A stretch of 62,378 bases of DNA from Methanosarcina sp. 2.H.T.1A.6 (GCF_000979455.1 NZ_JJOY01000039.1:1-62378); one strand, 5' to 3'; shown: positions 1 to 62,378, numbered from the stretch's first letter. Numbers and translations: made by a program. Notes: a model not told the origin generated them from the letters alone.

Positions 1-2
1 AG

Positions 3-65
3 GGCCAGGACAAGTACATTAATTCAACAGAGCAGGACGGGGAAGTTTACGCATTCCTCCCCTGA
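3..65 (+). CDS. C-terminal fragment of an ORF, possibly TnpB-like
   Basis: An open frame enters from the left edge and ends at a TGA inside the left arm of a hairpin. The last residues read KYINSTEQDGEVYAFLP. The only reason to suspect an IS200/IS605 TnpB tail is the hairpin followed by a GGGTTTCCTGC string. In that family the structured right end (omega RNA scaffold) overlaps the 3' end of tnpB. The fragment is too short to identify by itself and may be an unrelated gene or chance. Confidence 0.3.
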   Translation, partial: GQDKYINSTEQDGEVYAFLP

Positions 66-98
66 GCTAAAGACTCAGGGGTTTCCTGCTGAGGGTTT
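59..98 (+). mobile_element. IS200/IS605-like right-end hairpin, copy 1
   Basis: A perfect 8-bp stem (CCCCTGAG / CTCAGGGG) with a 7-nt loop is followed by TTTCCTGCTGAGGG and directly by the start of the next gene. A second, sequence-diverged hairpin near 4.8 kb has the same downstream string and again lies just before TTTATGAA. A shared tail after a variable stem is typical of the ends of archaeal IS605-type elements. That assignment is inference. It could also be a conserved leader structure of the downstream gene. Confidence 0.45.
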
Positions 99-1601
99 AT
101 GAAGTATATCAGTTCTTTACGGATGAAGGCGATTGATGCCAACTGTTCATATTTGGGACTGTTCCCGCTTCAGTTAATGGAAAATGCGGGCGCGGCTATT
201 GCACAGAATATAAAGGAAAAGCTTGGCAGCGGAAAGGTACTGTTTGTGGCAGGCAGGGGAAATAACGGAGGCGATGCTTTTGTTGCTGCCAGGCACCTTG
301 CCGGCATTCCCGGATATAATGTAAGGGTGATTCTGCTCGGAAAAGACCGGGATATAGGGACTGAAGAAGCGTTTCACAATTTCTCCCTGTTGAGGTTCAG
401 CAGGGTGCAGACACTTGAGATCAGAGATTCAAGCCAGCTTGCAGCCTCTGGATGGTTTTCAGAAGCCGACATGCTGGTGGATGCCATCTTCGGCACAGGG
501 GTTAAGGGAAACATAAAGGAACCAGAGTCAACTGCAATTGACCTTATAAACAACGAAGGAAAAGCCGGGAAAACCGTAATTGCCGTGGATATCCCATCCG
601 GGCTTGACCCTGATGGGGGAAGCTTTGAAAAAGCCGTATATGCAGACCTTACAGTAACCTTTCACCGCATGAAAACAGGGCTCCTGGGTGAGCAGGCAAA
701 AGAGCATACAGGTACGGTAAAGGTTGCAGAAATCGGAGTCTGCGCGGATGCTGAACACTATATAGGTCCCGGTGATCTGCAGATGCTTCAGAAAAGGACA
801 CCTGAAGCGCATAAAGGAAATGCCGGAAGGGTCCTTATCATAGGGGGCGGACCTTACTCCGGAGCTCCGGCGCTTGCAGCGCTTGCAGCCCTCAGGGCAG
901 GAGCAGACCTGGTAACAGCAGCAGTGCCTGAATCGGTAGCCGGGATTGTAGCTTCTTACTCTCCTGACCTCATTGTCCGAAAACTTTCCTCAAGCGTGCT
1001 CTGCCCCGAAGACCTGTCCATCCTCCCTGACCTTATCAATTCCCATGATGTGGTTGTAATGGGGATGGGGCTTGGGAGAGCAGCAGAGACCCTTGAAGCT
1101 GTCAGAAAGATCCTGCCCTTCTGCAGGAAAGTAGTCCTTGATGCCGACGCCCTTTCAGCCCTGTCAGGCGCTCTCTTTGAAACCCTTGCAGGAAACTGTG
1201 AAATAATAGTAACCCCGCATTCAGGAGAATTTGCGCGCCTGATGGATATGGAAATCCCCGATACCCCTGAAGCCCGTGAAAAAGCTGTCAGGGAATTTTC
1301 GGAGGAAAAGGGAGTGGTAACACTCCTGAAGGGAAAGATCGACATTATTTCAGACGGGAAGCAGACCCTTCTGAACAGGAAAGGAAACCCTGGTATGACT
1401 GTAGGAGGCACTGGAGATGTCCTGGCAGGTGTGACAGGATCTCTGTTTTCAAAAAACCCTGCGTTTCTTGCCGCAGCCTGTGCAGCTTACATTAATGGGG
1501 CAGCCGGCGACCTGGCGTTCGAGAAAGCGGGAAATGCACTGCTTGCAACTGACGTTATTAAGAAGATTCCTGAAATAATCAAAGAGGCAGAAATAGGGTG
1601 A
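99..1601 (+). CDS. nnr: bifunctional NAD(P)H-hydrate repair enzyme (epimerase + ADP-dependent dehydratase)
   Basis: This 500-aa fusion has the usual two-domain layout. The N-terminal YjeF_N-type epimerase (about residues 1-210) interconverts R- and S-NAD(P)HX and shows the GRGNNGGDAFVAARHL motif and the VDAIFGTG and DIPSGLDPDGG stretches. The C-terminal carbohydrate-kinase-like dehydratase (about 225-490) restores NAD(P)H using ADP and shows GNAGRVLIIGG and the nucleotide-binding NPGMTVGGTGDVLAG. It is a cytoplasmic metabolite-repair enzyme. The ATG lies only 18 nt after the hairpin described above, so the leader is short or shared with that element. No partner gene overlaps it; the next gene is 310 bp downstream across a repeat-filled spacer. 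Confidence 0.93.
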   Translation: MKYISSLRMKAIDANCSYLGLFPLQLMENAGAAIAQNIKEKLGSGKVLFVAGRGNNGGDAFVAARHLAGIPGYNVRVILLGKDRDIGTEEAFHNFSLLRFSRVQTLEIRDSSQLAASGWFSEADMLVDAIFGTGVKGNIKEPESTAIDLINNEGKAGKTVIAVDIPSGLDPDGGSFEKAVYADLTVTFHRMKTGLLGEQAKEHTGTVKVAEIGVCADAEHYIGPGDLQMLQKRTPEAHKGNAGRVLIIGGGPYSGAPALAALAALRAGADLVTAAVPESVAGIVASYSPDLIVRKLSSSVLCPEDLSILPDLINSHDVVVMGMGLGRAAETLEAVRKILPFCRKVVLDADALSALSGALFETLAGNCEIIVTPHSGEFARLMDMEIPDTPEAREKAVREFSEEKGVVTLLKGKIDIISDGKQTLLNRKGNPGMTVGGTGDVLAGVTGSLFSKNPAFLAAACAAYINGAAGDLAFEKAGNALLATDVIKKIPEIIKEAEIG

Positions 1602-1650
1602 AAGAGTTATAGCCACAAAAACAGCTAAAAAAAGGGCAAACTGATGTAGA

Positions 1651-1790
1651 AACAATGTTCAGATGAAACAATGTTCAGATGAAACAATGTTCAGATGAAA
1701 CAATGTTCAGGTGGAACAATGTTCAGATAATACTCAAATAATAATCAAATAATAATCAAACAATATTCAAATAATATTCAAATAATAACC
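1651..1790. repeat. tandem 16-bp repeat plus AT-rich ladder
   Basis: Five consecutive copies of a 16-bp unit (AACAATGTTCAGATGA; the last two are degenerate) fill the spacer after nnr. They are followed by about 55 bp built from AATAATCAAAT/AATATTCAAAT variants. There is no spacer structure, so it is a minisatellite and not a CRISPR array. No coding potential is seen. Confidence 0.85.
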
Positions 1791-1910
1791 GCTCATTAAT
1801 CAGATAATATCCAGAAAATTCAAGCAATACCTGAAAACCTGGACTATTGCAACAGTAGTCCGGTATTGCAAATAATATAAAACTGTATACAGGGAAGGGG
1901 GTAACAGAAT

Positions 1911-2096
1911 ATGGTACGTGATTTTGAGAGGAAAATAGATGTGGAAATCGAAAGGACAAGGATCAGGATCACGGTTTTTCATGGGGAAGACGAAGAAGTT
2001 GTAAAGCTTAACCTTGAAGAAGCCGAGGAACTTGCAGAAAAACTGGAACAGGCGATTGAGGATTACTCGCAGCGAAAACAAATCCGGATTGACTGA
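1911..2096 (+). CDS. small conserved-looking acidic protein
   Basis: This 61-aa, highly charged protein starts at an ATG preceded by GGGGGTAACAG, a good Shine-Dalgarno. The composition is Glu-rich. The N-terminal half looks like two beta strands (KIDVEIERTRIRITVFHG) and the C-terminal half like an amphipathic helix (LNLEEAEELAEKLEQAIED). Codon use matches its neighbours and it lies co-directional with moaC. I do not recognise a family. The regular strand-helix pattern and good start signal argue that it is real. Confidence 0.6.
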   Translation: MVRDFERKIDVEIERTRIRITVFHGEDEEVVKLNLEEAEELAEKLEQAIEDYSQRKQIRID

Positions 2097-2219
2097 ATCG
2101 GAAATTAAGAAACTGGGGATTGTGGGCAAAATTGATTGCAGGCAAAAAGATCAGAAATCTACAAAAGAAATTAAAAGCTCTATAGAGCTCCAGAGATGTA
2201 AGAAAAACGCGGTGATTTT

Positions 2220-2687
2220 GTGGAAAAGACATTTACTCATATTGAAGACGGCAGAGCGCGAATGGTCGATATAAGTGAAAAAAATAATGTTTCCAGGCTG
2301 GCACGGGCTGCAGGAGAAATCGTACTTTCCGCAGAAACCCTGGAGAAAATAAGGACAGGGACCGTTGAGAAAGGAAGTGTGTTTGCAACTGCAAGGGTTG
2401 CAGCCGTGCTTGCTGTAAAGAAGACCCCCGAGACAATCCCCATGTGCCACCAGATTCCGATAACAGGGATAGATGTGGATTTGGAGGTAGGGGATGATGC
2501 GGTTTTTGCAATTGTAGAGGTCCGGACTGTCGGGAAAACAGGAGTTGAAATGGAAGCTCTGACAGGAGTTTCGGTTGCGCTGCTTACTGTCTGGGATATG
2601 GTAAAATCTGCCGAGAAGGATGAGACAGGAAATTACCCGCATACACTGATACGAAATATCAGGGTGCTTGAAAAGCTCAAAGGGTAA
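2220..2687 (+). CDS. moaC: cyclic pyranopterin monophosphate synthase (MoaC)
   Basis: MoaC converts the MoaA product 3',8-cyclo-GTP to cyclic pyranopterin monophosphate, an early step to molybdopterin/tungstopterin needed by formylmethanofuran dehydrogenase. The 155-aa length is normal. The family signature is complete: ARMVDISEK near the N-terminus, PMCHQIPITGIDVD in the middle, and the catalytic-loop region KTGVEMEALTGVSVALLTVWDM. The frame begins with GTG; no in-frame ATG lies upstream close enough to be preferred. It stands alone here, without moaA, moaD or moaE. Confidence 0.95.
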   Translation: MEKTFTHIEDGRARMVDISEKNNVSRLARAAGEIVLSAETLEKIRTGTVEKGSVFATARVAAVLAVKKTPETIPMCHQIPITGIDVDLEVGDDAVFAIVEVRTVGKTGVEMEALTGVSVALLTVWDMVKSAEKDETGNYPHTLIRNIRVLEKLKG

Positions 2688-2784
2688 AGGTTCGAAGAGG
2701 TAAAAACCGGAAAAATAAGGGTCCATTTAAAATAAGCTTTTTAAAGGATGGGATATATCAAGACGGCAAACTGAGGTATGTATT

Positions 2785-3636
2785 TTGAAGATCATAGGTG
2801 GACCAGCATCACAGTTACTTGCCAGCCGCACGGCCAGGGCGCTCGGGACAGAGCCTGTACTCTGCGAATTTAATTGTTTCCCTGACGGGGAACTTTACCT
2901 TAGAATCGCAGAAGAAACAGAAAACGAAAAAGTGACCATTATCCAGAGCACGCCCACAGACTCCGATCTTGTTGCTCTGCTCCAGCTTATTGATGCCTGT
3001 GAGGGGGCAGCTGAAATCAATGTTGTGATCCCCTACATGGGCTATGCCAGGCAGGACAAGAAGTTCAAGCCAGGCGAACCCATAAGTTCCCGCGCTATTG
3101 CCCGCTGCATTAACGCTGACCGGGTCTTTACAGTAAACATTCATGAAAAGAGTGTACTTGAGTATTTCCCCTGCCCTGCCAGAAATCTTGATGCGGCAAA
3201 CCTGCTGGGTGCATACATCGCTGGCTTTGGCCTTGAAAACCCCATGCTGGTTGCTCCCGATGAAGGGGCTCAGGGGCTTGTAAAGAATGTGTCTTCAGAG
3301 AATGGTTTTGATCATGACAATCTTCAGAAAACAAGGCTCAGCGGAGATACCGTTGTGATCAAGACAAAAAACCTTGATGTAACCGGCAGGCACGTTGTCC
3401 TTGTAGATGACATGATTGCGACCGGGGGGACAATGGCGGAGTCAATTAGGATGCTTAAAGCACAGGGAGCAATTGATGTCCACCTTGCCTGCGTGCACCC
3501 TGTCCTTACAAGAAATGCAACTTTAAGGTTGTTCAATGCAGGAGTAAAAGATATAATCGCAACCGACACCCTCGAGAAAGCCGAAAGCAGGCTGAGTGTT
3601 GCCCCTCTTATTGCAGAAGCCCTTTCCGGGCTTTAA
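2785..3636 (+). CDS. prs: ribose-phosphate pyrophosphokinase (PRPP synthetase)
   Basis: The enzyme transfers pyrophosphate from ATP to ribose 5-phosphate to give PRPP for nucleotide, histidine and tetrahydromethanopterin-linked synthesis. The 283-aa length is typical of the short archaeal enzymes. Visible motifs are FPDGELYLRI near residue 29, GYARQDKKFKPGEPISS, the catalytic NIHEKS region, APDEGAQ, and the PRPP-binding loop VVLVDDMIATGGTMAE. The start is TTG, preceded by CTGAGGT; an ATG 7 nt upstream is out of frame. It is monocistronic as far as can be seen, 97 bp after moaC. Confidence 0.94.
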   Translation: MKIIGGPASQLLASRTARALGTEPVLCEFNCFPDGELYLRIAEETENEKVTIIQSTPTDSDLVALLQLIDACEGAAEINVVIPYMGYARQDKKFKPGEPISSRAIARCINADRVFTVNIHEKSVLEYFPCPARNLDAANLLGAYIAGFGLENPMLVAPDEGAQGLVKNVSSENGFDHDNLQKTRLSGDTVVIKTKNLDVTGRHVVLVDDMIATGGTMAESIRMLKAQGAIDVHLACVHPVLTRNATLRLFNAGVKDIIATDTLEKAESRLSVAPLIAEALSGL

Positions 3637-3696
3637 TCATTTACTCCAGTTTCATTACCGTTAACTATTTTTTACAGTCTGTGTATTCTTAGTATT

Positions 3697-4455
3697 ATGA
3701 CCCTTCCAGAAATTTGTCCACTTGATGAAAACCAGACATGTAAAGGACTGGAATGCCATCTCTTCTGTCTGGAATGGAGAACAAGGGAACCTACCTGCCT
3801 TATAGGCTACAATGTAACAAGTAAAATCAGGTCCGGCAATGACGGCCGTAAAAAAGATACCTATGCTGAAGACACATTCCGCAAGTTAGGGAGACAGCCC
3901 CTACCCAGAATGAAAAACGTCTCGGAAAAAGGAGATTGGTTTCCTACCAGGCCAGTTGAAATACCCCCTGAAAAGCCTGTTGAGAGAAGGGAAGAAAAGC
4001 CCTCTCAAACTACGGAAAAAGACGCCCAGAAATATTTCTTCGGATGTCGCGAAGCACCCATGGATGCAAAAACGGAAAAACGTCCTGAAGAATGTCCCGA
4101 GAAAAGGTTGCAAGGAAGACAGGTTTCCAGCGAGGCTGAGACAGCTTCCCTTAGACTGGAGGCTAGGCTGAAAAAAGATCCTGTCGAAGAAAAACCTATT
4201 GAAAACTCGATTATATACGCAAAGCCGCAGCCAAAGGCGCCGGAGAAACCAAAAACCCAGGAGAAAGTACTCTCCAGGGATAAGCATACAACAATCTTTG
4301 TATCCTGTGACGAAGAAGAAAAGAAAAATATTTATCCTTCCGACAGGGAAGAAAAACCAGTAAAAGCGACTGAATACAGGGACAAACGCAAAAAACTTGA
4401 TGAGGTAATGGAAATAGACCTTCCCGATAATTACGAAGAGGAATTCTGGAGCTAA
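3697..4455 (+). CDS. Cys-rich N-terminus / charged tail protein of unknown function
   Basis: 252 aa. The first 35 residues hold five cysteines (CPLDENQTCKGLECHLFCL, then a further Cys before LIGY), a spacing that could bind a metal or form a small knot. The remainder is very Lys/Glu/Pro-rich and low in hydrophobics (EKPVERREEKPSQTTEK, EEKPIENS, KPQPKAPEKPKTQEK), so it is probably disordered. It ends with an acidic IDLPDNYEEEFWS tail. There is no signal peptide or membrane segment. I recognise no family. The long open frame in ordinary codon use supports a real gene. Confidence 0.65.
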   Translation: MTLPEICPLDENQTCKGLECHLFCLEWRTREPTCLIGYNVTSKIRSGNDGRKKDTYAEDTFRKLGRQPLPRMKNVSEKGDWFPTRPVEIPPEKPVERREEKPSQTTEKDAQKYFFGCREAPMDAKTEKRPEECPEKRLQGRQVSSEAETASLRLEARLKKDPVEEKPIENSIIYAKPQPKAPEKPKTQEKVLSRDKHTTIFVSCDEEEKKNIYPSDREEKPVKATEYRDKRKKLDEVMEIDLPDNYEEEFWS

Positions 4456-4568
4456 AAAATCCTCTGTCGCTGAAAGAGATAACTTAGAATAACTCAAAAT
4501 TAACTTATAAGAGCAGAATTAATTTAGGGTAACTCCAGGTAAACTTAGGGTTAGCAGAGCTAACTAGA

Positions 4569-4664
4569 GTTAACCGAATTGATTAGAGTAAAGTTAACCG
4601 AACTGATTAGAGTAAAGTTAACCGAACTGATTAGAGTAAAGTTAACCGAACTGATTGAGTGAAC
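4569..4664. repeat. four tandem copies of a 24-bp unit
   Basis: The unit GTTAACCGAACTGATTAGAG followed by TAAA is repeated four times head to tail; the first copy has one change and the fourth a diverged end. Copies adjoin with no unique spacer. Confidence 0.9.
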
Positions 4665-4813
4665 TTATTATTACTCAGAATTATTCAAATGAACTTATAA
4701 TGGAGCCGCAGGCCGGAGTTTCGGAAAAAACATTTAGAGCCCGAAAAAAGGAGAAAATGCTTTCTTCGTTTCCTGAGTTTCCAAGCAGGCCTGCAGAGCC
4801 TACCTGGTCAATT

Positions 4814-4852
4814 ACCCGCTAAATCTAAAGATTTAACGGGTTTCCTGCTGAG
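4814..4852 (+). mobile_element. IS200/IS605-like right-end hairpin, copy 2
   Basis: A 12-bp stem with one mismatch (ACCCGCTAAATC / GATTTAACGGGT) and a TAAA loop is followed by TTCCTGCTGAG. The downstream string GGGTTTCCTGCTGAG and the following TTTATGAA are the same as at copy 1 near the left edge, while the stem sequences differ but remain paired. This covariation suggests a functional RNA/DNA hairpin. No tnpA or tnpB gene adjoins, so this would be an orphan end. Confidence 0.5.
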
Positions 4853-4904
4853 ATTTTATGAATATCTTCTCGGGATTGTGGCTTGATTCCGCTTTATGCC
4901 TTCT

Positions 4905-5017
4905 ATGTTATTTGATTTAATTTCCTATGTTAAAAACAATTCATGTTATTTGATTTAATTTCCTATATGTTAAAAACAATTCATGTTATTTGATTTAATT
5001 TCCTATGTTAAAAACAA
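4905..5017. repeat. three tandem copies of a 38-40 bp unit
   Basis: Each unit begins ATGTTATTTGATTTAATTTC and ends in AAAAACAATTC. The second copy carries a 2-bp insertion. The array abuts the ribosome-binding region of the next gene. Confidence 0.88.
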
Positions 5018-5034
5018 GAACAGGAATATGATGA

Positions 5035-5835
5035 TTGAGGATGGACCGCCAGACATACCAGAAGATATACAGTTCACTGAATAACTTTGGAGACGTTTTT
5101 CGCCTCTCAGAGGAATATTCCAGACCTGCAGGCATGCTTGCTACCGTTCTTAACCAGAAAATAGTGAAAATGACAAGGTTCAAGCACAGGAGGATCTATT
5201 CCAGAGAAAAGGAACTCTTTTTGAGGTGGGAGCAGGGGCGGTCTATTCTTGAACTTGCGGAGTATACATTTTTCCCTCCGACCCTCATGGCTTCCCTGAT
5301 CCTCAAGAACTGTGACCTGTCCCGAAAAAGCATAAACTGGCTCTTCAAGCACCTCGACTGCATCGAAAACCGCCGCCTGAGAAAAGAGATTGGAAAAGCC
5401 CTTGATGCGGACTATTTCTTTTCTCCCCGCGCCCATGAGATGCAGTGCAAAAAAGGTGAGATGGGAGAGGAGATTATCCGCAAATGGCTTGATGACAGGG
5501 AGATTTCCTACTGCACTGAAGCTGAAATCAGGGCTCAGGGAGACGGAAAAACCCCGGATTTTGTCCTTGCAGACCCGATCCGCATAGAGGACCGTATGGT
5601 CAGGTGGATTGAAAGCAAAGCCCTCTTCGGGGACGACTTAGAGCATAAGCATTACGCAAAGAAACAGTTCGGGGAGTATGCCAATATTTTCGGAGAAGGC
5701 ATGGTTGTCTATTGGTATGGTTACCTGGAAGACCTTCCATCCGAAGGCGAAGGTTACCTTGTAAAGGACCACAGCTTTTTTGGGGAATATAAAAAGCAGA
5801 CTGACGAACTGTTCAACTACCTTGTATACTGGTAA
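5035..5835 (+). CDS. CDIN1/C15orf41-like PD-(D/E)xK nuclease
   Basis: 266 aa. The first ~130 residues are helical and look like tandem helix-turn-helix units (REKELFLRWEQGRSILELAE, FPPTLMASLILKN). The C-terminal part has a restriction-like nuclease core: GEMGEEIIRKWL, then the hallmark GDGKTPDFVLADP, then WIESKALFGD with the E-x-K pair. The TPD motif in a PD-(D/E)xK fold is the signature of the family that includes human C15orf41/CDIN1, related to Holliday-junction resolvases. It lies tail-to-tail with rad50, 7 bp apart, which fits a DNA repair context. The start is TTG at 5035, or ATG at 5041, which has GAGG immediately before it and so is less likely. Substrate unknown. Confidence 0.72.
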   Translation: MRMDRQTYQKIYSSLNNFGDVFRLSEEYSRPAGMLATVLNQKIVKMTRFKHRRIYSREKELFLRWEQGRSILELAEYTFFPPTLMASLILKNCDLSRKSINWLFKHLDCIENRRLRKEIGKALDADYFFSPRAHEMQCKKGEMGEEIIRKWLDDREISYCTEAEIRAQGDGKTPDFVLADPIRIEDRMVRWIESKALFGDDLEHKHYAKKQFGEYANIFGEGMVVYWYGYLEDLPSEGEGYLVKDHSFFGEYKKQTDELFNYLVYW

Positions 5836-5842
5836 GGACTTT

Positions 5843-8800
5843 TCAGAGCCTTGTAATTGAGGACATATTGGTAAGAGGGTCTTTTTCTACCTGGAAGATA
5901 TGGTCTGCCGAATCGATCAGGGACTCGTCATGGGAGACCACTATGATCTGGCCTACTCCGATGCTGCGCATCATGTCTATGAGTTTCAAAAGCTGCTGGA
6001 TGTGCCCGCGGTCCAGAAAAACGGTGGGTTCGTCGAGGATCATAGGAGGAAGCCCTTCTGCACGGTCTCCGGCAAAACCAAGGGCAAGGAGCCTGTAGAT
6101 GGCACAGCGCAGGACAAGGTTGAAGATTGCACGCTCGCCTCCGCTGAGGAGTTTGGGCTCGAGGGGGGTGCCGTCTTTTCTGTAGACAGTCAGATTGTAC
6201 TCGGGGTCAAGCTCGATATGGGAGTAAGCATTGTTTGTATACATGAAACCAAACATCTCATTTAAGAGGACGGAAAGGGCACCTATATTCCTTGCCCGCA
6301 TATCAGCCCGGACGCGCAGATAGGTATTTTCAAGCTCTTCGGCATTGCTGTATACAGCTTCAAGGTACAACCGCCTGTTTTCAAGAGCCTTAAGTTCTTC
6401 TTTGAGTTCCCTGAGGCGTTTTAAGCTGTTTTCAATCATGCCGATTTCTTTAAGATGGACATCTTTTTCAGCGGTTGTTTCCCGGATTTTCTCTATAATT
6501 TTTGTATGGGCAAGTTCAAACTGGGCGCGGTCATGCTGGAGATGTTCAAGCTCTTTTCCTTCCAGTTTTTCTTTCAGCTGCCTTATCCTCTCACTGCGTT
6601 CAATGATTTCGCGGTCAAAGAAACCTACCTTTTCTGCCAGGTTCCTTATGGCAGTCTCAAGCTCGGAGATTTTATGTTTGAGATTTTCCATGCGGAGCAG
6701 GTTAGCCTGGAGCTTTTTTGCCTGTCCGAGAAGCTTTTCACTTTCGGCATGGGCTCTTTTTGCTTCATCTTCCTTTTTCCGCATAGCTTCAAGGGCAAGT
6801 TCAAGAGCTTTGAGTTTTTCTTTTGACAGGGCTTCCTTTTCTACAAATGCCTTTAATTTTTCATTGAGTTCTCCAAGCCTCTGCCCGTAATTTTCTATAA
6901 GCGCAAGAGATGTCCGGATTTTTCCGTTCAGGGCTTCAATTTCAGAGGCATTTTCGGCAAGCTTTCTTTCAAAAGCTTTTGCCTCACGGAGAGCTTTTTC
7001 ACCTTCACTGTGCGCGGTATGAGCCGCTTCTTCCTGATCTTGCAGAGCTTTAATGTCAGGGAGGAGCTGACTCACTGCGGCTTCAAGTTCCTGTTTTCGC
7101 TTACCAAGGCTCTCAAGCTTCAGGGAGTCCTCATCTATCCGGGCTCTGTGGGTCTCTATCAGTTTCCCGGAAGCTTTTGCCTTCTCCAGGAGCTTTTCAA
7201 TTTCAATGTCATAATCTGAGATTCGCTTCTCCAGCTTCTTTGCATCCTTGAGCCGGTTGAGTTTTTTCTCAAGTTCAGCGTTCTGGAGCTTTATATCCGT
7301 AAGTTCCGAGGCAAGCTTTTCTTTTTTCTGTTCGCATTCTTCTGTTGTACATGCGATTTCTGACCCTTTAAGTTCCTGCCCGCAAGTAGGGCACTTCCCC
7401 TCGGCAAGCAGTTCCCGGTTTTTACGGAGGCTGTTCTCAAGTTCCCTTAAAGTAGCCTCAAGCTCTTTTTCTTTCCCATGCAGCCTGTTTTTGTTTTCCA
7501 GCAGAAGCTCGCTGAAATCTTCCAGGTTTTCGAGCTGGTCTCCGGTAAAGCCAAGCCCCTCCAGCCCCGCTAAAACCCCGGACTTCTGCTCCTGGACTTC
7601 CAGTACTTCCTTTGAGTTATTCCCGAGTTCCTTTTCAAGAACCTCAATTTCCGTACTTCCTTTCAGGACTGCAGCCCTGCTGTTTTGCAGTTCCATTTCA
7701 AGATCGAGTAGGTTCAGATTGCCGGTTTCTTTTTCCTTAAAGGCGAAGCCAAGCTTTGTAGAAACCTCATTTTTCCGGTCCCTGAGAAGGCTTTCCTTTT
7801 CTTCAAGTTCCTTTATGACTGAAATTATGTCATCAGCAGCTCCGGAATCTGCTTTAAAGCCTATTTTAAAGCCTGCTTTTTCTCTCAGCCCTTTGTTTTC
7901 CTCTTCGAGCTTCCTTATGTTTTCCCTGTGCTCTTCAATTTCCTTATTTGCAGCCCCAATACTTGCCCTGCACTCAATCAGGGTGCGCTCAGCCTCAGTT
8001 TTCTCATTTTCAAGTTCGCGTAATGCCTGTACGCCGGTTTCTTCTTCTTTAAGGAGAAGGGCAAGTTCTTTTGATGCGGCATTTACTTTTTCCCTGGCAG
8101 AAAACTCCTCTTTTTCCTGGCCCAGAAGCAGAGCTTCAATTTCGAGGCCTCCAAAACCGTATTCGTCTCTCAGACCGGCATTTTCGTCCCCGAGTTCGAG
8201 CAAAACACGCCTTTGCCCCTGCACTTCCCCTGAAAAAGCTTCCTTTTCCCTGAAACAGCCAGCCTTATCCTCCTGAGACTTATGGATAGCCTGTTTCAAA
8301 GCCTCAATTTCCTGCAGTCGTTCCCTGTAGTCTGCAATCTTGAGGTCGAGTTCTCCTTTACGAGCAATCGCAAACTCTTTTTTGTCATTAAGATCGTTTA
8401 AGGCAGCATCAGTTTCTTTCACTTTTTGCCTGAGCCTATTAAGGGCTGCAACGGGCTCCGTGCCTTCAAGCCCTTCGATTTCGGCTTTCACGCCTGAAAG
8501 GCTGTTTTTTGCATCCCTCTCAAGCCTTCGGACAGCCGTCTTCGCATAGCCTGCCCTTTCGCGGTACTCCTCAAGCTTTCCGAGCTGGAGCAGGTCATCA
8601 ATCATGCGCTGCCTGTCCTTTGGCTTTGCATTGATAAGCACATCAATTTCCCCCTGCCGGATGTAAGCGCAGTTCTTGTATGCCTCTTCATCCATGTTCA
8701 GGAGGGAACAGACCTCATCATAGGTGCGGGTCGCCTGGTCGACAATATTCTCCCCGTCAGCATAGAGCACGCACCTTGAGCTTGAAGCGTTTTCACTTTT

Positions 8801-9079
8801 CGAAGAGTACCTGAAAGCCTGCTCAAGAAGATATTCCCGCCCCATATGTTCAAAGCCGAGGTTGATTTTTGCATTCTCGGCCCCTTTGAAGATCATGTCC
8901 GCAAGCACAAAGTCCTTTGAAAGGATCTTGCTTCCGAAAAGCCCCATGAAGCAGGCTTCGAGCAAGCTTGATTTCCCGCTCCCGTTTACCCCGGAAATGA
9001 CTGTCACTCCGTCTTCGAAAGTGAAGTCCAGCTTTTTGTAGCTCCGGATATTTTCTATGTACAGATTTTTCAGCTTCAC
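5843..9079 (-). CDS. rad50: DNA double-strand break repair ATPase Rad50
   Basis: Rad50 partners Mre11 to tether and process DNA ends. The 1078-aa chain shows an ABC-type N-lobe with Walker A GVNGSGKSSLLEA (about residue 30) and the Q-loop region YIRQGEIDVL. A long Leu/Glu/Lys-rich coiled coil follows, with the zinc hook CPTCG near residue 560. The C-lobe has signature LLSGGERAIFNLVLR and Walker B PPMILDEPTVFLDRG, followed by VVSHDESL. It begins with GTG, whose bases overlap the stop of mre11 by 4 nt (GTGA), so the two are translationally coupled. A long open frame on the opposite strand is the antisense shadow of the coiled coil. Confidence 0.96.
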   Translation of the reverse strand: MKLKNLYIENIRSYKKLDFTFEDGVTVISGVNGSGKSSLLEACFMGLFGSKILSKDFVLADMIFKGAENAKINLGFEHMGREYLLEQAFRYSSKSENASSSRCVLYADGENIVDQATRTYDEVCSLLNMDEEAYKNCAYIRQGEIDVLINAKPKDRQRMIDDLLQLGKLEEYRERAGYAKTAVRRLERDAKNSLSGVKAEIEGLEGTEPVAALNRLRQKVKETDAALNDLNDKKEFAIARKGELDLKIADYRERLQEIEALKQAIHKSQEDKAGCFREKEAFSGEVQGQRRVLLELGDENAGLRDEYGFGGLEIEALLLGQEKEEFSAREKVNAASKELALLLKEEETGVQALRELENEKTEAERTLIECRASIGAANKEIEEHRENIRKLEEENKGLREKAGFKIGFKADSGAADDIISVIKELEEKESLLRDRKNEVSTKLGFAFKEKETGNLNLLDLEMELQNSRAAVLKGSTEIEVLEKELGNNSKEVLEVQEQKSGVLAGLEGLGFTGDQLENLEDFSELLLENKNRLHGKEKELEATLRELENSLRKNRELLAEGKCPTCGQELKGSEIACTTEECEQKKEKLASELTDIKLQNAELEKKLNRLKDAKKLEKRISDYDIEIEKLLEKAKASGKLIETHRARIDEDSLKLESLGKRKQELEAAVSQLLPDIKALQDQEEAAHTAHSEGEKALREAKAFERKLAENASEIEALNGKIRTSLALIENYGQRLGELNEKLKAFVEKEALSKEKLKALELALEAMRKKEDEAKRAHAESEKLLGQAKKLQANLLRMENLKHKISELETAIRNLAEKVGFFDREIIERSERIRQLKEKLEGKELEHLQHDRAQFELAHTKIIEKIRETTAEKDVHLKEIGMIENSLKRLRELKEELKALENRRLYLEAVYSNAEELENTYLRVRADMRARNIGALSVLLNEMFGFMYTNNAYSHIELDPEYNLTVYRKDGTPLEPKLLSGGERAIFNLVLRCAIYRLLALGFAGDRAEGLPPMILDEPTVFLDRGHIQQLLKLIDMMRSIGVGQIIVVSHDESLIDSADHIFQVEKDPLTNMSSITRL

Positions 9080-11007
9080 AGGTAATCACCAAGGTTATAC
9101 TGTTTGGGCACAGCAGGCTTTTCTTTTCCTTTTTTATGGCTTTGTTTTACCGGTTTTCCGGCTCTATCCGGAGCCTGGGCTGGCTTTTCATCCGGGAACT
9201 TTTGATCCGCAGGCTTTTCGGTTTTGCCCTCTCCATCTTTTTCGGGACTTACTTCTCCCCCGGAGCGGGGAAGCTTTCCAGCCTCTACGTCTTCTGCTTC
9301 GGTTTTATTTCCGGCATATATCCCTAGCTCAGCTCTTTTTCCACCTTCGGAAGGGATTACTGGAGGGATTTCTACAGAGGTTCCGGGAGTTTCCTGCGAA
9401 ATCTCGGATGGGGAGGGGGCTTCAGCCAAAGAATTAGCAGCAGTATTGGGCGTTTCGATCTCTACGGATGCCCCTACAGATTCAGCATTTTCACATGAAC
9501 CGGCGGCTTCAAGTGATTCAGTATTTCCGCATATTACGGGGACATGAGGAGGTTCATGACCCTCAACAGGAGATTCACAGACCTTATCAAGAGATTCAGG
9601 ACTCTCATCAGAATCTTCAAAACTATTATTGAGAGATTCGGAGCTTTCAATTCTTGCAAAAGCCCTCAGGAATTTAGATTTTTCGGCAATTGCCGCCGCA
9701 AATTCAGCCCCTCCGGCGGACTCAGGATTTTCAACCGGTTCAGCCGCACCCACCGGTTTGAATTCTTCAGGCTCTCCAATCCTGACAGGGCTAACAGGGC
9801 TGGCAGAGCTGACCGGGATAACAGGGCTGACAGGAATCTCTATCCTGAAATTAGGGTCTTTGAAATCCAGTGCTTCAATCAATCCCGAAAGCCGGCTCTC
9901 TGTTTCTTCGTCCACCCTTGACCTTGACACGCCCGGGTTCCGGATAATCTCATCGACTATCAGCCCGCCGTCGTTTAAGCTCAACCTGTTGATTTCTTCG
10001 GCAACCGCATGGTCAGGGTCGGAAAATGCGACTTTCACAACCTCATCGAGGAGGGTCTCTTTTATCCTGAGGTCTTTGACCCTTGCCACCAGCACTCCTT
10101 TGCTCAACAGGTATTCTTCAATCTCACTGAAGGAAAGGACTGGACCTGAGTCTCCTGAGATGTCCAGGAACACAACAGAGTCCGGGAGTTCTTCGAGGTG
10201 CTCGTTAACGGCAGAATAAATCTGTTCATAAGGCTTTTCTTCCCCGTCAAGTTTTGCCGGAATGAACAGGAAATTTCGGGTAGGGATGGTCCTCCTGCTG
10301 ATTTCCAGCCCTTCCCCGGAAAGAGTGATAATATTGTAAGAACGGGGATCATTTTCGGATGCACTGTTGCGTTCGGTACTGCCCGGGTATGTAGCCCAGG
10401 TCTCGGTCTCCCCTACCTTTATTTTCTCGTACTTGTGGTAGTCCCCGAGGAGAATTGCATCAACCTTAAAAGGAAGGTTTTCAAGCACCTCGGCGCAGTC
10501 CCAGTCCGCATACGGAAAAGGCTGCACGGTCTGGTGCATTACAAGCAGGTTCCTGCAGTTTTCCGGCAGGGATTCCGGAACTTCAAACCCTGAATAATCG
10601 TAAAGAGGAATCTTTGACTTAGGGACGCTGTCTATCCCGTATATTGCTGTATCCCCTACCAGTTGGGGTGTTTTCCCGAGCCTTACCGCAAGCCCCATTT
10701 CCTCAAAGAGGTCCAGCCACTGGGTATTTTGCTTGCTCTCGTGGTTCCCGACAATTCCAAAAAAAGGTATGTTTGCAGCCTTCAACCGGAACAGGAGGTT
10801 CATCGTCTCAAGGAGATCTTCAAGAGTCGGGTTCCTGGAATCAAAAAGGTCCCCCGCATGCACGACAGCATCAATCTGCATGTCAACCGCGTCCTGAATG
10901 ACTACCTCAAAAGCCTTAAAAAAGTCCTGCCTCCGTACCTCGCTGTGGTACTGCCGGTATCCCAGGTGCGTGTCTGCTGTGTGGAGTATCCTTGTTTCCT
11001 GAACCAT
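9076..11007 (-). CDS. mre11: DNA double-strand break repair nuclease Mre11, with long acidic tail
   Basis: The N-terminal metallophosphoesterase carries ILHTADTHLGYRQYH, VVHAGDLFDSRNPT, GIVGNHES, VMHQTVQPF and LLGDYHKY. In the last motif, where many Mre11 proteins have G-H-x-H, the first His is Asp. The capping domain runs to about residue 380. Beyond it lie ~260 residues unlike the compact archaeal enzymes: a Pro/Val/Ser run (IPVSPVIPVSSASPVSPV), then Ser/Glu/Pro-rich segments with repeated ESPE, ESLE and ENAES motifs, ending in a basic KPVKQSHKKGKEKPAVPKQ and YNLGDYL. The extreme C-terminus may be the Rad50-binding helix and the linker disordered. It is the first gene of the mre11-rad50 operon. 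Confidence 0.94.
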   Translation of the reverse strand: MVQETRILHTADTHLGYRQYHSEVRRQDFFKAFEVVIQDAVDMQIDAVVHAGDLFDSRNPTLEDLLETMNLLFRLKAANIPFFGIVGNHESKQNTQWLDLFEEMGLAVRLGKTPQLVGDTAIYGIDSVPKSKIPLYDYSGFEVPESLPENCRNLLVMHQTVQPFPYADWDCAEVLENLPFKVDAILLGDYHKYEKIKVGETETWATYPGSTERNSASENDPRSYNIITLSGEGLEISRRTIPTRNFLFIPAKLDGEEKPYEQIYSAVNEHLEELPDSVVFLDISGDSGPVLSFSEIEEYLLSKGVLVARVKDLRIKETLLDEVVKVAFSDPDHAVAEEINRLSLNDGGLIVDEIIRNPGVSRSRVDEETESRLSGLIEALDFKDPNFRIEIPVSPVIPVSSASPVSPVRIGEPEEFKPVGAAEPVENPESAGGAEFAAAIAEKSKFLRAFARIESSESLNNSFEDSDESPESLDKVCESPVEGHEPPHVPVICGNTESLEAAGSCENAESVGASVEIETPNTAANSLAEAPSPSEISQETPGTSVEIPPVIPSEGGKRAELGIYAGNKTEAEDVEAGKLPRSGGEVSPEKDGEGKTEKPADQKFPDEKPAQAPDRAGKPVKQSHKKGKEKPAVPKQYNLGDYL

Positions 11008-11495
11008 GAATATCAGTCTCTGGTTTTAACGGTATAAGAGTTTGTATATTAGTATTTAACTCATTTCTACAAAAACACGGTTCAGTTGAATAAGGGAATT
11101 TAACGCTCCAACGCTAGAAATTTGGTTCATTCGCATAAATTGGACATCGAATTCAAAGAGAAATTTTCGGTGATCCGTCGTAAATCAAGAGTATTATTTT
11201 CGGGAAACCTGATTGGCATCTTCCGGTCGTTCTTGTCACGCGCGTCGGCGCGGCTGGAACTATGGAGCTTCGAGGAGATCGAAAAAGAAAAACTCAACAG
11301 CACTAGAAAAACCAAGTATCAAAATATCAATCATTTAATAGTAGCGATCAAAGAATATTACAAAATCTAAAAAAATGGGCTCATGACCAAAAATTCCATT
11401 CGCACAAAATACTGCTCAATGTCTAGAGAAGCTAAAAACGGGTTTCATATACTGGAAAATTATAATGTTGCATATCATCATTTAATGGTGTCAAA
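11008..11495. other. spacer upstream of mre11 and the EEP gene
   Basis: AT-rich leader for two divergent genes. One plus-strand open frame (82 codons from 11122) contains a GC-rich patch near 11230-11280 encoding LSRASARLELWSFEEIEK. Its composition changes abruptly and I see no family resemblance, so it may be a decayed insertion and is not called as a gene. Confidence 0.4.
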
Positions 11496-12200
11496 ATGAA
11501 AATTATAACCTGGAATTGTAATATGGCCTTCAGAAAGAAATATGGGAAAATTCTTCCATATAATCCAGATTTACTGATTGTTCCAGAATGTGAACATCCA
11601 GGCAAATTTACTGATGATTTTTATTCTAATGTTTTGTGGATAGGGAGTAATAAAAACAAAGGCTTAGGCGTTTTCAGTTTCAACGACATAGAAATATCGT
11701 TACATGAATCCTATTGTGAAGAATATAAATATGTTCTCCCAATTAAAATGACTAATCCGACAGCTATAAACCTTATCGCAATATGGTCACAGAATAATAA
11801 AGAAGATCCTAAAAGAAGGTATATAGGAGAGATTTGGAAATCGTTGAATTATTATAAAGATATACTCAAATCTCCAGTAATTATTGCAGGAGACTTCAAC
11901 TGGAACGTAATCTGGGATAGAAAACCTGCTTATCCTCTTTACGGAACACTCACAAATGTAATTTACTTTCTAAAACAACTTGAAATACATAGCGCATACC
12001 ATAGATCTGCAAATGTAAGTTTTGGTCATGAGAAAGAACCAACCTTATTTTTCAGGAAAAATAAAAAGACCCCTTATCATATTGATTATATATTTGCATC
12101 AAAGGATTTCATAGATCAGATAAAGACTTTTTCTGTTGGTAAATATGAGGATTGGATTTCGCTGAGTGATCACATGCCTTTAATAGTGGAATTCGAGTAA
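11496..12200 (+). CDS. endonuclease/exonuclease/phosphatase-fold protein
   Basis: A 234-aa single-domain member of the EEP superfamily. The order of motifs is MKIITWNCNMAF at the N-terminus (Asn metal ligand), LIVPECEHP (catalytic Glu), IIAGDFNWNVIWD (Asp/Asn active site), HIDYIFAS, and the terminal LSDHMPLIVEFE (Asp-His pair), so all catalytic positions are present. There is no signal peptide, so it is probably cytoplasmic. The gene is AT-richer than the housekeeping genes and stands alone between repair genes and surface-protein genes, which suggests acquisition. The substrate could be DNA or a phosphoester; sequence alone does not decide. Confidence 0.8.
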   Translation: MKIITWNCNMAFRKKYGKILPYNPDLLIVPECEHPGKFTDDFYSNVLWIGSNKNKGLGVFSFNDIEISLHESYCEEYKYVLPIKMTNPTAINLIAIWSQNNKEDPKRRYIGEIWKSLNYYKDILKSPVIIAGDFNWNVIWDRKPAYPLYGTLTNVIYFLKQLEIHSAYHRSANVSFGHEKEPTLFFRKNKKTPYHIDYIFASKDFIDQIKTFSVGKYEDWISLSDHMPLIVEFE

Positions 12201-12426
12201 ACTCATTAGTTTTTTTCGAGTCATCAGCCTCAAAAAATGAAAGTTGCACTGGCACCCCCCGCTAGCTAGCAATGGATATCGTGCCACCGTTTTCAAATGA
12301 GTCAAATTATACTCAACCAGCTCAAAACCTGGAATTTATTACCTTGAAATACAAGGCCACACCCCAATATGATTAAAAAATTAAATCCGGAGAAGTGCAA
12401 TATTTTAGTCAATAGTCATTTGCTTC
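12201..12426. other. convergent spacer
   Basis: Downstream ends of two convergent genes. A short palindrome (GCTAGCTAGC) lies within a GC-richer patch near 12260. Nothing else supportable is seen. Confidence 0.4.
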
Positions 12427-13074
12427 TCAAATACGCTTACCCAACCTGAACAATTCCCCGTCCCTAACTGCAACGAACCAGTTGGAAGACACAAAAACAA
12501 CATCACAATCATCTGTGCTCCCATCGGCATGCGTGATCGAAGTGTGGACCCGGTCAGAATAATTGGGCACGAATGACCAGCTTCCGGTCCAGATAGTCCC
12601 TGCGTTCATGTAATATTGAGAGTGAAATTCCCAGGGTACAGGATGATATTCCCGTGGGTATCCCTCCTCAAAACCAGCGACACTCCATCGAGTTCCGGAA
12701 GGATCAAAAACTTTTCCTGATGCATCTGTAGGAGTTTCCACGGTTATGTAATTTGATCTGGTAATGGAACTGCTACCGGCGGCGTTTGTTACTTTCAGAG
12801 TAACATTGTATACACCCGGATTGGCAAAAGTGTGAGTTGAATTCATGGCGTGTTTTGAGTTAATGCCGTCTCCAAAATCCCAATACCAGGAAGTAGGTAC
12901 TCCTCCAGCGCTTATGTCAGTAAATTTGACTACAAGAGGAAATGTTCCCCCGGTCACATTACCAGAAAAATCAGCAATTGGTGTCCCTGTCTCTTCAGCA
13001 AGAGCAGTAGACGATAACAAAATGAAAAGCAGAAAAACTATTGTTACTGAAAAAAGCTCTTCTTTGTAGTTCAT
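12427..13074 (-). CDS. secreted protein with one PKD domain
   Basis: 215 aa. A signal peptide (hydrophobic VTIVFLLFILLSSTALA, cleavage after ALA) leads into one PKD domain (about residues 32-112) with the diagnostic WYWDFGDG and HTFANPGVYNVTLKVTN motifs. The C-terminal ~95 residues are not PKD: they hold many Trp, Tyr and His and end in FVAVRDGELFRLGKRI. There is no membrane anchor or sorting tail, so the protein is probably released or held by interactions. PKD domains commonly sit in Methanosarcina S-layer and cell-surface proteins. Confidence 0.8.
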   Translation of the reverse strand: MNYKEELFSVTIVFLLFILLSSTALAEETGTPIADFSGNVTGGTFPLVVKFTDISAGGVPTSWYWDFGDGINSKHAMNSTHTFANPGVYNVTLKVTNAAGSSSITRSNYITVETPTDASGKVFDPSGTRWSVAGFEEGYPREYHPVPWEFHSQYYMNAGTIWTGSWSFVPNYSDRVHTSITHADGSTDDCDVVFVSSNWFVAVRDGELFRLGKRI

Positions 13075-13434
13075 TTAGATCCCACAATACCGATTATGAC
13101 GTTCAGATACTTTCTGTTCTGACCTGAATATAACCCTGAAAGAAACAGATCTCATTACGCTTGTTACGAATTATCACACGCTCTCGAAGGAGAAGAGGTC
13201 ATTTTCGGGTTCCTCCTCTTTTTGGTGCCCAGAATGTCGGTTCCAAATCCAGCCAAAAAAGATGAAGAGGGGGTTTTGTCAGCTTTGAGCATGTCCCCAC
13301 ATTTACTTTTCGCCCGAACTTTTATTGTTTTTCAATTCGAGATTCAACGCTTTTGGAGACTGAGATACATTCGGACTTGCTTCCCTTGAACAGATTCTGT
13401 TTCAGACAGGTTCTGTTTCAGTTCAGAACACCAA
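13075..13434. other. spacer between two PKD genes, with repeats and a hairpin
   Basis: No coding region is supportable. A GAAGGAGAAGAGG ... CCTCCTCTTTTT arrangement near 13178-13220 can form an imperfect hairpin followed by T residues. A CAGATTCTGTTT / CAGGTTCTGTTT direct repeat lies near 13391-13425. Confidence 0.5.
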
Positions 13435-14094
13435 TCAGGAGACTGTTATAAGTCCATACTTTGTTTCTATGTCACCACCGTTAGCATTCATTACTGTTAA
13501 TCTGACTGTATATTTTCCTGCTTTAGTGTATGTATGCGATGGACTCTGCTGGGTTGAAAATGTCCGGTCTCCAAAACTCCAGAACCATTTCGTGGGTGCT
13601 CCTGTACTTTGGTCAGTAAAACTGACTGTCAGTGGCGCATTACCGGAGAGAGGATTTGCAGAAAAAGCAGCAACAGGCGGAAGAGCACTTCCAACAGTTA
13701 TATAATACCCCTTTGTTACCGTTTGACTTATAAACCCAGAATCAAGGACCGATTTTACTGTTAAGGTGACGGAATATTTTCCCGGGTTAGCGTATATATG
13801 CGTTGGATTCTGCTCTGTTGAAGTACCTCCATCTCCGAATTTCCAGGACCACTGAGGCGTTCCCGGGCCCGTGTAACTGCCAGTAAAATAGACAGTCAAA
13901 GGATCAGGTCCTGATCTTGGATCTCCGGAGAAATCAACAGCTATGGTTCCAATTGTCTTTGTATTTACAGCCTCCTGACTGCCACTTTTCGAAGGGGCTG
14001 CACTTACTGACGCTGCGATTACAGACATTATGAAGAAAGTCAACATTAAAGCGCAAACTATCTTTCTCGTTCCTTCAAATATTTGTTTACCCAT
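13435..14094 (-). CDS. secreted protein with two PKD domains
   Basis: 219 aa from the preferred ATG, which has TTGGGGTG 6 nt upstream; a further in-frame ATG 12 codons earlier lacks such a signal. A signal peptide (VCALMLTFFIMSVIAASVSA) precedes two PKD domains. The first has WSWKFGDGGTSTEQNPTHIYANPG and the second WFWSFGDRTFSTQQSPSHTYTKAGK (shown here only as landmarks). It ends soon after the second domain without an anchor. It is a tandem-orientated neighbour of the other PKD gene; both probably belong to the extracellular matrix or a surface complex. Confidence 0.82.
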   Translation of the reverse strand: MGKQIFEGTRKIVCALMLTFFIMSVIAASVSAAPSKSGSQEAVNTKTIGTIAVDFSGDPRSGPDPLTVYFTGSYTGPGTPQWSWKFGDGGTSTEQNPTHIYANPGKYSVTLTVKSVLDSGFISQTVTKGYYITVGSALPPVAAFSANPLSGNAPLTVSFTDQSTGAPTKWFWSFGDRTFSTQQSPSHTYTKAGKYTVRLTVMNANGGDIETKYGLITVS

Positions 14095-14130
14095 TGTATA
14101 CACCCCAAATTTTTGATCAACTTGATACAT

Positions 14131-14519
14131 TTTTAGTGTATTATTTTTTCAATCAGCTTTCCATCAGCAGATACACTAAGCAAATAGAATTTTACCAATA
14201 ATTCATTTGAATTCGTTTAAAAAAGAACAGAATATATCTGTAAATTTTATCCTTTAGATATGCCAACGAAAGTGATTTTAAATTGTACCAGAATATAAAA
14301 ACAATAATAATATTATAATAATATAATATAGAGTGCCGCGAAACAAAAATCAGAAACCGAAATTAGAGAGTATCATATAACTCAAAAATCGCTCTTTTGA
14401 AGCTCGTCTTTCAAGTAACCAATGGAGCTTCAGGTTCCGAAAGCAGCCCTGAGAACTTCTATGCTTAGAAAAAAATGGATTTGGATATTAGCCCAAAAAG
14501 AAATATCCAAGCAGGATTT
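14131..14519. other. AT-rich spacer
   Basis: The region upstream of the two-PKD gene contains a run of TAATAATATT-type sequence near 14300-14330 and no supportable gene. Confidence 0.4.
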
Positions 14520-14607
14520 TCACCTGCGGAACAGGGCAAAAGCCAATGCAAGAATTGAAATCGCGCTGGTAAGTGTAAAGGCTGGCGTGGATGCAGTAAA
14601 TATGTTT
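14520..14607 (-). pseudogene. orphan C-terminal anchor of a surface protein
   Basis: The minus strand reads ASTPAFTLTSAISILALAF, then ALFRR and a stop. This closely matches the C-terminal membrane anchor of the 203-aa secreted protein near 16.8 kb (ASTPAFSLVTAISALVLVF). No matching N-terminal part lies upstream. It is therefore the residue of a deleted paralogue, and the plus-strand open frame across it is a shadow. Confidence 0.65.
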
Positions 14608-14781
14608 TGAAAAACTATTGTGAAAATATTTATTTTCAAAAAACTACTGCGGAAAGTAGATTAAATGAAATTTTATCATTGCCTGTACTTTAAGTTCAAA
14701 ATATAAAATATATGTCAACGAATATTTTTGAAGATATTTTTCTTCATTACATTTATTAGTTTACTCGACGTTTCAAGGAAC

Positions 14782-16029
14782 ATGGTAGAAAAATTACTAG
14801 AGTCTGTAAAGAAATTTTTCTTTTTAGCCTTCTTGGTGATAGCGATACCCGCAAGCATACCTATTGCTTGTGCCGGAGATATAACTGTTGATGTTAATGG
14901 TTCTGAGAAATATACATCTATACAGGCTGCAATTAACGAATCATCGAATGGAGACAACATAATTGTCTTATCCGGAGTATATATTGAAAATTTGGTCATC
15001 GACAAACCTTTGACTATAGTTTCTAAAACCGGAGATCCAACAGATGTGACAATAAAAGCTCCTCTTCCAGATGTTGTTGCAGTAGAGATCGATGCTAACA
15101 ATACTGTATTTAAAGGAATTACTATCACTTCGTACTACAAACTTGGCCAAGATTATGGCATAGTCATTATGGATAATGAAAATGTTACTGTTAAAAATAA
15201 TATATTCACTGGGTGTAAGAAAGGGATTACAATCATAAGGTCTTACAACTGTACAATTGAAGATAACTATATGGAAGGCAAAAAAGGTGGAAAAGGAATC
15301 GACCTATATTTAGCAGGAAATAATTTAATTCGAAGAAATACAATTACAAAATCGGGTGGTGCAATATGGGAAGATTACTGCGAAATTGGTAACGTATACC
15401 ACGAAAACAACTTATCTGAGAACTGGAACGGGATTACCTTGATTCATGATTCAGATAATAGTTTGGTATACGACAATTTGATACAAGGAAATGAAAATGA
15501 TGGTATTTCTATAAGCTGGGCAGATAATAATGTAATTGTCAATAACTGGATTATTGAAAATGGACAGGGAATTAACATATATGATTCAAAACATAACAAC
15601 ATCAGCAGCAATGTGGTTATGGATAATACATATGGTATAGAGTTTGCAAGTGCTTATTCCAATCTAATCTACAACAATTATTTCCGAAACCCAAAAAATA
15701 TTGCATGGGGCGATGGCCGTAACACTTGGAACGTTAGCAAAACACCCGGAGAAAACATAATTGGCGAATCTTATATTGCCGGAAATTGCTGGTTAGATGA
15801 CGGTGGAAATGGGATAAGTCACGAACTGCCAGATTTAAATGGTGATGGGATTTGCGATGAAGGGTATGACGTAGAGTATGATGGATGGGATTACCTTCCA
15901 TTAAAAGACAATGGAAAAATACCCCAAAGAAATCATACAGAAATTAAGCAAGCACCTATAAATTTTGATTTAATAATCAATGCTCTTTTATTAGCAGCTG
16001 TAATTGTTAAAAAAAGAAGAGGAAAATGA
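14782..16029 (+). CDS. NosD-like right-handed beta-helix surface protein
   Basis: 415 aa from the ATG preceded by AAGGAA; a TTG 18 codons earlier lacks a ribosome site. A signal peptide (FFFLAFLVIAIPASIPIACA) is followed by the typical NosD/parallel beta-helix opening: YTSIQAAINESSNGDNIIVLSG and YIENLVIDKPLTIVSK. Many rung repeats follow (N-x-I-x-x-N, such as NNIFTGCKKGITIIRSYNC, NRIRRN-like and NISSNVVMDN). A DLNGDGICDEGYDV stretch looks like a dockerin or calcium-binding loop. A short C-terminal hydrophobic segment (LIINALLLAAVIV) ends in KKRRGK and probably anchors it. Function unknown; likely a cell-surface polysaccharide-binding or structural protein. Confidence 0.8.
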   Translation: MVEKLLESVKKFFFLAFLVIAIPASIPIACAGDITVDVNGSEKYTSIQAAINESSNGDNIIVLSGVYIENLVIDKPLTIVSKTGDPTDVTIKAPLPDVVAVEIDANNTVFKGITITSYYKLGQDYGIVIMDNENVTVKNNIFTGCKKGITIIRSYNCTIEDNYMEGKKGGKGIDLYLAGNNLIRRNTITKSGGAIWEDYCEIGNVYHENNLSENWNGITLIHDSDNSLVYDNLIQGNENDGISISWADNNVIVNNWIIENGQGINIYDSKHNNISSNVVMDNTYGIEFASAYSNLIYNNYFRNPKNIAWGDGRNTWNVSKTPGENIIGESYIAGNCWLDDGGNGISHELPDLNGDGICDEGYDVEYDGWDYLPLKDNGKIPQRNHTEIKQAPINFDLIINALLLAAVIVKKRRGK

Positions 16030-16102
16030 GAACTACCATATACGGTATTCAGTTTACGCCAACAATGAAACTTATTAAGGATTCCGAGCGTTGGGGAAAT
16101 TT

Positions 16103-16562
16103 TTAGCGGCGGAATACTGCAAGGATCATTGCCAGTGAAAGGAGAGTGCCTATAGCTGTGAAGTCAGGAGTTGATTCAGGGAAAGTTGTAGTTTCTGGTG
16201 ATGTTGAGACAGGAGTCTGGCCTTCATAGTATTCGGTACTTATATATGATTTAACGCTCCTCTACAACATCCTCGGTATAGATATTCATTTTTTGCGTTG
16301 AACCATTTATCACATAAAAATAATTCTTTTCGATCTCGCTTAGCATCACAGACAATTCACATTTTTTATACATCTTAAAATCAATGCTCACTGTAAATGG
16401 TTCATTTATCTTCAATATCGATTTTGGGACTTCTGCAGTATCTAAAAGTTTGCTATTGAAATAAAGATCATATTCATAGACTTCTCCATAAGGATTATAT
16501 GCAGACGTTATGTCCGTAAATAAAATTAAAACTATCCCAATTATCGCTACTTTTCGTCTCAT
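16103..16562 (-). pseudogene. decayed paralogue of the 203-aa secreted protein
   Basis: The first ~100 codons parallel the intact neighbour (signal peptide, then SAYNPYGEVYEYDLYFN, EVPKSILKINEPFTVSIDFK, CELSVMLSEIEKN). After VVEE a frameshift gives a premature stop. Reading the next frame restores KSY, then jumps about 60 codons to STEYYEGQTPVSTSPETTTF, and ends in the membrane anchor FTAIGTLLSLAMILAVFRR. The junction lies at a TCATAT shared by two sites in the intact copy (a 10-bp TCATATGAAT direct repeat), so slippage or recombination between those repeats explains the deletion. The shortened frame alone would encode a 103-aa secreted peptide without anchor. Confidence 0.75.
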
Positions 16563-16637
16563 GCTTACCCTCGAAGCTTTGTTAAAAGAGCATCATACAT
16601 ATCGATGTTCAATTTCAGCTCCTATTGATCTCAAAAT

Positions 16638-16666
16638 CCCTTTGGTCCAGGCCAAACGATTGTAGC
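16638..16666 (-). pseudogene. relic of the 3' end of a large surface-protein gene
   Basis: Twenty-nine bases match, with three mismatches, the segment near 17449-17477 that encodes ATIVGPGPKG at the end of the 1376-aa protein. The relic lies just upstream of the decayed 203-aa paralogue, the same relative position as in the intact pair. It marks a former second copy of the large gene, now almost entirely deleted. Confidence 0.6.
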
Positions 16667-16758
16667 AGATTATCTGTAGATGAAATGTAATCTACCCGGT
16701 ATTCAGAATAACTGGAGTTAATCGAGTTAAAAATAAATTTCATCTCCCATCACAGCAT

Positions 16759-17370
16759 TTACTGGCGGGAGAATCTGAGGAATACAAGTACAAGTGCCGA
16801 AATGGCGGTTACTAAACTGAAAGCTGGCGTGGATGCGGATGTGGACGAAGGTTCGGTTTCTGAAACTGGCTGCTCCTCAGAAGTGGGAATTTCGCCTTCG
16901 TAATATTCGTATGAAATGTAAGGGTATGCTATGGTAAATCCACTGTTAACTAAAATTTTCCCAGTTTCGAAATCATTAATTTGGTATACTAAATCTATTG
17001 GTAAGGCTCCACCTGCCCAACTTTCGGTAGGGGCAACTGTCCATTCATATGATTTAGTGGAATTCTCCTCTACAATATCACCAGTATATGTATTCATTCT
17101 TTGAGTCGAACCATTTATCACATAAAAATTATTCTTTTCGATCTCACTTAGCATTACAGACAATTCACATTTTTTGTATATCTTAAAATCAATCCTTACT
17201 GTGAATGGTTCATTTATTTTCAATGTAGGTTTTGGGACTTCTGTAGTATCTAAAAGTTTGTCATTGAAATAAAGGTCATATTCATAGACTTCCCCATAGG
17301 AATTATATGCTGATGCAGTATTTATCAGCAAAATAAAACTTAAACTTGATAATATAAATTTCATATTCAT
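16759..17370 (-). CDS. secreted, C-terminally anchored protein of unknown function
   Basis: 203 aa. A signal peptide (FILSSLSFILLINTASA) is followed by a ~135-residue domain (VYEYDLYFNDKLLDTTEVPK, PFTVRIDFKIYKKCELSVML, WTVAPTESWAGGALPIDLVY) that looks beta-rich. A Ser/Thr/Glu/Pro linker leads to the anchor STPAFSLVTAISALVLVF and the basic end LRFSRQ. It starts inside the stop of the 1376-aa gene (4-nt ATGA overlap), so the two are co-translated and probably act together at the surface. I do not know the family; at least two degenerate relatives lie downstream. Confidence 0.75.
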   Translation of the reverse strand: MNMKFILSSLSFILLINTASAYNSYGEVYEYDLYFNDKLLDTTEVPKPTLKINEPFTVRIDFKIYKKCELSVMLSEIEKNNFYVINGSTQRMNTYTGDIVEENSTKSYEWTVAPTESWAGGALPIDLVYQINDFETGKILVNSGFTIAYPYISYEYYEGEIPTSEEQPVSETEPSSTSASTPAFSLVTAISALVLVFLRFSRQ

Positions 17371-20300
17371 AGCTCTACCCCAAGTTCTGATGAGAGGTCT
17401 CCATATGCAACGGATTCCTCGAAATTTCCACCTGTTTTATCACCAACACCCTTTGGTCCAGGACCAACAATTGTAGCGCTGTACCCACAAAAATGGAAAC
17501 TGGCTCTACTGTTAGTTCCAATCCAGATACTACTTCCATCTATATTTTTTTTGCAAGGATGGTTTATACGCTCATATTTCCTCACATATTTCTGACCCTT
17601 ATGCCCAAAATAAGGTTTAGGGATTACTTCATTATCATTATCAATAACAGTAAATTCTTCATATCTACCAATCACCTCATACGTCCATACATTAACCGTA
17701 AATACCCAGTGAGGCGGCAACACAGGCAGTCCGCAGGGAACAGCTGACATAGTCCTATCAAGTCTTTTTGTAACCTTGTCTGCTACCTCTCCCGAATACA
17801 TATCCACAGTCTCATTTGCCATCTTTTTCAGCTCACCGTCAATTTTCCCAAAAAGAATGTCAAGAGCCTCACCTTTGCTTGCTGTAACTGCACAGATGCC
17901 GTTTGCAACGCCGATTCTAACATCCGTATCGACCCTGTTCAAAGTAGCTTCAAGTTCATCGGGTTCAACCGAAGGATTTGAGTTACGGATTTCGGTTATT
18001 AAGACGGCGGCAAGTCCGTCTGCAAGTTCATCTGCGGTGGATTCTTCGATAATCTCTTTATCGGAAAGGCTGTTAAGATAACCAGCTGTGACTTCACGGA
18101 CACGGTCTTCCCCTATCCAGCCGGAAACAACAGGATTTGAACTTACTTCGACGGCTACCTCTTCAGTTATCTGAAGCCTCATTTCCCGAGCATATATCAG
18201 TTTCAGGTTGTAGACTTCCGTGTTAAGGCGGGCTGTGTCCAGGGAAACTCCCTGTTCGCTGAGGTTCTGTTCCAGCAGGAAAACTTCTGCGTTCAGGGTG
18301 GAAATGCTCTGGCTTATCTGCTTGGAAGTTTCAGTTTTTACGTATTCACCACTTGAAGATATGGCATCTGCAATTTCCTCAGAAATATTGGTTGTAAAAA
18401 TGCAGGTGTTACGAACACCCATAGGATAAGTGACCCTACCCCTTGAGTCGGTCAGTTCATATTCTCCCCTGAGGTCGAAGTCCGGGTCGTGGTAGAGGTA
18501 GTTCGGCTTCTGGTCAACGATGAGGGTCAGGTTTTCGGTCCAGTTGTATTTGCTTTCGGGCTGGCCTGTGACTTTCATTGTGGAGATGATGCCCATTTCC
18601 TGCCCGAGGGCAGAGGCAGCCATATCCATTGCAGGGTTATCGAAAAGGGTCATGGGGCCTGAGGTCACACTGTCAAACGCACCGGTACTGAGGCCTTTTT
18701 CCTCAAGGGCATCGAGGATATAGGAGTTAAGGTCGGAATCCAGTTTTTTGTTCTTCTGCTCGATGTCTTCCAGCAGCCGGTTATAGGCTTCGTTTCTTGC
18801 AATGTAGCGGGCGGAGTCGCTGGATGCGTACATATCTCCGGCGGAGGTGAGGTACTGCTCTTTATTTACGTAGGCTTCCCGGCTTGCTTCGAGGTCAAAA
18901 ATTAGTTTTTCGGCAGTCTCCACCTGAAGGTCTGTCGGGTCCTGGCCTGGGGAGTCAAGGAGAGAGTAGCTGAAGGTAGGGTTGTCATTTTCAACAGCAT
19001 CAAGCATTACCAGGACTTCGTCAGCCATCACCCTGTGCAGCCAGGGTGGAATATCGCAGTTGACGGCGCGCTGTGCGAGATACATCCCGTCAGGGTAAGT
19101 CCAGAAAGTGCTTTCGAGCGTCCTGATATTCACATAAGCATCCCTGTATTTATCTGCGGCATCGGAACAGCAGGGATCAAACCTCTCTGCGCCGGCAGCA
19201 TACAGGGTTGTTTTCCTGTATTCCCTTTCTGTAGGGTCGGTATAGGTTGATATGCCCGTATAGCCGCCTGTGGGAGGGCGCTGGTGGTAAATTATCGTAA
19301 AGTTTTCAGATTCTGTTTCGGTGTGGAAAAGGGATTCAGGGTCAGTTTTGCTTACAATTTCCAAATCCGAGCCACTTGATGTGGCATAATGTGCTTCTAT
19401 GGTGCTGGGGCCATCCTTATGCTTGACGACAGTGTGCCAGACGTATGTGTATGTATAGTCATAATTAATTTTCCATGTTGTCCTGATATTATAATAGATA
19501 TCATACCGGATGCCCCAATCAAAAATATGGTCCTCTCTACTGAGATAGCCGTCATCGGTCCTGTACTCGGCAACAAGCAGATCATTAGCCCTGTACTCGT
19601 AATGAGGCTCGATTCTTACGTCGGTTATCTCCACGGAACTCAATATAACAGAAGCATCCGTGATATACCAGCTTTTTAGCTTCCCTCTTGGAGGATCAAT
19701 TGACGGGCTCATGGCCTCAGAATAGGAGTTTGTAACAGAGTCACTCCAGGCATAGGAAGGTACACGCGATCCTGAATGCGTACCAGATACAAGATAATCG
19801 GAGTCCCAGCTAACGGTATGCCAGCTGTATGAAACCGAATCCCGGTCAAAATCCGCTGAAATTGCTGAAGCCAGAGGGGCAGGAGAATTGAAGCCGTCCC
19901 TCAGGATCTGCCCCTGAACCGGAGCCGTGTAAACACTGTCTGCGACATCATGGATAAGGTCAGGGGTTTCCTCTGCCCACACATGGTCATTGAAGACCCA
20001 GCCGTCGAGGACTCCTTCTGTGTAGTCCGAGGCTGAAACTGTTATTTCCGAATATTCGGAAAGCTCGTCATAGGAAGTGTTTGCTTCCGCAAGGGATTCT
20101 TCTATGCCGTCTTCCACGTCCATGGAAAAAGACCTGTTTGCTGCAAGGGAAGCGTAGGTAGTCGTAAGGTTTACGCCCTCATCTATTTCATAGAAGGATC
20201 CGGAAGCATTCGAACCGGTTGAGTTCAGAAGGCTCGGGCTGGTTTTTGAATTGCTGGAAGCGCGGATGTCTTCATACAGGACCTTTCCGTTGTAGTAAGT

Positions 20301-21497
20301 GGTGTATGTAAGAGCCAGGGGGTCAACCGAGTCAAAAACCTTTTTTTGAGTATAGAGAGTGGCTCCGTTAACCGAACTTGCAAGGGCAGGGTTGGTCAGA
20401 ATATTGAGGGGGCCATGTGCATAGTGCTGCCAGGGGCCGTAGATGAAAGTCCTCAGGTTTGTTGCCCCAAGTACGAGATTGGAAGTGGAGTCCAGGCTTG
20501 AGGATGTCCCAAGTGCGGTTTCATATTCCCTGACAAGTTCTTCGAGCAGAGGTTCCCTTGAGGTGATAAGGGTGGAGAGGTTCATACTCATGTTGAGCGT
20601 TTCTCCGGATTCGAGGTCTACAAGGGTGTAGTTCAAAAGAGGAATTTCGAAGATATAGTAAATCGCATAGTTTTTGCCAGAGGAGGAAATTTCCCGCTGC
20701 AGGGTCCCGTTAACTTTTCTTACCTTGATCTGCTCGGGTTCTATGTCAGGTTCTACATTAATGGCGTATTCCATGAAGGTATGGCTGTTGCCCTGGTAGT
20801 TTGCCGAAAGCAGCCGGTTAAAAGCCTCTGCCGCAATATCCTTTATGGGGCTTGCTTCAATCCGGAACCAGTCTGAGGCTTTGAGTTCGTCTCCATAATA
20901 GAGTTCAACGGATGCATACCCGGATTCTGCAGTTTCCGGAATTTCCAGATATTCGTCAAAGGAAACTTTTTGAAGAAAACCGGTAGCCTGCCCATAGTTC
21001 ACACGTTTGATTTCCTGTCCTGCAGAGTCATTTACGACCAGGACAACGTCCCTGTTTTTCCATAGTGATTCGACTTTTCCCCAGACATCTGAGGGCAGGT
21101 TTATGGAGATTTGAAGTGTGTCTCCCTTCTCAAGGTTCTGGTTTTGCGGAATTACCATAAAATGATCTTCAGAGAACCTTTCAACCGGAGCACCATCGGG
21201 CAGGATCACAGGATGTTCTCCCTGCCACTCCAGGGCTTCCGTTCCGGCATAGTTAAGGCAGCGAGCAAGGTCAGATGCCGCAAGGGATATAGCTGTCTGC
21301 CTGGGATCGATTTTCTCTGTAGTATAGATTGTTTCGGCAACCTCGCTGTCCATTTTCAAAAGGTAGACCGAGGTAAAGGTTGCAGCAAGGACAATGAAAA
21401 TTCCGATTATGGCATAAGGAATATAGGCGCTGGTATCCTGAAAAAACCAAGAAAATTTAGAACATTTAATAGATTGTTTCCCAGCTATATGCCTCAC
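17367..21497 (-). CDS. very large membrane-anchored extracellular protein (DUF7286-like, pilus/secretion-associated)
   Basis: 1376 aa. A short cytoplasmic N-terminus is followed by one membrane segment (AYIPYAIIGIFIVLAATFTS). The rest is a huge extracellular part rich in Ser, Thr, Tyr and Asp, with an Arg-containing SLAASDLARCLNYAGTEAL helix just outside the membrane as in Tad/pilin-type proteins. The end, with PCGLPVLPPHWVFTVNVWTYE and ATIVGPGPKGVGDKTGGNFEE, resembles the conserved tail of a haloarchaeal family I recall as DUF7286. That family lies beside type IV pilus-like ATPase genes. No such ATPase is adjacent here. It is the first gene of a two-gene operon with the 203-aa protein. Confidence 0.65.
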   Translation of the reverse strand: MRHIAGKQSIKCSKFSWFFQDTSAYIPYAIIGIFIVLAATFTSVYLLKMDSEVAETIYTTEKIDPRQTAISLAASDLARCLNYAGTEALEWQGEHPVILPDGAPVERFSEDHFMVIPQNQNLEKGDTLQISINLPSDVWGKVESLWKNRDVVLVVNDSAGQEIKRVNYGQATGFLQKVSFDEYLEIPETAESGYASVELYYGDELKASDWFRIEASPIKDIAAEAFNRLLSANYQGNSHTFMEYAINVEPDIEPEQIKVRKVNGTLQREISSSGKNYAIYYIFEIPLLNYTLVDLESGETLNMSMNLSTLITSREPLLEELVREYETALGTSSSLDSTSNLVLGATNLRTFIYGPWQHYAHGPLNILTNPALASSVNGATLYTQKKVFDSVDPLALTYTTYYNGKVLYEDIRASSNSKTSPSLLNSTGSNASGSFYEIDEGVNLTTTYASLAANRSFSMDVEDGIEESLAEANTSYDELSEYSEITVSASDYTEGVLDGWVFNDHVWAEETPDLIHDVADSVYTAPVQGQILRDGFNSPAPLASAISADFDRDSVSYSWHTVSWDSDYLVSGTHSGSRVPSYAWSDSVTNSYSEAMSPSIDPPRGKLKSWYITDASVILSSVEITDVRIEPHYEYRANDLLVAEYRTDDGYLSREDHIFDWGIRYDIYYNIRTTWKINYDYTYTYVWHTVVKHKDGPSTIEAHYATSSGSDLEIVSKTDPESLFHTETESENFTIIYHQRPPTGGYTGISTYTDPTEREYRKTTLYAAGAERFDPCCSDAADKYRDAYVNIRTLESTFWTYPDGMYLAQRAVNCDIPPWLHRVMADEVLVMLDAVENDNPTFSYSLLDSPGQDPTDLQVETAEKLIFDLEASREAYVNKEQYLTSAGDMYASSDSARYIARNEAYNRLLEDIEQKNKKLDSDLNSYILDALEEKGLSTGAFDSVTSGPMTLFDNPAMDMAASALGQEMGIISTMKVTGQPESKYNWTENLTLIVDQKPNYLYHDPDFDLRGEYELTDSRGRVTYPMGVRNTCIFTTNISEEIADAISSSGEYVKTETSKQISQSISTLNAEVFLLEQNLSEQGVSLDTARLNTEVYNLKLIYAREMRLQITEEVAVEVSSNPVVSGWIGEDRVREVTAGYLNSLSDKEIIEESTADELADGLAAVLITEIRNSNPSVEPDELEATLNRVDTDVRIGVANGICAVTASKGEALDILFGKIDGELKKMANETVDMYSGEVADKVTKRLDRTMSAVPCGLPVLPPHWVFTVNVWTYEVIGRYEEFTVIDNDNEVIPKPYFGHKGQKYVRKYERINHPCKKNIDGSSIWIGTNSRASFHFCGYSATIVGPGPKGVGDKTGGNFEESVAYGDLSSELGVEL

Positions 21498-21879
21498 TCC
21501 GGAAAATTAAAGATTATAAAAAATTGAGAGTTTAACGTAAAAAAGATTAGATAGTTATAGGCATAAATAGTTTACTTTATACTGGAGAGATTTATAAATA
21601 AAAATAAAAGATAAGCAAATAAAAAACAAAGAAAAAAGTAAAAAAACTAAGTAAAGAACAAAGGTAGTTCCCTGCTCCATGGTTGATATTTCGGAATTAG
21701 AGCTCCCAGCACTGGTCATAAAGTTTGTTTTTATCTACTGTACACAGGCGGGTTCAAGCGGAGCGCGGCGCGTGAAAAGAAAGAACGCGAGATGCCATTT
21801 GCGGCCATTTCGGAATAATCCCAACCAATTAACCAGGGAGCACCGACATTTCATTTACTGATGCTGATATACTTCATCC
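21498..21879. other. spacer upstream of the large surface gene
   Basis: The AT-rich leader (21500-21660) probably holds the promoter for the large gene. A GC-rich patch at 21745-21815 (with GGAGCGCGGCGCGTGAAAAG) contrasts sharply with its surroundings and may be insertion debris. The 60-codon plus-strand frame across it lacks any family feature and is not called. Confidence 0.4.
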
Positions 21880-23187
21880 TTAATTGACAATTTTTCCCAG
21901 GAAATAGCCGGGCTTCGCGCTCGTAATTTCCACTTTCGTGTATTCGCCGGGCTTGAGATCGGAGCCGCTAATCACAACAGGACGGTAAGAGTCTGTGCGT
22001 GTGAGAACATCCCCCATTTCCGTGTATTTTGAAACAAAGGCTCTGCCTTTCCAGCCAATCAGCTCCTGCTTGGACTTAAGCTTTATCTGCTCGCATACTT
22101 TGTGCAGGTCGTGAGAACGCTGCGCGGAAATCCGGGAATCGAGGTTCCGGAAAGAAAAGGCTTTAGTGTGCGGGCGGGGGGAGTATCTGGAAATATTGAT
22201 TTTTTCCGGGCGGTACTTTTTTACCCATTCTATGGTTTCTTCGGAATCCTCATCGGTTTCATAACAGAAGCCAACAATTATGTCGGTAAAAAGGGAGAGG
22301 TCCTCGAAGCGAGCACGGAATTTCGTAATGATTGTGTCCACAGCCTCCATCTTATGCATGCGGTTCATATTTTTCAGGACAGAGTGAGAGGCGGACTGGA
22401 TCGGGAGATGGAGAAGTTTGAAAACCTTATCAGAGTCGAAGGCATCCACAAGCTCGTCCAGGATGGGGAGGACGGAAAATGGATTCATCATGCCGACCCT
22501 CACCTTGAAGTCGCCGGGGATTTCCGAGATCATACGCAGGAGTTCAGGAAGTTTGACGCCTGTATCCATACCATACTGGCTGTCGTCCTGTGAGGTGAGC
22601 CAGATTTCCCGGCAGCCCTCTGCAACTGCGGAACGAATGTCTTTTACAATTTCCTCAGGTGGGAAAGAACGGAGCTTGCCCCTTGCATGCTTTACGATAC
22701 AGTAAGAGCAGGCGAAATTGCAGCCCTGGGAGATCTGGCAGATATGGATATTCGGGTTTGAGCGTTCACGCGGAACATTAAGGAAGCCGAGAGGCTCGGA
22801 AGTCCGCAGTTCCAGATGCTCTCCCCCAGTCAATCCTCCCATTCTCCTCTTTTCGATTGAGGAAAGAAGCTCGCCCAGACGAGAAACCGCATTCACTCCA
22901 AGAATATGGGCTTCGGGGTTTGCATGCAGGATGTCTTCAAGCTGGACTTCGGGCATGCAGCCAGAAACAATCACCTGCACGCCCTTCTCGCCCATACTGC
23001 GGATTTTATAGAGAATCTTCTGTTCTGTTGTGTACTTGACCGTACAGGAGTTGCATATATAGACCTCTGCCTGGCCGGCAGCATCAGGGCTCAATAATTC
23101 GTGCCCTAGCCTCTCCACGCTTGCTTTCATAATCTCGGCTGATGCCTGGCTTGCAGAACAACCAAAACTCTCAAGATAGACCTTCAT
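21880..23187 (-). CDS. tRNA t6A37 methylthiotransferase (archaeal MtaB/CDKAL1 type)
   Basis: A radical-SAM enzyme that adds methylthio to N6-threonylcarbamoyl-adenosine at tRNA position 37. The 435-aa chain has the three expected modules. The UPF0004 domain supplies three Cys for the auxiliary cluster (ESFGCSAS, ICNSCTVK, VSGCMPE). The radical-SAM motif is CNFACSYCIVKHARGKLRS, about residues 155-175. A TRAM RNA-binding domain forms the last ~60 residues. The archaeal/eukaryotic branch is indicated by the SGCMPEV form and by IWLTSQDDSQYG. The KEOPS subunit gene nearby would supply the t6A substrate, though the two are not in an operon. Confidence 0.9.
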   Translation of the reverse strand: MKVYLESFGCSASQASAEIMKASVERLGHELLSPDAAGQAEVYICNSCTVKYTTEQKILYKIRSMGEKGVQVIVSGCMPEVQLEDILHANPEAHILGVNAVSRLGELLSSIEKRRMGGLTGGEHLELRTSEPLGFLNVPRERSNPNIHICQISQGCNFACSYCIVKHARGKLRSFPPEEIVKDIRSAVAEGCREIWLTSQDDSQYGMDTGVKLPELLRMISEIPGDFKVRVGMMNPFSVLPILDELVDAFDSDKVFKLLHLPIQSASHSVLKNMNRMHKMEAVDTIITKFRARFEDLSLFTDIIVGFCYETDEDSEETIEWVKKYRPEKINISRYSPRPHTKAFSFRNLDSRISAQRSHDLHKVCEQIKLKSKQELIGWKGRAFVSKYTEMGDVLTRTDSYRPVVISGSDLKPGEYTKVEITSAKPGYFLGKIVN

Positions 23188-23218
23188 ACTCTGCCTTCAC
23201 GCTTTGATTTAATACTTA

Positions 23219-23352
23219 GAATTATTTGACTTAAAATTTTGAATTATTTGACTTAAAACTTTGAATTAATACTTCGACTCGAAATTTTACAGTTTGTCCT
23301 GAGATTTAGAACTGAAATTTAGAACTGAAATTTAGAACTGAGATTTAGAACT
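23219..23352. repeat. two short tandem repeat arrays
   Basis: At 23219-23275 a GAATTATTTGACTTAAAA-type unit is repeated about 2.5 times. At 23301-23352 a 13-bp unit (GAAATTTAGAACT) occurs four times, the first and last with one change. Both lie between convergently spaced minus-strand genes and code for nothing recognisable. Confidence 0.85.
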
Positions 23353-23453
23353 GACATTCATAATCCGTATTTTCTGATTATACCAGAAGATACCTGATCA
23401 ATACTGGTCCGTGTTTCAAAAAAGGATTAAAAATGAAAATATGAAAAAAGGAT

Positions 23454-24542
23454 TTACAGGTAGAGAGGAGTCTCCCGCTTATCCTTGATATAAATACTGT
23501 CTGTGAACCTGACAGCTCCGGATGCACCCATGGAAACCGTGTGTACTCTTGCATCTCCACTGCCGAAGAGGTTGACTTCACGCAGGAAGTGACCCGGAGT
23601 TACGGCTGTTGCGGAAAAAATGACATCATTACCTGGAACAAGTTTGTTGGTGTCAAGGACATCATTAAGTTTCTCAAAGGTGATCCCCATCTTTTCGAGC
23701 CGGGGCATTTTTTCCTCTATTTCTTCATCGATCTTGTCCTTGGGTTTCCCATTTGCAACAGTTGGCAGGACAAGCCTTGCAAGGATTTTTCCACCCAGGA
23801 TCTTAATTGCAGCAGCTGTCAGGACAGCCTCTCCCGAGCCGCCTGCACCCATGACCACATGGATGCCTGAACCGCGGATAGCAGTTGCAACGCCCGGCAT
23901 GAGGTCTCCGTCAGTAACAAGCCTTACACGGGCCCCGGCTTCCCGAATTTCAGTGATCTTCTGGACATGCCTGGGACGGTCGAGGATTACGACAACTAGT
24001 TCTTCAACGCTTCTTCCAAGCGCTTTTGCAACAATTTCGAGGTTGTGCCTGACAGGAGCATCAAGGTCGATCCTTTCATCGGGGTGGTTCTTTTCATAAC
24101 GAACGACATCGGGACCGACAACTATCTTATCCATATAAATATCCGGACCGTGGAAGATCCCTCCCCTTTCAGCCATTGCCATTACTGCAACCGAACCCGG
24201 GAAGCCGTCTGCGGTGAGGTTTGTACCTTCCAGGGGGTCGACTGCAATATCAACCTCAAGGTCTCCTATTCCTGTCCCGACCTCTTCCCCGATATAAAGC
24301 ATAGGAGCTTCGTCTCTTTCTCCTTCCCCTATTTTTATTATGCCCTTCATGTCAAGTTTATTCAGCATCCTCCGCATGGAGGCAACTGCCACCTGATCAG
24401 CAAAGTGCTTGTCCCCGCGTCCCATCTGATAGGCTGCGGCAATGGCAGCAGTTTCTGTTACCTGAATAAGCCTTGGAAGTAACTCACATTCAATGGGCCC
24501 AGCGCACTCAATCATTTCTTCTACTGTCTTTGGATGAGGCAT
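23454..24542 (-). CDS. glpX: class II fructose-1,6-bisphosphatase (GlpX family)
   Basis: 362 aa, a little longer than bacterial GlpX (about 330). The family hallmarks are present: ETAAIAAAYQMGRGDKHFAD near the N-terminus, KIGEGERDEAPML with the acidic metal ligands, the VDPLEGTNLTADG phosphatase motif, the DRPRH stretch, and GAGGSGEAVLTAAAIKILGG. The enzyme hydrolyses fructose 1,6-bisphosphate in gluconeogenesis. Many methanogens use the bifunctional class V enzyme instead, so a GlpX type is a feature of this lineage or an alternative activity (sedoheptulose bisphosphatase). It starts with ATG and is monocistronic. Confidence 0.9.
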   Translation of the reverse strand: MPHPKTVEEMIECAGPIECELLPRLIQVTETAAIAAAYQMGRGDKHFADQVAVASMRRMLNKLDMKGIIKIGEGERDEAPMLYIGEEVGTGIGDLEVDIAVDPLEGTNLTADGFPGSVAVMAMAERGGIFHGPDIYMDKIVVGPDVVRYEKNHPDERIDLDAPVRHNLEIVAKALGRSVEELVVVILDRPRHVQKITEIREAGARVRLVTDGDLMPGVATAIRGSGIHVVMGAGGSGEAVLTAAAIKILGGKILARLVLPTVANGKPKDKIDEEIEEKMPRLEKMGITFEKLNDVLDTNKLVPGNDVIFSATAVTPGHFLREVNLFGSGDARVHTVSMGASGAVRFTDSIYIKDKRETPLYL

Positions 24543-24940
24543 GATAATCGACTCTTATTTCCTGATTCCTGATAATATCCTGATAATAAAATCCTGTTCT
24601 GAATATTCCCTTAATCTGCTAATGTGATCTGTTAACACAATAGTATATTAATATCTATTGGAAGAATCCAGATACAAATATCTCATTAAATGTTTATCGA
24701 AGCAAGCCCTGTCGGTAAAATTCCTTGAACTCGTATCCCATTGAACTCATTTCAAAATCACACTGAGCTAGTTTCAAAATCATACCGAACTCGTTTCAAA
24801 ATCACACCTGTACTTATTTCTGACAAATAAAAAATCCATATAATTAGATTTATATAAAATACCTTATGATTACTGAAAAAAACCTCTATATTTAAAACAG
24901 GACAACCACTGATTCCACTTCATAACTAAAGTGAAAAAAC
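24543..24940. other. spacer with divergent promoters and a degenerate repeat
   Basis: Holds leaders for glpX (minus) and the amidotransferase (plus). Between 24743 and 24810 a ~22-bp unit (GAACTCATTTCAAAATCACA) recurs about three times with changes. No gene is supportable. Confidence 0.55.
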
Positions 24941-25663
24941 ATGAAAATACATTGCCTCCAGCACCTTAAAAACGAGACCCTTGGAAACATAGGGACCTGG
25001 GCAGCTCTAAAAGGGCACCGCCTTACAAAAACTATGCTTTATGAAAAACCTGTCTTTCCTGAGCCTGAAGAGTTCGATATGCTCCTGATAATGGGGGGCA
25101 CGATGAGTGTTTATCAGGAGAAGGAGTTCCCATGGCTAAGGCCTGAAAAAGAGTTTGTAAAAAAAGTGATAGACACAGGCAAACCTGTGCTTGGGAGCTG
25201 TTTTGGAGCACAGATGATTGCAGAGGTTCTGGGCGGAAAGGTTACCAGAAACAGGTTCAAGGAAATCGGCTGGCACAGGGTAAAAGCTCTGGCAGAAGAA
25301 AACCTGAACAATGAGAGAGGGATAAACTCAGAGCTTCCGGCGGGCTTATTTCCCGAATTTACCGCATTCATGTGGCATGGAGACACTTTTGAAATTCCGC
25401 CAGGCGCAGTAAGACTTTTCGAAAGCGAAGCCTGTCCGAATCAGGGTTATATATACAAAGGAAACGTCATCGGGCTGCAGTTTCACCCTGAAGCTGACAG
25501 GCGGTGGATAAGAAATATTATCGATGATTCGGGGCACGAGCTTGTTGAAGGAAAGTTCATCCAGTCCGAAGAGGAAATCTACGGGCGGGAAAGCCTTTTT
25601 GAAGATTCAAATGATCTTGCTTTTTCCCTGATGGACTGGTTTGAGAAAAAGTGTGAAAATTGA
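24941..25663 (+). CDS. class I glutamine amidotransferase
   Basis: A 240-aa, stand-alone GATase1 domain of the GMP-synthase-like type. The nucleophile elbow GSCFGAQMIAEVLGG (Cys about residue 87) and the partner FHPEADRRW (His-Glu near residue 187) complete the catalytic triad. The oxyanion region is IMGGTMSVYQE. It resembles YfeJ/GuaA-like amidotransferases that lack a synthetase domain. The acceptor is unknown and no candidate synthetase is adjacent. It is probably cytoplasmic and is transcribed alone. Confidence 0.85.
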   Translation: MKIHCLQHLKNETLGNIGTWAALKGHRLTKTMLYEKPVFPEPEEFDMLLIMGGTMSVYQEKEFPWLRPEKEFVKKVIDTGKPVLGSCFGAQMIAEVLGGKVTRNRFKEIGWHRVKALAEENLNNERGINSELPAGLFPEFTAFMWHGDTFEIPPGAVRLFESEACPNQGYIYKGNVIGLQFHPEADRRWIRNIIDDSGHELVEGKFIQSEEEIYGRESLFEDSNDLAFSLMDWFEKKCEN

Positions 25664-25796
25664 AAATAAAGGCGAAAAAGCCGGTATAAACTAACCGCTG
25701 GCTATTAATGAGGAGCTAAAATTATTTGGGCAGGTCCGAAGATTAATAAAAATCCTGCTCATTTTAAGAAAGCTCTCTCATTTTAAGAAATCTCCC

Positions 25797-26327
25797 TCAT
25801 TTTAAGAAATCTGCCAGCGCCACCCTCTCGATCACGAGTTCCGGGATAAGTTCTTCTCCTGAAGCTTCTATTTCTGCATCTGTGATTCTGAAGAGAGAAA
25901 GAATTCCTTTTCGTTTATAACTGGAATAAGCAAGCAGTTCGGAACATGGTTTTTCTTCAATGAGCTTCCGAATTTCGGAGAAAGCAAGAATTACATCATC
26001 CATTTTCCCAAGCAGCACGAAAATCGCATTATTTTCTCCTTCATGCAGCCCTATAGAAAAACTCCTTTCAATCTGCCTCTCTCCGGCTGCATAACGCATG
26101 ATCTCGATGCCTGGATCTTTTGCTACGTTGCTGCCTGCTGCGACAGCCCTGAGAGCCTTCCCTACTGCAAAATGAAGATGCCTTTCGCCCGCGATCAGGT
26201 CAGCATTCAAGCCCTGAATAGTTACTTTGTTTTCGGAAGCGATTGTGGTTATTAATTTTAGAAAACCGGGAAGGTGGGGGATTCTCACCGCTCCACAAAT
26301 AACCTGGATTTCCCTTTGCATTTCCAT
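25797..26327 (-). CDS. KEOPS complex subunit Cgi121
   Basis: 176 aa, the usual length for archaeal Cgi121. This subunit binds tRNA and the Bud32 kinase in the KEOPS complex, which makes N6-threonylcarbamoyl-adenosine at tRNA A37. Recognised features are the buried helix LIAGERHLHFAVGKALRA, IEIMRYAAGERQIERSFSIG (the conserved helix that contacts Bud32) and the strand following it. It stands alone, separated from other KEOPS genes, as is common in archaea. Confidence 0.88.
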   Translation of the reverse strand: MEMQREIQVICGAVRIPHLPGFLKLITTIASENKVTIQGLNADLIAGERHLHFAVGKALRAVAAGSNVAKDPGIEIMRYAAGERQIERSFSIGLHEGENNAIFVLLGKMDDVILAFSEIRKLIEEKPCSELLAYSSYKRKGILSLFRITDAEIEASGEELIPELVIERVALADFLK

Positions 26328-26534
26328 ACTCCTGCCATATCCCGGGCTTTACAATAAGGATTTCGGTTGGGAAAAATGTATGATAAAATGAACAGGCACT
26401 CAGAATTCTGATATAAAAGCTTTTATTCTTCCAATGTATAGACTTAATGAGTAATAAAATGAATGAAGTGATTATAAATATACTATAAAAATATCATAAG
26501 ATATTTTGCACTTAAGAAGTCAAAAGAACTGAGT

Positions 26535-29051
26535 TTGTGGGTTTCCGGGAAGGTGTTAGACATAACAAATAAAAAGATTGAGTCTGAGTTATGTTTCTGT
26601 TCGTCTATTCCACCCAATGGCCTTACTGCAGTCTATAAGGAAACAGAAGACAGGACAGAACTTACATCAGCTTATATTAAAGCAGGATTACAACAAAAAG
26701 AACGCTGCATCTGGATTGTCCCGGATCCCGAGAGTGCAGAATTAGCAAAAGATTTGCTTTCAAACTCAGAGTTAGATATAGAAAGCTGCATAACTAAAGC
26801 CAGGCTTAAGATAATTCCCCTGCAGGAAACAGAAGCCCTTTCTGCCAAACAGCCAGAGACTTCAGGGATCTATTTTGATTGGAAAGCAGGGGTTCCGCAG
26901 AAAGAGATTATTAAGTTTATTCACACAGGAAACTGGCGATACCTGCGCATCAATCTTGAAGTTAAAACCTTCGGAAAATCAATAACCAGCTCCCTTAAGG
27001 AACTAAGACGTATCCTTGCTGAGAATATGCCTGAAAAGAAAATCAGACCACTCTTTATGATTAAAGAGGGAGATATTTCCTCAGGAGAGGTCTTCGACCT
27101 TATAGAGGCCGGGGAGAAATTGGTGATCAAAAAAGATGGGAAATGGAAATTTCTTCGAATAAAGCAAGAAACTACGGACAAAAAATTTAAGACATTACTT
27201 GAGAGTTCAAGTGACTCTATTCTGATACATGATATGAAAGGCAGGGTCATGGAAGCAAACCATATAGCCTGCGAACTTTTCGGATATACACGCAGTAAAA
27301 TGCTCGGAAAGCACATAAAAGATTTAAGGACTAATATCCACCTGACTGAATTCGGACAACAGATAGAGAAGCTAAAGCAAACAGGATATTTTACTTTTGA
27401 AATGGATTCCCTGAGGAGGGATGGCACGGTCACACCTCAGGAAATCAATAACAGGCTAATTGAATACGAAGGAAAAGCAGCCGTAATATCCATAGGCAGG
27501 GATATTAGCCAACGCAGACGGACCGAAAAAGCCCTGAAGGATTCCGAAAGAAAATATCGCATGCTTTTTGAAGAGTTTCCCGGAGGAATCGCCCAGTTCG
27601 ACAAGTATGGAACTATCATCGTATGCAACGAAAACTTTGTAAACTTTACAGGCAGTAGTGAGAACGAAAAACTTATTTTCAATTTGTTGAACCCTCCAGA
27701 AGAGAAGAAGCCGGAAGAAAAAAGCTTTACATGCCTCCCCGAAGTTCCTATCCATTGCGACATAAAATATATTTCCAGCCTTGAGAACGAAAGTATACCT
27801 GGTGAGATTACCTACAAGCCTCTGATTTCGGAAAATTCCAGATTTAACGGTGGCATTATTCTTGTGGAAGACCTGACTGAGGTAAAGAGGCTGGAAATTG
27901 TACGGCTTCAGCAGAGTGAAGCCCTTAAAAAAATGATAGATTCAATCCCAACGCCTGTATTCTGTAAGGATAAGAACGGAATTTATGTTGCCTGTAATCG
28001 GGCTTTTAAAACTTTTATTGGGTTAGAAAAAAGAGATATCCTTGGAAAGTCACTATATGATTTTGCCCCCATAGAGATTGCCGAAAAATACCATCCTATG
28101 GACAAATCACTGGTAAAACAAGGAAAAAATCAGGTCTACGAGTCCTCTCTTAAATTTGCCGACGGCTCAATGCATCAGGTCATAATCAACAAATTTGTAT
28201 TCAATGGCCTTATAGAGGAAGACTCCATGCTCATCGGCATTATGATTGACATAACCGAACGCAAGCAGGCCGAAGAAAAATTGCTTCAGGCAAAAATGGC
28301 TGCTGAAACTGCAAACAGAGCGAAAACTACTTTCATTGTCAACATGAGCCACGAACTGAGGACTCCCCTAAACGCGGTTATAGGGTTTTCAGACCTCCTC
28401 TTAAGTGAGAATTTCGGGCCCCTTAACGAGAAACAAAAGAGGTACACGGAAAATATTTCGAACAGTGGGGCCCATCTTCTTGACGTGATCAATAATGTTC
28501 TGGATATCTCAAGGCTTGAGCTGGAAAATATTGAGCTTTATTACGAAACAGTAAACATATCCGGAGTAATTGAAGAGATTCAGAGAGTGCTTTATCCCAT
28601 CTCAGCTGAGAAAAATATCAGCATAGAATATAATATTGCGCAGGGACTGAAAACCACAATTGCTGACAGGGTAAAGCTCAAACAGATCCTTTACAATATT
28701 TTGAACAATGCAATTAAGTTCTCACCCGAAGGCGGGAAAGTACACATCACTGCAGAGCTTAAGGAAGACATGATTGAGATCAGTGTAAAGGATGACGGTA
28801 TCGGCATAAATGAAGATGATTATGAAAGAGTTTTCCAGCCTTTCGTACAGATTGATGAGTCCATATCCAAGAAATATGAAGGGGTAGGGCTTGGGCTTGC
28901 GCTCGTCAAAAAGTTTGTCGAACTCCACGGAGGAAAGGTATGGGTTAAAGCCAGCCCCGGGAAAGGCAGTACCTTCACCTTCAGAATTCCAAAAAGACCT
29001 GAAAACAAAATCCCGGAAAAGGAAGTCACGAATCCTTTACAGATCTTGTAG
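26535..29051 (+). CDS. MEDS-PAS-PAS-PAS sensor histidine kinase
   Basis: 838 aa without membrane segments, so a cytoplasmic sensor. Order: a MEDS domain (about 30-190, with ERCIWIVPDPESAELAK and GNWRYLRINLEV); PAS 1 (about 218-325, SDSILIHDMKGRVMEAN); PAS 2 (335-450, GGIAQFDKYGTIIVCN); PAS 3 (463-580, TPVFCKDKNGIYVACN). Then the HisKA dimerisation helix with phospho-acceptor His in NMSHELRTPLNAVIGF (about 604), and the HATPase domain with N box NAIKFSPEGG, G1 DDGIGI and G2 GVGLGLALVKKF. MEDS is the sensory domain common in methanogens and methylotrophs. No receiver protein is adjacent. The start is uncertain (TTG used; a GTG six codons later is possible). Confidence 0.9.
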   Translation: MWVSGKVLDITNKKIESELCFCSSIPPNGLTAVYKETEDRTELTSAYIKAGLQQKERCIWIVPDPESAELAKDLLSNSELDIESCITKARLKIIPLQETEALSAKQPETSGIYFDWKAGVPQKEIIKFIHTGNWRYLRINLEVKTFGKSITSSLKELRRILAENMPEKKIRPLFMIKEGDISSGEVFDLIEAGEKLVIKKDGKWKFLRIKQETTDKKFKTLLESSSDSILIHDMKGRVMEANHIACELFGYTRSKMLGKHIKDLRTNIHLTEFGQQIEKLKQTGYFTFEMDSLRRDGTVTPQEINNRLIEYEGKAAVISIGRDISQRRRTEKALKDSERKYRMLFEEFPGGIAQFDKYGTIIVCNENFVNFTGSSENEKLIFNLLNPPEEKKPEEKSFTCLPEVPIHCDIKYISSLENESIPGEITYKPLISENSRFNGGIILVEDLTEVKRLEIVRLQQSEALKKMIDSIPTPVFCKDKNGIYVACNRAFKTFIGLEKRDILGKSLYDFAPIEIAEKYHPMDKSLVKQGKNQVYESSLKFADGSMHQVIINKFVFNGLIEEDSMLIGIMIDITERKQAEEKLLQAKMAAETANRAKTTFIVNMSHELRTPLNAVIGFSDLLLSENFGPLNEKQKRYTENISNSGAHLLDVINNVLDISRLELENIELYYETVNISGVIEEIQRVLYPISAEKNISIEYNIAQGLKTTIADRVKLKQILYNILNNAIKFSPEGGKVHITAELKEDMIEISVKDDGIGINEDDYERVFQPFVQIDESISKKYEGVGLGLALVKKFVELHGGKVWVKASPGKGSTFTFRIPKRPENKIPEKEVTNPLQIL

Positions 29052-29198
29052 AACCCTGAAATTGAAAAGGAAGAAGAAACAGTTAGAGAAGAAAAAACAT
29101 TAAAGGTAATCTGAGGAAAATGAACCGAATTAGAGGGTAGAGGAAAAATAGGAAAAAATAGGAAAAAATAGGAAAAAATAAAAAAGCCGAAGTTTTCA
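29052..29198. repeat. AGGAAAAAAT tandem repeat downstream of the kinase
   Basis: A 10-bp unit GGAAAAAATA repeats three to four times at 29150-29180, followed by an A-run. It may serve as part of the termination region for the kinase gene. Confidence 0.6.
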
Positions 29199-29345
29199 TT
29201 ATGGGCTCCGAATTACCAAACATTTGAGAACAACCTCAACCACAACTAACCCTAGCATCACCACCAAAAAAAGAATAAAAAGGTTGAGGATGATCTGGCC
29301 GACTTTTGTCCTGACTGCCGCCAGTTCATGCATATGGATTCCCAT
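29199..29345 (-). CDS. 48-aa single-span membrane microprotein downstream of vhxC
   Basis: I translated this by hand; it is shorter than a usual gene-calling cutoff. It reads MGIHMHELAAVRTKVGQIIL, then NLFILFLVVMLGLVVVEVV, then LKCLVIRSP and stop. The N-terminal ~16 residues are soluble, one strong membrane helix spans about residues 17-41, and a short Cys-containing basic tail follows. A second ATG four codons in is an alternative start. It lies on the same strand as vhxGAC, 193 bp beyond the vhxC stop. No clear Shine-Dalgarno is seen, which lowers confidence. It could be an accessory peptide of the membrane hydrogenase or an independent gene. Confidence 0.45.
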   Translation of the reverse strand: MGIHMHELAAVRTKVGQIILNLFILFLVVMLGLVVVEVVLKCLVIRSP

Positions 29346-29538
29346 ATATAAATATGAAAGGGACAATATATAACCATATGGAAATCACCCTGCTTCCAAA
29401 ATAGGTGCGCCTGAAAATCCGGTTGGAAAAGAAGTTTCAGGTTCTTACTCTTTTAGCGATTTACTCTGCCCTGTAATTGATTTCTGACACTAATCAGCCA
29501 TTTATTACTTATTACCACCATTAATGCTCTTCCAGTAA
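29346..29538. promoter_or_regulatory. spacer after vhxC
   Basis: AT-rich; contains the string CCATATGGTTATATATTGTC on the minus strand, a possible TATA element for the microprotein frame. Nothing else is visible. Confidence 0.3.
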
Positions 29539-30333
29539 TCATTTTTGATCTTTCAGGAATAATTTATTATCATGTTCTTCAATTACCCTGACAAAATTCC
29601 TGTCTGAGAGATCTTCTTTTCCGGACCAGAAGATCGCTTTGTGGTATTTCCACACTTTAGGGTCAAACTCGAGAATTCCAACGTGGAGCGTTAGTTCAAG
29701 CAGGAACCAGTAAGTTGCAGTCAGGTGAACCAGACGGATAAGGCCCAATGCGGATACGCTCAGGTAAGGTGCGAAGTATCCGGCAATGGAAATGATCCAC
29801 TGAGCCACAGGAAGCCCTAAAAGAGACCAGTTAAGGTTGTAAAGCACTATACCTGTGACAGCGATAAAGAAGATTGCCGTGCTTTCGATGATGATAAGTA
29901 GCTTGAGCATGGGGTGCAGTTTTGTTATGTAATGCCCTTCTTTTACATCGTAGATAGTAAATGCCGGATACTCGCCCCTGCCAAAGAAATTAAGGATAAT
30001 TGCCTTCAGACGTTTTGCATCCTCGGCCCCGAAAATGTAACTTTCAAAAAAATGGTTAAAGCGGATCTTTAGACTGCACGTTCCCAGGCACGAAAAGACA
30101 TTATACGGGACAAGAATCCAGTTTGCGACCAGGAAAAACGGAACTGAAATCATATGAAGTGTGCGGGCTGTATGGAACTCCATGAAGTCCCAGCCGAGAT
30201 AAATTTTAAGCCCGGTAACAATGAGGATCAGCATGGATAGAAGGTGAACAAGGTGTGTCACCCGTTCAAGCAACGTATAGCGCTCAACTACCAGACTGCC
30301 CTCAATACCCGGATTTCCTTCCTGTCCAGCCAT
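29539..30333 (-). CDS. vhxC: cytochrome b subunit of the second membrane hydrogenase
   Basis: 264 aa, five predicted membrane helices. This subunit anchors the hydrogenase dimer and passes electrons from the small-subunit clusters to methanophenazine through haem b. Candidate haem ligands, shared with VhtC, are in [26 protein letters not shown] and [14 protein letters not shown]. Relative to VhtC the C-terminus is shorter by a few residues and the loop after helix 2 has an added Cys pair ([10 protein letters not shown]). The gene follows vhxA by 14 bp. Confidence 0.9.
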
Positions 30334-30347
30334 ATTATCAACTCCGA

Positions 30348-32135
30348 TCAGACCACCCTGAACTGCCCTTTTTGCTGCCCTTTAAGGTCAATAGCATGAA
30401 TCGCGCAGGCTAGGCAGGGGTCATAAGAACGTGCCGTATGAAGGATACCAAGAGGATTGGTATAATCTACTCCAAGCGCGTTTTCTGCAACAGAAATCTT
30501 TGAGCCTAAAAGGACCTGCTCCACGGGACCCGGAATTCCAGCGGAGTTTCGCGGTGCCATATTCCAGGTACTCGGAACCACAGCCTGATATAGTGTAACT
30601 TTTGAGTCAGGCCCTGTTTTAATCCAGTGCCCGAGAGCTCCCCTCGGAGCTTCCCAGAGCCCCATGCCCTCCGAATCTTTTGCCATTGAAAGGTCGGTGG
30701 GGACCGCAAATTTCCCATTGGGGTTCAAATCCTCAGCCAGCCATTTAATGAGTTCGGAGGCAACCACCAGGATCTCCTGCAGCCGGGCAAGCATGCGCAG
30801 ATAGGTATTGGTAACCGGGTAACCCTTTTCCCGGAACAGGTCCGCAAAGCCCGTGATAAGAGGATCTTTCATGACAAGCATACGAGAGAGAGGCCCGACC
30901 TCGCAGGGAATCCCACCGTAGTGAGGGGCTTTTACCCAGGAATACCGGCTTTCAACCCCCCGGGAATAATCAATTTCATCGGGTTCCGGTTCCGGCTGAG
31001 TGGTTCCTTCCATAGGGTACCGGTCTGACTCGGTATCCACATAGAAGGAATGGGCAATACTCTCAGAAATTTTTCTATGATCGAACTTCTGAAGCTCAAG
31101 ATTTCCGTTCAGGAAACCCGAAGGAATGACCCTTGACTCAGGAGGGCTTGCGGGGTCATATCCATCTCCGAGTTCAGGCTTGAAGAACAGCCCGTAGGCG
31201 AGGAAACCGATCTTTGAGGGGTCGCTGTATCCTCCTATCCGGTCAAGTTTCATACTCACCGGAAGCCCCAGGACTTCCTCGCCTATGAGCTCAGAGCCGA
31301 AAGCCGCGTACAGCGGGACATCACCCCAGCCTGCCGCATAGGAAAAGTCATTTGAAACGAGAGAAGCATCCACAAGTTCCTGCAGGCGGTCAACCACGAA
31401 ACCTACAGCTTTTTGTGGGGAAGAGGCAAACCGGGTGTTTTCGACCCAGGTCTCAGGGGAAACTCCAAGAGCGATATCCTCGACGAAATCCATAAATTTC
31501 CAGTAATAAGAAGCAAGCTGCCCGATGTCCGCAGCGGTAGGCCCGTATGTCACACCACCAACATGTGCAACGACAGAATGGGGCATCTTTGCCCCAAAGA
31601 GGGAAATAGCTTCATGCAACCGCCGCTTTTCCCCCAGCGCAGCTACATACCCGCTTCCAACTGGAACGTCAACTCCATCGAGCCTGTAACTGACAGGTGC
31701 AAACCTTCCGAGAAGTTCGTCCCAGACAGCTTTTCCGGCATCTCCATAGTTTCCTAAAAGGGTCCTGTATGCGGGGTTTGCAAGGTCAGGACCCCAGAGT
31801 ACGTAGAAGTGAGTTGCGTGACTGGCCAGGAGGTTCAAAGACTGATGAATGTTGCGCATTACAAGGGCGTCTTTTGGAACTGCATCTGTGACCCCGAAGA
31901 GCTGGTCAAGGGCATTTGCCGCTGCAATGGAGTGAGTAGTCGGGCAGACTCCGCAGATCCTCTGGGTAAGTAGGGCAGCATCCCTTGGGTCCTGATTCTG
32001 GAGGAAACGTTCAAAGCCCCTGAGCATGAGCCCAATACTCTGAGCTTCGGTAACTATCCCTTCCTCATTTACCTGGGTAGTAATCCGGTAGTGCCCTTCA
32101 ATCCTGGTAAGCTGATCAACCGTAACCTCGACCAT
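30348..32135 (-). CDS. vhxA: [NiFe] hydrogenase large subunit, second copy
   Basis: 595 aa with a complete active site: N-terminal [12 protein letters not shown] (Cys about 61 and 64) and C-terminal DPCLACAIH (Cys 574 and 577), the four Ni ligands. Fifteen residues follow the His and would be removed by a maturation protease. It is about 60-65% identical to VhtA by eye, far more divergent than the nearly identical vho/vht pair reported for M. mazei, so I use the vhx name. No inactivating change is visible. The ATG directly abuts the stop of vhxG, so translation is probably coupled. vhxGAC lacks its own protease gene and would depend on VhtD or another. Confidence 0.93.
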
Positions 32136-33416
32136 TTACTCATCCCCCTGATCTTTTTTTGCGGTCTCACTTTTTTCTTCAGGCTTTTCTTCAGGCATTA
32201 CTTCCTCTTTTTCAGGCTTTTCTTCAGACTTTTTTTCCTTTTCTTCAGGCTGTTTTCCCTTTTCTTCAGGCTTTTCTTTGATGGCAATTCTCCGGACGGC
32301 ATGGGCGCCTACAGCAAGCAGGGAAGCCCCTATAGCAACTTTTGCGACGGTATCTATACTGGTGCCTACAATCCCCGCATCTTCAATTTCCTGGAAGAAG
32401 GGGCGTGAACTCTCAGGGAAACCCGGAGAGACACAGGAAATACAGGGAGACCCTGACTGAGGGCAAAGGCTGTGGTAACCGTTCCAGCGGCGGATAGCAC
32501 AATCCGCATGGGTGTATGGGGCCTTGCACCCCAGTTTCCAGAGGCACTTCGGGCCGCTGACTACAGTGTCAAACTCCCCTTTGTCATAGTAGCCCCTCCT
32601 CGGGCAGTTGTCATGGATAACGTGGTCTGGAGGGAAAAAGATCTTCGGACGCAGCCATTCATCAAGAACGTAGGGGAGGTCATCGGGAACTTTGATTTTC
32701 CCAAGCACAACTGCGGCAAGAGTGAGGAGCATCCAGTCCGGATGAGGAGGGCAGCCATTGATATTGATTACCGGTTTTTCAAGCCCGTACTCCGTAAGGA
32801 TTCCCCTGTCCCGGTCCTCCATGGTGAAGGCAACTCCCCTGAAGTCCATAAGGTCCCGGATCTCACTATCTGCGGAATTTACTCCGCCATTGGTTGCACA
32901 CTGTCCCACAGCCACGATGAAAGCAGCATTTTCTGCAGTCCGCCGGAAAATATCCTTGTAGCTCTTCCCACCCAGGAAGCAGTACTTTCCGGTGCCTTTC
33001 GGCCCGTTAGCAATCGCTCCTTCGGCAACAAGAATGTACCCTTTTTCCGCAATCACTTCTTCAAAAAGGATCTCGGAATTGAGTTCAGAAGTGCCTTCCA
33101 TTTTTCCGTCCACGTAAATCCCCTGCTGGCCGAGCAGGACTTCGTGGTACGCAAGCCGAAGGTTAAGGCGAGAGAATGCCTGAAGCACGTCAGGCTCACC
33201 TCCATTCAACAGAGAGATGGAACAGCCGGTACATTCCCCGCCGTGTAGCCAGACAATCCTGGTCTCCGCAAATTCCAGAGCCCGTACAATGTCGCCTCGA
33301 TAGGTTTGCAAAAACAAAGATGCTCCAAGAGCCCCAACGGCTTTAAGAAAGGTACGCCTATCCATCTTCATGAAATCCAGATTCTTGAACCTGTCAAGAT
33401 CCCCTTCCCCACTCAT
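32136..33416 (-). CDS. vhxG: [NiFe] hydrogenase small subunit, second copy, with charged tail
   Basis: 426 aa. The twin-arginine signal MDRRTFLKAVGALGASLFL (Arg 20-21) directs folded export. Iron-sulfur ligands match VhtG: GGECTGCSISLL, VGQCATNGGV, NGCPPHPDW, NCPRRGYYDKGEF, KLGCKAPYTHADCAIRRW and SPCISCVSPGFPESSRP. After the hydrophobic stretch near residues 350-375 (VAKVAIGASLLAVGAHAV) the protein continues for ~50 Lys/Glu/Pro residues (KEKPEEKGKQPEEKEKKSEE and similar) that VhtG lacks. A good ribosome site (GAGGGGTG) precedes the ATG. It is the first gene of the vhxGAC operon. Confidence 0.93.
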   Translation of the reverse strand: MSGEGDLDRFKNLDFMKMDRRTFLKAVGALGASLFLQTYRGDIVRALEFAETRIVWLHGGECTGCSISLLNGGEPDVLQAFSRLNLRLAYHEVLLGQQGIYVDGKMEGTSELNSEILFEEVIAEKGYILVAEGAIANGPKGTGKYCFLGGKSYKDIFRRTAENAAFIVAVGQCATNGGVNSADSEIRDLMDFRGVAFTMEDRDRGILTEYGLEKPVININGCPPHPDWMLLTLAAVVLGKIKVPDDLPYVLDEWLRPKIFFPPDHVIHDNCPRRGYYDKGEFDTVVSGPKCLWKLGCKAPYTHADCAIRRWNGYHSLCPQSGSPCISCVSPGFPESSRPFFQEIEDAGIVGTSIDTVAKVAIGASLLAVGAHAVRRIAIKEKPEEKGKQPEEKEKKSEEKPEKEEVMPEEKPEEKSETAKKDQGDE

Positions 33417-33460
33417 TCCACACCCCTCATGTAGAAATAGAATAATTCAGTGCAAAAAAT

Positions 33461-33474
33461 ATAGATAATATATC
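33461..33474 (-). promoter_or_regulatory. vhxG: possible TATA box of vhxGAC
   Basis: On the minus strand GATATATTATCTAT lies about 45-58 nt before the vhxG ATG. It has the right composition and place for an archaeal TATA element. No transcription start is known from sequence. Confidence 0.35.
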
Positions 33475-33528
33475 ATTAATAGGAGACCCAATTGATAAAA
33501 AAGTAACTCGAAAAATAAGTACCTATTA

Positions 33529-33560
33529 TTGATAAATTGACATATTGATAAGTTGACATA
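33529..33560. repeat. vhxG: 16-bp direct repeat upstream of vhxG
   Basis: TTGATAAATTGACATA is followed at once by TTGATAAGTTGACATA (one change). The pair lies between the vhtD stop and the vhxG promoter region and could be a regulator site or a short minisatellite. Confidence 0.6.
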
Positions 33561-33668
33561 TTCCCGAAAACACCCTGAAAATCGAATTTTACTCTCATAA
33601 AAGAAAAGCTGCTGAGAAAAAATAAAACAGAAAGAAGAATAACAAAAAAAAGAAAGAAGGACAATAAT

Positions 33669-34154
33669 TCAGATAAGCTCAGAGATTTCTTCCCTTATCA
33701 GTTTTATTGCATCATCTACAGCATTCAGGACTTCAGGACTGAGTTCCTGTGAGAGTTCAGTAGCTAATTCTCCAATCTCTATTCCTATTACCACAATTTC
33801 CGGAAGGGACTGCACCTGTTCTCCAATTCTCAACACATCGGTAATTGTGAGATCGTGCACCGAGACCAGGGTGTGTGGCTCAGTGCCTGTTATCAGGTCC
33901 CCGCCTTCGATACGGTGTACTGAACCTTTACGGCTGCCTGTAAGGACTGCATCGACTATAATGACTTTTCTCGCACCGTCAAGCAGGTTAAGGAGGTCAA
34001 GCCCGCAGACCCCCGCATCTACGATATCAAGGCCTTCAAGCCTTTCAAGTTCCGTTTTTTTAAGGGCTTCGATAATTTTCAGGCCGACGCCATCATCGCC
34101 CATTAGCGGGCTTCCGCAGCCCAGGACTCTTATAGGAGCGTGTAATATAGGCAT
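33669..34154 (-). CDS. vhtD: hydrogenase maturation endopeptidase
   Basis: 161 aa, a member of the HycI/HyaD/FrcD-type proteases that cut the C-terminal extension from the large subunit after Ni insertion. Conserved metal-binding positions are present: the GCGSPLMGDDGVGLKI opening (Asp/Glu ligand), VDAGVCGLDLL, IIVDAVLTGSRKGSV, and SVHDLTITD with the His. It is the last gene of vhtGACD, 139 bp after vhtC with a repeat-bearing spacer between them. It is the only such protease in the window, so it probably serves VhtA and possibly VhxA. Confidence 0.92.
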   Translation of the reverse strand: MPILHAPIRVLGCGSPLMGDDGVGLKIIEALKKTELERLEGLDIVDAGVCGLDLLNLLDGARKVIIVDAVLTGSRKGSVHRIEGGDLITGTEPHTLVSVHDLTITDVLRIGEQVQSLPEIVVIGIEIGELATELSQELSPEVLNAVDDAIKLIREEISELI

Positions 34155-34179
34155 ATTCTCACTTTATGAAGGTGTATAC

Positions 34180-34232
34180 AGATTTTACAGATTCTACAGA
34201 TTTTACAGGTTTCTACAGATTCTACAGGTTTT
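34180..34232. repeat. TTTTACAGATTCTACAG tandem repeats between vhtC and vhtD
   Basis: Variants of a 9-bp unit (GATTTTACA, GATTCTACA, GGTTTCTACA) recur about six times inside the vht operon, between vhtC and vhtD. They lie in the transcribed spacer. Confidence 0.8.
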
Positions 34233-34293
34233 TTCCGTGTTTTTTGAGTATGCCTACATTACTTTTCCCTTAATTTGATTGAATTCCGGGAAA

Positions 34294-35106
34294 TTACTCC
34301 TTTACAGCATCGGAAGACTTTTCGGGCGAATCGTGCCAGAGCTCACTGTCAGGAAGGTGTTTCGGGTTAGGTTTAACGATTTCCACATAGTGAGCATCTG
34401 AAAGGTCCTCTTTTCCGGACCAGAAGATAGCCTTGTAGTACTTCCAGACATGCGGGTCAAACTCAAGGATACCCACGTGGACAACCAGTTCAAAGACAAA
34501 CCAGTATGTCATGAGCAGGTGAAGAGATCTGAGGAACTGCAGGGAACTCATCCCTAATGCAGGTGCAACAAGGTCTCCTGCCGAAAGGATCCATGACCCG
34601 ATCGGGAGTCCGAAAAGCGACCAGTCAAGCCTGTAAATGACAATACCTGAAACTGCAATCACGAAGATGGCGGTGCCTTCGAGCACAATAAGGATCTTCA
34701 TTAAGGGGTGAAGTTTGGTTTTATAGTGTCCCGACACCTCATCATAAATGGTGAATGCGGGGTACTCGCCCTTTCCGAAGAAATTGAGAATTATTGCCTT
34801 CAGGCGCTTTGCGTCTTCAGGACCGAAAACATAATGGTCCATGAAATGTGCAAGTTTTTCCTGAACTCCACCTTCGCTTGAAGAGAAGATGTTGTACGGG
34901 ATAAGAATCCAGTTCACTGCAAGCAGAGCAGGAACCGTGATCATGTGAAGGGCGCGGGCATTGTGGAAACTCATAAAGTCCCAGCCTGCGTAGATTTTTA
35001 ACCCGGTAATGATGAGCACCAGCATCGAAATAGCGTGGATGGTATGGGCCGTCCTGTCAAGGACGGTATACCGCTCAACAACCATCGGGCTGTCTTTGGA
35101 TTTCAT
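34294..35106 (-). CDS. vhtC: cytochrome b subunit of methanophenazine-reducing hydrogenase
   Basis: 270 aa with five predicted membrane helices. It transfers electrons from VhtG clusters through haem b to methanophenazine, releasing protons outside and so contributing to the ion gradient. Candidate haem-ligand histidines are in [27 protein letters not shown] and [13 protein letters not shown]. It ends in a polar tail ([19 protein letters not shown]). It follows vhtA by 15 bp in the order G-A-C-D. Confidence 0.94.
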
Positions 35107-35121
35107 TTATGGGTCATCTCC

Positions 35122-36909
35122 TTATACTATTCTTAAAGTACGTGGAGCGTTTTTCCCGGTTAGGTCAATGGTGTGGACTGCGCATGAAACACACGGGTCA
35201 TAGGACCTACCGATATGGAGGATGTTAACAGGATTGGTGTAGTTGATATCAAGAGCATTGTCTACGGCATTGATTTTTGCCCCTATCAGAGCCTGCTCAA
35301 GAGGACCGGGTACGCCTGCTCCATCTCTCGGGGAGAGGTTCCAGGTGCTCGGAACTACAGGCTGGTAGGTGATAACCTTAGAGTTGCTGTCAGTGGAGAC
35401 CCAGTGACCGAGAGCACCACGTGGAGCTTCCCAGAGACCCATGCCTTCCGAATTCTTTGCCATTGAAAGGTCGGTGTCAACAGCAATCTTGCCGTTAGGG
35501 TCGTAATCGACAGTTACCCACTTAAGGAGCTCATTTGCGATAATTGCGGTTTCCTGGATACGAGCCATCATTCTTGTGTAAACGTTAGCTGCAGAGTAAC
35601 CTTTCTCGTTAAAGGCCAGAGCAAGTCCGGTCACAAGAGGTTCTTTAGCTGCAAGCATACGTGCAAGAGGCCCAACCTCACAGGGAGTTCCGTCATATCT
35701 CGGAGCCTTATTCCAGGTGTACCTGCTCTCGGAGCCCTGGTCAAAGCGGATTGCCTCAGGATCGGTAAACGGATTGGTTTCACCTTTTGAGGGGTGGAGG
35801 TCAGCTGTGTCATCATAGAAGGCGTGAGCAACGCTTTCAGTAATCTTGCTTGCATCAAAATTCTGATATTCGAGGCTTCCGGTCACAACACCTGAAGTCA
35901 GGAAGCGGTCTCCTGCAGGGCTGTTCGGATCATATCCGTCCCCATTCTCAGGTTTGTAGAACCCACCGTATGAAAGGAAGGCGATCTTTGAGGGGTCGCT
36001 ATATCCGCCTATTTTATCGTGCTTAAGGCTTGCAGGAAGACCAAGCAGAGTTTCTCCAACAAGTTCGGAACCAAAGGCTGCATAGAACTCCGCATCTCCC
36101 CAGCCTGCTTCCCTGGAGAAGTCATTTGAGGCTACGGATTTCTCAACAAGGCCTTTGAGGTGTTCAACCACGAAGCTTACTGCCTTCTGAGGGGAGCTTG
36201 CATTGTAAGTGTTTTCAATCCAGGTCTCGAATGGAACCTTTAAAGTGTAATTCGAAACGAAGTCCATGACCTGAAGATAATAAGAGGAAAGCTTGCCAAT
36301 ATCTGCCACGTTTGGCTTGTAGGTATATCCGCCCGGATAGGATGTGACCTGGTGGGGCATTTTTCCGCCGATTACTGCAATTGCTTCCTGAAGGCGTTTC
36401 TTTTCAGGAATCGCTGCAAGGTAGGAGGATCCTACAGGCACTGATTGTCCGTCAATCTTGTAGCTGATCGGGGCAAACCTGCCGACCATTTCTTTCCAGA
36501 CGGCGTTTCCGGTTTCCCCGAGGGGGGTAAGGACATCACGGTATGCAGGGTTTGCAAGGTCAGGGCCCCAGAGTATGTATATGTGGGTTGCATGGCTTGC
36601 AATGAAGTTTAAAGCCTGGTTAATGTTCCTTGCTACAAGTGCATCTTTTGGAATCGTATCAGCCACACCGAAGAGCTGGTCAAGGGCGTTGGCGGCTGTG
36701 AGGGAATGAGAAGTAGGACATACCCCGCAGATCCTCTGGACAAGAAGGGCTGCATCCCTTGGGTCTTGATTCTGCAGTATGCGTTCAAAGCCTCTGAACA
36801 TGAGGCAGGAACTCTGGGCATCAGTTATAACGCCCTCAGCATTTACTTCAGTGGACAGGCGAAGGTGACCTTCAATTCTTGTTAAGGGGTCGACTGTAAC
36901 GTTTACCAT
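35122..36909 (-). CDS. vhtA: methanophenazine-reducing [NiFe] hydrogenase large subunit
   Basis: 595 aa, catalytic subunit that oxidises H2 at the extracytoplasmic face. Ni ligands are in [13 protein letters not shown] (Cys 61, 64) and DPCVSCAVH (Cys 573, 576). The 16 residues after His 579 are the maturation peptide. Other large-subunit landmarks are [26 protein letters not shown] and [11 protein letters not shown]. Seven bases separate it from vhtG. It has no Tat signal of its own and rides out with VhtG. Confidence 0.95.
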
Positions 36910-36916
36910 TTTTTAC

Positions 36917-38095
36917 TCACTCTCCTTTCATTCTCCGAACAGCATGTACCCCTGCAACTACGGTAGCAGCACCGACTGCAGCTTTGGATAATGTGTCAAT
37001 ATTTGCCCCGAGAAGCACGCCCTTGTCTTCAGCTTCAACATAAAAAGGCCTTGATGAGTCAGGGAAGCCGGGTTCAACGCAGGCAATACAGGGAGAACCT
37101 GCCTGAGTACACATACTTACGGAACCATTCCATTTGCGAATTGCACAGTCTGCGTGAGAATAAGGAGCTTTACAGCCCAACTTCCAGAGGCACTTTTCTC
37201 CGCCAATCTGCTCATCGAACTCTCCACGGTCATAGTAGCCGCGGCGAGGGCAGTTTTCATGTACTGTGTGGTCGGTAGGGAAAAAGACCTTGGGCCTTCC
37301 GTACTGGTCAAGGATAGTTTCCAGGTCTTCTGGAATCTTGATCTTGCCAAGGATTACCGCACCTACGGTAAGGAGAATCCAGTCCGGGTGTGCAGGACAT
37401 CCAGGGATGTTAATTACGGGCTTGTGGATCCCAAGCTCTGTGAGCATGCCTTTTGAGCGATCTTCCTTTGTGAAAGCCACTCCCCTGTAATCCGTAACCT
37501 GGGAAACAGCGCTGTCAGCGCAGGCAATTCCCCCATAAGTGGCACAGGTTCCAACTGCAAGGATAGCGTTGGCACGTGTTGCAGCTTTTGCAAAGAGCTC
37601 TTTGAAAGTCCTGTTCCCTATAACGCAGTAGCGCCCCGAGCCATCCGGACCGTTTGCAATTGCGCCTTCCACGACAAGAATATAGTTGCCTTCTTCGATA
37701 AGTTCGTCAACGAGAAGCTCGGAGTTCAATTCAGAGGTGTTTACAGGCTCGCCATCGACAAATAGCCCCTGCTGGGCAAGAAGAGTTTCATGGTAAGCAA
37801 TGTTGACATTGAGTTTGCTGATTGCCTGGACAATATCAGGATTGCCTCCGTTTAAAATGGATTCGGAACAGCCGGTGCACTCAGCACCGTGAAGCCAGAT
37901 AATCTTTGTCTCTGCAAACTCAAGCGCACTTGCGATCTCTGTTTTATAGGTGCCAAGAAATGTAGTTGCGCCAAGCACGCCTACAGCCTTCATGAAAGTA
38001 CGCCGGTCTAGTTTTAAAAAATCTAAACTATCCAGTGTACGAATAAGATTTTTCATTCCAGTACTCATCTCTACCACATCTTGTTTTTTACCCAA
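36917..38095 (-). CDS. vhtG: methanophenazine-reducing [NiFe] hydrogenase small subunit
   Basis: 392 aa. A twin-arginine signal (LDRRTFMKAVGVLGATTFLG, Arg 31-32) sends the folded dimer across the membrane. Iron-sulfur ligands for proximal, medial and distal clusters are visible: GAECTGCSESIL, VGTCATYGGI, PGCPAHPDW, ENCPRRGYYDRGEF, EKCLWKLGCKAPYSHADC and SPCIACVEPGFPDSSRP. A C-terminal hydrophobic stretch (LSKAAVGAATVVAGVHAV) may help anchoring. The listed start is TTG; an ATG nine codons later is an alternative. First gene of vhtGACD and divergent from the hyp operon. Confidence 0.95.
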   Translation of the reverse strand: MGKKQDVVEMSTGMKNLIRTLDSLDFLKLDRRTFMKAVGVLGATTFLGTYKTEIASALEFAETKIIWLHGAECTGCSESILNGGNPDIVQAISKLNVNIAYHETLLAQQGLFVDGEPVNTSELNSELLVDELIEEGNYILVVEGAIANGPDGSGRYCVIGNRTFKELFAKAATRANAILAVGTCATYGGIACADSAVSQVTDYRGVAFTKEDRSKGMLTELGIHKPVINIPGCPAHPDWILLTVGAVILGKIKIPEDLETILDQYGRPKVFFPTDHTVHENCPRRGYYDRGEFDEQIGGEKCLWKLGCKAPYSHADCAIRKWNGSVSMCTQAGSPCIACVEPGFPDSSRPFYVEAEDKGVLLGANIDTLSKAAVGAATVVAGVHAVRRMKGE

Positions 38096-38133
38096 AATAT
38101 ATGTATGAAAGAAAGTTTGAATTTAAATTTGCT

Positions 38134-38163
38134 GCAATTTATATAAATATGTATATAAATATG
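38134..38163 (-). promoter_or_regulatory. vhtG: TATA-rich promoter element of vhtGACD
   Basis: The minus strand reads ATTTATATACATATTTATAT followed by AAATTGC, two overlapping TATA-like boxes about 40-68 nt before the vhtG start. This fits an archaeal core promoter with a short leader. Confidence 0.5.
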
Positions 38164-38876
38164 CCAATAATGTTTTCAATGAGGGAATAGTATTTAAGGA
38201 TTTTTACACTATAGAATAAATATATTAATGATGTAAAAGAAGTTTGTTTTCAGTTGAATACCCAGCAGCTTGCTGAGGGGATGGAAAACGTCCCCGAGAA
38301 CCGTTAATGAAAATACAATTTATCGATTCCATTTTTTGTTTGTTAACTTCTGCTCGAACTAAGTCGCATTAGGGTTATTGTTTCCGTTTATGGACTTTGG
38401 AACGGGGTGCGAACATACCCCGTTGCTTGCAGCGGAGTGCGCCAGCACAACTTTGATTAAATACAAATTTTGAATTAAATTAACCTTAATAATAGTCAAA
38501 ACAGGTTATTGAACATTGTAAAAAGCATTTCCCAGGTCGGCTCTAAAATAAGAGCAAAAAACAGGTATCAATTTTGAAGGCGAAATTAAAAACAAAAAAG
38601 ATATAATAGAGAACTATACAATTGCGCAAAATAATATTCACCAATATACTTACTTTTATAAAGCCCAGGGATTTAGTTCCTGGCATATTCTAGCACTAGC
38701 ATATTCTAGCATACTAACCCTTGAGAATTTGAGTATCAATTCAAATAGCGAGTAATCACATTAAGGCCAATCCTCTTAAAGGATTGTTCTTAAAGTATTG
38801 TTCTCACTGAAAATTAGATCTCGCAATTATCAGATTTTGAAAAGAAAAAATAGGGACGAAAAACAGTAGAGGTAAT
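38164..38876. other. long divergent spacer between vht and hyp operons
   Basis: No protein-coding frame is supported. Contents: a GGGGATGGAAAACGTCCCC hairpin near 38278-38296; an 8-bp stem at 38401-38424 (listed separately); a GC-rich patch to 38450; a degenerate AGCATATTCTAGC repeat near 38684-38715; and CTTTTATAAAGC at 38653-38664, a possible hyp TATA box. GC-rich structured islands in an AT-rich spacer could mark a small RNA or a relic. Confidence 0.5.
38401..38424. ncRNA. hairpin in the vht-hyp spacer, possible small RNA or terminator
   Basis: Perfect 8-bp inverted repeat AACGGGGT / ACCCCGTT with an 8-nt loop, followed by a GC-rich tail. No T-run follows, so it is not a plain intrinsic terminator. 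Assignment to an RNA is speculative. Confidence 0.3.
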
Positions 38877-39155
38877 ATGTGTATAGCTATACCTGGAAAA
38901 ATCAAGGCCATCGTCAATGAAAACACTGCCACGGTTGATATGGGTGGGATCTGCAGAGATGTAAACATGGACCTGCTTGGAGGTGCCAGTGAGACTCTGC
39001 TCGGGAAATATGTCCTTGTCCATGTAGGGTACGCAATATCTGAAATCTCGAAAGAAGAGAGTGAAGAAACCATGCGTCTCCTCAGGCAGATATCAGGCCT
39101 TGAAGATTCGGATATCTCTGAAACGAGGACCTCCGAAGAAACGGACGCTGAGTGA
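38877..39155 (+). CDS. hypC: hydrogenase maturation chaperone HypC
   Basis: 92 aa, the normal size. It starts with the diagnostic MCIAIPGKIKAI, whose Cys 2 binds the Fe(CN)2CO unit and the large-subunit precursor together with HypD. Middle strands (ATVDMGGICRDVNMDLL, GKYVLVHVGYAI) match the OB-like family fold. GTAGAGGT lies 6 nt before the ATG. First gene of hypCDABE; its stop is 1 nt before hypD. Confidence 0.96.
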   Translation: MCIAIPGKIKAIVNENTATVDMGGICRDVNMDLLGGASETLLGKYVLVHVGYAISEISKEESEETMRLLRQISGLEDSDISETRTSEETDAE

Positions 39156-39156
39156 A

Positions 39157-40275
39157 ATGAAAAACAAGGATTCTTCTTTAAAGCCCGGTATGCCTGAACT
39201 TGAAAAAAAGCTTCTGGAAAGAATTCAAGCCTCCGGAATCCCACTCCGCATAATGCATGTCTGCGGTACGCACGAAAGGACCATAGCAAAATACGGGCTC
39301 AGAAGCGTGCTTCCGCAGAATATAGACGTAATAAGCGGTCCCGGATGCCCCGTATGTGTCACTCCCGAAAAAGACATTGACATTGCGATTGCCCTTGCAA
39401 AGAGTGGAGCAACTGTAGTCACTTTCGGGGATATGATGAGGGTCCCTGGTTCGGCAGAAAGCCTGCTGGATGCAAAGTCTGAGGGAGCAGACGTAAGGAT
39501 GGTGTACAGCATTGATGATGCCGTATCCCTTGCAAACAAAAAACCTGAGCTAGAAGTGGTCTTTTTCGGGGTCGGTTTTGAGACCACAGTCCCCGCCAAT
39601 GCAGCTGCCCTTCTAAGAAATCCTCCCGAAAACTTCAGCCTCCTTGCCTCTCAGAAACAGACGCCTCCAGCAGTTGGGCTTCTTGCCAGCGATGCCGAAG
39701 TTGATGCTTTTATTGCCCCCGGGCATGTAGCAACCATTATAGGGACAAAGCCTTTCGAACCTCTTGCAGAAAAAGGCTTTCCTGTTGTTGTGAGCGGGTT
39801 TGAGGCTAGAGATATCCTCCTCGGAATAAACCTGCTCCTGGCACAGGCAGAGAAAGGAGTCTCAAGGATAGAAAATGGATATCCAAGGGTCGTAAAGCCA
39901 GAAGGGAACACAATAGCCCTGAAAATGATGAATGAGGTATTCGAAACCTCGGAGTCCGAGTGGAGGGGAATTGGAAGGATTGAAGATTCGGGGCTAGTGC
40001 TCAGGAAAGAGTATGAGGAAAAAGACGCCTCAAAGAAGCATGAAGACCTTTATTCTGCTTCTCTTGCAGAGATAAGGGCAAAAGCGGAGAAAAAGGATCA
40101 GAAGCGCTGTATCTGTGCAGCCATCCTCACAGGGAAAGCAAAACCATCCCAGTGCCCCAACTTCGGGAAAGACTGCACCCCGAAAAATCCGACGGGACCC
40201 TGTATGGTCAGTCAGGAAGGTATGTGCTACAACTGGTTCAGGTACTCGCGGGAAGGAGGAAACAGGCTTGCATGA
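39157..40275 (+). CDS. hypD: hydrogenase maturation protein HypD
   Basis: 372 aa from the ATG directly after hypC; a longer frame begins inside hypC and is not preferred. HypD is the [4Fe-4S] scaffold on which the Fe(CN)2CO group is assembled with HypC. Signatures are MHVCGTHERTIAKYGLRS, GPGCPVCVTPEKDID, FGVGFETTVPANAA and the C-terminal Cys cluster RCICAAILTGKAKPSQCPNF and CTPKNPTGPCMVSQEGMC. The end overlaps hypA by 8 nt. Confidence 0.96.
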   Translation: MKNKDSSLKPGMPELEKKLLERIQASGIPLRIMHVCGTHERTIAKYGLRSVLPQNIDVISGPGCPVCVTPEKDIDIAIALAKSGATVVTFGDMMRVPGSAESLLDAKSEGADVRMVYSIDDAVSLANKKPELEVVFFGVGFETTVPANAAALLRNPPENFSLLASQKQTPPAVGLLASDAEVDAFIAPGHVATIIGTKPFEPLAEKGFPVVVSGFEARDILLGINLLLAQAEKGVSRIENGYPRVVKPEGNTIALKMMNEVFETSESEWRGIGRIEDSGLVLRKEYEEKDASKKHEDLYSASLAEIRAKAEKKDQKRCICAAILTGKAKPSQCPNFGKDCTPKNPTGPCMVSQEGMCYNWFRYSREGGNRLA

Positions 40276-40669
40276 GTATTCCATCGCCTGTGAGATCTTT
40301 GAGCAGGTAATAGCAACTGCCGAAGCTCACGAAGCCCAGGAAGTCAGGCATGTAATCCTGAAAATGGGGAGGCTTGCCCATACAAATCCGGAGCAACTTA
40401 GCTTCTGTTTTAAGGCCATTGCCGAGGGGAGCATTGCTGAAAATGCGGAGTTCATTGTAGAGATGATCCCACCCTCCCTGGAATGCGAGTGCGGATACAC
40501 CGGCACTGTGGATGAAACACAGATAGGAAAGGACGGCGAACTCCAAAGCGAACTTCTGGAATACATCGCAGCGCTTGAATGCCCTGTATGCGGAAAAAAT
40601 GCTCGCATCACAGGGGGCAGAGAACTGATTATAAAAAGCATTGATATTGAGACAGAAGTAGAAAAGTGA
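40268..40669 (+). CDS. hypA: hydrogenase nickel incorporation protein HypA
   Basis: 133 aa, starting at TTG with GGAGGA 7-11 nt upstream, inside the 3' end of hypD. The family requires His 2 and Glu 3 after the initiator for Ni binding, and only this start gives MHEYSIACEIFEQV. A longer in-frame extension upstream is an artefact. The zinc domain has CPVCG as the second pair, but the first pair reads C-E-C-G, one residue shorter than the usual C-x-x-C. HypA passes Ni to the large subunit with HypB. Confidence 0.9.
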   Translation: MHEYSIACEIFEQVIATAEAHEAQEVRHVILKMGRLAHTNPEQLSFCFKAIAEGSIAENAEFIVEMIPPSLECECGYTGTVDETQIGKDGELQSELLEYIAALECPVCGKNARITGGRELIIKSIDIETEVEK

Positions 40670-40730
40670 ACCTCCAGGCAGACAAATATATAAATGTAGT
40701 AAAAGGTAGCAGGTCTATCAAATATACTCA

Positions 40731-40858
40731 CTTAAAAATACTCACTTAAAAATACTCACTTAAAATCTCATTCAAACATACTACCTAAACATTCAAACAT
40801 ACTACCTAAACATTCAAACATACTACCTAAACATTCAAACATACATCTACCTAAACAG
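40731..40858. repeat. two tandem arrays between hypA and hypB
   Basis: A 13-bp unit (ATACTCACTTAAA, with AA added) repeats three times at about 40731-40764. Then a 22-bp unit (CATTCAAACATACTACCTAA plus A) repeats about four times to 40858. Both lie within the hyp operon spacer. Confidence 0.88.
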
Positions 40859-40931
40859 ACATCCTGATCCGTAAAATTTAATTCACAAACAACAAACGGA
40901 TTTTTTCATCGAGATAACCAAGCAACCCCGA

Positions 40932-41618
40932 GTGATGTTTATGTTAATGCATGTAATCCACATGGGACACGATGTGTTCAAGGCAAATGATAAGATTGCC
41001 GAAAAAAACAAGACGGCCCTTGACAAACACGGAGTCTTCTCAGTCAACGTTATGGGAGCCATCGGGTCAGGAAAGACCACTCTGATCGAAGAGGCAGTCA
41101 GGTACCTCAAAGAAAAGTACAGAACAGTGGTAATCGCAGGTGACGTCATCGCAGAGATGGATGCCTCACGTTTCAGGAAACTCGGGGTGCAGACAATCCC
41201 TGTAAACACTGGAAAGGAATGCCACCTGGACGCAAAACTGGTGGAGAAAGCCCTCGATGAGATCGATCTTGACAATACGGACCTCCTTATTATTGAAAAT
41301 GTGGGCAATCTGATCTGCCCTGTGGACTTCAAGCTTGGAGAACACCTCAGGGTGGTTGTGGTGAGCGTCACTGAAGGAGACGATATCATCCTCAAGCATC
41401 CTATGATTTTCAAAACTGCAGAACTTGCGGTCATAAATAAGGTTGACATTGCACATGCAGTTGACGTTGACGCAGAGAAAATGAGGGATGACATCCTTTC
41501 CTTAAACCCTGATGTGCCGGTCATCCTTACTTCAAAGCATGACTGGGAGAGCCTTGAGACCTGGATAAGCTTTATTGAACTTGGAATCGGAAGAGCACAG
41601 GAAACTCAGAGAAAGTAA
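40932..41618 (+). CDS. hypB: hydrogenase nickel-insertion GTPase HypB
   Basis: About 223-228 aa depending on which of four clustered in-frame starts is used (GTG, then ATG at 40935, 40941 and 40947); the last gives MHVIHMGHDVFKAND, the form I favour. It is a SIMIBI GTPase with P-loop GAIGSGKTTLIEEA, a switch region with VIAGDVIAEMD, and NKVDIAHAV for guanine. It lacks the long His-rich nickel store of some bacterial HypB; the short HMGHD is all there is. The metal-binding C-x-x-H between domains reads GKECHLDAKLV. Confidence 0.95.
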   Translation: MMFMLMHVIHMGHDVFKANDKIAEKNKTALDKHGVFSVNVMGAIGSGKTTLIEEAVRYLKEKYRTVVIAGDVIAEMDASRFRKLGVQTIPVNTGKECHLDAKLVEKALDEIDLDNTDLLIIENVGNLICPVDFKLGEHLRVVVVSVTEGDDIILKHPMIFKTAELAVINKVDIAHAVDVDAEKMRDDILSLNPDVPVILTSKHDWESLETWISFIELGIGRAQETQRK

Positions 41619-41667
41619 AGCAATTCAAAGCGGTTTAAACGCGGATAAAAGTAAAAGGAGACCGGAT

Positions 41668-42714
41668 ATGAAAGCAAATGCCATTTCCCTGGAACACGGT
41701 GCAGGCGGAGAGGTAATGCAGGAGCTTATAGGGGAGATTATCCTTAAAAACTTCCGCAACAAAAGCGCAGGCTCAATAGGCCTTGAAAGCCTTGATGACG
41801 GGTCTACGGTCAGACTTGAGAACTTTAACCCCGCTTCCGAACTTGTGCTGACAACGGACAGCCACGTGATAACCCCTGCTTTCTTCCCGGACACCAATAT
41901 AGGACGTCTGGCAGTTTCAGGCACCATCAACGATCTCACGGTGATGGGAGCAAAGCCCCTTGCCCTTACCTGCGCAGTCATTGTCCCTGAAGGTTTTCCA
42001 ATTCATGAGTTTGAAGAGATAATCAAAACAATGGACAAAACTGCTGCGGAAGTTGGAGTCCCTATAATTACAGGCGACACAAAAACCGTGGAAAAAACTG
42101 CCCTTGACTCAATCATCCTGAACACAGCAGGCCTCGGCATAACGGACAGCCCGGTAAGGGATTCGGGACTGAAGCCAGGAGACCGGCTCCTTGTCACAGG
42201 CACGATCGGCGACCACGGGATCTCTCTTATGGCTCACAGGGAAGGTTTTGACTTCGATACCGACCTTGTCTCGGACTCCGCGCCCCTCTGGAAACTCATA
42301 GAACCAATCCTGAAACTCCGGACGCCGGAAGGGGAACCGGTAATTACAGCTATGAAAGATCCGACCCGCGGAGGGCTTGCAAACGCCCTCAACGAAATGG
42401 CAGCAAAAGCCGGAACAGGGATCCTCCTCGAAGAAGACCTGATCCCCTTCAAGCCCGCAGTCACAGCAGCCTGCGAAATGCTGGGCCTGGACCCCCTCGA
42501 AGTTGCAAACGAGGGAAAGGCGGTAATCGGAGTGAAAGCCGGCTTTGAAGAAGAAGTCCTCTCCATCCTCAGAAAGCACCCCTACGGCAAAGACGCAGCC
42601 CTTATCGGAGAAATTACTGCGGAAAACAAAGGAGAAGTAATCCTAAGAAACCGCTTCGGCGGCATGCGCTATGTGGACGTGCCGGCTGGAGATCCGATCC
42701 CCAGAGTCTGTTAA
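41668..42714 (+). CDS. hypE: hydrogenase maturation protein HypE
   Basis: 348 aa from the ATG with AAAAGGAGA 8 nt upstream; a longer frame starting inside hypB is not preferred. HypE dehydrates a C-terminal thiocarboxamide to the thiocyanate that donates cyanide. The chain ends in the required PRVC, the Cys that is carbamoylated by HypF. PurM-like ATP-binding motifs are SLEHGAGGEVMQELIG, TTDSHVITP, GTINDLTVMGAKP and DPTRGGLANALNEMA. No hypF lies in the window. Confidence 0.96.
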   Translation: MKANAISLEHGAGGEVMQELIGEIILKNFRNKSAGSIGLESLDDGSTVRLENFNPASELVLTTDSHVITPAFFPDTNIGRLAVSGTINDLTVMGAKPLALTCAVIVPEGFPIHEFEEIIKTMDKTAAEVGVPIITGDTKTVEKTALDSIILNTAGLGITDSPVRDSGLKPGDRLLVTGTIGDHGISLMAHREGFDFDTDLVSDSAPLWKLIEPILKLRTPEGEPVITAMKDPTRGGLANALNEMAAKAGTGILLEEDLIPFKPAVTAACEMLGLDPLEVANEGKAVIGVKAGFEEEVLSILRKHPYGKDAALIGEITAENKGEVILRNRFGGMRYVDVPAGDPIPRVC

Positions 42715-42839
42715 TTCAGGCGCTCGGGTCGCTTTTAATTGCTGGTTTCTTTTGGAGATATTTTTTCCTTCTTATCTTTATTTCTTACCGGCTTACTTTG
42801 TTTCTTTAATTTGCGTTTTCTGATTTTATCTTTGCAAGA

Positions 42840-42862
42840 CCGCTCTCCTGCGTCGAGAGTGG
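42840..42862. terminator. hypE: hairpin downstream of hypE
   Basis: An 8-bp stem (CCGCTCTC / GAGAGTGG, one G-T pair) with a 7-nt loop lies 126 nt past the hypE stop and is flanked by GCAAGAC / GCAAGAA. There is no downstream T-run, so a terminator role is tentative. Confidence 0.35.
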
Positions 42863-42959
42863 CAAGAACGACCCGGTATAGTGAATAAAGTTGTACGGGT
42901 CAGAGATATTTGTAATTCAGTCCTCTTAAGAGAAGCTCACTGCGATAAACTATAAATTA

Positions 42960-43035
42960 GTCCGCTTGAGCGAGCGAAGCGAGTGAAACGGACCGCGTAC
43001 TCCCGAGGCGCAATTCGGGCGAGGCGCAATTCGGG
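42960..43035. repeat. GC-rich palindromic block with tandem 16-bp repeat
   Basis: GTCCG ... CGGAC encloses the near-palindromic GAGCGAGCGAAGCGAGTGAA. It is followed by two adjoining copies of GAGGCGCAATTCGGG (period 16), each able to pair CCCGA with TTCGGG. The block looks like an intergenic structured repeat or insertion relic. Confidence 0.6.
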
Positions 43036-43118
43036 AAACATAACGTTTTTAAAGTCATGAACAAAAGTAAGCACGTAACAAAAAAACATATACTGAGAGG
43101 AGAAGAAGGAGCTAAAGT

Positions 43119-43469
43119 TTGAAATGGGATCCCATTGTGGTAGAAGAACTGTTACGCTCAATCCCGGTATATTTTGTTTCTTTTTTGGCCATTGGAACAC
43201 TACTGAATTATGCAGGATACCTCCAAATCGCCGGCTTTGCAATTTTCGTCCTGGCCTTTATTGTGACAGTGACACACTTTAAGCTCATGGTCAGATACCG
43301 GAAAAAGGAACATTTGACAAACCCTTCAATCAGTTCAATAATAGGCCACATGCTTAAGCGACAGAAACCTGAAGGAAGAAATACAGGCTACAAGGAATTG
43401 ACCCCGAACTTCCGTCCCGTCCTGACAATACTTGTCATCGCATACCTTGTGTATCGTTATGCAATCTGA
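43119..43469 (+). CDS. small membrane protein of unknown function
   Basis: 116 aa, starting at TTG preceded by AGAAGGAG, an excellent ribosome site. Two adjacent membrane helices (SIPVYFVSFLAIGTLLNYAG and IAGFAIFVLAFIVTVTHF) are followed by a basic cytoplasmic loop (KLMVRYRKKEHL), then ~50 soluble residues and a third helix at the C-terminus (FRPVLTILVIAYLVYRYAI). I recognise no family. It lies between hyp and the carbonic-anhydrase-like gene, co-directional with both. Confidence 0.7.
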   Translation: MKWDPIVVEELLRSIPVYFVSFLAIGTLLNYAGYLQIAGFAIFVLAFIVTVTHFKLMVRYRKKEHLTNPSISSIIGHMLKRQKPEGRNTGYKELTPNFRPVLTILVIAYLVYRYAI

Positions 43470-43621
43470 ACCGTTATGAGGTTTGAACCCGGAGATATTT
43501 TTGAGAATTGTAGAAAGAAGACTCCACGCATAGCAGGAGCTAAAATCGAAAAACGACATAAAAGACGCGAGAAATAAGATAAATAAAGAAAAAATAGCAC
43601 CTTGAAAATCGGAGGATAAAG

Positions 43622-44128
43622 ATGATAATGGATTTTAAAGGCAAAAGCCCGAAAATTTCGGAAACAGCTTTTGTTGCGGATTCTGCCGACATAATAGGAG
43701 ATGTTGAGGTAGGGGATTTTTCAAGCGTATGGTTTAATGCCGTGCTTCGGGGAGATCAGAACAAAATAAAGATCGGAAACAGGACAAGCATCCAGGACGG
43801 CGTGGTGATTCATGCAGACCCCGAAAATGGGGTTCAGGTTGGAGATAATGTGTCAGTCGGGCACGGGGCTGTGCTTCACGGATGCAAAATAGAAGATAAT
43901 GTGCTTATCGGCATGAACTCAACTGTGCTGAACGGGGCTGAGATCGGAAAAAACTCAATCGTTGGAGCAAATGCGCTTGTGCCTCAGGGAAAGACGTTCC
44001 CGGCTAACAGCCTTATTATCGGAGTTCCGGGGACGATAAAAAGGGAAACTAACGAGTCAGAGGTTGAGGCTATAAAAGAAAATGCGGCTGAGTACGTAGA
44101 GATGGTTCGAGAGTATAGGAAAAGATGA
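43622..44128 (+). CDS. gamma-class carbonic anhydrase-like protein (CamH type)
   Basis: 168 aa left-handed beta-helix built of hexapeptide turns. The three His expected for the inter-subunit metal site are visible in GVVIHADP and VSVGHGAVLHGC. The N-terminus has no signal peptide and the acidic loops of the exported Methanosarcina Cam enzyme are absent, so it matches the shorter cytoplasmic CamH/YrdA-like group. It ends with a C-terminal helix (EVEAIKENAAEYVEMVREY). A GGAGGATAAAG ribosome site precedes the start. Confidence 0.88.
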   Translation: MIMDFKGKSPKISETAFVADSADIIGDVEVGDFSSVWFNAVLRGDQNKIKIGNRTSIQDGVVIHADPENGVQVGDNVSVGHGAVLHGCKIEDNVLIGMNSTVLNGAEIGKNSIVGANALVPQGKTFPANSLIIGVPGTIKRETNESEVEAIKENAAEYVEMVREYRKR

Positions 44129-44586
44129 GATATGCTTTCACAAAATCGAGTTCAATGACTTAAATGACAGTGAACTAATGATAAACAATGAAAAGCAGAA
44201 TAATCGGCAGAAATAAGAGGGTGCTGGAAAATGCCAAAAATAGACTTAAACTTAAAACGATTATAAGGCGGCCCGTAAAACAGAAAAGAAAGGAATAATG
44301 CCGGATTACAGAAATTGCTCCTGCTGTTATTGCGAGAATAGCTGGCAAACTATTATTAGTGAGATTTAGCTCAAAAGCATTCTATACTAAAATCCTTCCT
44401 GTCTATTAAAAATTACGGTAATGGGGGGTGAGTCATTGATCAAATCTGAAAAAACGAGCACATGTCCCATGTTTGAAATAAATAGGGAGAGATTTGGAAA
44501 CTCTTGGTTTTCAGTAACTCACACCCACTACCAAAATTACTATAGCGAACTTATGGGGAACAATTGGTTATCGCAGCTACCAGGCA
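44129..44586. other. spacer before the convergent ABC genes
   Basis: AT-rich 458-bp spacer. A plus-strand frame at 44421-44657 runs into the 3' end of the ABC ATPase gene on the other strand and is rejected. No other feature is seen. Confidence 0.5.
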
Positions 44587-45366
44587 TTAGGCCTGGATAT
44601 TCTTTGGGTATACCATCATCAGATGGTCCATATAACCGACACTGCAAATGTCGTTAAATATAGTGCTCAGTAATTGCTCGGATACTACACTTTTCGGATT
44701 TCCTTTTGCGACCAGACCTCCCCGGTACATGACAACAACATCATCACAGAACCATGAGATATGGTTTGGATCATGGCTGCAGGCCAGTATGGTTGTCCCT
44801 TTCGCGGATATTTTCTTTAGAATGTCCCAGATCCGGATCTGATTGCAGAAGTCCAGAGCGGATGTAGGCTCGTCCAGCAGCATTAAAGGCGTATCCTGTG
44901 CCATAGCCCTTGCGATAAGCACGAGCTGGCGCTGACCACCGCTAAGCTGGTTGTAAGGCTTATCGGCGAGATGAGAGATCTCGAGCATTTCCATAGCTTC
45001 CCAGACCTTATTCCTGTCCTCCTCGGAAATGCCAAAGATGCCGCCCATGTGTGGTGTCCTGCCCATCAGCACGACTTCCTTGACAAGGTAAGGAAAGGGC
45101 GGTTTGTGTTCCTGGGGCACGTAGGCGACAAGTTTTGCCAGCTCCCCGATCTTCTTCTTCCTGACATCGCATCCGTCAACGGATATGCTGCCGCTATTGT
45201 ACTTAAGGAAGCTCATGCAGCACTTGAACAGGGTTGTCTTCCCTGAACCATTTGGCCCGAAAAGTCCACATAAAGAACCTTTCTCTACCCTGAATGAAAC
45301 CCCTTTGAATACAGGTACGCTGTTGTACCCAAAGCTGAGGTTATCTACTCTCAACATATAAATCAC
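44587..45366 (-). CDS. FecE/BtuD-type ABC transporter ATPase
   Basis: 259 aa with Walker A LFGPNGSGKTTLFK, Q-loop YVPQEHKPPF, signature LSGGQRQLVLIARA, Walker B PLMLLDEPTSALD and H-loop CSHDPNHI. It is the metal-chelate or corrinoid importer type. It overlaps the permease gene by 4 nt. It energises uptake with the FecCD permease and the lipoprotein receptors nearby. Confidence 0.93.
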   Translation of the reverse strand: MIYMLRVDNLSFGYNSVPVFKGVSFRVEKGSLCGLFGPNGSGKTTLFKCCMSFLKYNSGSISVDGCDVRKKKIGELAKLVAYVPQEHKPPFPYLVKEVVLMGRTPHMGGIFGISEEDRNKVWEAMEMLEISHLADKPYNQLSGGQRQLVLIARAMAQDTPLMLLDEPTSALDFCNQIRIWDILKKISAKGTTILACSHDPNHISWFCDDVVVMYRGGLVAKGNPKSVVSEQLLSTIFNDICSVGYMDHLMMVYPKNIQA

Positions 45367-46433
45367 CCAAAAATCTCCTTTTCTTTACTGCGCAGCAGAT
45401 ACACAAGGTAAGGTGCACCTACGATAGCAGTGATAATCCCGATAGGGATTTCTGCCGAAGTAAGAGTACGCGCAATCGTATCACAAAAAATAATATAAAC
45501 ACCCCCCATCAGTGCTGCGGTAGGTATGACAAAACGGTTATCCGGACCCTGGATCAGGCGAGCGGCATGGGGCATCATCAGACCGACCCATGCAATAATT
45601 CCGACTGAAGATACGCAGACGGCAGTCACCAGCGTGGCCAGCACAATGAAAATAAATTTAAAAACTTCCGGATTCACACCCATAGCCCGAGCTTCCTCAT
45701 CGCCCATGGAAAGGACGTTTAGTTTCCACCCGAAGAACCACATAATAGCTACGGATATTAACACAACAGGCACAGTTAGATACACATCATCCCATGTGGT
45801 ATAGTAGAAGCCACCCATCATCCAAAAGACAATTTCCCTCAATTGTGTGTCGTTTGAGAGGTATTTCATGATAGAGACGCACGCGGAAAATATCGAGCCT
45901 ATGATGACACCGGCGAGCACAAGCGTAACCACGGGCGTCTGTCCCCTGTTCCTTGCCAGTGTATATGCCAGTAATACGGAGAGCGAGGCAAATAGGAAAG
46001 CACCCAGCTGTATAGAAATAAAGATATGAGGATAAACGATTCCCAGAGCTGCACCAAAAGCCGCTCCCGAAGACACCCCAAGGATGTACGGCTCCACAAG
46101 AGGATTGTGGAAACATCCCTGATAAATCGACCCTGCCACAGAAAGCCCGATACCAACGGTTATAGCCATAATGATCCTCGGAAAACGGATAGTCCAGATA
46201 ATCGTGTTTTTCAGTTTATTCAGAGAATCCACATTATCCGGTGAAAACAGGTGAGTAGCGATGATAGAGTACACTTCCAGTATAGAAACATGATATGTCC
46301 CCAAACAGATTGTGATAATCCCACCTGCCACCATAACAACAGCGAGAAAAAGCATAATACACAATTTCCTCGTCTCAAAAAAATCGAGGGCGGGACGGGG
46401 TGATATTTTCACGTCAGTCGATACTTCTTCCAT
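45363..46433 (-). CDS. FecCD-type ABC transporter permease
   Basis: 356 aa with about ten membrane helices. Family landmarks are VGIGLSVAGSIYQGCFHNPL, EPYILGVSSGAAFGAALG, VVTLVLAGVIIGSI, and GIIAWVGLMMPHAARL, the loop that contacts the ATPase. The subfamily imports iron chelates, haem or cobalamin. It ends in SKEKEIFG. The receptor gene lies 9 bp upstream, giving the operon order receptor-permease-ATPase on the minus strand. Confidence 0.93.
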   Translation of the reverse strand: MEEVSTDVKISPRPALDFFETRKLCIMLFLAVVMVAGGIITICLGTYHVSILEVYSIIATHLFSPDNVDSLNKLKNTIIWTIRFPRIIMAITVGIGLSVAGSIYQGCFHNPLVEPYILGVSSGAAFGAALGIVYPHIFISIQLGAFLFASLSVLLAYTLARNRGQTPVVTLVLAGVIIGSIFSACVSIMKYLSNDTQLREIVFWMMGGFYYTTWDDVYLTVPVVLISVAIMWFFGWKLNVLSMGDEEARAMGVNPEVFKFIFIVLATLVTAVCVSSVGIIAWVGLMMPHAARLIQGPDNRFVIPTAALMGGVYIIFCDTIARTLTSAEIPIGIITAIVGAPYLVYLLRSKEKEIFG

Positions 46434-46442
46434 GATTTACAC

Positions 46443-47750
46443 CTAGAAATCAGACTCCACTGTCCAATCCAGCCACTGGTTTGAACGAAGTTCCTCTGCA
46501 GTTGTCCTGTTCACGCCATATACATCCTGGTAGAAATCAAGGGCAAACTCATGAACCTTGATATCGCTGAACAGGTCAGGATAACAGGCTTTGGCTATGA
46601 CCATCATATCAATAGGGTATTCTGTCCTGCGTGCACAGTTCATTGGCGTCCATGGCATGGCATACACCCGTTTGTTCAGGACTGCACGCATGTTCTGAAG
46701 ATTCTGATAATACGGCGCCTCATACAACTCGCGCGGCGGGTGGAATCCATTTGCAGTGGGCAAAAGTATGACATCCGGATCTAAAGCCATCACTTGTTCC
46801 GCATTTAATAGTTTACCTGAGCCTGTGTCACGGTACACATTTCTACCATTACATATATTTTCAATAATGTAAGATTCAGGCGTGTCAGTACCAGATACAG
46901 TCCCTGCCCCGCCAGATCTTCTGGCATTTGGAGACAAACCGATATAGAGTACACTACTCTTTTCATTGTCAGGTATGTCTCGGGTACGTTCCCGGATCAT
47001 CTTCTCGGTGCTTTCCAGGTAATCAGCCAGAACCATCACCTTCTGTTCTTTTCCAAACAACTGGCCAATCACGCGCATTTCATCTCTCATCGTTCCCAGG
47101 TCAGAATTTTGAAAATATGAAGGTGAATACAATACCACAAGTGGTATACCCAGAGACTCGATAGCTGATATAGTCTTCGTGATTTTTTCCTCATTACTGG
47201 TGCCGATTGTACAGTCCCCAACCCGCATGATAACAACATCGGGATTCACGTCTGCCAATGTCTCATAGCTGATTATGTTACCCTGGGGAGAGTTAATACA
47301 GGGCGTTTCATTCAACCATGGATGCAGGTATTTCATTGTATTCCATCCATGTACGTACGAATAATTACTTCCATATATCGTGGTGTATGAATATGAGTAG
47401 TCTCGTTTGAGTGACCATGACCCGATAGCCACGACTTTATCTATCTCGCTAAGATTCGTCAGGACACCTTCAACGAACCCGTCATCGATTGTAGCAATAC
47501 GCTGGATGTCCTTTGGCACTTTTACCTGCACGCCACGCATATCCGTCACGTAACGATATTGTTCATCAGGTGAGTCTGCTGTCGTTGATAAGTTTGCGGC
47601 AGTTGTTGTAATCGGTCCTGTCTTTTCTATGCACCCTTCTACTGATACTATAAGGAACACAATAAGTACACACAACATTAAACCCTTTTTAAAGAGAAAA
47701 CAACTCGACGGCTTGTTTATTCGATGATTATTGTTAGGATTATCGTTCAT
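46443..47750 (-). CDS. TroA/FecB-like substrate-binding lipoprotein 1
   Basis: 435 aa. A cytoplasmic N-terminus of ~25 residues (MNDNPNNNHRINKPSSCFLF) leads to a hydrophobic segment and lipobox SVEGC, so a membrane-tethered receptor. The mature part has the two-lobe fold: DMRGVQVKVPKDIQRIATID at the start and NPDVVIMRVGDCTIG in the lobe-1 end. A long backbone helix and YIENICNGRNVYRD come next. It ends with PWTPMNCARRTEYPIDMMVI and QWLDWTVESDF. The conserved Cys-Ala-Arg-Arg and Gly-Asp-Cys motifs also occur in the second receptor and may shape the ligand site. Ligand unknown. Confidence 0.88.
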   Translation of the reverse strand: MNDNPNNNHRINKPSSCFLFKKGLMLCVLIVFLIVSVEGCIEKTGPITTTAANLSTTADSPDEQYRYVTDMRGVQVKVPKDIQRIATIDDGFVEGVLTNLSEIDKVVAIGSWSLKRDYSYSYTTIYGSNYSYVHGWNTMKYLHPWLNETPCINSPQGNIISYETLADVNPDVVIMRVGDCTIGTSNEEKITKTISAIESLGIPLVVLYSPSYFQNSDLGTMRDEMRVIGQLFGKEQKVMVLADYLESTEKMIRERTRDIPDNEKSSVLYIGLSPNARRSGGAGTVSGTDTPESYIIENICNGRNVYRDTGSGKLLNAEQVMALDPDVILLPTANGFHPPRELYEAPYYQNLQNMRAVLNKRVYAMPWTPMNCARRTEYPIDMMVIAKACYPDLFSDIKVHEFALDFYQDVYGVNRTTAEELRSNQWLDWTVESDF

Positions 47751-47917
47751 ATACGACCACCGTAATAATAATTGATTGTTTTTTATTACATTTTACTACA
47801 TAATACTATCGAATTGGGTATTATAAATAAGATCATATAAGATCGTAACAGTTATTGTTAAAAATTAGACATTATATGCAAAAATAAGAAAGGACAGTTT
47901 AGTATAAAGGGTTAAAA
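47751..47917. promoter_or_regulatory. divergent promoter region of the uptake cluster
   Basis: This 167-bp AT-rich spacer separates the receptor-permease-ATPase operon (minus) from the thioredoxin-CcdA gene (plus). TATTATAAATAAG near 47819-47831 is TATA-like for either direction. A GATCATATAAGATCG near-palindrome lies at 47831-47846 and could be an operator. Confidence 0.4.
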
Positions 47918-49336
47918 ATGGTAGGATCTATAGATCATCGGTATTCCGGAAATCTAATGGAAGAAACAGTATGTGATCTATTCACATTTTTAATAATTAT
48001 TATTATAACTCTTACTGCTTTGCCTTCAGTCGCTTATGCGGATGATGTGAAACCTGTCACAGTTATATATCTCTATGATGAAAGCTGCCACCGGTGTACC
48101 GAAGTAATGCCAGTAGTCAGGCAGGCTGTTGAAGAAGCCCGCAAAGAAGACTTATCTGTTGATTATCAGGAAATCAGGGTCAATTCACAAAAAGGCGCAT
48201 CTTATGTAGATCGATATGGTATGACAGACATCCCGAATCTGATCATCGATAACCATACAATCATTGGTCCCTCAAACCTTGAGGGAGAGCACGGAACTGT
48301 TCTAAAGAATATTAAGGATACAATAGCGTCTTCTTATGGATATGCTTCGCCAGTGATCGTGCATACGACTGCAGTGAAAAAGAGTAAAAGCGACAGTAAT
48401 GTCACGGTAACCGTGTATATATCCAACCAGGAAAACACACCTATTAATGTCAGTCTTTCCGGAGGGCTGACAGAGGGCTCCCGGTTAGTTTCAGGGCAAT
48501 TTTTCTGGAGCGGACCATTGCAGCCGGGAGCTGAGGAAAAGGTCACATACGTGCTATCGGGAGGCAATACCTCTTACGTATCCCCATCTGCCGTATATTA
48601 CGAGGATGACAGTGGCAGTCACATTATCACAGACAGTTATGTGTCCGTCGGCACGATTCCAGTGTTCTCAGTCCCCATTGCGTTTGTATCCGGAGTCATG
48701 GCTGCATTTTCCCCGTGTATCCTCGCAGTCATGGCATATATGACCGCGCTGGCAGCTTCTGGAGAAAGACGGTACTTAATGCTGATTAATGTAATTGCGT
48801 TTTCTGCAGGGCTGCTCTTTATGTATGCACTGATAGGCATTTGCTTCTACAGGATCAGTACAACCATACCCTCCATGTATAGTCTTGCCAAAAATACAAT
48901 TATCGTTTCGATTCTCTTCATCGGCTCTACCATGATAATCAGGGAATTATTCCACTATGAGTACAGCTTCTCGGATTCAGGGTTTAAAAAGTTCGTTTCT
49001 TTGCTGCGGCCTTATAGCAAAATAAATATGGTTGGGTGCAGCTTTGCCATGGGGCTGGGATTCGGCCTGATTAAAATACCCTGCACTGGCGGACCATATC
49101 TAGCGATACTCGGCATGATGGCTGGCCAGAGAAGTTCATTTCAGGGATTATACTGCCTGATGGCTTACAATATAGGCGTCGTGTTACCGGTACTGAGTCT
49201 GGGGACGCTGCTCTCTTTAGGATTTTCCGCCCACGAGTTGGACATGATCAGAACACAACACCGGGCCGTCATAAATGTTTCAACTGGAATCACTCTCTTT
49301 ATTCTGGCCTCATTGCTGGCACTTAATGTAATATGA
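47918..49336 (+). CDS. thioredoxin-CcdA fusion (DsbD-like thiol-redox membrane protein)
   Basis: 472 aa. A signal/membrane segment (TFLIIIIITLTALPSVAYA) is followed by an extracytoplasmic thioredoxin-like domain with active site ESCHRC (Cys 57 and 60) and cis-Pro in MTDIPNLII. A beta-rich Ser/Thr/Asn domain (about 145-245) precedes six or more helices of the CcdA family. Those carry the two redox cysteines expected in the membrane: AFSPCILAVMAYM (about 267) and IKIPCTGGPYLAIL (about 389). The design would bring reducing equivalents from the cytoplasm to an outside thiol. Its place between the two receptors suggests reduction of a receptor, ligand or disulfide. Confidence 0.85.
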   Translation: MVGSIDHRYSGNLMEETVCDLFTFLIIIIITLTALPSVAYADDVKPVTVIYLYDESCHRCTEVMPVVRQAVEEARKEDLSVDYQEIRVNSQKGASYVDRYGMTDIPNLIIDNHTIIGPSNLEGEHGTVLKNIKDTIASSYGYASPVIVHTTAVKKSKSDSNVTVTVYISNQENTPINVSLSGGLTEGSRLVSGQFFWSGPLQPGAEEKVTYVLSGGNTSYVSPSAVYYEDDSGSHIITDSYVSVGTIPVFSVPIAFVSGVMAAFSPCILAVMAYMTALAASGERRYLMLINVIAFSAGLLFMYALIGICFYRISTTIPSMYSLAKNTIIVSILFIGSTMIIRELFHYEYSFSDSGFKKFVSLLRPYSKINMVGCSFAMGLGFGLIKIPCTGGPYLAILGMMAGQRSSFQGLYCLMAYNIGVVLPVLSLGTLLSLGFSAHELDMIRTQHRAVINVSTGITLFILASLLALNVI

Positions 49337-49693
49337 TCGATAGGTGATTACTACCATCACTGAAGTGACAGACATCTACCAGAATTCTAAAGCACATCAA
49401 TAAGGTAAAGGTTTCTAAAGACATGATAAGATCTTTTTTAATATTGATAACATCTAATAATATACATAACACAAAATAGACAAGTATATTAATAAGAAGT
49501 TAAATTAAAGTGCTACAAACTATTATTATCATTAATAGTTGTTTATGTAAATTAAAATATTGAATGCTGCGATTTTCCGACTTACACGTAAGATTTAGCA
49601 TAAAAACAGCACTTTCAAACGTATTGTTCCCTGGAAGGTTACAAAACGCTACAAATAATGATCAATCAGTAAACAACTGAAGTTGAGGTTTTT
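49337..49693. other. AT-rich spacer before receptor 2
   Basis: No gene is visible. AACAACTGAAGTTGAGG just before the next start supplies its ribosome site (TTGAGG). Confidence 0.5.
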
Positions 49694-50920
49694 ATGAATA
49701 AATTGATTGTTTGTATGTTTTTGATTTTACTCGTTAGTTTGCCTTTTTCCGGATGCACATCAGAAAAAGCCACTTTACCAGCAACTGACCCATCAACAAA
49801 CGATGAATCCAGCATTATCACGGATATGAGAGGTGTCCAGGTAAAAGTGCCGAAAAACATCACAAGAACCGCCGTGATAAGTGACGGCTTCGTCGAATGT
49901 GTAATGATCAGCCTGGGTGTCCAGGATAATATTGTGGCTGTTGGTACCACGATCACCCCTAATAATAAAGTAGAAATTCCGAGTGTCAAGGGAGAAAATA
50001 TTACGTATGAGAATGGCCAAAACACAATGCTTTACCTAGACCCTTCGATAAAAGATACAATCCGGTTAACGCCCCAACAGTACAACGTCATAAGCTTCGA
50101 AGCTCTTGCAAGTTCAGATCCTGATGTAATAATTCTCAGAGTAGGAGATTGTTCAGTCGGGTGGGACAACCGTGATACAATGAATAAAACAATCAATACG
50201 ATGGAATCACTTGGAATCCCTGTGATAGTCCTGTATTCACCTACATATTACTCAAACTCAGACCTATCTACCATAAGAGAAGAGATCAAAATTATCGGAC
50301 AAATTTTCGGTAAACAGGAGAAGGCTCTCGAGTTAGCTGATTACATCCAGAGCACGGAGAAGATGATATCGGACAGGACCAGGGATATACCTGAGACCGA
50401 CAAGCCTTCAGTATTATATTTAGGTCTTTCACCCAATGCCAGAAAAGCCGGAGGTTCAGGTCATTCATGGGGAATCGATACACCAGAATCGTACACTATC
50501 GAAGGCATTGTACATGCGAAGAATGCCTACAGGGATACTGGCACTGCAAAAATACTGAATGCCGAGCAGGTTCTTGCCATTGACCCTGATGTTATATTAC
50601 TGGCTACCTCATGGGGATACCATCCAGCCAGGGAACTTTACGAAGCGCCATACTACCAGAACCTGAATGAACTGAGCGCTATCAAGAACAAAAAAGTCTA
50701 TTCTATGCCGTGGACGCCCTCAAACTGCGCCCGTCGCCTGGAATACCCTATCGACCTGATGATAACAGCGAAGGCATGTTACCCGGAAAAATTCCAGGAT
50801 ATTAAAGTCCATGAATGGGTACTGGACTTCTACAAACAGGCATACAATGTCGATGACGAAACTGCGAGAGGTCTCAGGTCAGTACAGTGGCTCGACTGGA
50901 TGGAAGAGGAAGACTTCTGA
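49694..50920 (+). CDS. TroA/FecB-like substrate-binding lipoprotein 2
   Basis: 408 aa, paralogue of receptor 1 (about half identical by eye). Signal peptide and lipobox are FLILLVSLPFSGC. Shared stretches include DMRGVQVKVPKNITRTAVIS, VIILRVGDCSVGW, YLGLSPNARKAGGSGHSWG, PWTPSNCARRLEYPIDLMI and QWLDWMEEEDF. The Gly-Asp-Cys and Cys-Ala-Arg-Arg positions are kept. No second permease or ATPase accompanies it, so it probably feeds the same transporter with a different or modified ligand. Confidence 0.88.
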   Translation: MNKLIVCMFLILLVSLPFSGCTSEKATLPATDPSTNDESSIITDMRGVQVKVPKNITRTAVISDGFVECVMISLGVQDNIVAVGTTITPNNKVEIPSVKGENITYENGQNTMLYLDPSIKDTIRLTPQQYNVISFEALASSDPDVIILRVGDCSVGWDNRDTMNKTINTMESLGIPVIVLYSPTYYSNSDLSTIREEIKIIGQIFGKQEKALELADYIQSTEKMISDRTRDIPETDKPSVLYLGLSPNARKAGGSGHSWGIDTPESYTIEGIVHAKNAYRDTGTAKILNAEQVLAIDPDVILLATSWGYHPARELYEAPYYQNLNELSAIKNKKVYSMPWTPSNCARRLEYPIDLMITAKACYPEKFQDIKVHEWVLDFYKQAYNVDDETARGLRSVQWLDWMEEEDF

Positions 50921-50937
50921 GAATTGGGAAGAGAAGT

Positions 50938-50993
50938 GCGGAGAAAAATTTGAAAAGTTATTGAGGAGAAAAAAGTTATTGAGGAGAATTTTC
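50938..50993 (+). promoter_or_regulatory. duplicated ribosome-binding leader of the methyltransferase
   Basis: The string AAGTTATTGAGGAGAA occurs twice in direct succession (50955-50970 and 50973-50988), giving two strong GAGGAG Shine-Dalgarno sites. The second is correctly placed before the ATG at 50994. It may reflect slippage or serve to raise translation. Confidence 0.55.
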
Positions 50994-51821
50994 ATGATGA
51001 ATAACACTACAGACTATGGAGAGATCTGGAAAACGATGATGGCAGAGAGTAAGAAGACGAACTTTGAAAGTGGCAGATTCTGGACAATGGAAGAGGCAGT
51101 AAAATATGACACGCAGATCAAGATGGACAACTGGAGTTTTTCCAGAAACTTGATTAAACGGATTGATTTTACTCCGGATTCAAAAGTTCTGGATATCGGA
51201 GCTGGTCCCGGTACACTGACCATACCGCTCGCAGGCATGGTCAAGCACGTCACCGCCGTCGAGCCTTCAGATGGTATGTTATACTGCCTGAAAGAGAACA
51301 TCAAAACAAATGGGTTAAATAATGTTTCCTGGATCCAGAAGAGGTGGGAAGATGTAGATATCAAAGATCTGGACTCACCATACGATATAGTTATCGCCTC
51401 GTTTTCCCTGGCCATGCCGGACATCAGAGAGGCGGTGATTAAAATGAACGACATGTCCTCGAAATATGTCTACCTGAACTGGTTCGCAGGTATGCCGTCC
51501 TGGGAAAAAACGTATGCGGAAGCCTGGCAGAGGGTCCACGGTACTCCATATAATATCTACCCGCAGATTGACTGCATATATAAAGTGCTGTACGACATGG
51601 GGATATACCCGAACGTCACCGTGTACCCTGATTACTGGGAACTGATCTATCCGGAAATGGAAGCAGCAGTTAATCATTACAGACGGATTGTCAACGCGAC
51701 CACAACCGAACATGATGCAATACTACAAAAGTATATATCCGAAGCATTTTCCTGCGAGAACGGAGACATCAGGATGAAGGAAAAATCATACTCTGCCTGG
51801 CTTTGGTGGGAAAAGTCGTAA
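50994..51821 (+). CDS. class I SAM-dependent methyltransferase
   Basis: 275 aa from the ATG with GAGGAGAA 5-12 nt upstream; an in-frame extension inside the preceding gene is not preferred. The Rossmann core has motif I KVLDIGAGPGTLTIPLA, motif II VTAVEPSDGML, and DIVIASFSLAMPD as motif IV. The second half (NWFAGMPSWEKTYAEAWQ, IYPQIDCIYKVLYDMGIYPN) is substrate-specific and resembles methyltransferases often found next to archaeal metal-chelate importers. There is no signal peptide, so it acts in the cytoplasm, perhaps on the imported molecule. Substrate unknown. Confidence 0.8.
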   Translation: MMNNTTDYGEIWKTMMAESKKTNFESGRFWTMEEAVKYDTQIKMDNWSFSRNLIKRIDFTPDSKVLDIGAGPGTLTIPLAGMVKHVTAVEPSDGMLYCLKENIKTNGLNNVSWIQKRWEDVDIKDLDSPYDIVIASFSLAMPDIREAVIKMNDMSSKYVYLNWFAGMPSWEKTYAEAWQRVHGTPYNIYPQIDCIYKVLYDMGIYPNVTVYPDYWELIYPEMEAAVNHYRRIVNATTTEHDAILQKYISEAFSCENGDIRMKEKSYSAWLWWEKS

Positions 51822-52541
51822 ATCAGTCCGGATGGTGTATAACATACCATCCATATATTTTTCATGTCTAAATCTTTGCCATTTTCTCAAATCCTTCTTA
51901 TTCTCAAAAAATAATTAAACTCGATAATTAACTCAGTAGTTAATATTGTTTACATAAACCAGCCTTTATGTCCAAAAATACTATTCTTTAAATGTACTTT
52001 TAGGGGGATAACTGTAAATTACGGCATTAACGAAAGAAAGGAATTACAAGCCTTATCTTGGTAACGAATTAAAGAAGGGACTAGTGTCGCATCAGCAGTA
52101 AAATGTCGTATATAGCCGATTATAACTATTCGTAATCCTTTAATCCTTGAGGATTGACGCGACACTAGATAAAATTGTAAATCTTATAGTTATGTTTATC
52201 ATAAAAAATCAGCACCATATTTTTATTTAAGTTTTCGCAGTTAGCTTCTTGCTTACTTCCATCTTTTTTACCTTTGAAAATGCTTATGAAATTTTGAGAT
52301 CATAGAAATGACATCTAGAGAATGAATCATTTGATATTCTCTATTTTGATTATGCCTTATTTTCTACTTATTTTACTGGAAAGAAAAATGATGGCCGAGG
52401 AGGGGACATACTAACATATATAAAAAATGCAAACAATTACCCATTATAATTAAAGATTTATATAAAGTCGATTTTGCAATAGGCTCTATCGATTTGAGAG
52501 CTTTTAAATCGCTTTAATTCAGCACTAAAGAGGGATTAATA
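51822..52541. other. long AT-rich spacer carrying a miniature element
   Basis: 720 bp with no supportable gene. An 88-bp inverted-repeat element is inserted at 52081-52168. The rest is AT-rich; CTATTCGTAATCCT lies inside the element. The last 40 bp hold the ribosome site of the 5'-nucleotidase. Confidence 0.6.
52081..52168. mobile_element. miniature inverted-repeat element, copy 1
   Basis: This 88-bp element has terminal inverted repeats CTAGTGTCGCATCA ... TTGACGCGACACTAG (13 of 15 paired) and no coding capacity. A second copy near 60.9 kb shares the interior blocks ATCAGCAGTAAAATG and GAGGATTGACGCGACACTAG. The outer CTAG may be the duplicated target. The parent transposase is not in the window. 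Confidence 0.75.
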
Positions 52542-54269
52542 CTGTCAAAGAACTGTGATCGTGCAATAAACAAAGTCAATCGGTATTTTGCCCTTCAGTT
52601 AGGCTTAATAATACTGGTCTTTCTGGCCTCATCGGGCTGCCTGGAAGTTTCAGGGCCTGAAAAGGGTACAATAGAAGTCCAGATCCTGGCCGTCAACGAT
52701 CTCCACGGTCAGCTTGAGCCGCCCACGAGCAAGATTATTACAGGATATAATGAGACAGGGGCTCCCATACGTGTCGATACAGGGGGTATGGAGTACCTGG
52801 CAACCCACATAAAGGATCTCAGTTCTAAGAACCCCAATACATTTGTGGTTTCAGCTGGAGATTCTACAGGTGCTAGCCCGCTTGCATCAGCCCTATTCCA
52901 CGACGAGCCAACAATAAAGGCCCTCAACATGATGGGATTCGATTTTTCGGCCGTGGGCAACCATGACCTGGATGAAGGGCCAGATGAGCTCATGCGCATT
53001 CAAAACGGCGGCTGCCACCCGAAGGATGGCTACTCTGGGAACTCATCCTTTGAAGGGGCAAGGTTCCAGTTCCTGGCTGCGAACGTAGTCAACGAGAGCA
53101 CTAACGCTACAATATTCCCGGCATACAATGTTACCTACATCCAGGGAGTTCCCATCGGGTTTATTGGAATAGCCTTGAAAGATACACCGTCCATAGTGGT
53201 ACCTTCTGGAGTGGAGGGGCTCAAGTTCCTGGATGAAGCTGAGACCATTAACAGGTATGTCGGAAAGCTGAAAAGTATGGGTGTAAAAACCATAGTGGTA
53301 ATAATCCATGATGGAGGCTTCCAGCAGGGACTATATAACGAGAGTGTGAATATGACTGGTCCCATCGTAGATGTTGTTAAAGCCACTGACGATGAAGTAG
53401 ATGTATTCATCACCGGCCACACCCACCAGGCATATAACGCAGTTATTGACGGCCGCATAGTGACAGAAGCTGGCTCAACAGGCAGTGTGCTCACAGATAT
53501 CGATCTTGTAATAAGCAATGAGACTTATGATGTGGTCAAAGGCAGTTCAAGAAACATCATAGTATCCAGAGATGTTCTAAAAGATTCCGGAGTAACCGAG
53601 ATAGTCAAGGAATGCAAATCGCTGGCTGCACCCCTTGAAACCAGGGTGATCGGAAACATTACTGGCAATATTACAACATCAGATAGTGATTCAGGTGAAT
53701 CCGCTCTTGGCGATGTCATAGCCGATGCTCAGCTCTATGCCACCTCTAACCCAAACTATGGCGGCGCTGTGATAGCTTTTATGAACCCGGGTGGTATTCG
53801 TGCTAACCTGACATATGAGCAGGTAAGCGGAGGTGAACTTCCCGGTGAGGTTACCTATGGTGAAGCCTTCAGCGTCCAGCCCTTTGGAAACAGCCTGGTC
53901 ACAATGACCTTGAACGGAGCTCAGATCGATGCTTTGCTGGAGCAGCAGTTCGACAACCCTTCTCCTAAAAGAAATCGTATACTGAAAGTCTCAAAAGGTT
54001 TTAGCTATGCCTGGAATGAAAGTGCCCCCACAGGTGAAAAGGTAGAGATCTCAAGTATAAAGATCAACGGCACTTCTATCGATCCGAACAGCTATTATCG
54101 CGTAACAGTGAATGGTTACCTGGCCGACGGAGGAGATCATTTCTCTGTCCTGAAGGCAGGAGTCGATAGGACGGGAGGATCCATAGATACAGATGCTCTC
54201 ATAAATTATCTAAGGACGTTCTCTCCGGTAGCTCCCGGATCTGATAATCGCATCGCTTTGGTGAAATAA
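52542..54269 (+). CDS. 5'-nucleotidase/2',3'-cyclic phosphodiesterase family lipoprotein, apparently CTG-started
   Basis: The frame is open back to a stop at 52515. It encodes a lipoprotein signal (GLIILVFLASSGC) directly before the catalytic domain, yet has no ATG, GTG or TTG ahead of it. A CTG at 52542 lies 7 nt after GAGGG, so I take it as start, giving 575 aa. Metallophosphatase motifs are LAVNDLHGQLEP, VVSAGDSTGAS, AVGNHDLDEG, VIIHDG and FITGHTHQAY. The C-terminal nucleotide-binding domain has MNPGGIRANLTYEQ, AFSVQPFGNSL and YLADGGDHFS. Starting at the later ATG 52788 would delete the first metal-binding motif. It would dephosphorylate nucleotides outside the cell. Confidence 0.85.
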   Translation: MSKNCDRAINKVNRYFALQLGLIILVFLASSGCLEVSGPEKGTIEVQILAVNDLHGQLEPPTSKIITGYNETGAPIRVDTGGMEYLATHIKDLSSKNPNTFVVSAGDSTGASPLASALFHDEPTIKALNMMGFDFSAVGNHDLDEGPDELMRIQNGGCHPKDGYSGNSSFEGARFQFLAANVVNESTNATIFPAYNVTYIQGVPIGFIGIALKDTPSIVVPSGVEGLKFLDEAETINRYVGKLKSMGVKTIVVIIHDGGFQQGLYNESVNMTGPIVDVVKATDDEVDVFITGHTHQAYNAVIDGRIVTEAGSTGSVLTDIDLVISNETYDVVKGSSRNIIVSRDVLKDSGVTEIVKECKSLAAPLETRVIGNITGNITTSDSDSGESALGDVIADAQLYATSNPNYGGAVIAFMNPGGIRANLTYEQVSGGELPGEVTYGEAFSVQPFGNSLVTMTLNGAQIDALLEQQFDNPSPKRNRILKVSKGFSYAWNESAPTGEKVEISSIKINGTSIDPNSYYRVTVNGYLADGGDHFSVLKAGVDRTGGSIDTDALINYLRTFSPVAPGSDNRIALVK

Positions 54270-54292
54270 GAGTACGTGAGTATCTATTGAGA

Positions 54293-54330
54293 GAATCTAT
54301 CGTAAGAATCTATCGTAAGAATCTATCGCG
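54293..54330. repeat. three tandem copies of a 13-bp unit
   Basis: GAATCTATCGTAA is repeated head to tail, the third copy ending in GCG. It lies just after the 5'-nucleotidase stop. Confidence 0.85.
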
Positions 54331-54342
54331 CGTATATCCTTC

Positions 54343-54372
54343 CGGCAGGTAATACTGCCGAAATATTTTTTT
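54343..54372 (+). terminator. intrinsic-type terminator of the 5'-nucleotidase gene
   Basis: A perfect 6-bp stem CGGCAG / CTGCCG with a 6-nt loop is followed by AAATATTTTTTT. The T-run suits archaeal termination. It is placed 74 nt after the stop codon. Confidence 0.65.
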
Positions 54373-54593
54373 AGCAGGTAACTTTCTTCCCGCCCTGAAA
54401 AAACGGGCTAATATTACTGAAAAATAACAAATGAAATAATTATTTTTCAATTTAAAGCTGAGACTGCCTATAATCAACTGTACAAACAGCTTGAATTTTA
54501 AGCTTTGATAGTGAAAGTAAAAGAAAAAACAGAAAAAGCTGAAAAATAGTATAAGAAATAGTATAATCTCCTATTGAGTAAAGAGAAAAAGCC

Positions 54594-54681
54594 TGGTGCG
54601 AGGGATGGGATTCGAACCCACGAACTCCTACAAGACTAGGCCCTCAACCTAGCGCCTTTGACCTGGCTGGGCAACCCTCGC
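54594..54681 (-). tRNA. tRNA-Leu (anticodon GAG)
   Basis: Reading the minus strand, acceptor GCGAGGG pairs with CCCTCGC. The D arm, the anticodon stem CUAGG/CCUAG with loop UUGAGGG (anticodon GAG), a long class II variable arm and the T arm GTGGGTTCGAATCCCAT are all intact. The terminal CCA is encoded in the genome (TGG at 54594-54596). Confidence 0.95.
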
Positions 54682-54742
54682 ATCTTGTTTCCTGTTAAAT
54701 TCCGGCGCGCTTTACGCCTTGCACTTCCTCACAATATCATGG

Positions 54743-54757
54743 ATAATATATAAACGT
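54743..54757 (-). promoter_or_regulatory. TATA box upstream of tRNA-Leu
   Basis: CGTTTATATATTATCC on the minus strand lies about 65-75 nt before the mature tRNA 5' end. It is a good archaeal TATA match and allows for a processed leader. Confidence 0.5.
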
Positions 54758-54915
54758 TTCGAGCCGTGAGGGGCACTGGCAATAATTTTTGAAAGATCCC
54801 GCAGTAAACGGAATAATTCCTGAAGTATCCGGGCGCAGGAAATCCCCTGTAAAGAGGGTTTTCAGGCCAGAATACGGTCGGAAAAATGGTGCTTGAACCC
54901 AGGTTGAACCGGGAT

Positions 54916-55716
54916 TCAGAGCTGATCCAGAATTGTCAGCAGGCCTTCGGCTTTGCCTTTAACCACATGTGCGGCGTTAAGGACAAGGTCTTTAGCTGTA
55001 TATGAACCATCGGACTCCATGGTGAAAACAAAAGCGCTCTCATCATAGTTCACCTTTATCGCATTGATGTCACAGACCTTCTCACAGAGCCTGCAGAGGG
55101 AACACCTTATGACGTCATCCTCGGCAATCTTTGCTCCGGCCTCTTCAACCTTGATAATGTCCTTGGGACATTCTGCTGCACAGTGCCCGCAGGCATCGCA
55201 GTTTTCAATGGTTATAACAGGCACGTTTTTGTAGCCGCATGCAACGCCTGCCTGCCATCTAACGCTGTCTCTACCGTAGCCCATATGGGCAATGGCCTCG
55301 AGCACAAGCTTCTGTCCCTTTTTCAGCTCAACAATCGGTACATTCGGATCTGCTGGCTGGATCTTGGGATCAGCGGAGATAAGGTCCCGCGAATGGACGA
55401 TTCCAGGGCCTTCTGCACTGAGGGTCAGGGAGACCTCGCAGGCAGGACAGCCTTCTCCTTCGCAGACGTCGCACTCAGCCTGAGGCCTGTACGTCTCTAT
55501 ATCCGTTACAAGCGGTATTAAGGAGAGACGGAGAGCCAGCTGTTCATCATAGAGTACGGAGGTGTTGTCGTAAAGGTTTACATACTCGATTGCAAGAGTG
55601 GGTACATCAGCGACCATGGCACGCCGGATGCCGTTAGCAAACGCCGTGCTTACCCTGGACAGCACAAACTTTGCAGATCTGTCCGATAACTCCAGAATGT
55701 CTACTTCCATCGTCAT
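54916..55716 (-). CDS. rpoD: DNA-directed RNA polymerase subunit D (Rpo3) with two [4Fe-4S] motifs
   Basis: 266 aa. The alpha-like N-terminal dimerisation domain (KFVLSRVSTAFANGIRRAMV) and the insert domain flank an iron-sulfur region. It has CDACGHCAAECPKDII and CSLCRLCEKVCDINA, eight cysteines for two clusters, as known for Methanosarcina. The CDVCEGEGCPAC stretch earlier holds further cysteines. The protein pairs with subunit L to nucleate polymerase assembly. It is last in rps13-rps4-rps11-rpoD. The start may be the first Met or the third residue, also Met. Confidence 0.95.
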   Translation of the reverse strand: MTMEVDILELSDRSAKFVLSRVSTAFANGIRRAMVADVPTLAIEYVNLYDNTSVLYDEQLALRLSLIPLVTDIETYRPQAECDVCEGEGCPACEVSLTLSAEGPGIVHSRDLISADPKIQPADPNVPIVELKKGQKLVLEAIAHMGYGRDSVRWQAGVACGYKNVPVITIENCDACGHCAAECPKDIIKVEEAGAKIAEDDVIRCSLCRLCEKVCDINAIKVNYDESAFVFTMESDGSYTAKDLVLNAAHVVKGKAEGLLTILDQL

Positions 55717-55788
55717 ATACCTTAATTCCCCTTAATTTTGAATACCTTAAAAAAAGAGAATTTTGAAGAATTCTCTGAATAATTCTCT

Positions 55789-56843
<1,055 letters not shown>

Positions 56844-56859
56844 TCACCTTAACGAAAAA

Positions 56860-57746
<887 letters not shown>

Positions 57747-57829
57747 CGCCGAGGGGGAGATTCGAACTCCCGAGGGGCTAAGCCCCACAAGCTTTCCAGG
57801 CTTGCGCCCTACCACTAGACTACCTCGGC
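57747..57829 (-). tRNA. tRNA-Ser (anticodon GGA)
   Basis: Minus strand GCCGAGG pairs with CCTCGGC and discriminator G follows, as in serine tRNAs. The anticodon stem is CAAGC/GCTTG with loop CUGGAAA (anticodon GGA). The long variable arm GGGGC..GCCCC marks class II, and the T arm is GGGAGTTCGAATCTCCC. CCA is not encoded. Confidence 0.95.
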
Positions 57830-57867
57830 ACAGAGCTTATGACACGACTTATACCATAACGGAAATA

Positions 57868-57883
57868 GTGGTATATAAATCTT
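57868..57883 (-). promoter_or_regulatory. TATA box of tRNA-Ser
   Basis: AAGATTTATATACCAC on the minus strand, centred about 47 nt before the mature 5' end, matches the archaeal TATA consensus well. Confidence 0.6.
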
Positions 57884-57920
57884 ATTCTAGGAAGGTATGC
57901 GGAAAAAAGAATTTAAAAGG

Positions 57921-58937
57921 TTAGAGCTGAACACGCTCCTCTTTTTTAGCCCAGCCTTTTGGATAAGTTCCTGCGTTCATAAGTATGCGGATAGGAGAAG
58001 CTGCAATACCGGCAGAAGCTTTGAGGATCTCTTCAGTGTTCATTTCAGCCTTTGCAAGAGCCACAAATTCCCCTTTTAAGGTAAAGAGCCCTGCAAGTTC
58101 CCCTTTAGTCAGATTGGAGTCCAGGCTTGTGATGCCAGGGACTGCCAGGGAAGCGCCTGAACAAACCGCATCCACTGCACTATCCCGCAGGATAATTTTG
58201 GGAAGGTGGGATACGGCAGATTCCATTGGTCGGATAACCCGTCTCAGTTCGGACTCATCACCCTCTTCCTTCCATAATACATAAGCGTCTTTCAGTTCAT
58301 GGAGAGTGACAATGGTTTTTTCCGTAAATGGCCCTGCTTTAGTCCTGCGGAGTCCCTGCATATGCCCCCTGCAGCCCAGAGCAAGCCCGATGTCATGGCA
58401 GAGTTTCCTGATATAAGTTCCTGCCTCACACCCTACGCGGAGGAGTACGGACGTGCCCTCAATTTCAAGCACTTCCAGGTAATAGATTGTCCTTACCCTT
58501 GTGACACGTTTAACAGCTGATTTTATAGGAGGCATCTGGTAAATAGGGCCTGTAAATTCCTCGCAGACCTGGCGAACCAGCTTTGGAGGCATAGCCCTGT
58601 GAAGTTTCAGATGGCAGATATACTCTTTTCCTGAGAGACGCAGGGCAGGTACGGCTTTTGTAGCTTTGCCCAGCAAGGTAGGCAAAAGCCCTGTAACCTT
58701 CGGATCAAGAGAACCTGCATGCCCTGCCGTATTCACACCAAGTATGGCTTTTACCCAGGCCGCAACTTCGTGGCTTGTAGGTCCACTGGGCTTGTCAATA
58801 TTCACCACTCCTTTTTCGATATATTCAAGGATAGGACGCTTTTCCGGATAACAGCCATAGGATGGATTTGTCCAGGCGCCGGACTTTCGGACAAGGGTTC
58901 TTTCAACTTCTGCGGGCAGTTTGCCGGCGGATGACAT
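57921..58937 (-). CDS. cbf5: tRNA/rRNA pseudouridine synthase Cbf5 (TruB family)
   Basis: 338 aa. It makes pseudouridine 55 in tRNA and, with Nop10, Gar1 and L7Ae, guides rRNA modification with H/ACA RNAs. It contains NIDKPSGPTSHEVAAW, the catalytic Asp in TAGHAGSLDPKVTGLLP, the RVRTIYYLEVLEIEG strand, and a C-terminal PUA domain (AVDAVCSGASLAVPGI). The end is basic (YPKGWAKKEERVQL). It lies downstream of cmk in the conserved archaeal order, separated here by a 429-bp spacer. Confidence 0.95.
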   Translation of the reverse strand: MSSAGKLPAEVERTLVRKSGAWTNPSYGCYPEKRPILEYIEKGVVNIDKPSGPTSHEVAAWVKAILGVNTAGHAGSLDPKVTGLLPTLLGKATKAVPALRLSGKEYICHLKLHRAMPPKLVRQVCEEFTGPIYQMPPIKSAVKRVTRVRTIYYLEVLEIEGTSVLLRVGCEAGTYIRKLCHDIGLALGCRGHMQGLRRTKAGPFTEKTIVTLHELKDAYVLWKEEGDESELRRVIRPMESAVSHLPKIILRDSAVDAVCSGASLAVPGITSLDSNLTKGELAGLFTLKGEFVALAKAEMNTEEILKASAGIAASPIRILMNAGTYPKGWAKKEERVQL

Positions 58938-59366
58938 GGTTTTTCAAAACTCCTGGGTTGTGGTTATGGATTCAAATAGGTAATGTGTAAAGATATGAAA
59001 TACTCTTTAAATCTGAGTTATTCAAGTAAATCTAAAACCCCTGTAGTAAATATGAGGTATCGGGAAAGTACAGGTAATTTTCAGTAAAGAATTTACAGCA
59101 AAGATGGTTATGCCCTATGGAGACAATCAATGTAAGGCAGCCATCATAACGGGAGCAGAGAGTTAACAGGCATATATATAGGTAAGATATCCTGTAGCAA
59201 CATCAGGCATCAGCAGCAACATCAGGCATCAGCAGCAACATCAGGCATCAGCAGCAACATAAATGTCCCGTATAGATATGGTATCCATAATATCAGGGTT
59301 CGGCAGATAAAACCCTACGCTTGATATAAAAACTCTACCTCGGTAAATCGGAGGGCTGGTGAAAAA
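58938..59366. other. spacer between cmk and cbf5 with tandem repeat
   Basis: AT-rich, with a 19-bp repeat array at 59196-59260 and TATATATAGG at 59171-59182, which may act as a cbf5 promoter. No gene is visible. Confidence 0.5.
59196..59260. repeat. 19-bp tandem repeat
   Basis: AGCAACATCAGGCATCAGC occurs three full times plus eight bases, all copies identical. Identity of the copies suggests recent expansion. Confidence 0.92.
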
Positions 59367-59909
59367 TCACTCAGGCCCGACAAGAGAGTCAATAGCGACC
59401 CTGAGGATATCAAGAGTCTGGTACTGGTTCCATTTTTCAGAATCGATAACAATGTCGTAGATTGATAGATCTGTAATATCAATGCCGTAATAGTTTTTAT
59501 AACGAAGGGCTTCGGATTTTTCCCTTTCAACCGTTTTTCCCAGTTCTTCATCAAAGGAGATTGATTTCTCACGCCTCTGGATACGCTTAACCCTTGTCAG
59601 TAGTGGGGCTTTTATCCAGATTTTAAGCACATTGGGTACCCCTTCAGCCATATGGCCTGCAAGCCGGCTTTCGAGAATGATGTTGTCCTGGGTATGGATA
59701 ATGGATTTCTGGTTTTTATCGATATCAAGATCAATGGAGGGATCTTTTTCAGCCATGGCTCCGAACTCAGATAGGCTCATTCCTCTCCCCCTTGCCATCT
59801 TCCTGAAGATTTCACCAGAGGAAATCAGCTCAAGCTCATAGTATTCAGACAGGAGCCTGGAGAGGGTTGTTGTCCCGCTCCCGGGAAGCCCACTCACTGT
59901 GATCTGCAT
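59367..59909 (-). CDS. cmk: cytidylate kinase
   Basis: 180 aa, the short archaeal/Gram-positive type. P-loop GLPGSGTTTLSRLLSEYY at the N-terminus, then SSGEIFRKMA and RGRGMSLSEF (NMP-binding), HIS-like LESRLAGHMA, and a lid region with KRIQRREKS. It phosphorylates CMP and dCMP. The ATG shares one base with the stop of the upstream membrane protein gene (TGATG), so translation is coupled. Confidence 0.93.
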   Translation of the reverse strand: MQITVSGLPGSGTTTLSRLLSEYYELELISSGEIFRKMARGRGMSLSEFGAMAEKDPSIDLDIDKNQKSIIHTQDNIILESRLAGHMAEGVPNVLKIWIKAPLLTRVKRIQRREKSISFDEELGKTVEREKSEALRYKNYYGIDITDLSIYDIVIDSEKWNQYQTLDILRVAIDSLVGPE

Positions 59910-60529
59910 CAGATCCCACCGATATTCAGCGCCTTCCGGATAAGCTGGCTGACCCCCAGAGAGGAGATAAAGTACCAGTAGATCCAGTGCTGGAAAGGAC
60001 CAAAAGCCTTTGAAGTAAGCAGTTGTTCGCCCCAGAAGGGAAAGACCATGGTGGCAGCTCCGTGCCCGCTAATGTAATAATAAGCCCACATGAAGAGAGG
60101 CAGGGAGATAATACTGATATAAGCCATGGGCTTGAACTGCTGCTTGGACATCTTCATCTGGTCTTCCATCATATCCTTGCGCTGGTCTTCAAGTTTTTTC
60201 AGCATATAGGTATTCTGGGAAAGCTGTGCCTCTCGAAACTCTTTCTGAAAAACCTTCATGCGCTCCTGAGTGTTCCTCATGAGTTCCCAGTCGATGGTGT
60301 ACTTCTGGATAAGGGATGCGTAGATGGCAGTGATAGCAGCCATAATTAAAAGAACCAGGTGGAAGTTCTCCTGTCCGACCAGCATAAGCACAGGGTCCAT
60401 TAAAAACCCTACTGCTTCACCTACAGCCTGCCTGAAGTCCTGTCCAAGAATCATTATCCCGAACATAAGGGAAAAACCGAAAGCCAGCAGGAACCGGTCT
60501 ATTTGCTTTTTTAATACCTCTGAAACCAA
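59909..60529 (-). CDS. EMC3/TMCO1-like membrane protein (DUF106)
   Basis: About 206 aa if started at a TTG preceded by GGTGAG; the frame is open for 32 more codons upstream, without a better signal. Helix 1 (FLLAFGFSLMFGIMILG), helix 2 (LVLLIMAAITAIYASLI), a charged coiled coil (MRNTQERMKVFQKEFREAQL and KLEDQRKDMMEDQ) and a C-terminal pair of helices match the archaeal Oxa1-superfamily proteins related to EMC3. They are thought to insert membrane proteins. It precedes cmk as in other archaea, where secY and adk often come just before. Confidence 0.85.
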   Translation of the reverse strand: MVSEVLKKQIDRFLLAFGFSLMFGIMILGQDFRQAVGEAVGFLMDPVLMLVGQENFHLVLLIMAAITAIYASLIQKYTIDWELMRNTQERMKVFQKEFREAQLSQNTYMLKKLEDQRKDMMEDQMKMSKQQFKPMAYISIISLPLFMWAYYYISGHGAATMVFPFWGEQLLTSKAFGPFQHWIYWYFISSLGVSQLIRKALNIGGI

Positions 60530-60881
60530 GTTGTCCTCACCATTAAGGTTCAATAAATATAATTCAGATTCATTCAAGCTGAAGAATCTTATTAGATAAA
60601 GCTCGACAAAATAAAGTCCTGACAAAGAATTGAGTCTTAATAAGCTTGAAGTGTTAGTAAGCTTGAAGAGTTAGTAGATTAGTCAAAGTAAATCAGCTCA
60701 GATTGCAAGAGCTGGTTTAAGACGTTTACATAGGTTTTCTGGTTAATAAGTTTCGATGTATATATAAGTTATACTATTCGAACCATTCGGATAGACTCAG
60801 GCTGCATTTGTGCCTCGACAAGTGCCGGCAGATAGAATATGGAGCAGAAAAAACAGGAAAAAACATTACAATCAGAAGAAG
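60530..60881. other. upstream region of the EMC3-like gene
   Basis: The minus strand carries TATACATCGAAAC / TATAACTTATATAT elements near 60755-60775, plausible core promoter parts. AAGCTTGAAG.GTTAGTA is duplicated at about 60645-60677. No gene is visible. Confidence 0.4.
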
Positions 60882-60968
60882 CCAGGATCGCATCAGCAGT
60901 AAAATGCCGTATTAAATCAATATAGCTATTCAGAATCATTTAATCCATGAGGATTGACGCGACACTAG
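60882..60968. mobile_element. miniature inverted-repeat element, copy 2
   Basis: 87 bp sharing blocks ATCAGCAGTAAAATG, TAGCTATTC-like centre and GAGGATTGACGCGACACTAG with the element near 52.1 kb. The right terminus is perfect, while the left terminus has decayed (CCAGGATCGC for CTAGTGTCGC). It lies 76 bp past the end of a truncated glycosyltransferase. Confidence 0.72.
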
Positions 60969-61044
60969 TGCATTGGTTCCAAATTCGGGAACTAAATCTT
61001 TAAATTTAAATTAAGGACGAATTAGTGTACATTCAATTCACTCC

Positions 61045-61164
61045 TTAGCAAAGGTGGACATCGTGCCCCTGTGAAGAAAGCCGCATCCCCAGTTCATGAA
61101 TGCGCATTTCTGCGCCCCCTTTGACCCAGGGATATACAGCATCGTATACGAAGGCTATTTTCAT
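61045..61164 (-). pseudogene. truncated N-terminus of a GT4-type glycosyltransferase
   Basis: The minus strand reads [20 protein letters not shown], then [18 protein letters not shown] and Cys-stop, 39 codons. VKGGAE followed by R-x-x-x-L in the first strand-helix is the classical opening of GT-B, family 4 glycosyltransferases, which are normally 350-400 aa. Everything after the first helix is missing. It begins 9 nt after the stop of the family-2 glycosyltransferase, so it was the next gene of that operon. Confidence 0.7.
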
Positions 61165-61173
61165 TTCATCACC

Positions 61174-62301
61174 TTACCAATCAGTATCAACTTCCAGGAG
61201 CATTACGCTTACAAAGATTGCAGAAAAGATCAGCTGGAGCCCAACTGCTGCAAGCACCATTGAAATAACTGCGGATTCTATTTCTTCAAGAGAACCATAT
61301 CCTGAACTGGCCCATGTATAGGCGACTTTCAGCCCGATAATAAGGCTTGAACCCAGGATAAGGGAGCCTCCAAGCAGTTCTTTTTCAAGTGAATGATAGC
61401 TCAGCAACTTCTTACCTTTCCTGTTATCCCTGTACATGCCGTGTATCAGGCCATAGGTTTTCATATACCCTCCAGTGGCAAGGATTTGCCCTCCAATGAT
61501 TAAGAGCACGCTGCCCAAAATAAAGGAGTGCAGCCGGTTATATGCAGCATTTCCCGTGAGGAGAAGGGAAGTCGTTATGAGAAAACCCAGTATAAACACA
61601 AAAGCGCCGGGCAGATAGAGGAAAGGGGCTGGCCGGTATAACATCATGAAACGGACATGCCTCCAGCCGTCCTGAAAAGAGCGCAGCTTGGAGGGAGCTT
61701 TGCGTGAGTAATAGGTTATGGGGACTTCTTTGATCCTCAGTCCGCTTTTTGCAGCTTCAATTATCATCTCGGACGCAAGTTCCATGCCATGAGTTTTAAG
61801 GTCCATTTTTTCGAGGGCTTCTTTAGTAAAAGCCCTCATCCCACAGTGTGCATCCGAAATTTTTGTTTTGAACAGAAAATTGAGCATGCCTGTCAGGATA
61901 GGGTTGCCAATATACTGGTGCAGCCAGGGCATAGCTCCTTTTTTTATTTCACCCTTAAGCCGGGAACCCATTATGAAATCTGCGTCTCCTGCAATAAGGG
62001 GGTCCAGAAATTTATCAAGCTCAAGGAGATCATATGTGTTGTCTGCATCGGCAATGGCAATATAATCACCCTTAGCTTCGGCCAGCCCTTTGAGGTAAGC
62101 ATTCCCGTACCCTTTTATCGGGCCTATGACCTTTGCACCCATGGATGCTGCAATCTCAGCGGTTTTATCCGAAGAATTGTCAGCAACGATTATTTCTCCC
62201 TCTATACCATATTTTGTGAATATAGACTGAGCTTTCTGTATGCAAATACGGATAGTTTCTTCCTCATTCATGGAAGGCATTACGATAGAAAGAGAGGGCA
62301 T
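61174..62301 (-). CDS. family 2 glycosyltransferase (dolichyl-phosphate sugar synthase-like)
   Basis: 375 aa. The GT-A domain shows LSIVMPSMNEEETIRICIQK, IIVADNSSDKTAEIA, DYIAIADADNTYD (the D-x-D) and MGSRLKGEIKKGAMPWLHQY. A QXXRW-like site is not evident; the acceptor loop AHCGMRAFTKEAL is that of DPM1/polyprenyl-phosphate transferases. Four C-terminal helices anchor it (LYLPGAFVFILGFLITTSLL onward). It would load a sugar onto a lipid carrier for surface glycans. ATG start; the upstream end of its operon is beyond the window. Confidence 0.88.
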   Translation of the reverse strand: MPSLSIVMPSMNEEETIRICIQKAQSIFTKYGIEGEIIVADNSSDKTAEIAASMGAKVIGPIKGYGNAYLKGLAEAKGDYIAIADADNTYDLLELDKFLDPLIAGDADFIMGSRLKGEIKKGAMPWLHQYIGNPILTGMLNFLFKTKISDAHCGMRAFTKEALEKMDLKTHGMELASEMIIEAAKSGLRIKEVPITYYSRKAPSKLRSFQDGWRHVRFMMLYRPAPFLYLPGAFVFILGFLITTSLLLTGNAAYNRLHSFILGSVLLIIGGQILATGGYMKTYGLIHGMYRDNRKGKKLLSYHSLEKELLGGSLILGSSLIIGLKVAYTWASSGYGSLEEIESAVISMVLAAVGLQLIFSAIFVSVMLLEVDTDW

Positions 62302-62378
62302 GCCCAGCTAATACACCATATCTCCTAATAACTATTTTGATACTTCCCGGCTATAAGGAGGAGAGGAGCCCCGCATAT
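62302..62378. promoter_or_regulatory. leader of the glycosyltransferase gene
   Basis: The last 77 bp contain AAGGAGGAGAGGAG, which reads on the plus strand and could be the ribosome site of a gene past the edge. On the minus strand there is no clear TATA box. Confidence 0.3.

Follow-up and report, generated by a model that had tools for sequence, protein, structure and literature searches.

The stretch of DNA analysed here, called the window, comprises 62,378 nucleotides of a Methanosarcina-type genome (G000; 4.07 Mb in 54 contigs). Three genes form a compact run on its minus strand: the ABC ATPase of an importer (44587-45366; PF00005, 113 bits), a FecCD/BtuC-type permease (45363-46433; PF01032, 304 bits), which overlaps the start of the ATPase by 4 bp, and the lipoprotein receptor R1, a class III substrate-binding protein (46443-47750; PF01497, 48.2 bits). 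The plus strand carries a gene for a fusion of a secreted thioredoxin with a CcdA/DsbD membrane domain (Trx-CcdA; 47918-49336; PF02683, 37.5 bits, and PF13386), the R1 paralogue R2, which has no transporter of its own (49694-50920; PF01497, 62.4 bits), and a class I SAM methyltransferase of 275 amino acids (50994-51821; PF13649, 48.8 bits, and family alignments). A NikR-like operator, GTAATAA-N14-TTATTAC, which has no strand, is located in the region between R1 and Trx-CcdA (47762-47789). All genes of the cluster are intact and the Pfam profiles agree with each assignment, so that the gene set given in a preliminary description of the locus was recovered in full. A Peripla_BP_2 receptor, a FecCD permease and an ATPase are encoded together, as in chelate importers of the FecCD type. 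The curated families closest to the ATPase are BtuD, FecE and heme types, with every score far under the cut-off. Two tandem operons for membrane NiFe hydrogenases (G, A and C subunits) lie elsewhere in the window, at 29539-38095.

The open reading frame listed for the methyltransferase (336 amino acids, from 50811 inside R2) starts too early. A family alignment and a strong ribosome site place the start at Met 50994, 73 bp after R2. The plus-strand spacer between the two genes (50921-50993), read directly, contains a duplicated ribosome-site repeat of 17-18 bp, GTTATTGAGGAGAA; with this site and the start given by the alignment, R2 and the methyltransferase are probably co-transcribed.

In the Trx-CcdA fusion, the thioredoxin part, with CHRC at residues 57-60, stays below the Pfam cut-off (Thioredoxin_3, 19.2 vs 24.8 bits), as does the protein below that of the NCBIfam DsbD subfamily (21.8 of 330 bits). 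It has the features of a CcdA/DsbD thiol transporter, namely a DsbD_TM domain, two Cys residues in the membrane part (Cys267 and Cys389) and a CxxC motif outside. A CcdA membrane domain also passes electrons to an outside thioredoxin in the DsbD/CcdA-CcmG pathway of M. acetivorans (MA4254-MA4255), but ccmG and ccdA are two separate, adjacent genes there, whereas in the window the two parts are fused into one protein that is encoded beside receptors (PMC9084895).

The receptor family and its cysteine pair

R1 and R2 each have an archaeal lipobox Cys, and both retain the Gly-Asp-Cys and Cys-Ala-Arg-Arg motifs (GDC and NCARR) that had been noticed before. An alignment and a tree put R2 at ~55% identity to R1. 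The AlphaFold model of R1 (pLDDT 94.5) has its best PDB fold matches in 4ovk, 2etv, MolA (3psa), YiuA and nickel-bound CeuE (4ls3/4inp). In this model, the conserved Cys residues 119 and 311 each lie in a loop after a strand and, by homology, each lobe has one. Heme importers of the Isd/Hmu kind take an axial heme ligand from either lobe of the receptor, and for comparison with these the observation is limited to the one conserved Cys predicted in a loop of each lobe. In an alignment of 168 receptors, Cys occupies both positions in 88 (GDC or GSC, and NC) and a single Cys is rare, these counts ignoring kinship among the sequences; Ser/Ser, Trp/Trp and Thr/Ala are the other pairs observed. Such joint change of the two positions is the pattern that a ligand-contacting pair would show. 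R1 and R2 grouped with bacterial receptors and away from most methanogen receptors in a tree that was midpoint-rooted and has long branches.

The full order R1, Trx-CcdA, R2, methyltransferase is found in five Methanosarcina genomes (G000, G132, G133, G137 and G141) and is kept at 52-93% identity, which makes the cluster more than a product of chance. Within the order, 18 of 150 genomes contain the receptor (E<=1e-30). A receptor fragment with an in-frame TAA is present near an intact methyltransferase gene in G133 (L111, ~8025-8675; G133:C1:4828024-4828674).

A scan of GTDB genomes for the receptor family yielded 76 loci in methanogens, Desulfobacterota, Deferribacterota, Campylobacterota and Spirochaetota. 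The archaeal loci are those of Methanosarcina, Methanolobus, Methanococcoides, Methanothrix, Methanoculleus, Methanoregula, Methanogenium and Methanospirillum, and bacterial ones occur in Mailhella, Desulfovibrio, Desulfobacterium, Desulfocicer, Mucispirillum, Helicobacter turcicus, Campylobacter and Breznakiella. The hydrogenase maturation genes nearby had earlier been taken as a clue to a Ni, Fe or Co complex. This neighbourhood is not conserved: hyp or carbonic anhydrase genes flank the cluster in only three of the five syntenic genomes, and hyp or hydrogenase genes are absent from all 76 other receptor loci. Neighbours were counted at the 70 loci with a called receptor, where a permease is present in 58 and an ATPase in 56. 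Some receptor operons of Gram-negatives adjoin genes for TonB receptors or ExbB/ExbD/TonB, and the cargo should therefore be a chelate. Proteins with an S-layer domain (PF07752) are repeatedly encoded beside importer operons (L097, L121, L125, L126, L130 and L210).

Methyltransferases beside FecCD importers

Family alignments assign the methyltransferase to a distinct, aromatic-rich class I family. Its model (pLDDT 90.2) matches generic small-molecule methyltransferases in the PDB, and its fold neighbours include the thiol methyltransferases TmtA and GtmA and a histamine N-methyltransferase, at ~14-17% identity. No match to nicotianamine synthase/CntL (NAS) was present among the Pfam, NCBIfam and PDB fold matches listed. 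Co-occurrence of methyltransferase and receptor, a check put forward in the preliminary description, was indeed observed: this family is encoded at 31 of the 70 receptor loci, on the same strand and within 3 kb in 29 of them. Relatives occur in 71 of the 150 genomes of the order overall and in all 18 that have the receptor, in 17 of these at <=10 kb from it. A second methyltransferase family (MT21) is found at 7/70 receptor loci, and the family of the window occurs together with FmdE at only three. At one locus of a relative, a methyltransferase gene of the window's family contains one in-frame TAG, possibly encoding pyrrolysine (L098, ~8268-9092).

The association extends to FecCD importers at large. 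In the genome of the window, a PF13649-type methyltransferase lies within 5 kb of 6/7 FecCD loci (chance 2e-5), and in six genomes a methyltransferase was found within 6 kb of 20 out of 36 such loci vs 4.7 expected (p ~2e-9, a value that treats the loci as independent while a few are adjoining systems). Since several different methyltransferase families recur at these positions, we infer that the shared theme is the methylation of imported ligands and not one particular enzyme. Literature searches found no description of FecCD importers being linked to methyltransferases in methanogens, and nothing on this gene set or on FecCD with a methyltransferase in Methanosarcina. Two divergent FecCD systems with a different methyltransferase each lie side by side in L107 (own genome, C52:12000-31999), one of them having a CooC-like ATPase and a receptor of the Ser/Ser type. 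Another FecCD operon of the same genome, which also contains a further methyltransferase, encodes a radical SAM enzyme of 593 amino acids with a C-terminal Peripla_BP_2-like domain (C11; L210:10381-12159). SAM-binding proteins of the TrmO/TsaA family are encoded beside FmdE and NikA-like genes in methanogens (L149:1-573 and L205:13201-13743).

NikR-type sites and nickel-related neighbours

The published consensus for delta-proteobacterial NikR, GTGTTAC-[N13/14]-GTAACAC, which also occurs with reversed orientation of the half-sites (PMC545781), was searched unchanged. When 0-1 mismatch is allowed, this consensus lies next to the start of receptor/FmdE operons at 13 loci from the bacterial groups Desulfovibrionaceae and Deferribacterota (L135, L136, L141, L144, L147, L148, L156, L161, L163, L164, L181, L199 and L201; perfect in L136, L141, L181, L199 and L201). 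In an archaeon, Methanolobus vulcani, it precedes FmdE (L165). A shuffled control preserving two-base composition gave ~2 sites per 1.18 Mb, counted at any place. Softer NikR-type sites were observed in archaea before FmdE (L100, L104 and L127) and before a methyltransferase of the window's family (L118). NikR sites are also present at loci with Thr/Ala receptors, which lack the Cys pair. The receptor cysteines are thus not needed for nickel, and the idea of the pair as a mark of nickel specificity is weakened.

In the window, the strict consensus has no site above chance. The degenerate pattern GTARYA-N16-TRYTAC has its sole exact match in these 62 kb at 47762-47789, ~12 bp upstream of the start of R1, the expected number of 0.06 being optimistic because the pattern was composed after inspection of relatives. 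Two matches are present in the whole genome, the second not beside an obvious nickel gene. The equivalent position matches the degenerate operator in G132, G133 and Methanosarcina UBA10923, and only degenerate versions are kept in G141 and G137, i.e., in two of the five syntenic genomes. Three NikR genes (PF08753) are present in the genome of the window; no exact match to the operator pattern was seen near NikR genes of relatives. Upstream boxes of the E. coli-type NikR, Fur, Zur or H. pylori-type NikR kind did not exceed chance. A conserved motif upstream of R2 (GTGCTACAAAT) was considered as an operator and rejected, as it is a half-site at best and has no partner at the right spacing.

FmdE genes (PF02663) are found at 19 and NikB genes at 7 of the 70 receptor loci. 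For FmdE, most genes of which adjoin metal transporters, a site occupied by both Zn and Ni has been reported in a crystal (PMC2954224). The same association of FmdE with a transporter is seen here, tied to one receptor family, but the window itself is without FmdE; regulation, the receptor family and the link to a methyltransferase were not met in the accessible part of that work. A CooC-like ATPase, with the nickel ATPase of CODH, CooC (3kje), as its best PDB match (3.8e-18), is encoded at 10/70 loci, always on the same strand and within 3 kb of the receptor (median gap, 263 bp). In Methanothrix, the operons interleave at least four receptors, a permease, an ATPase, FmdE, NikABC-like genes, CooC and up to three methyltransferase families, and a CobN-like gene lies nearby. 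In Breznakiella homolactica, a NifH-like gene has as neighbours the genes for the receptor, NikB/NikC and a CooC-like ATPase (L169:5822-6592).

A candidate nickel-chelate importer and its alternatives

Methanogens have a high need for nickel, which is used in F430, CODH and hydrogenases and is present at nanomolar concentrations in nature. To our knowledge, their nickel transporters are mostly unknown. In a 2025 study, candidates were only suggested, on the basis of proteomics (PMC12350162). As judged from sequence, the cluster described here is probably a high-affinity uptake system of the FecCD type for nickel chelates under NikR-type control, to which we assign a probability of roughly two in three. 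That nickel is what the system imports in this genome is inferred from the NikR-type sites, CooC and FmdE, the latter two of which add independent support, and not from the hydrogenase neighbours. The earlier suggestion of an imported Ni, Fe or Co chelate is upheld as far as import of a metal chelate is concerned, and nickel has become the clearly preferred metal; its argument from the hydrogenase neighbourhood has to be abandoned. The CobN-like neighbours in Methanothrix, which are also compatible with a tetrapyrrole cargo, count against this reading.

R1 and R2 would be membrane-anchored receptors catching nickel bound to organic ligands, R1 forming the importer with the permease and the ATPase while R2 would feed the same permease as a second receptor. 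The two cysteines, predicted in a loop of each lobe, may line or gate the cleft and recognise a particular type of nickel ligand. Once inside the cell, nickel could be passed to chaperones, CooC being the one seen in relatives, that serve CODH, hydrogenase and F430. The most likely target of the methyltransferase that is paired with R2 would be the ligand taken up, and its S- or N-methylation might release the nickel or mark the spent ligand. Trx-CcdA may be an addition peculiar to this lineage, providing exported thiols with electrons. What the methyltransferase and Trx-CcdA act on is the speculative part of this model. The closest known counterparts are the CeuE-FecDE nickel/cobalt importers of H. 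mustelae and H. pylori, which likewise combine a class III receptor, a FecCD-type permease and an ATPase for nickel, and the fold of nickel-bound CeuE is a structural neighbour of R1, but receptor identity is only ~17%. We know of no methyltransferase, CooC, FmdE or second receptor in that Helicobacter system.

In the pathway of the preliminary description, Trx-CcdA would reduce a metal complex with thiol ligands outside the cell, and this complex would be imported and then S-methylated in the cytoplasm. The gene set is syntenic in the five Methanosarcina, and TmtA and GtmA are fold neighbours of the methyltransferase over its full length, albeit within a generic class I fold (~14% identity). 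Together with receptors, Trx-CcdA was found only in these five genomes and at one Methanoculleus locus, and most loci that combine receptor and methyltransferase are without it (it is present in 1/70 loci of the GTDB scan). Rare co-occurrence, which had been named as evidence against the proposal, was thus found for Trx-CcdA and not for the methyltransferase (31/70). The Methanoculleus fusion, the sole clear case outside Methanosarcina, directly follows two receptors and CooC, as the pathway would have it, but no receptor there carries the Cys pair. Keeping receptor cysteines reduced is therefore not a general role of Trx-CcdA, and its candidacy as their reductant is weakened. An obligatory reduction step outside the cell is not supported by this distribution and, Trx-CcdA being rare, the sequence "reduced outside, methylated inside" is unproven and on the whole unlikely.

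A lower probability still is given to salvage of a nickel or other metal tetrapyrrole, such as F430 or a heme breakdown product, with a CobN-like protein as dechelatase and modification of the macrocycle by the methyltransferase. CobN-like genes (PF02514) beside the operons in four Methanothrix loci, heme-binding class III proteins among the structural neighbours of R1, and a nearby CooC that would take the freed nickel all fit such a role. CobN is limited to that one genus, however, synthesis of F430 is not known from the gut bacteria that have NikR-type sites, and the ATPase stays under the cut-off of the heme transporter equivalog (195.7 of 261 bits).

We see little room for salvage of corrinoids (vitamin B12) by a relative of BtuFCD, with the methyltransferase acting on the corrinoid. 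Permease, ATPase and receptor share the fold classes of BtuFCD, the nearest curated models are BtuC and a corrinoid ATPase, and CpaM and CbiT are among the best NCBIfam matches of the methyltransferase, but the scores are far under the cut-offs (BtuC, 283 of 461 bits; ATPase, 221 of 537; CpaM equivalog, 48 of 180). None of the 22 bacterial loci searched has its operon under a cobalamin riboswitch, the sole one found (L160) being located beyond an opposite-strand gene and before the next gene; NikR-type operators are present instead. An equally slim chance is accorded to detoxification, by the methyltransferase, of metal(loid)s entering through a promiscuous importer. The recurrence of several methyltransferase families beside FecCD importers would suit it, and arsenite methyltransferase is the nearest family of the unrelated enzyme at the sister system L107, but the methyltransferase of the window lacks the conserved cysteines of the ArsM kind and no ArsM model is among the families listed for it. 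Import of molybdate or tungstate, despite MolA (3psa) as a top structural neighbour of R1 and the naming of FmdE after the operon of the molybdenum formylmethanofuran dehydrogenase, is very improbable in view of the NikR-type control sites, the linkage to CooC and the TonB receptors beside Gram-negative operons, which suggest a chelate.

Under the nickel-chelate reading, the cluster is most likely new as a variant, i.e., a FecCD-class nickel-chelate importer with NikR-type control and a receptor-methyltransferase pairing. A tentative extension, clearly less likely than not, is that receptor-paired cytoplasmic methyltransferases of anaerobes methylate the nickel ligand, thereby ending its grip and making uptake irreversible, and that Methanosarcina adds a thiol-reducing line outside the cell in the form of Trx-CcdA.

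In conclusion, the locus offers a specific and testable candidate for a nickel importer, with operator-like evidence, that would be common to methanogens, sulfate reducers and gut bacteria. Related systems appear to be under nickel-type genetic control in distant bacteria of gut and sediment. The link between FecCD importers and methyltransferases, which seems general in methanogens, implies that imported ligands undergo a chemical step.
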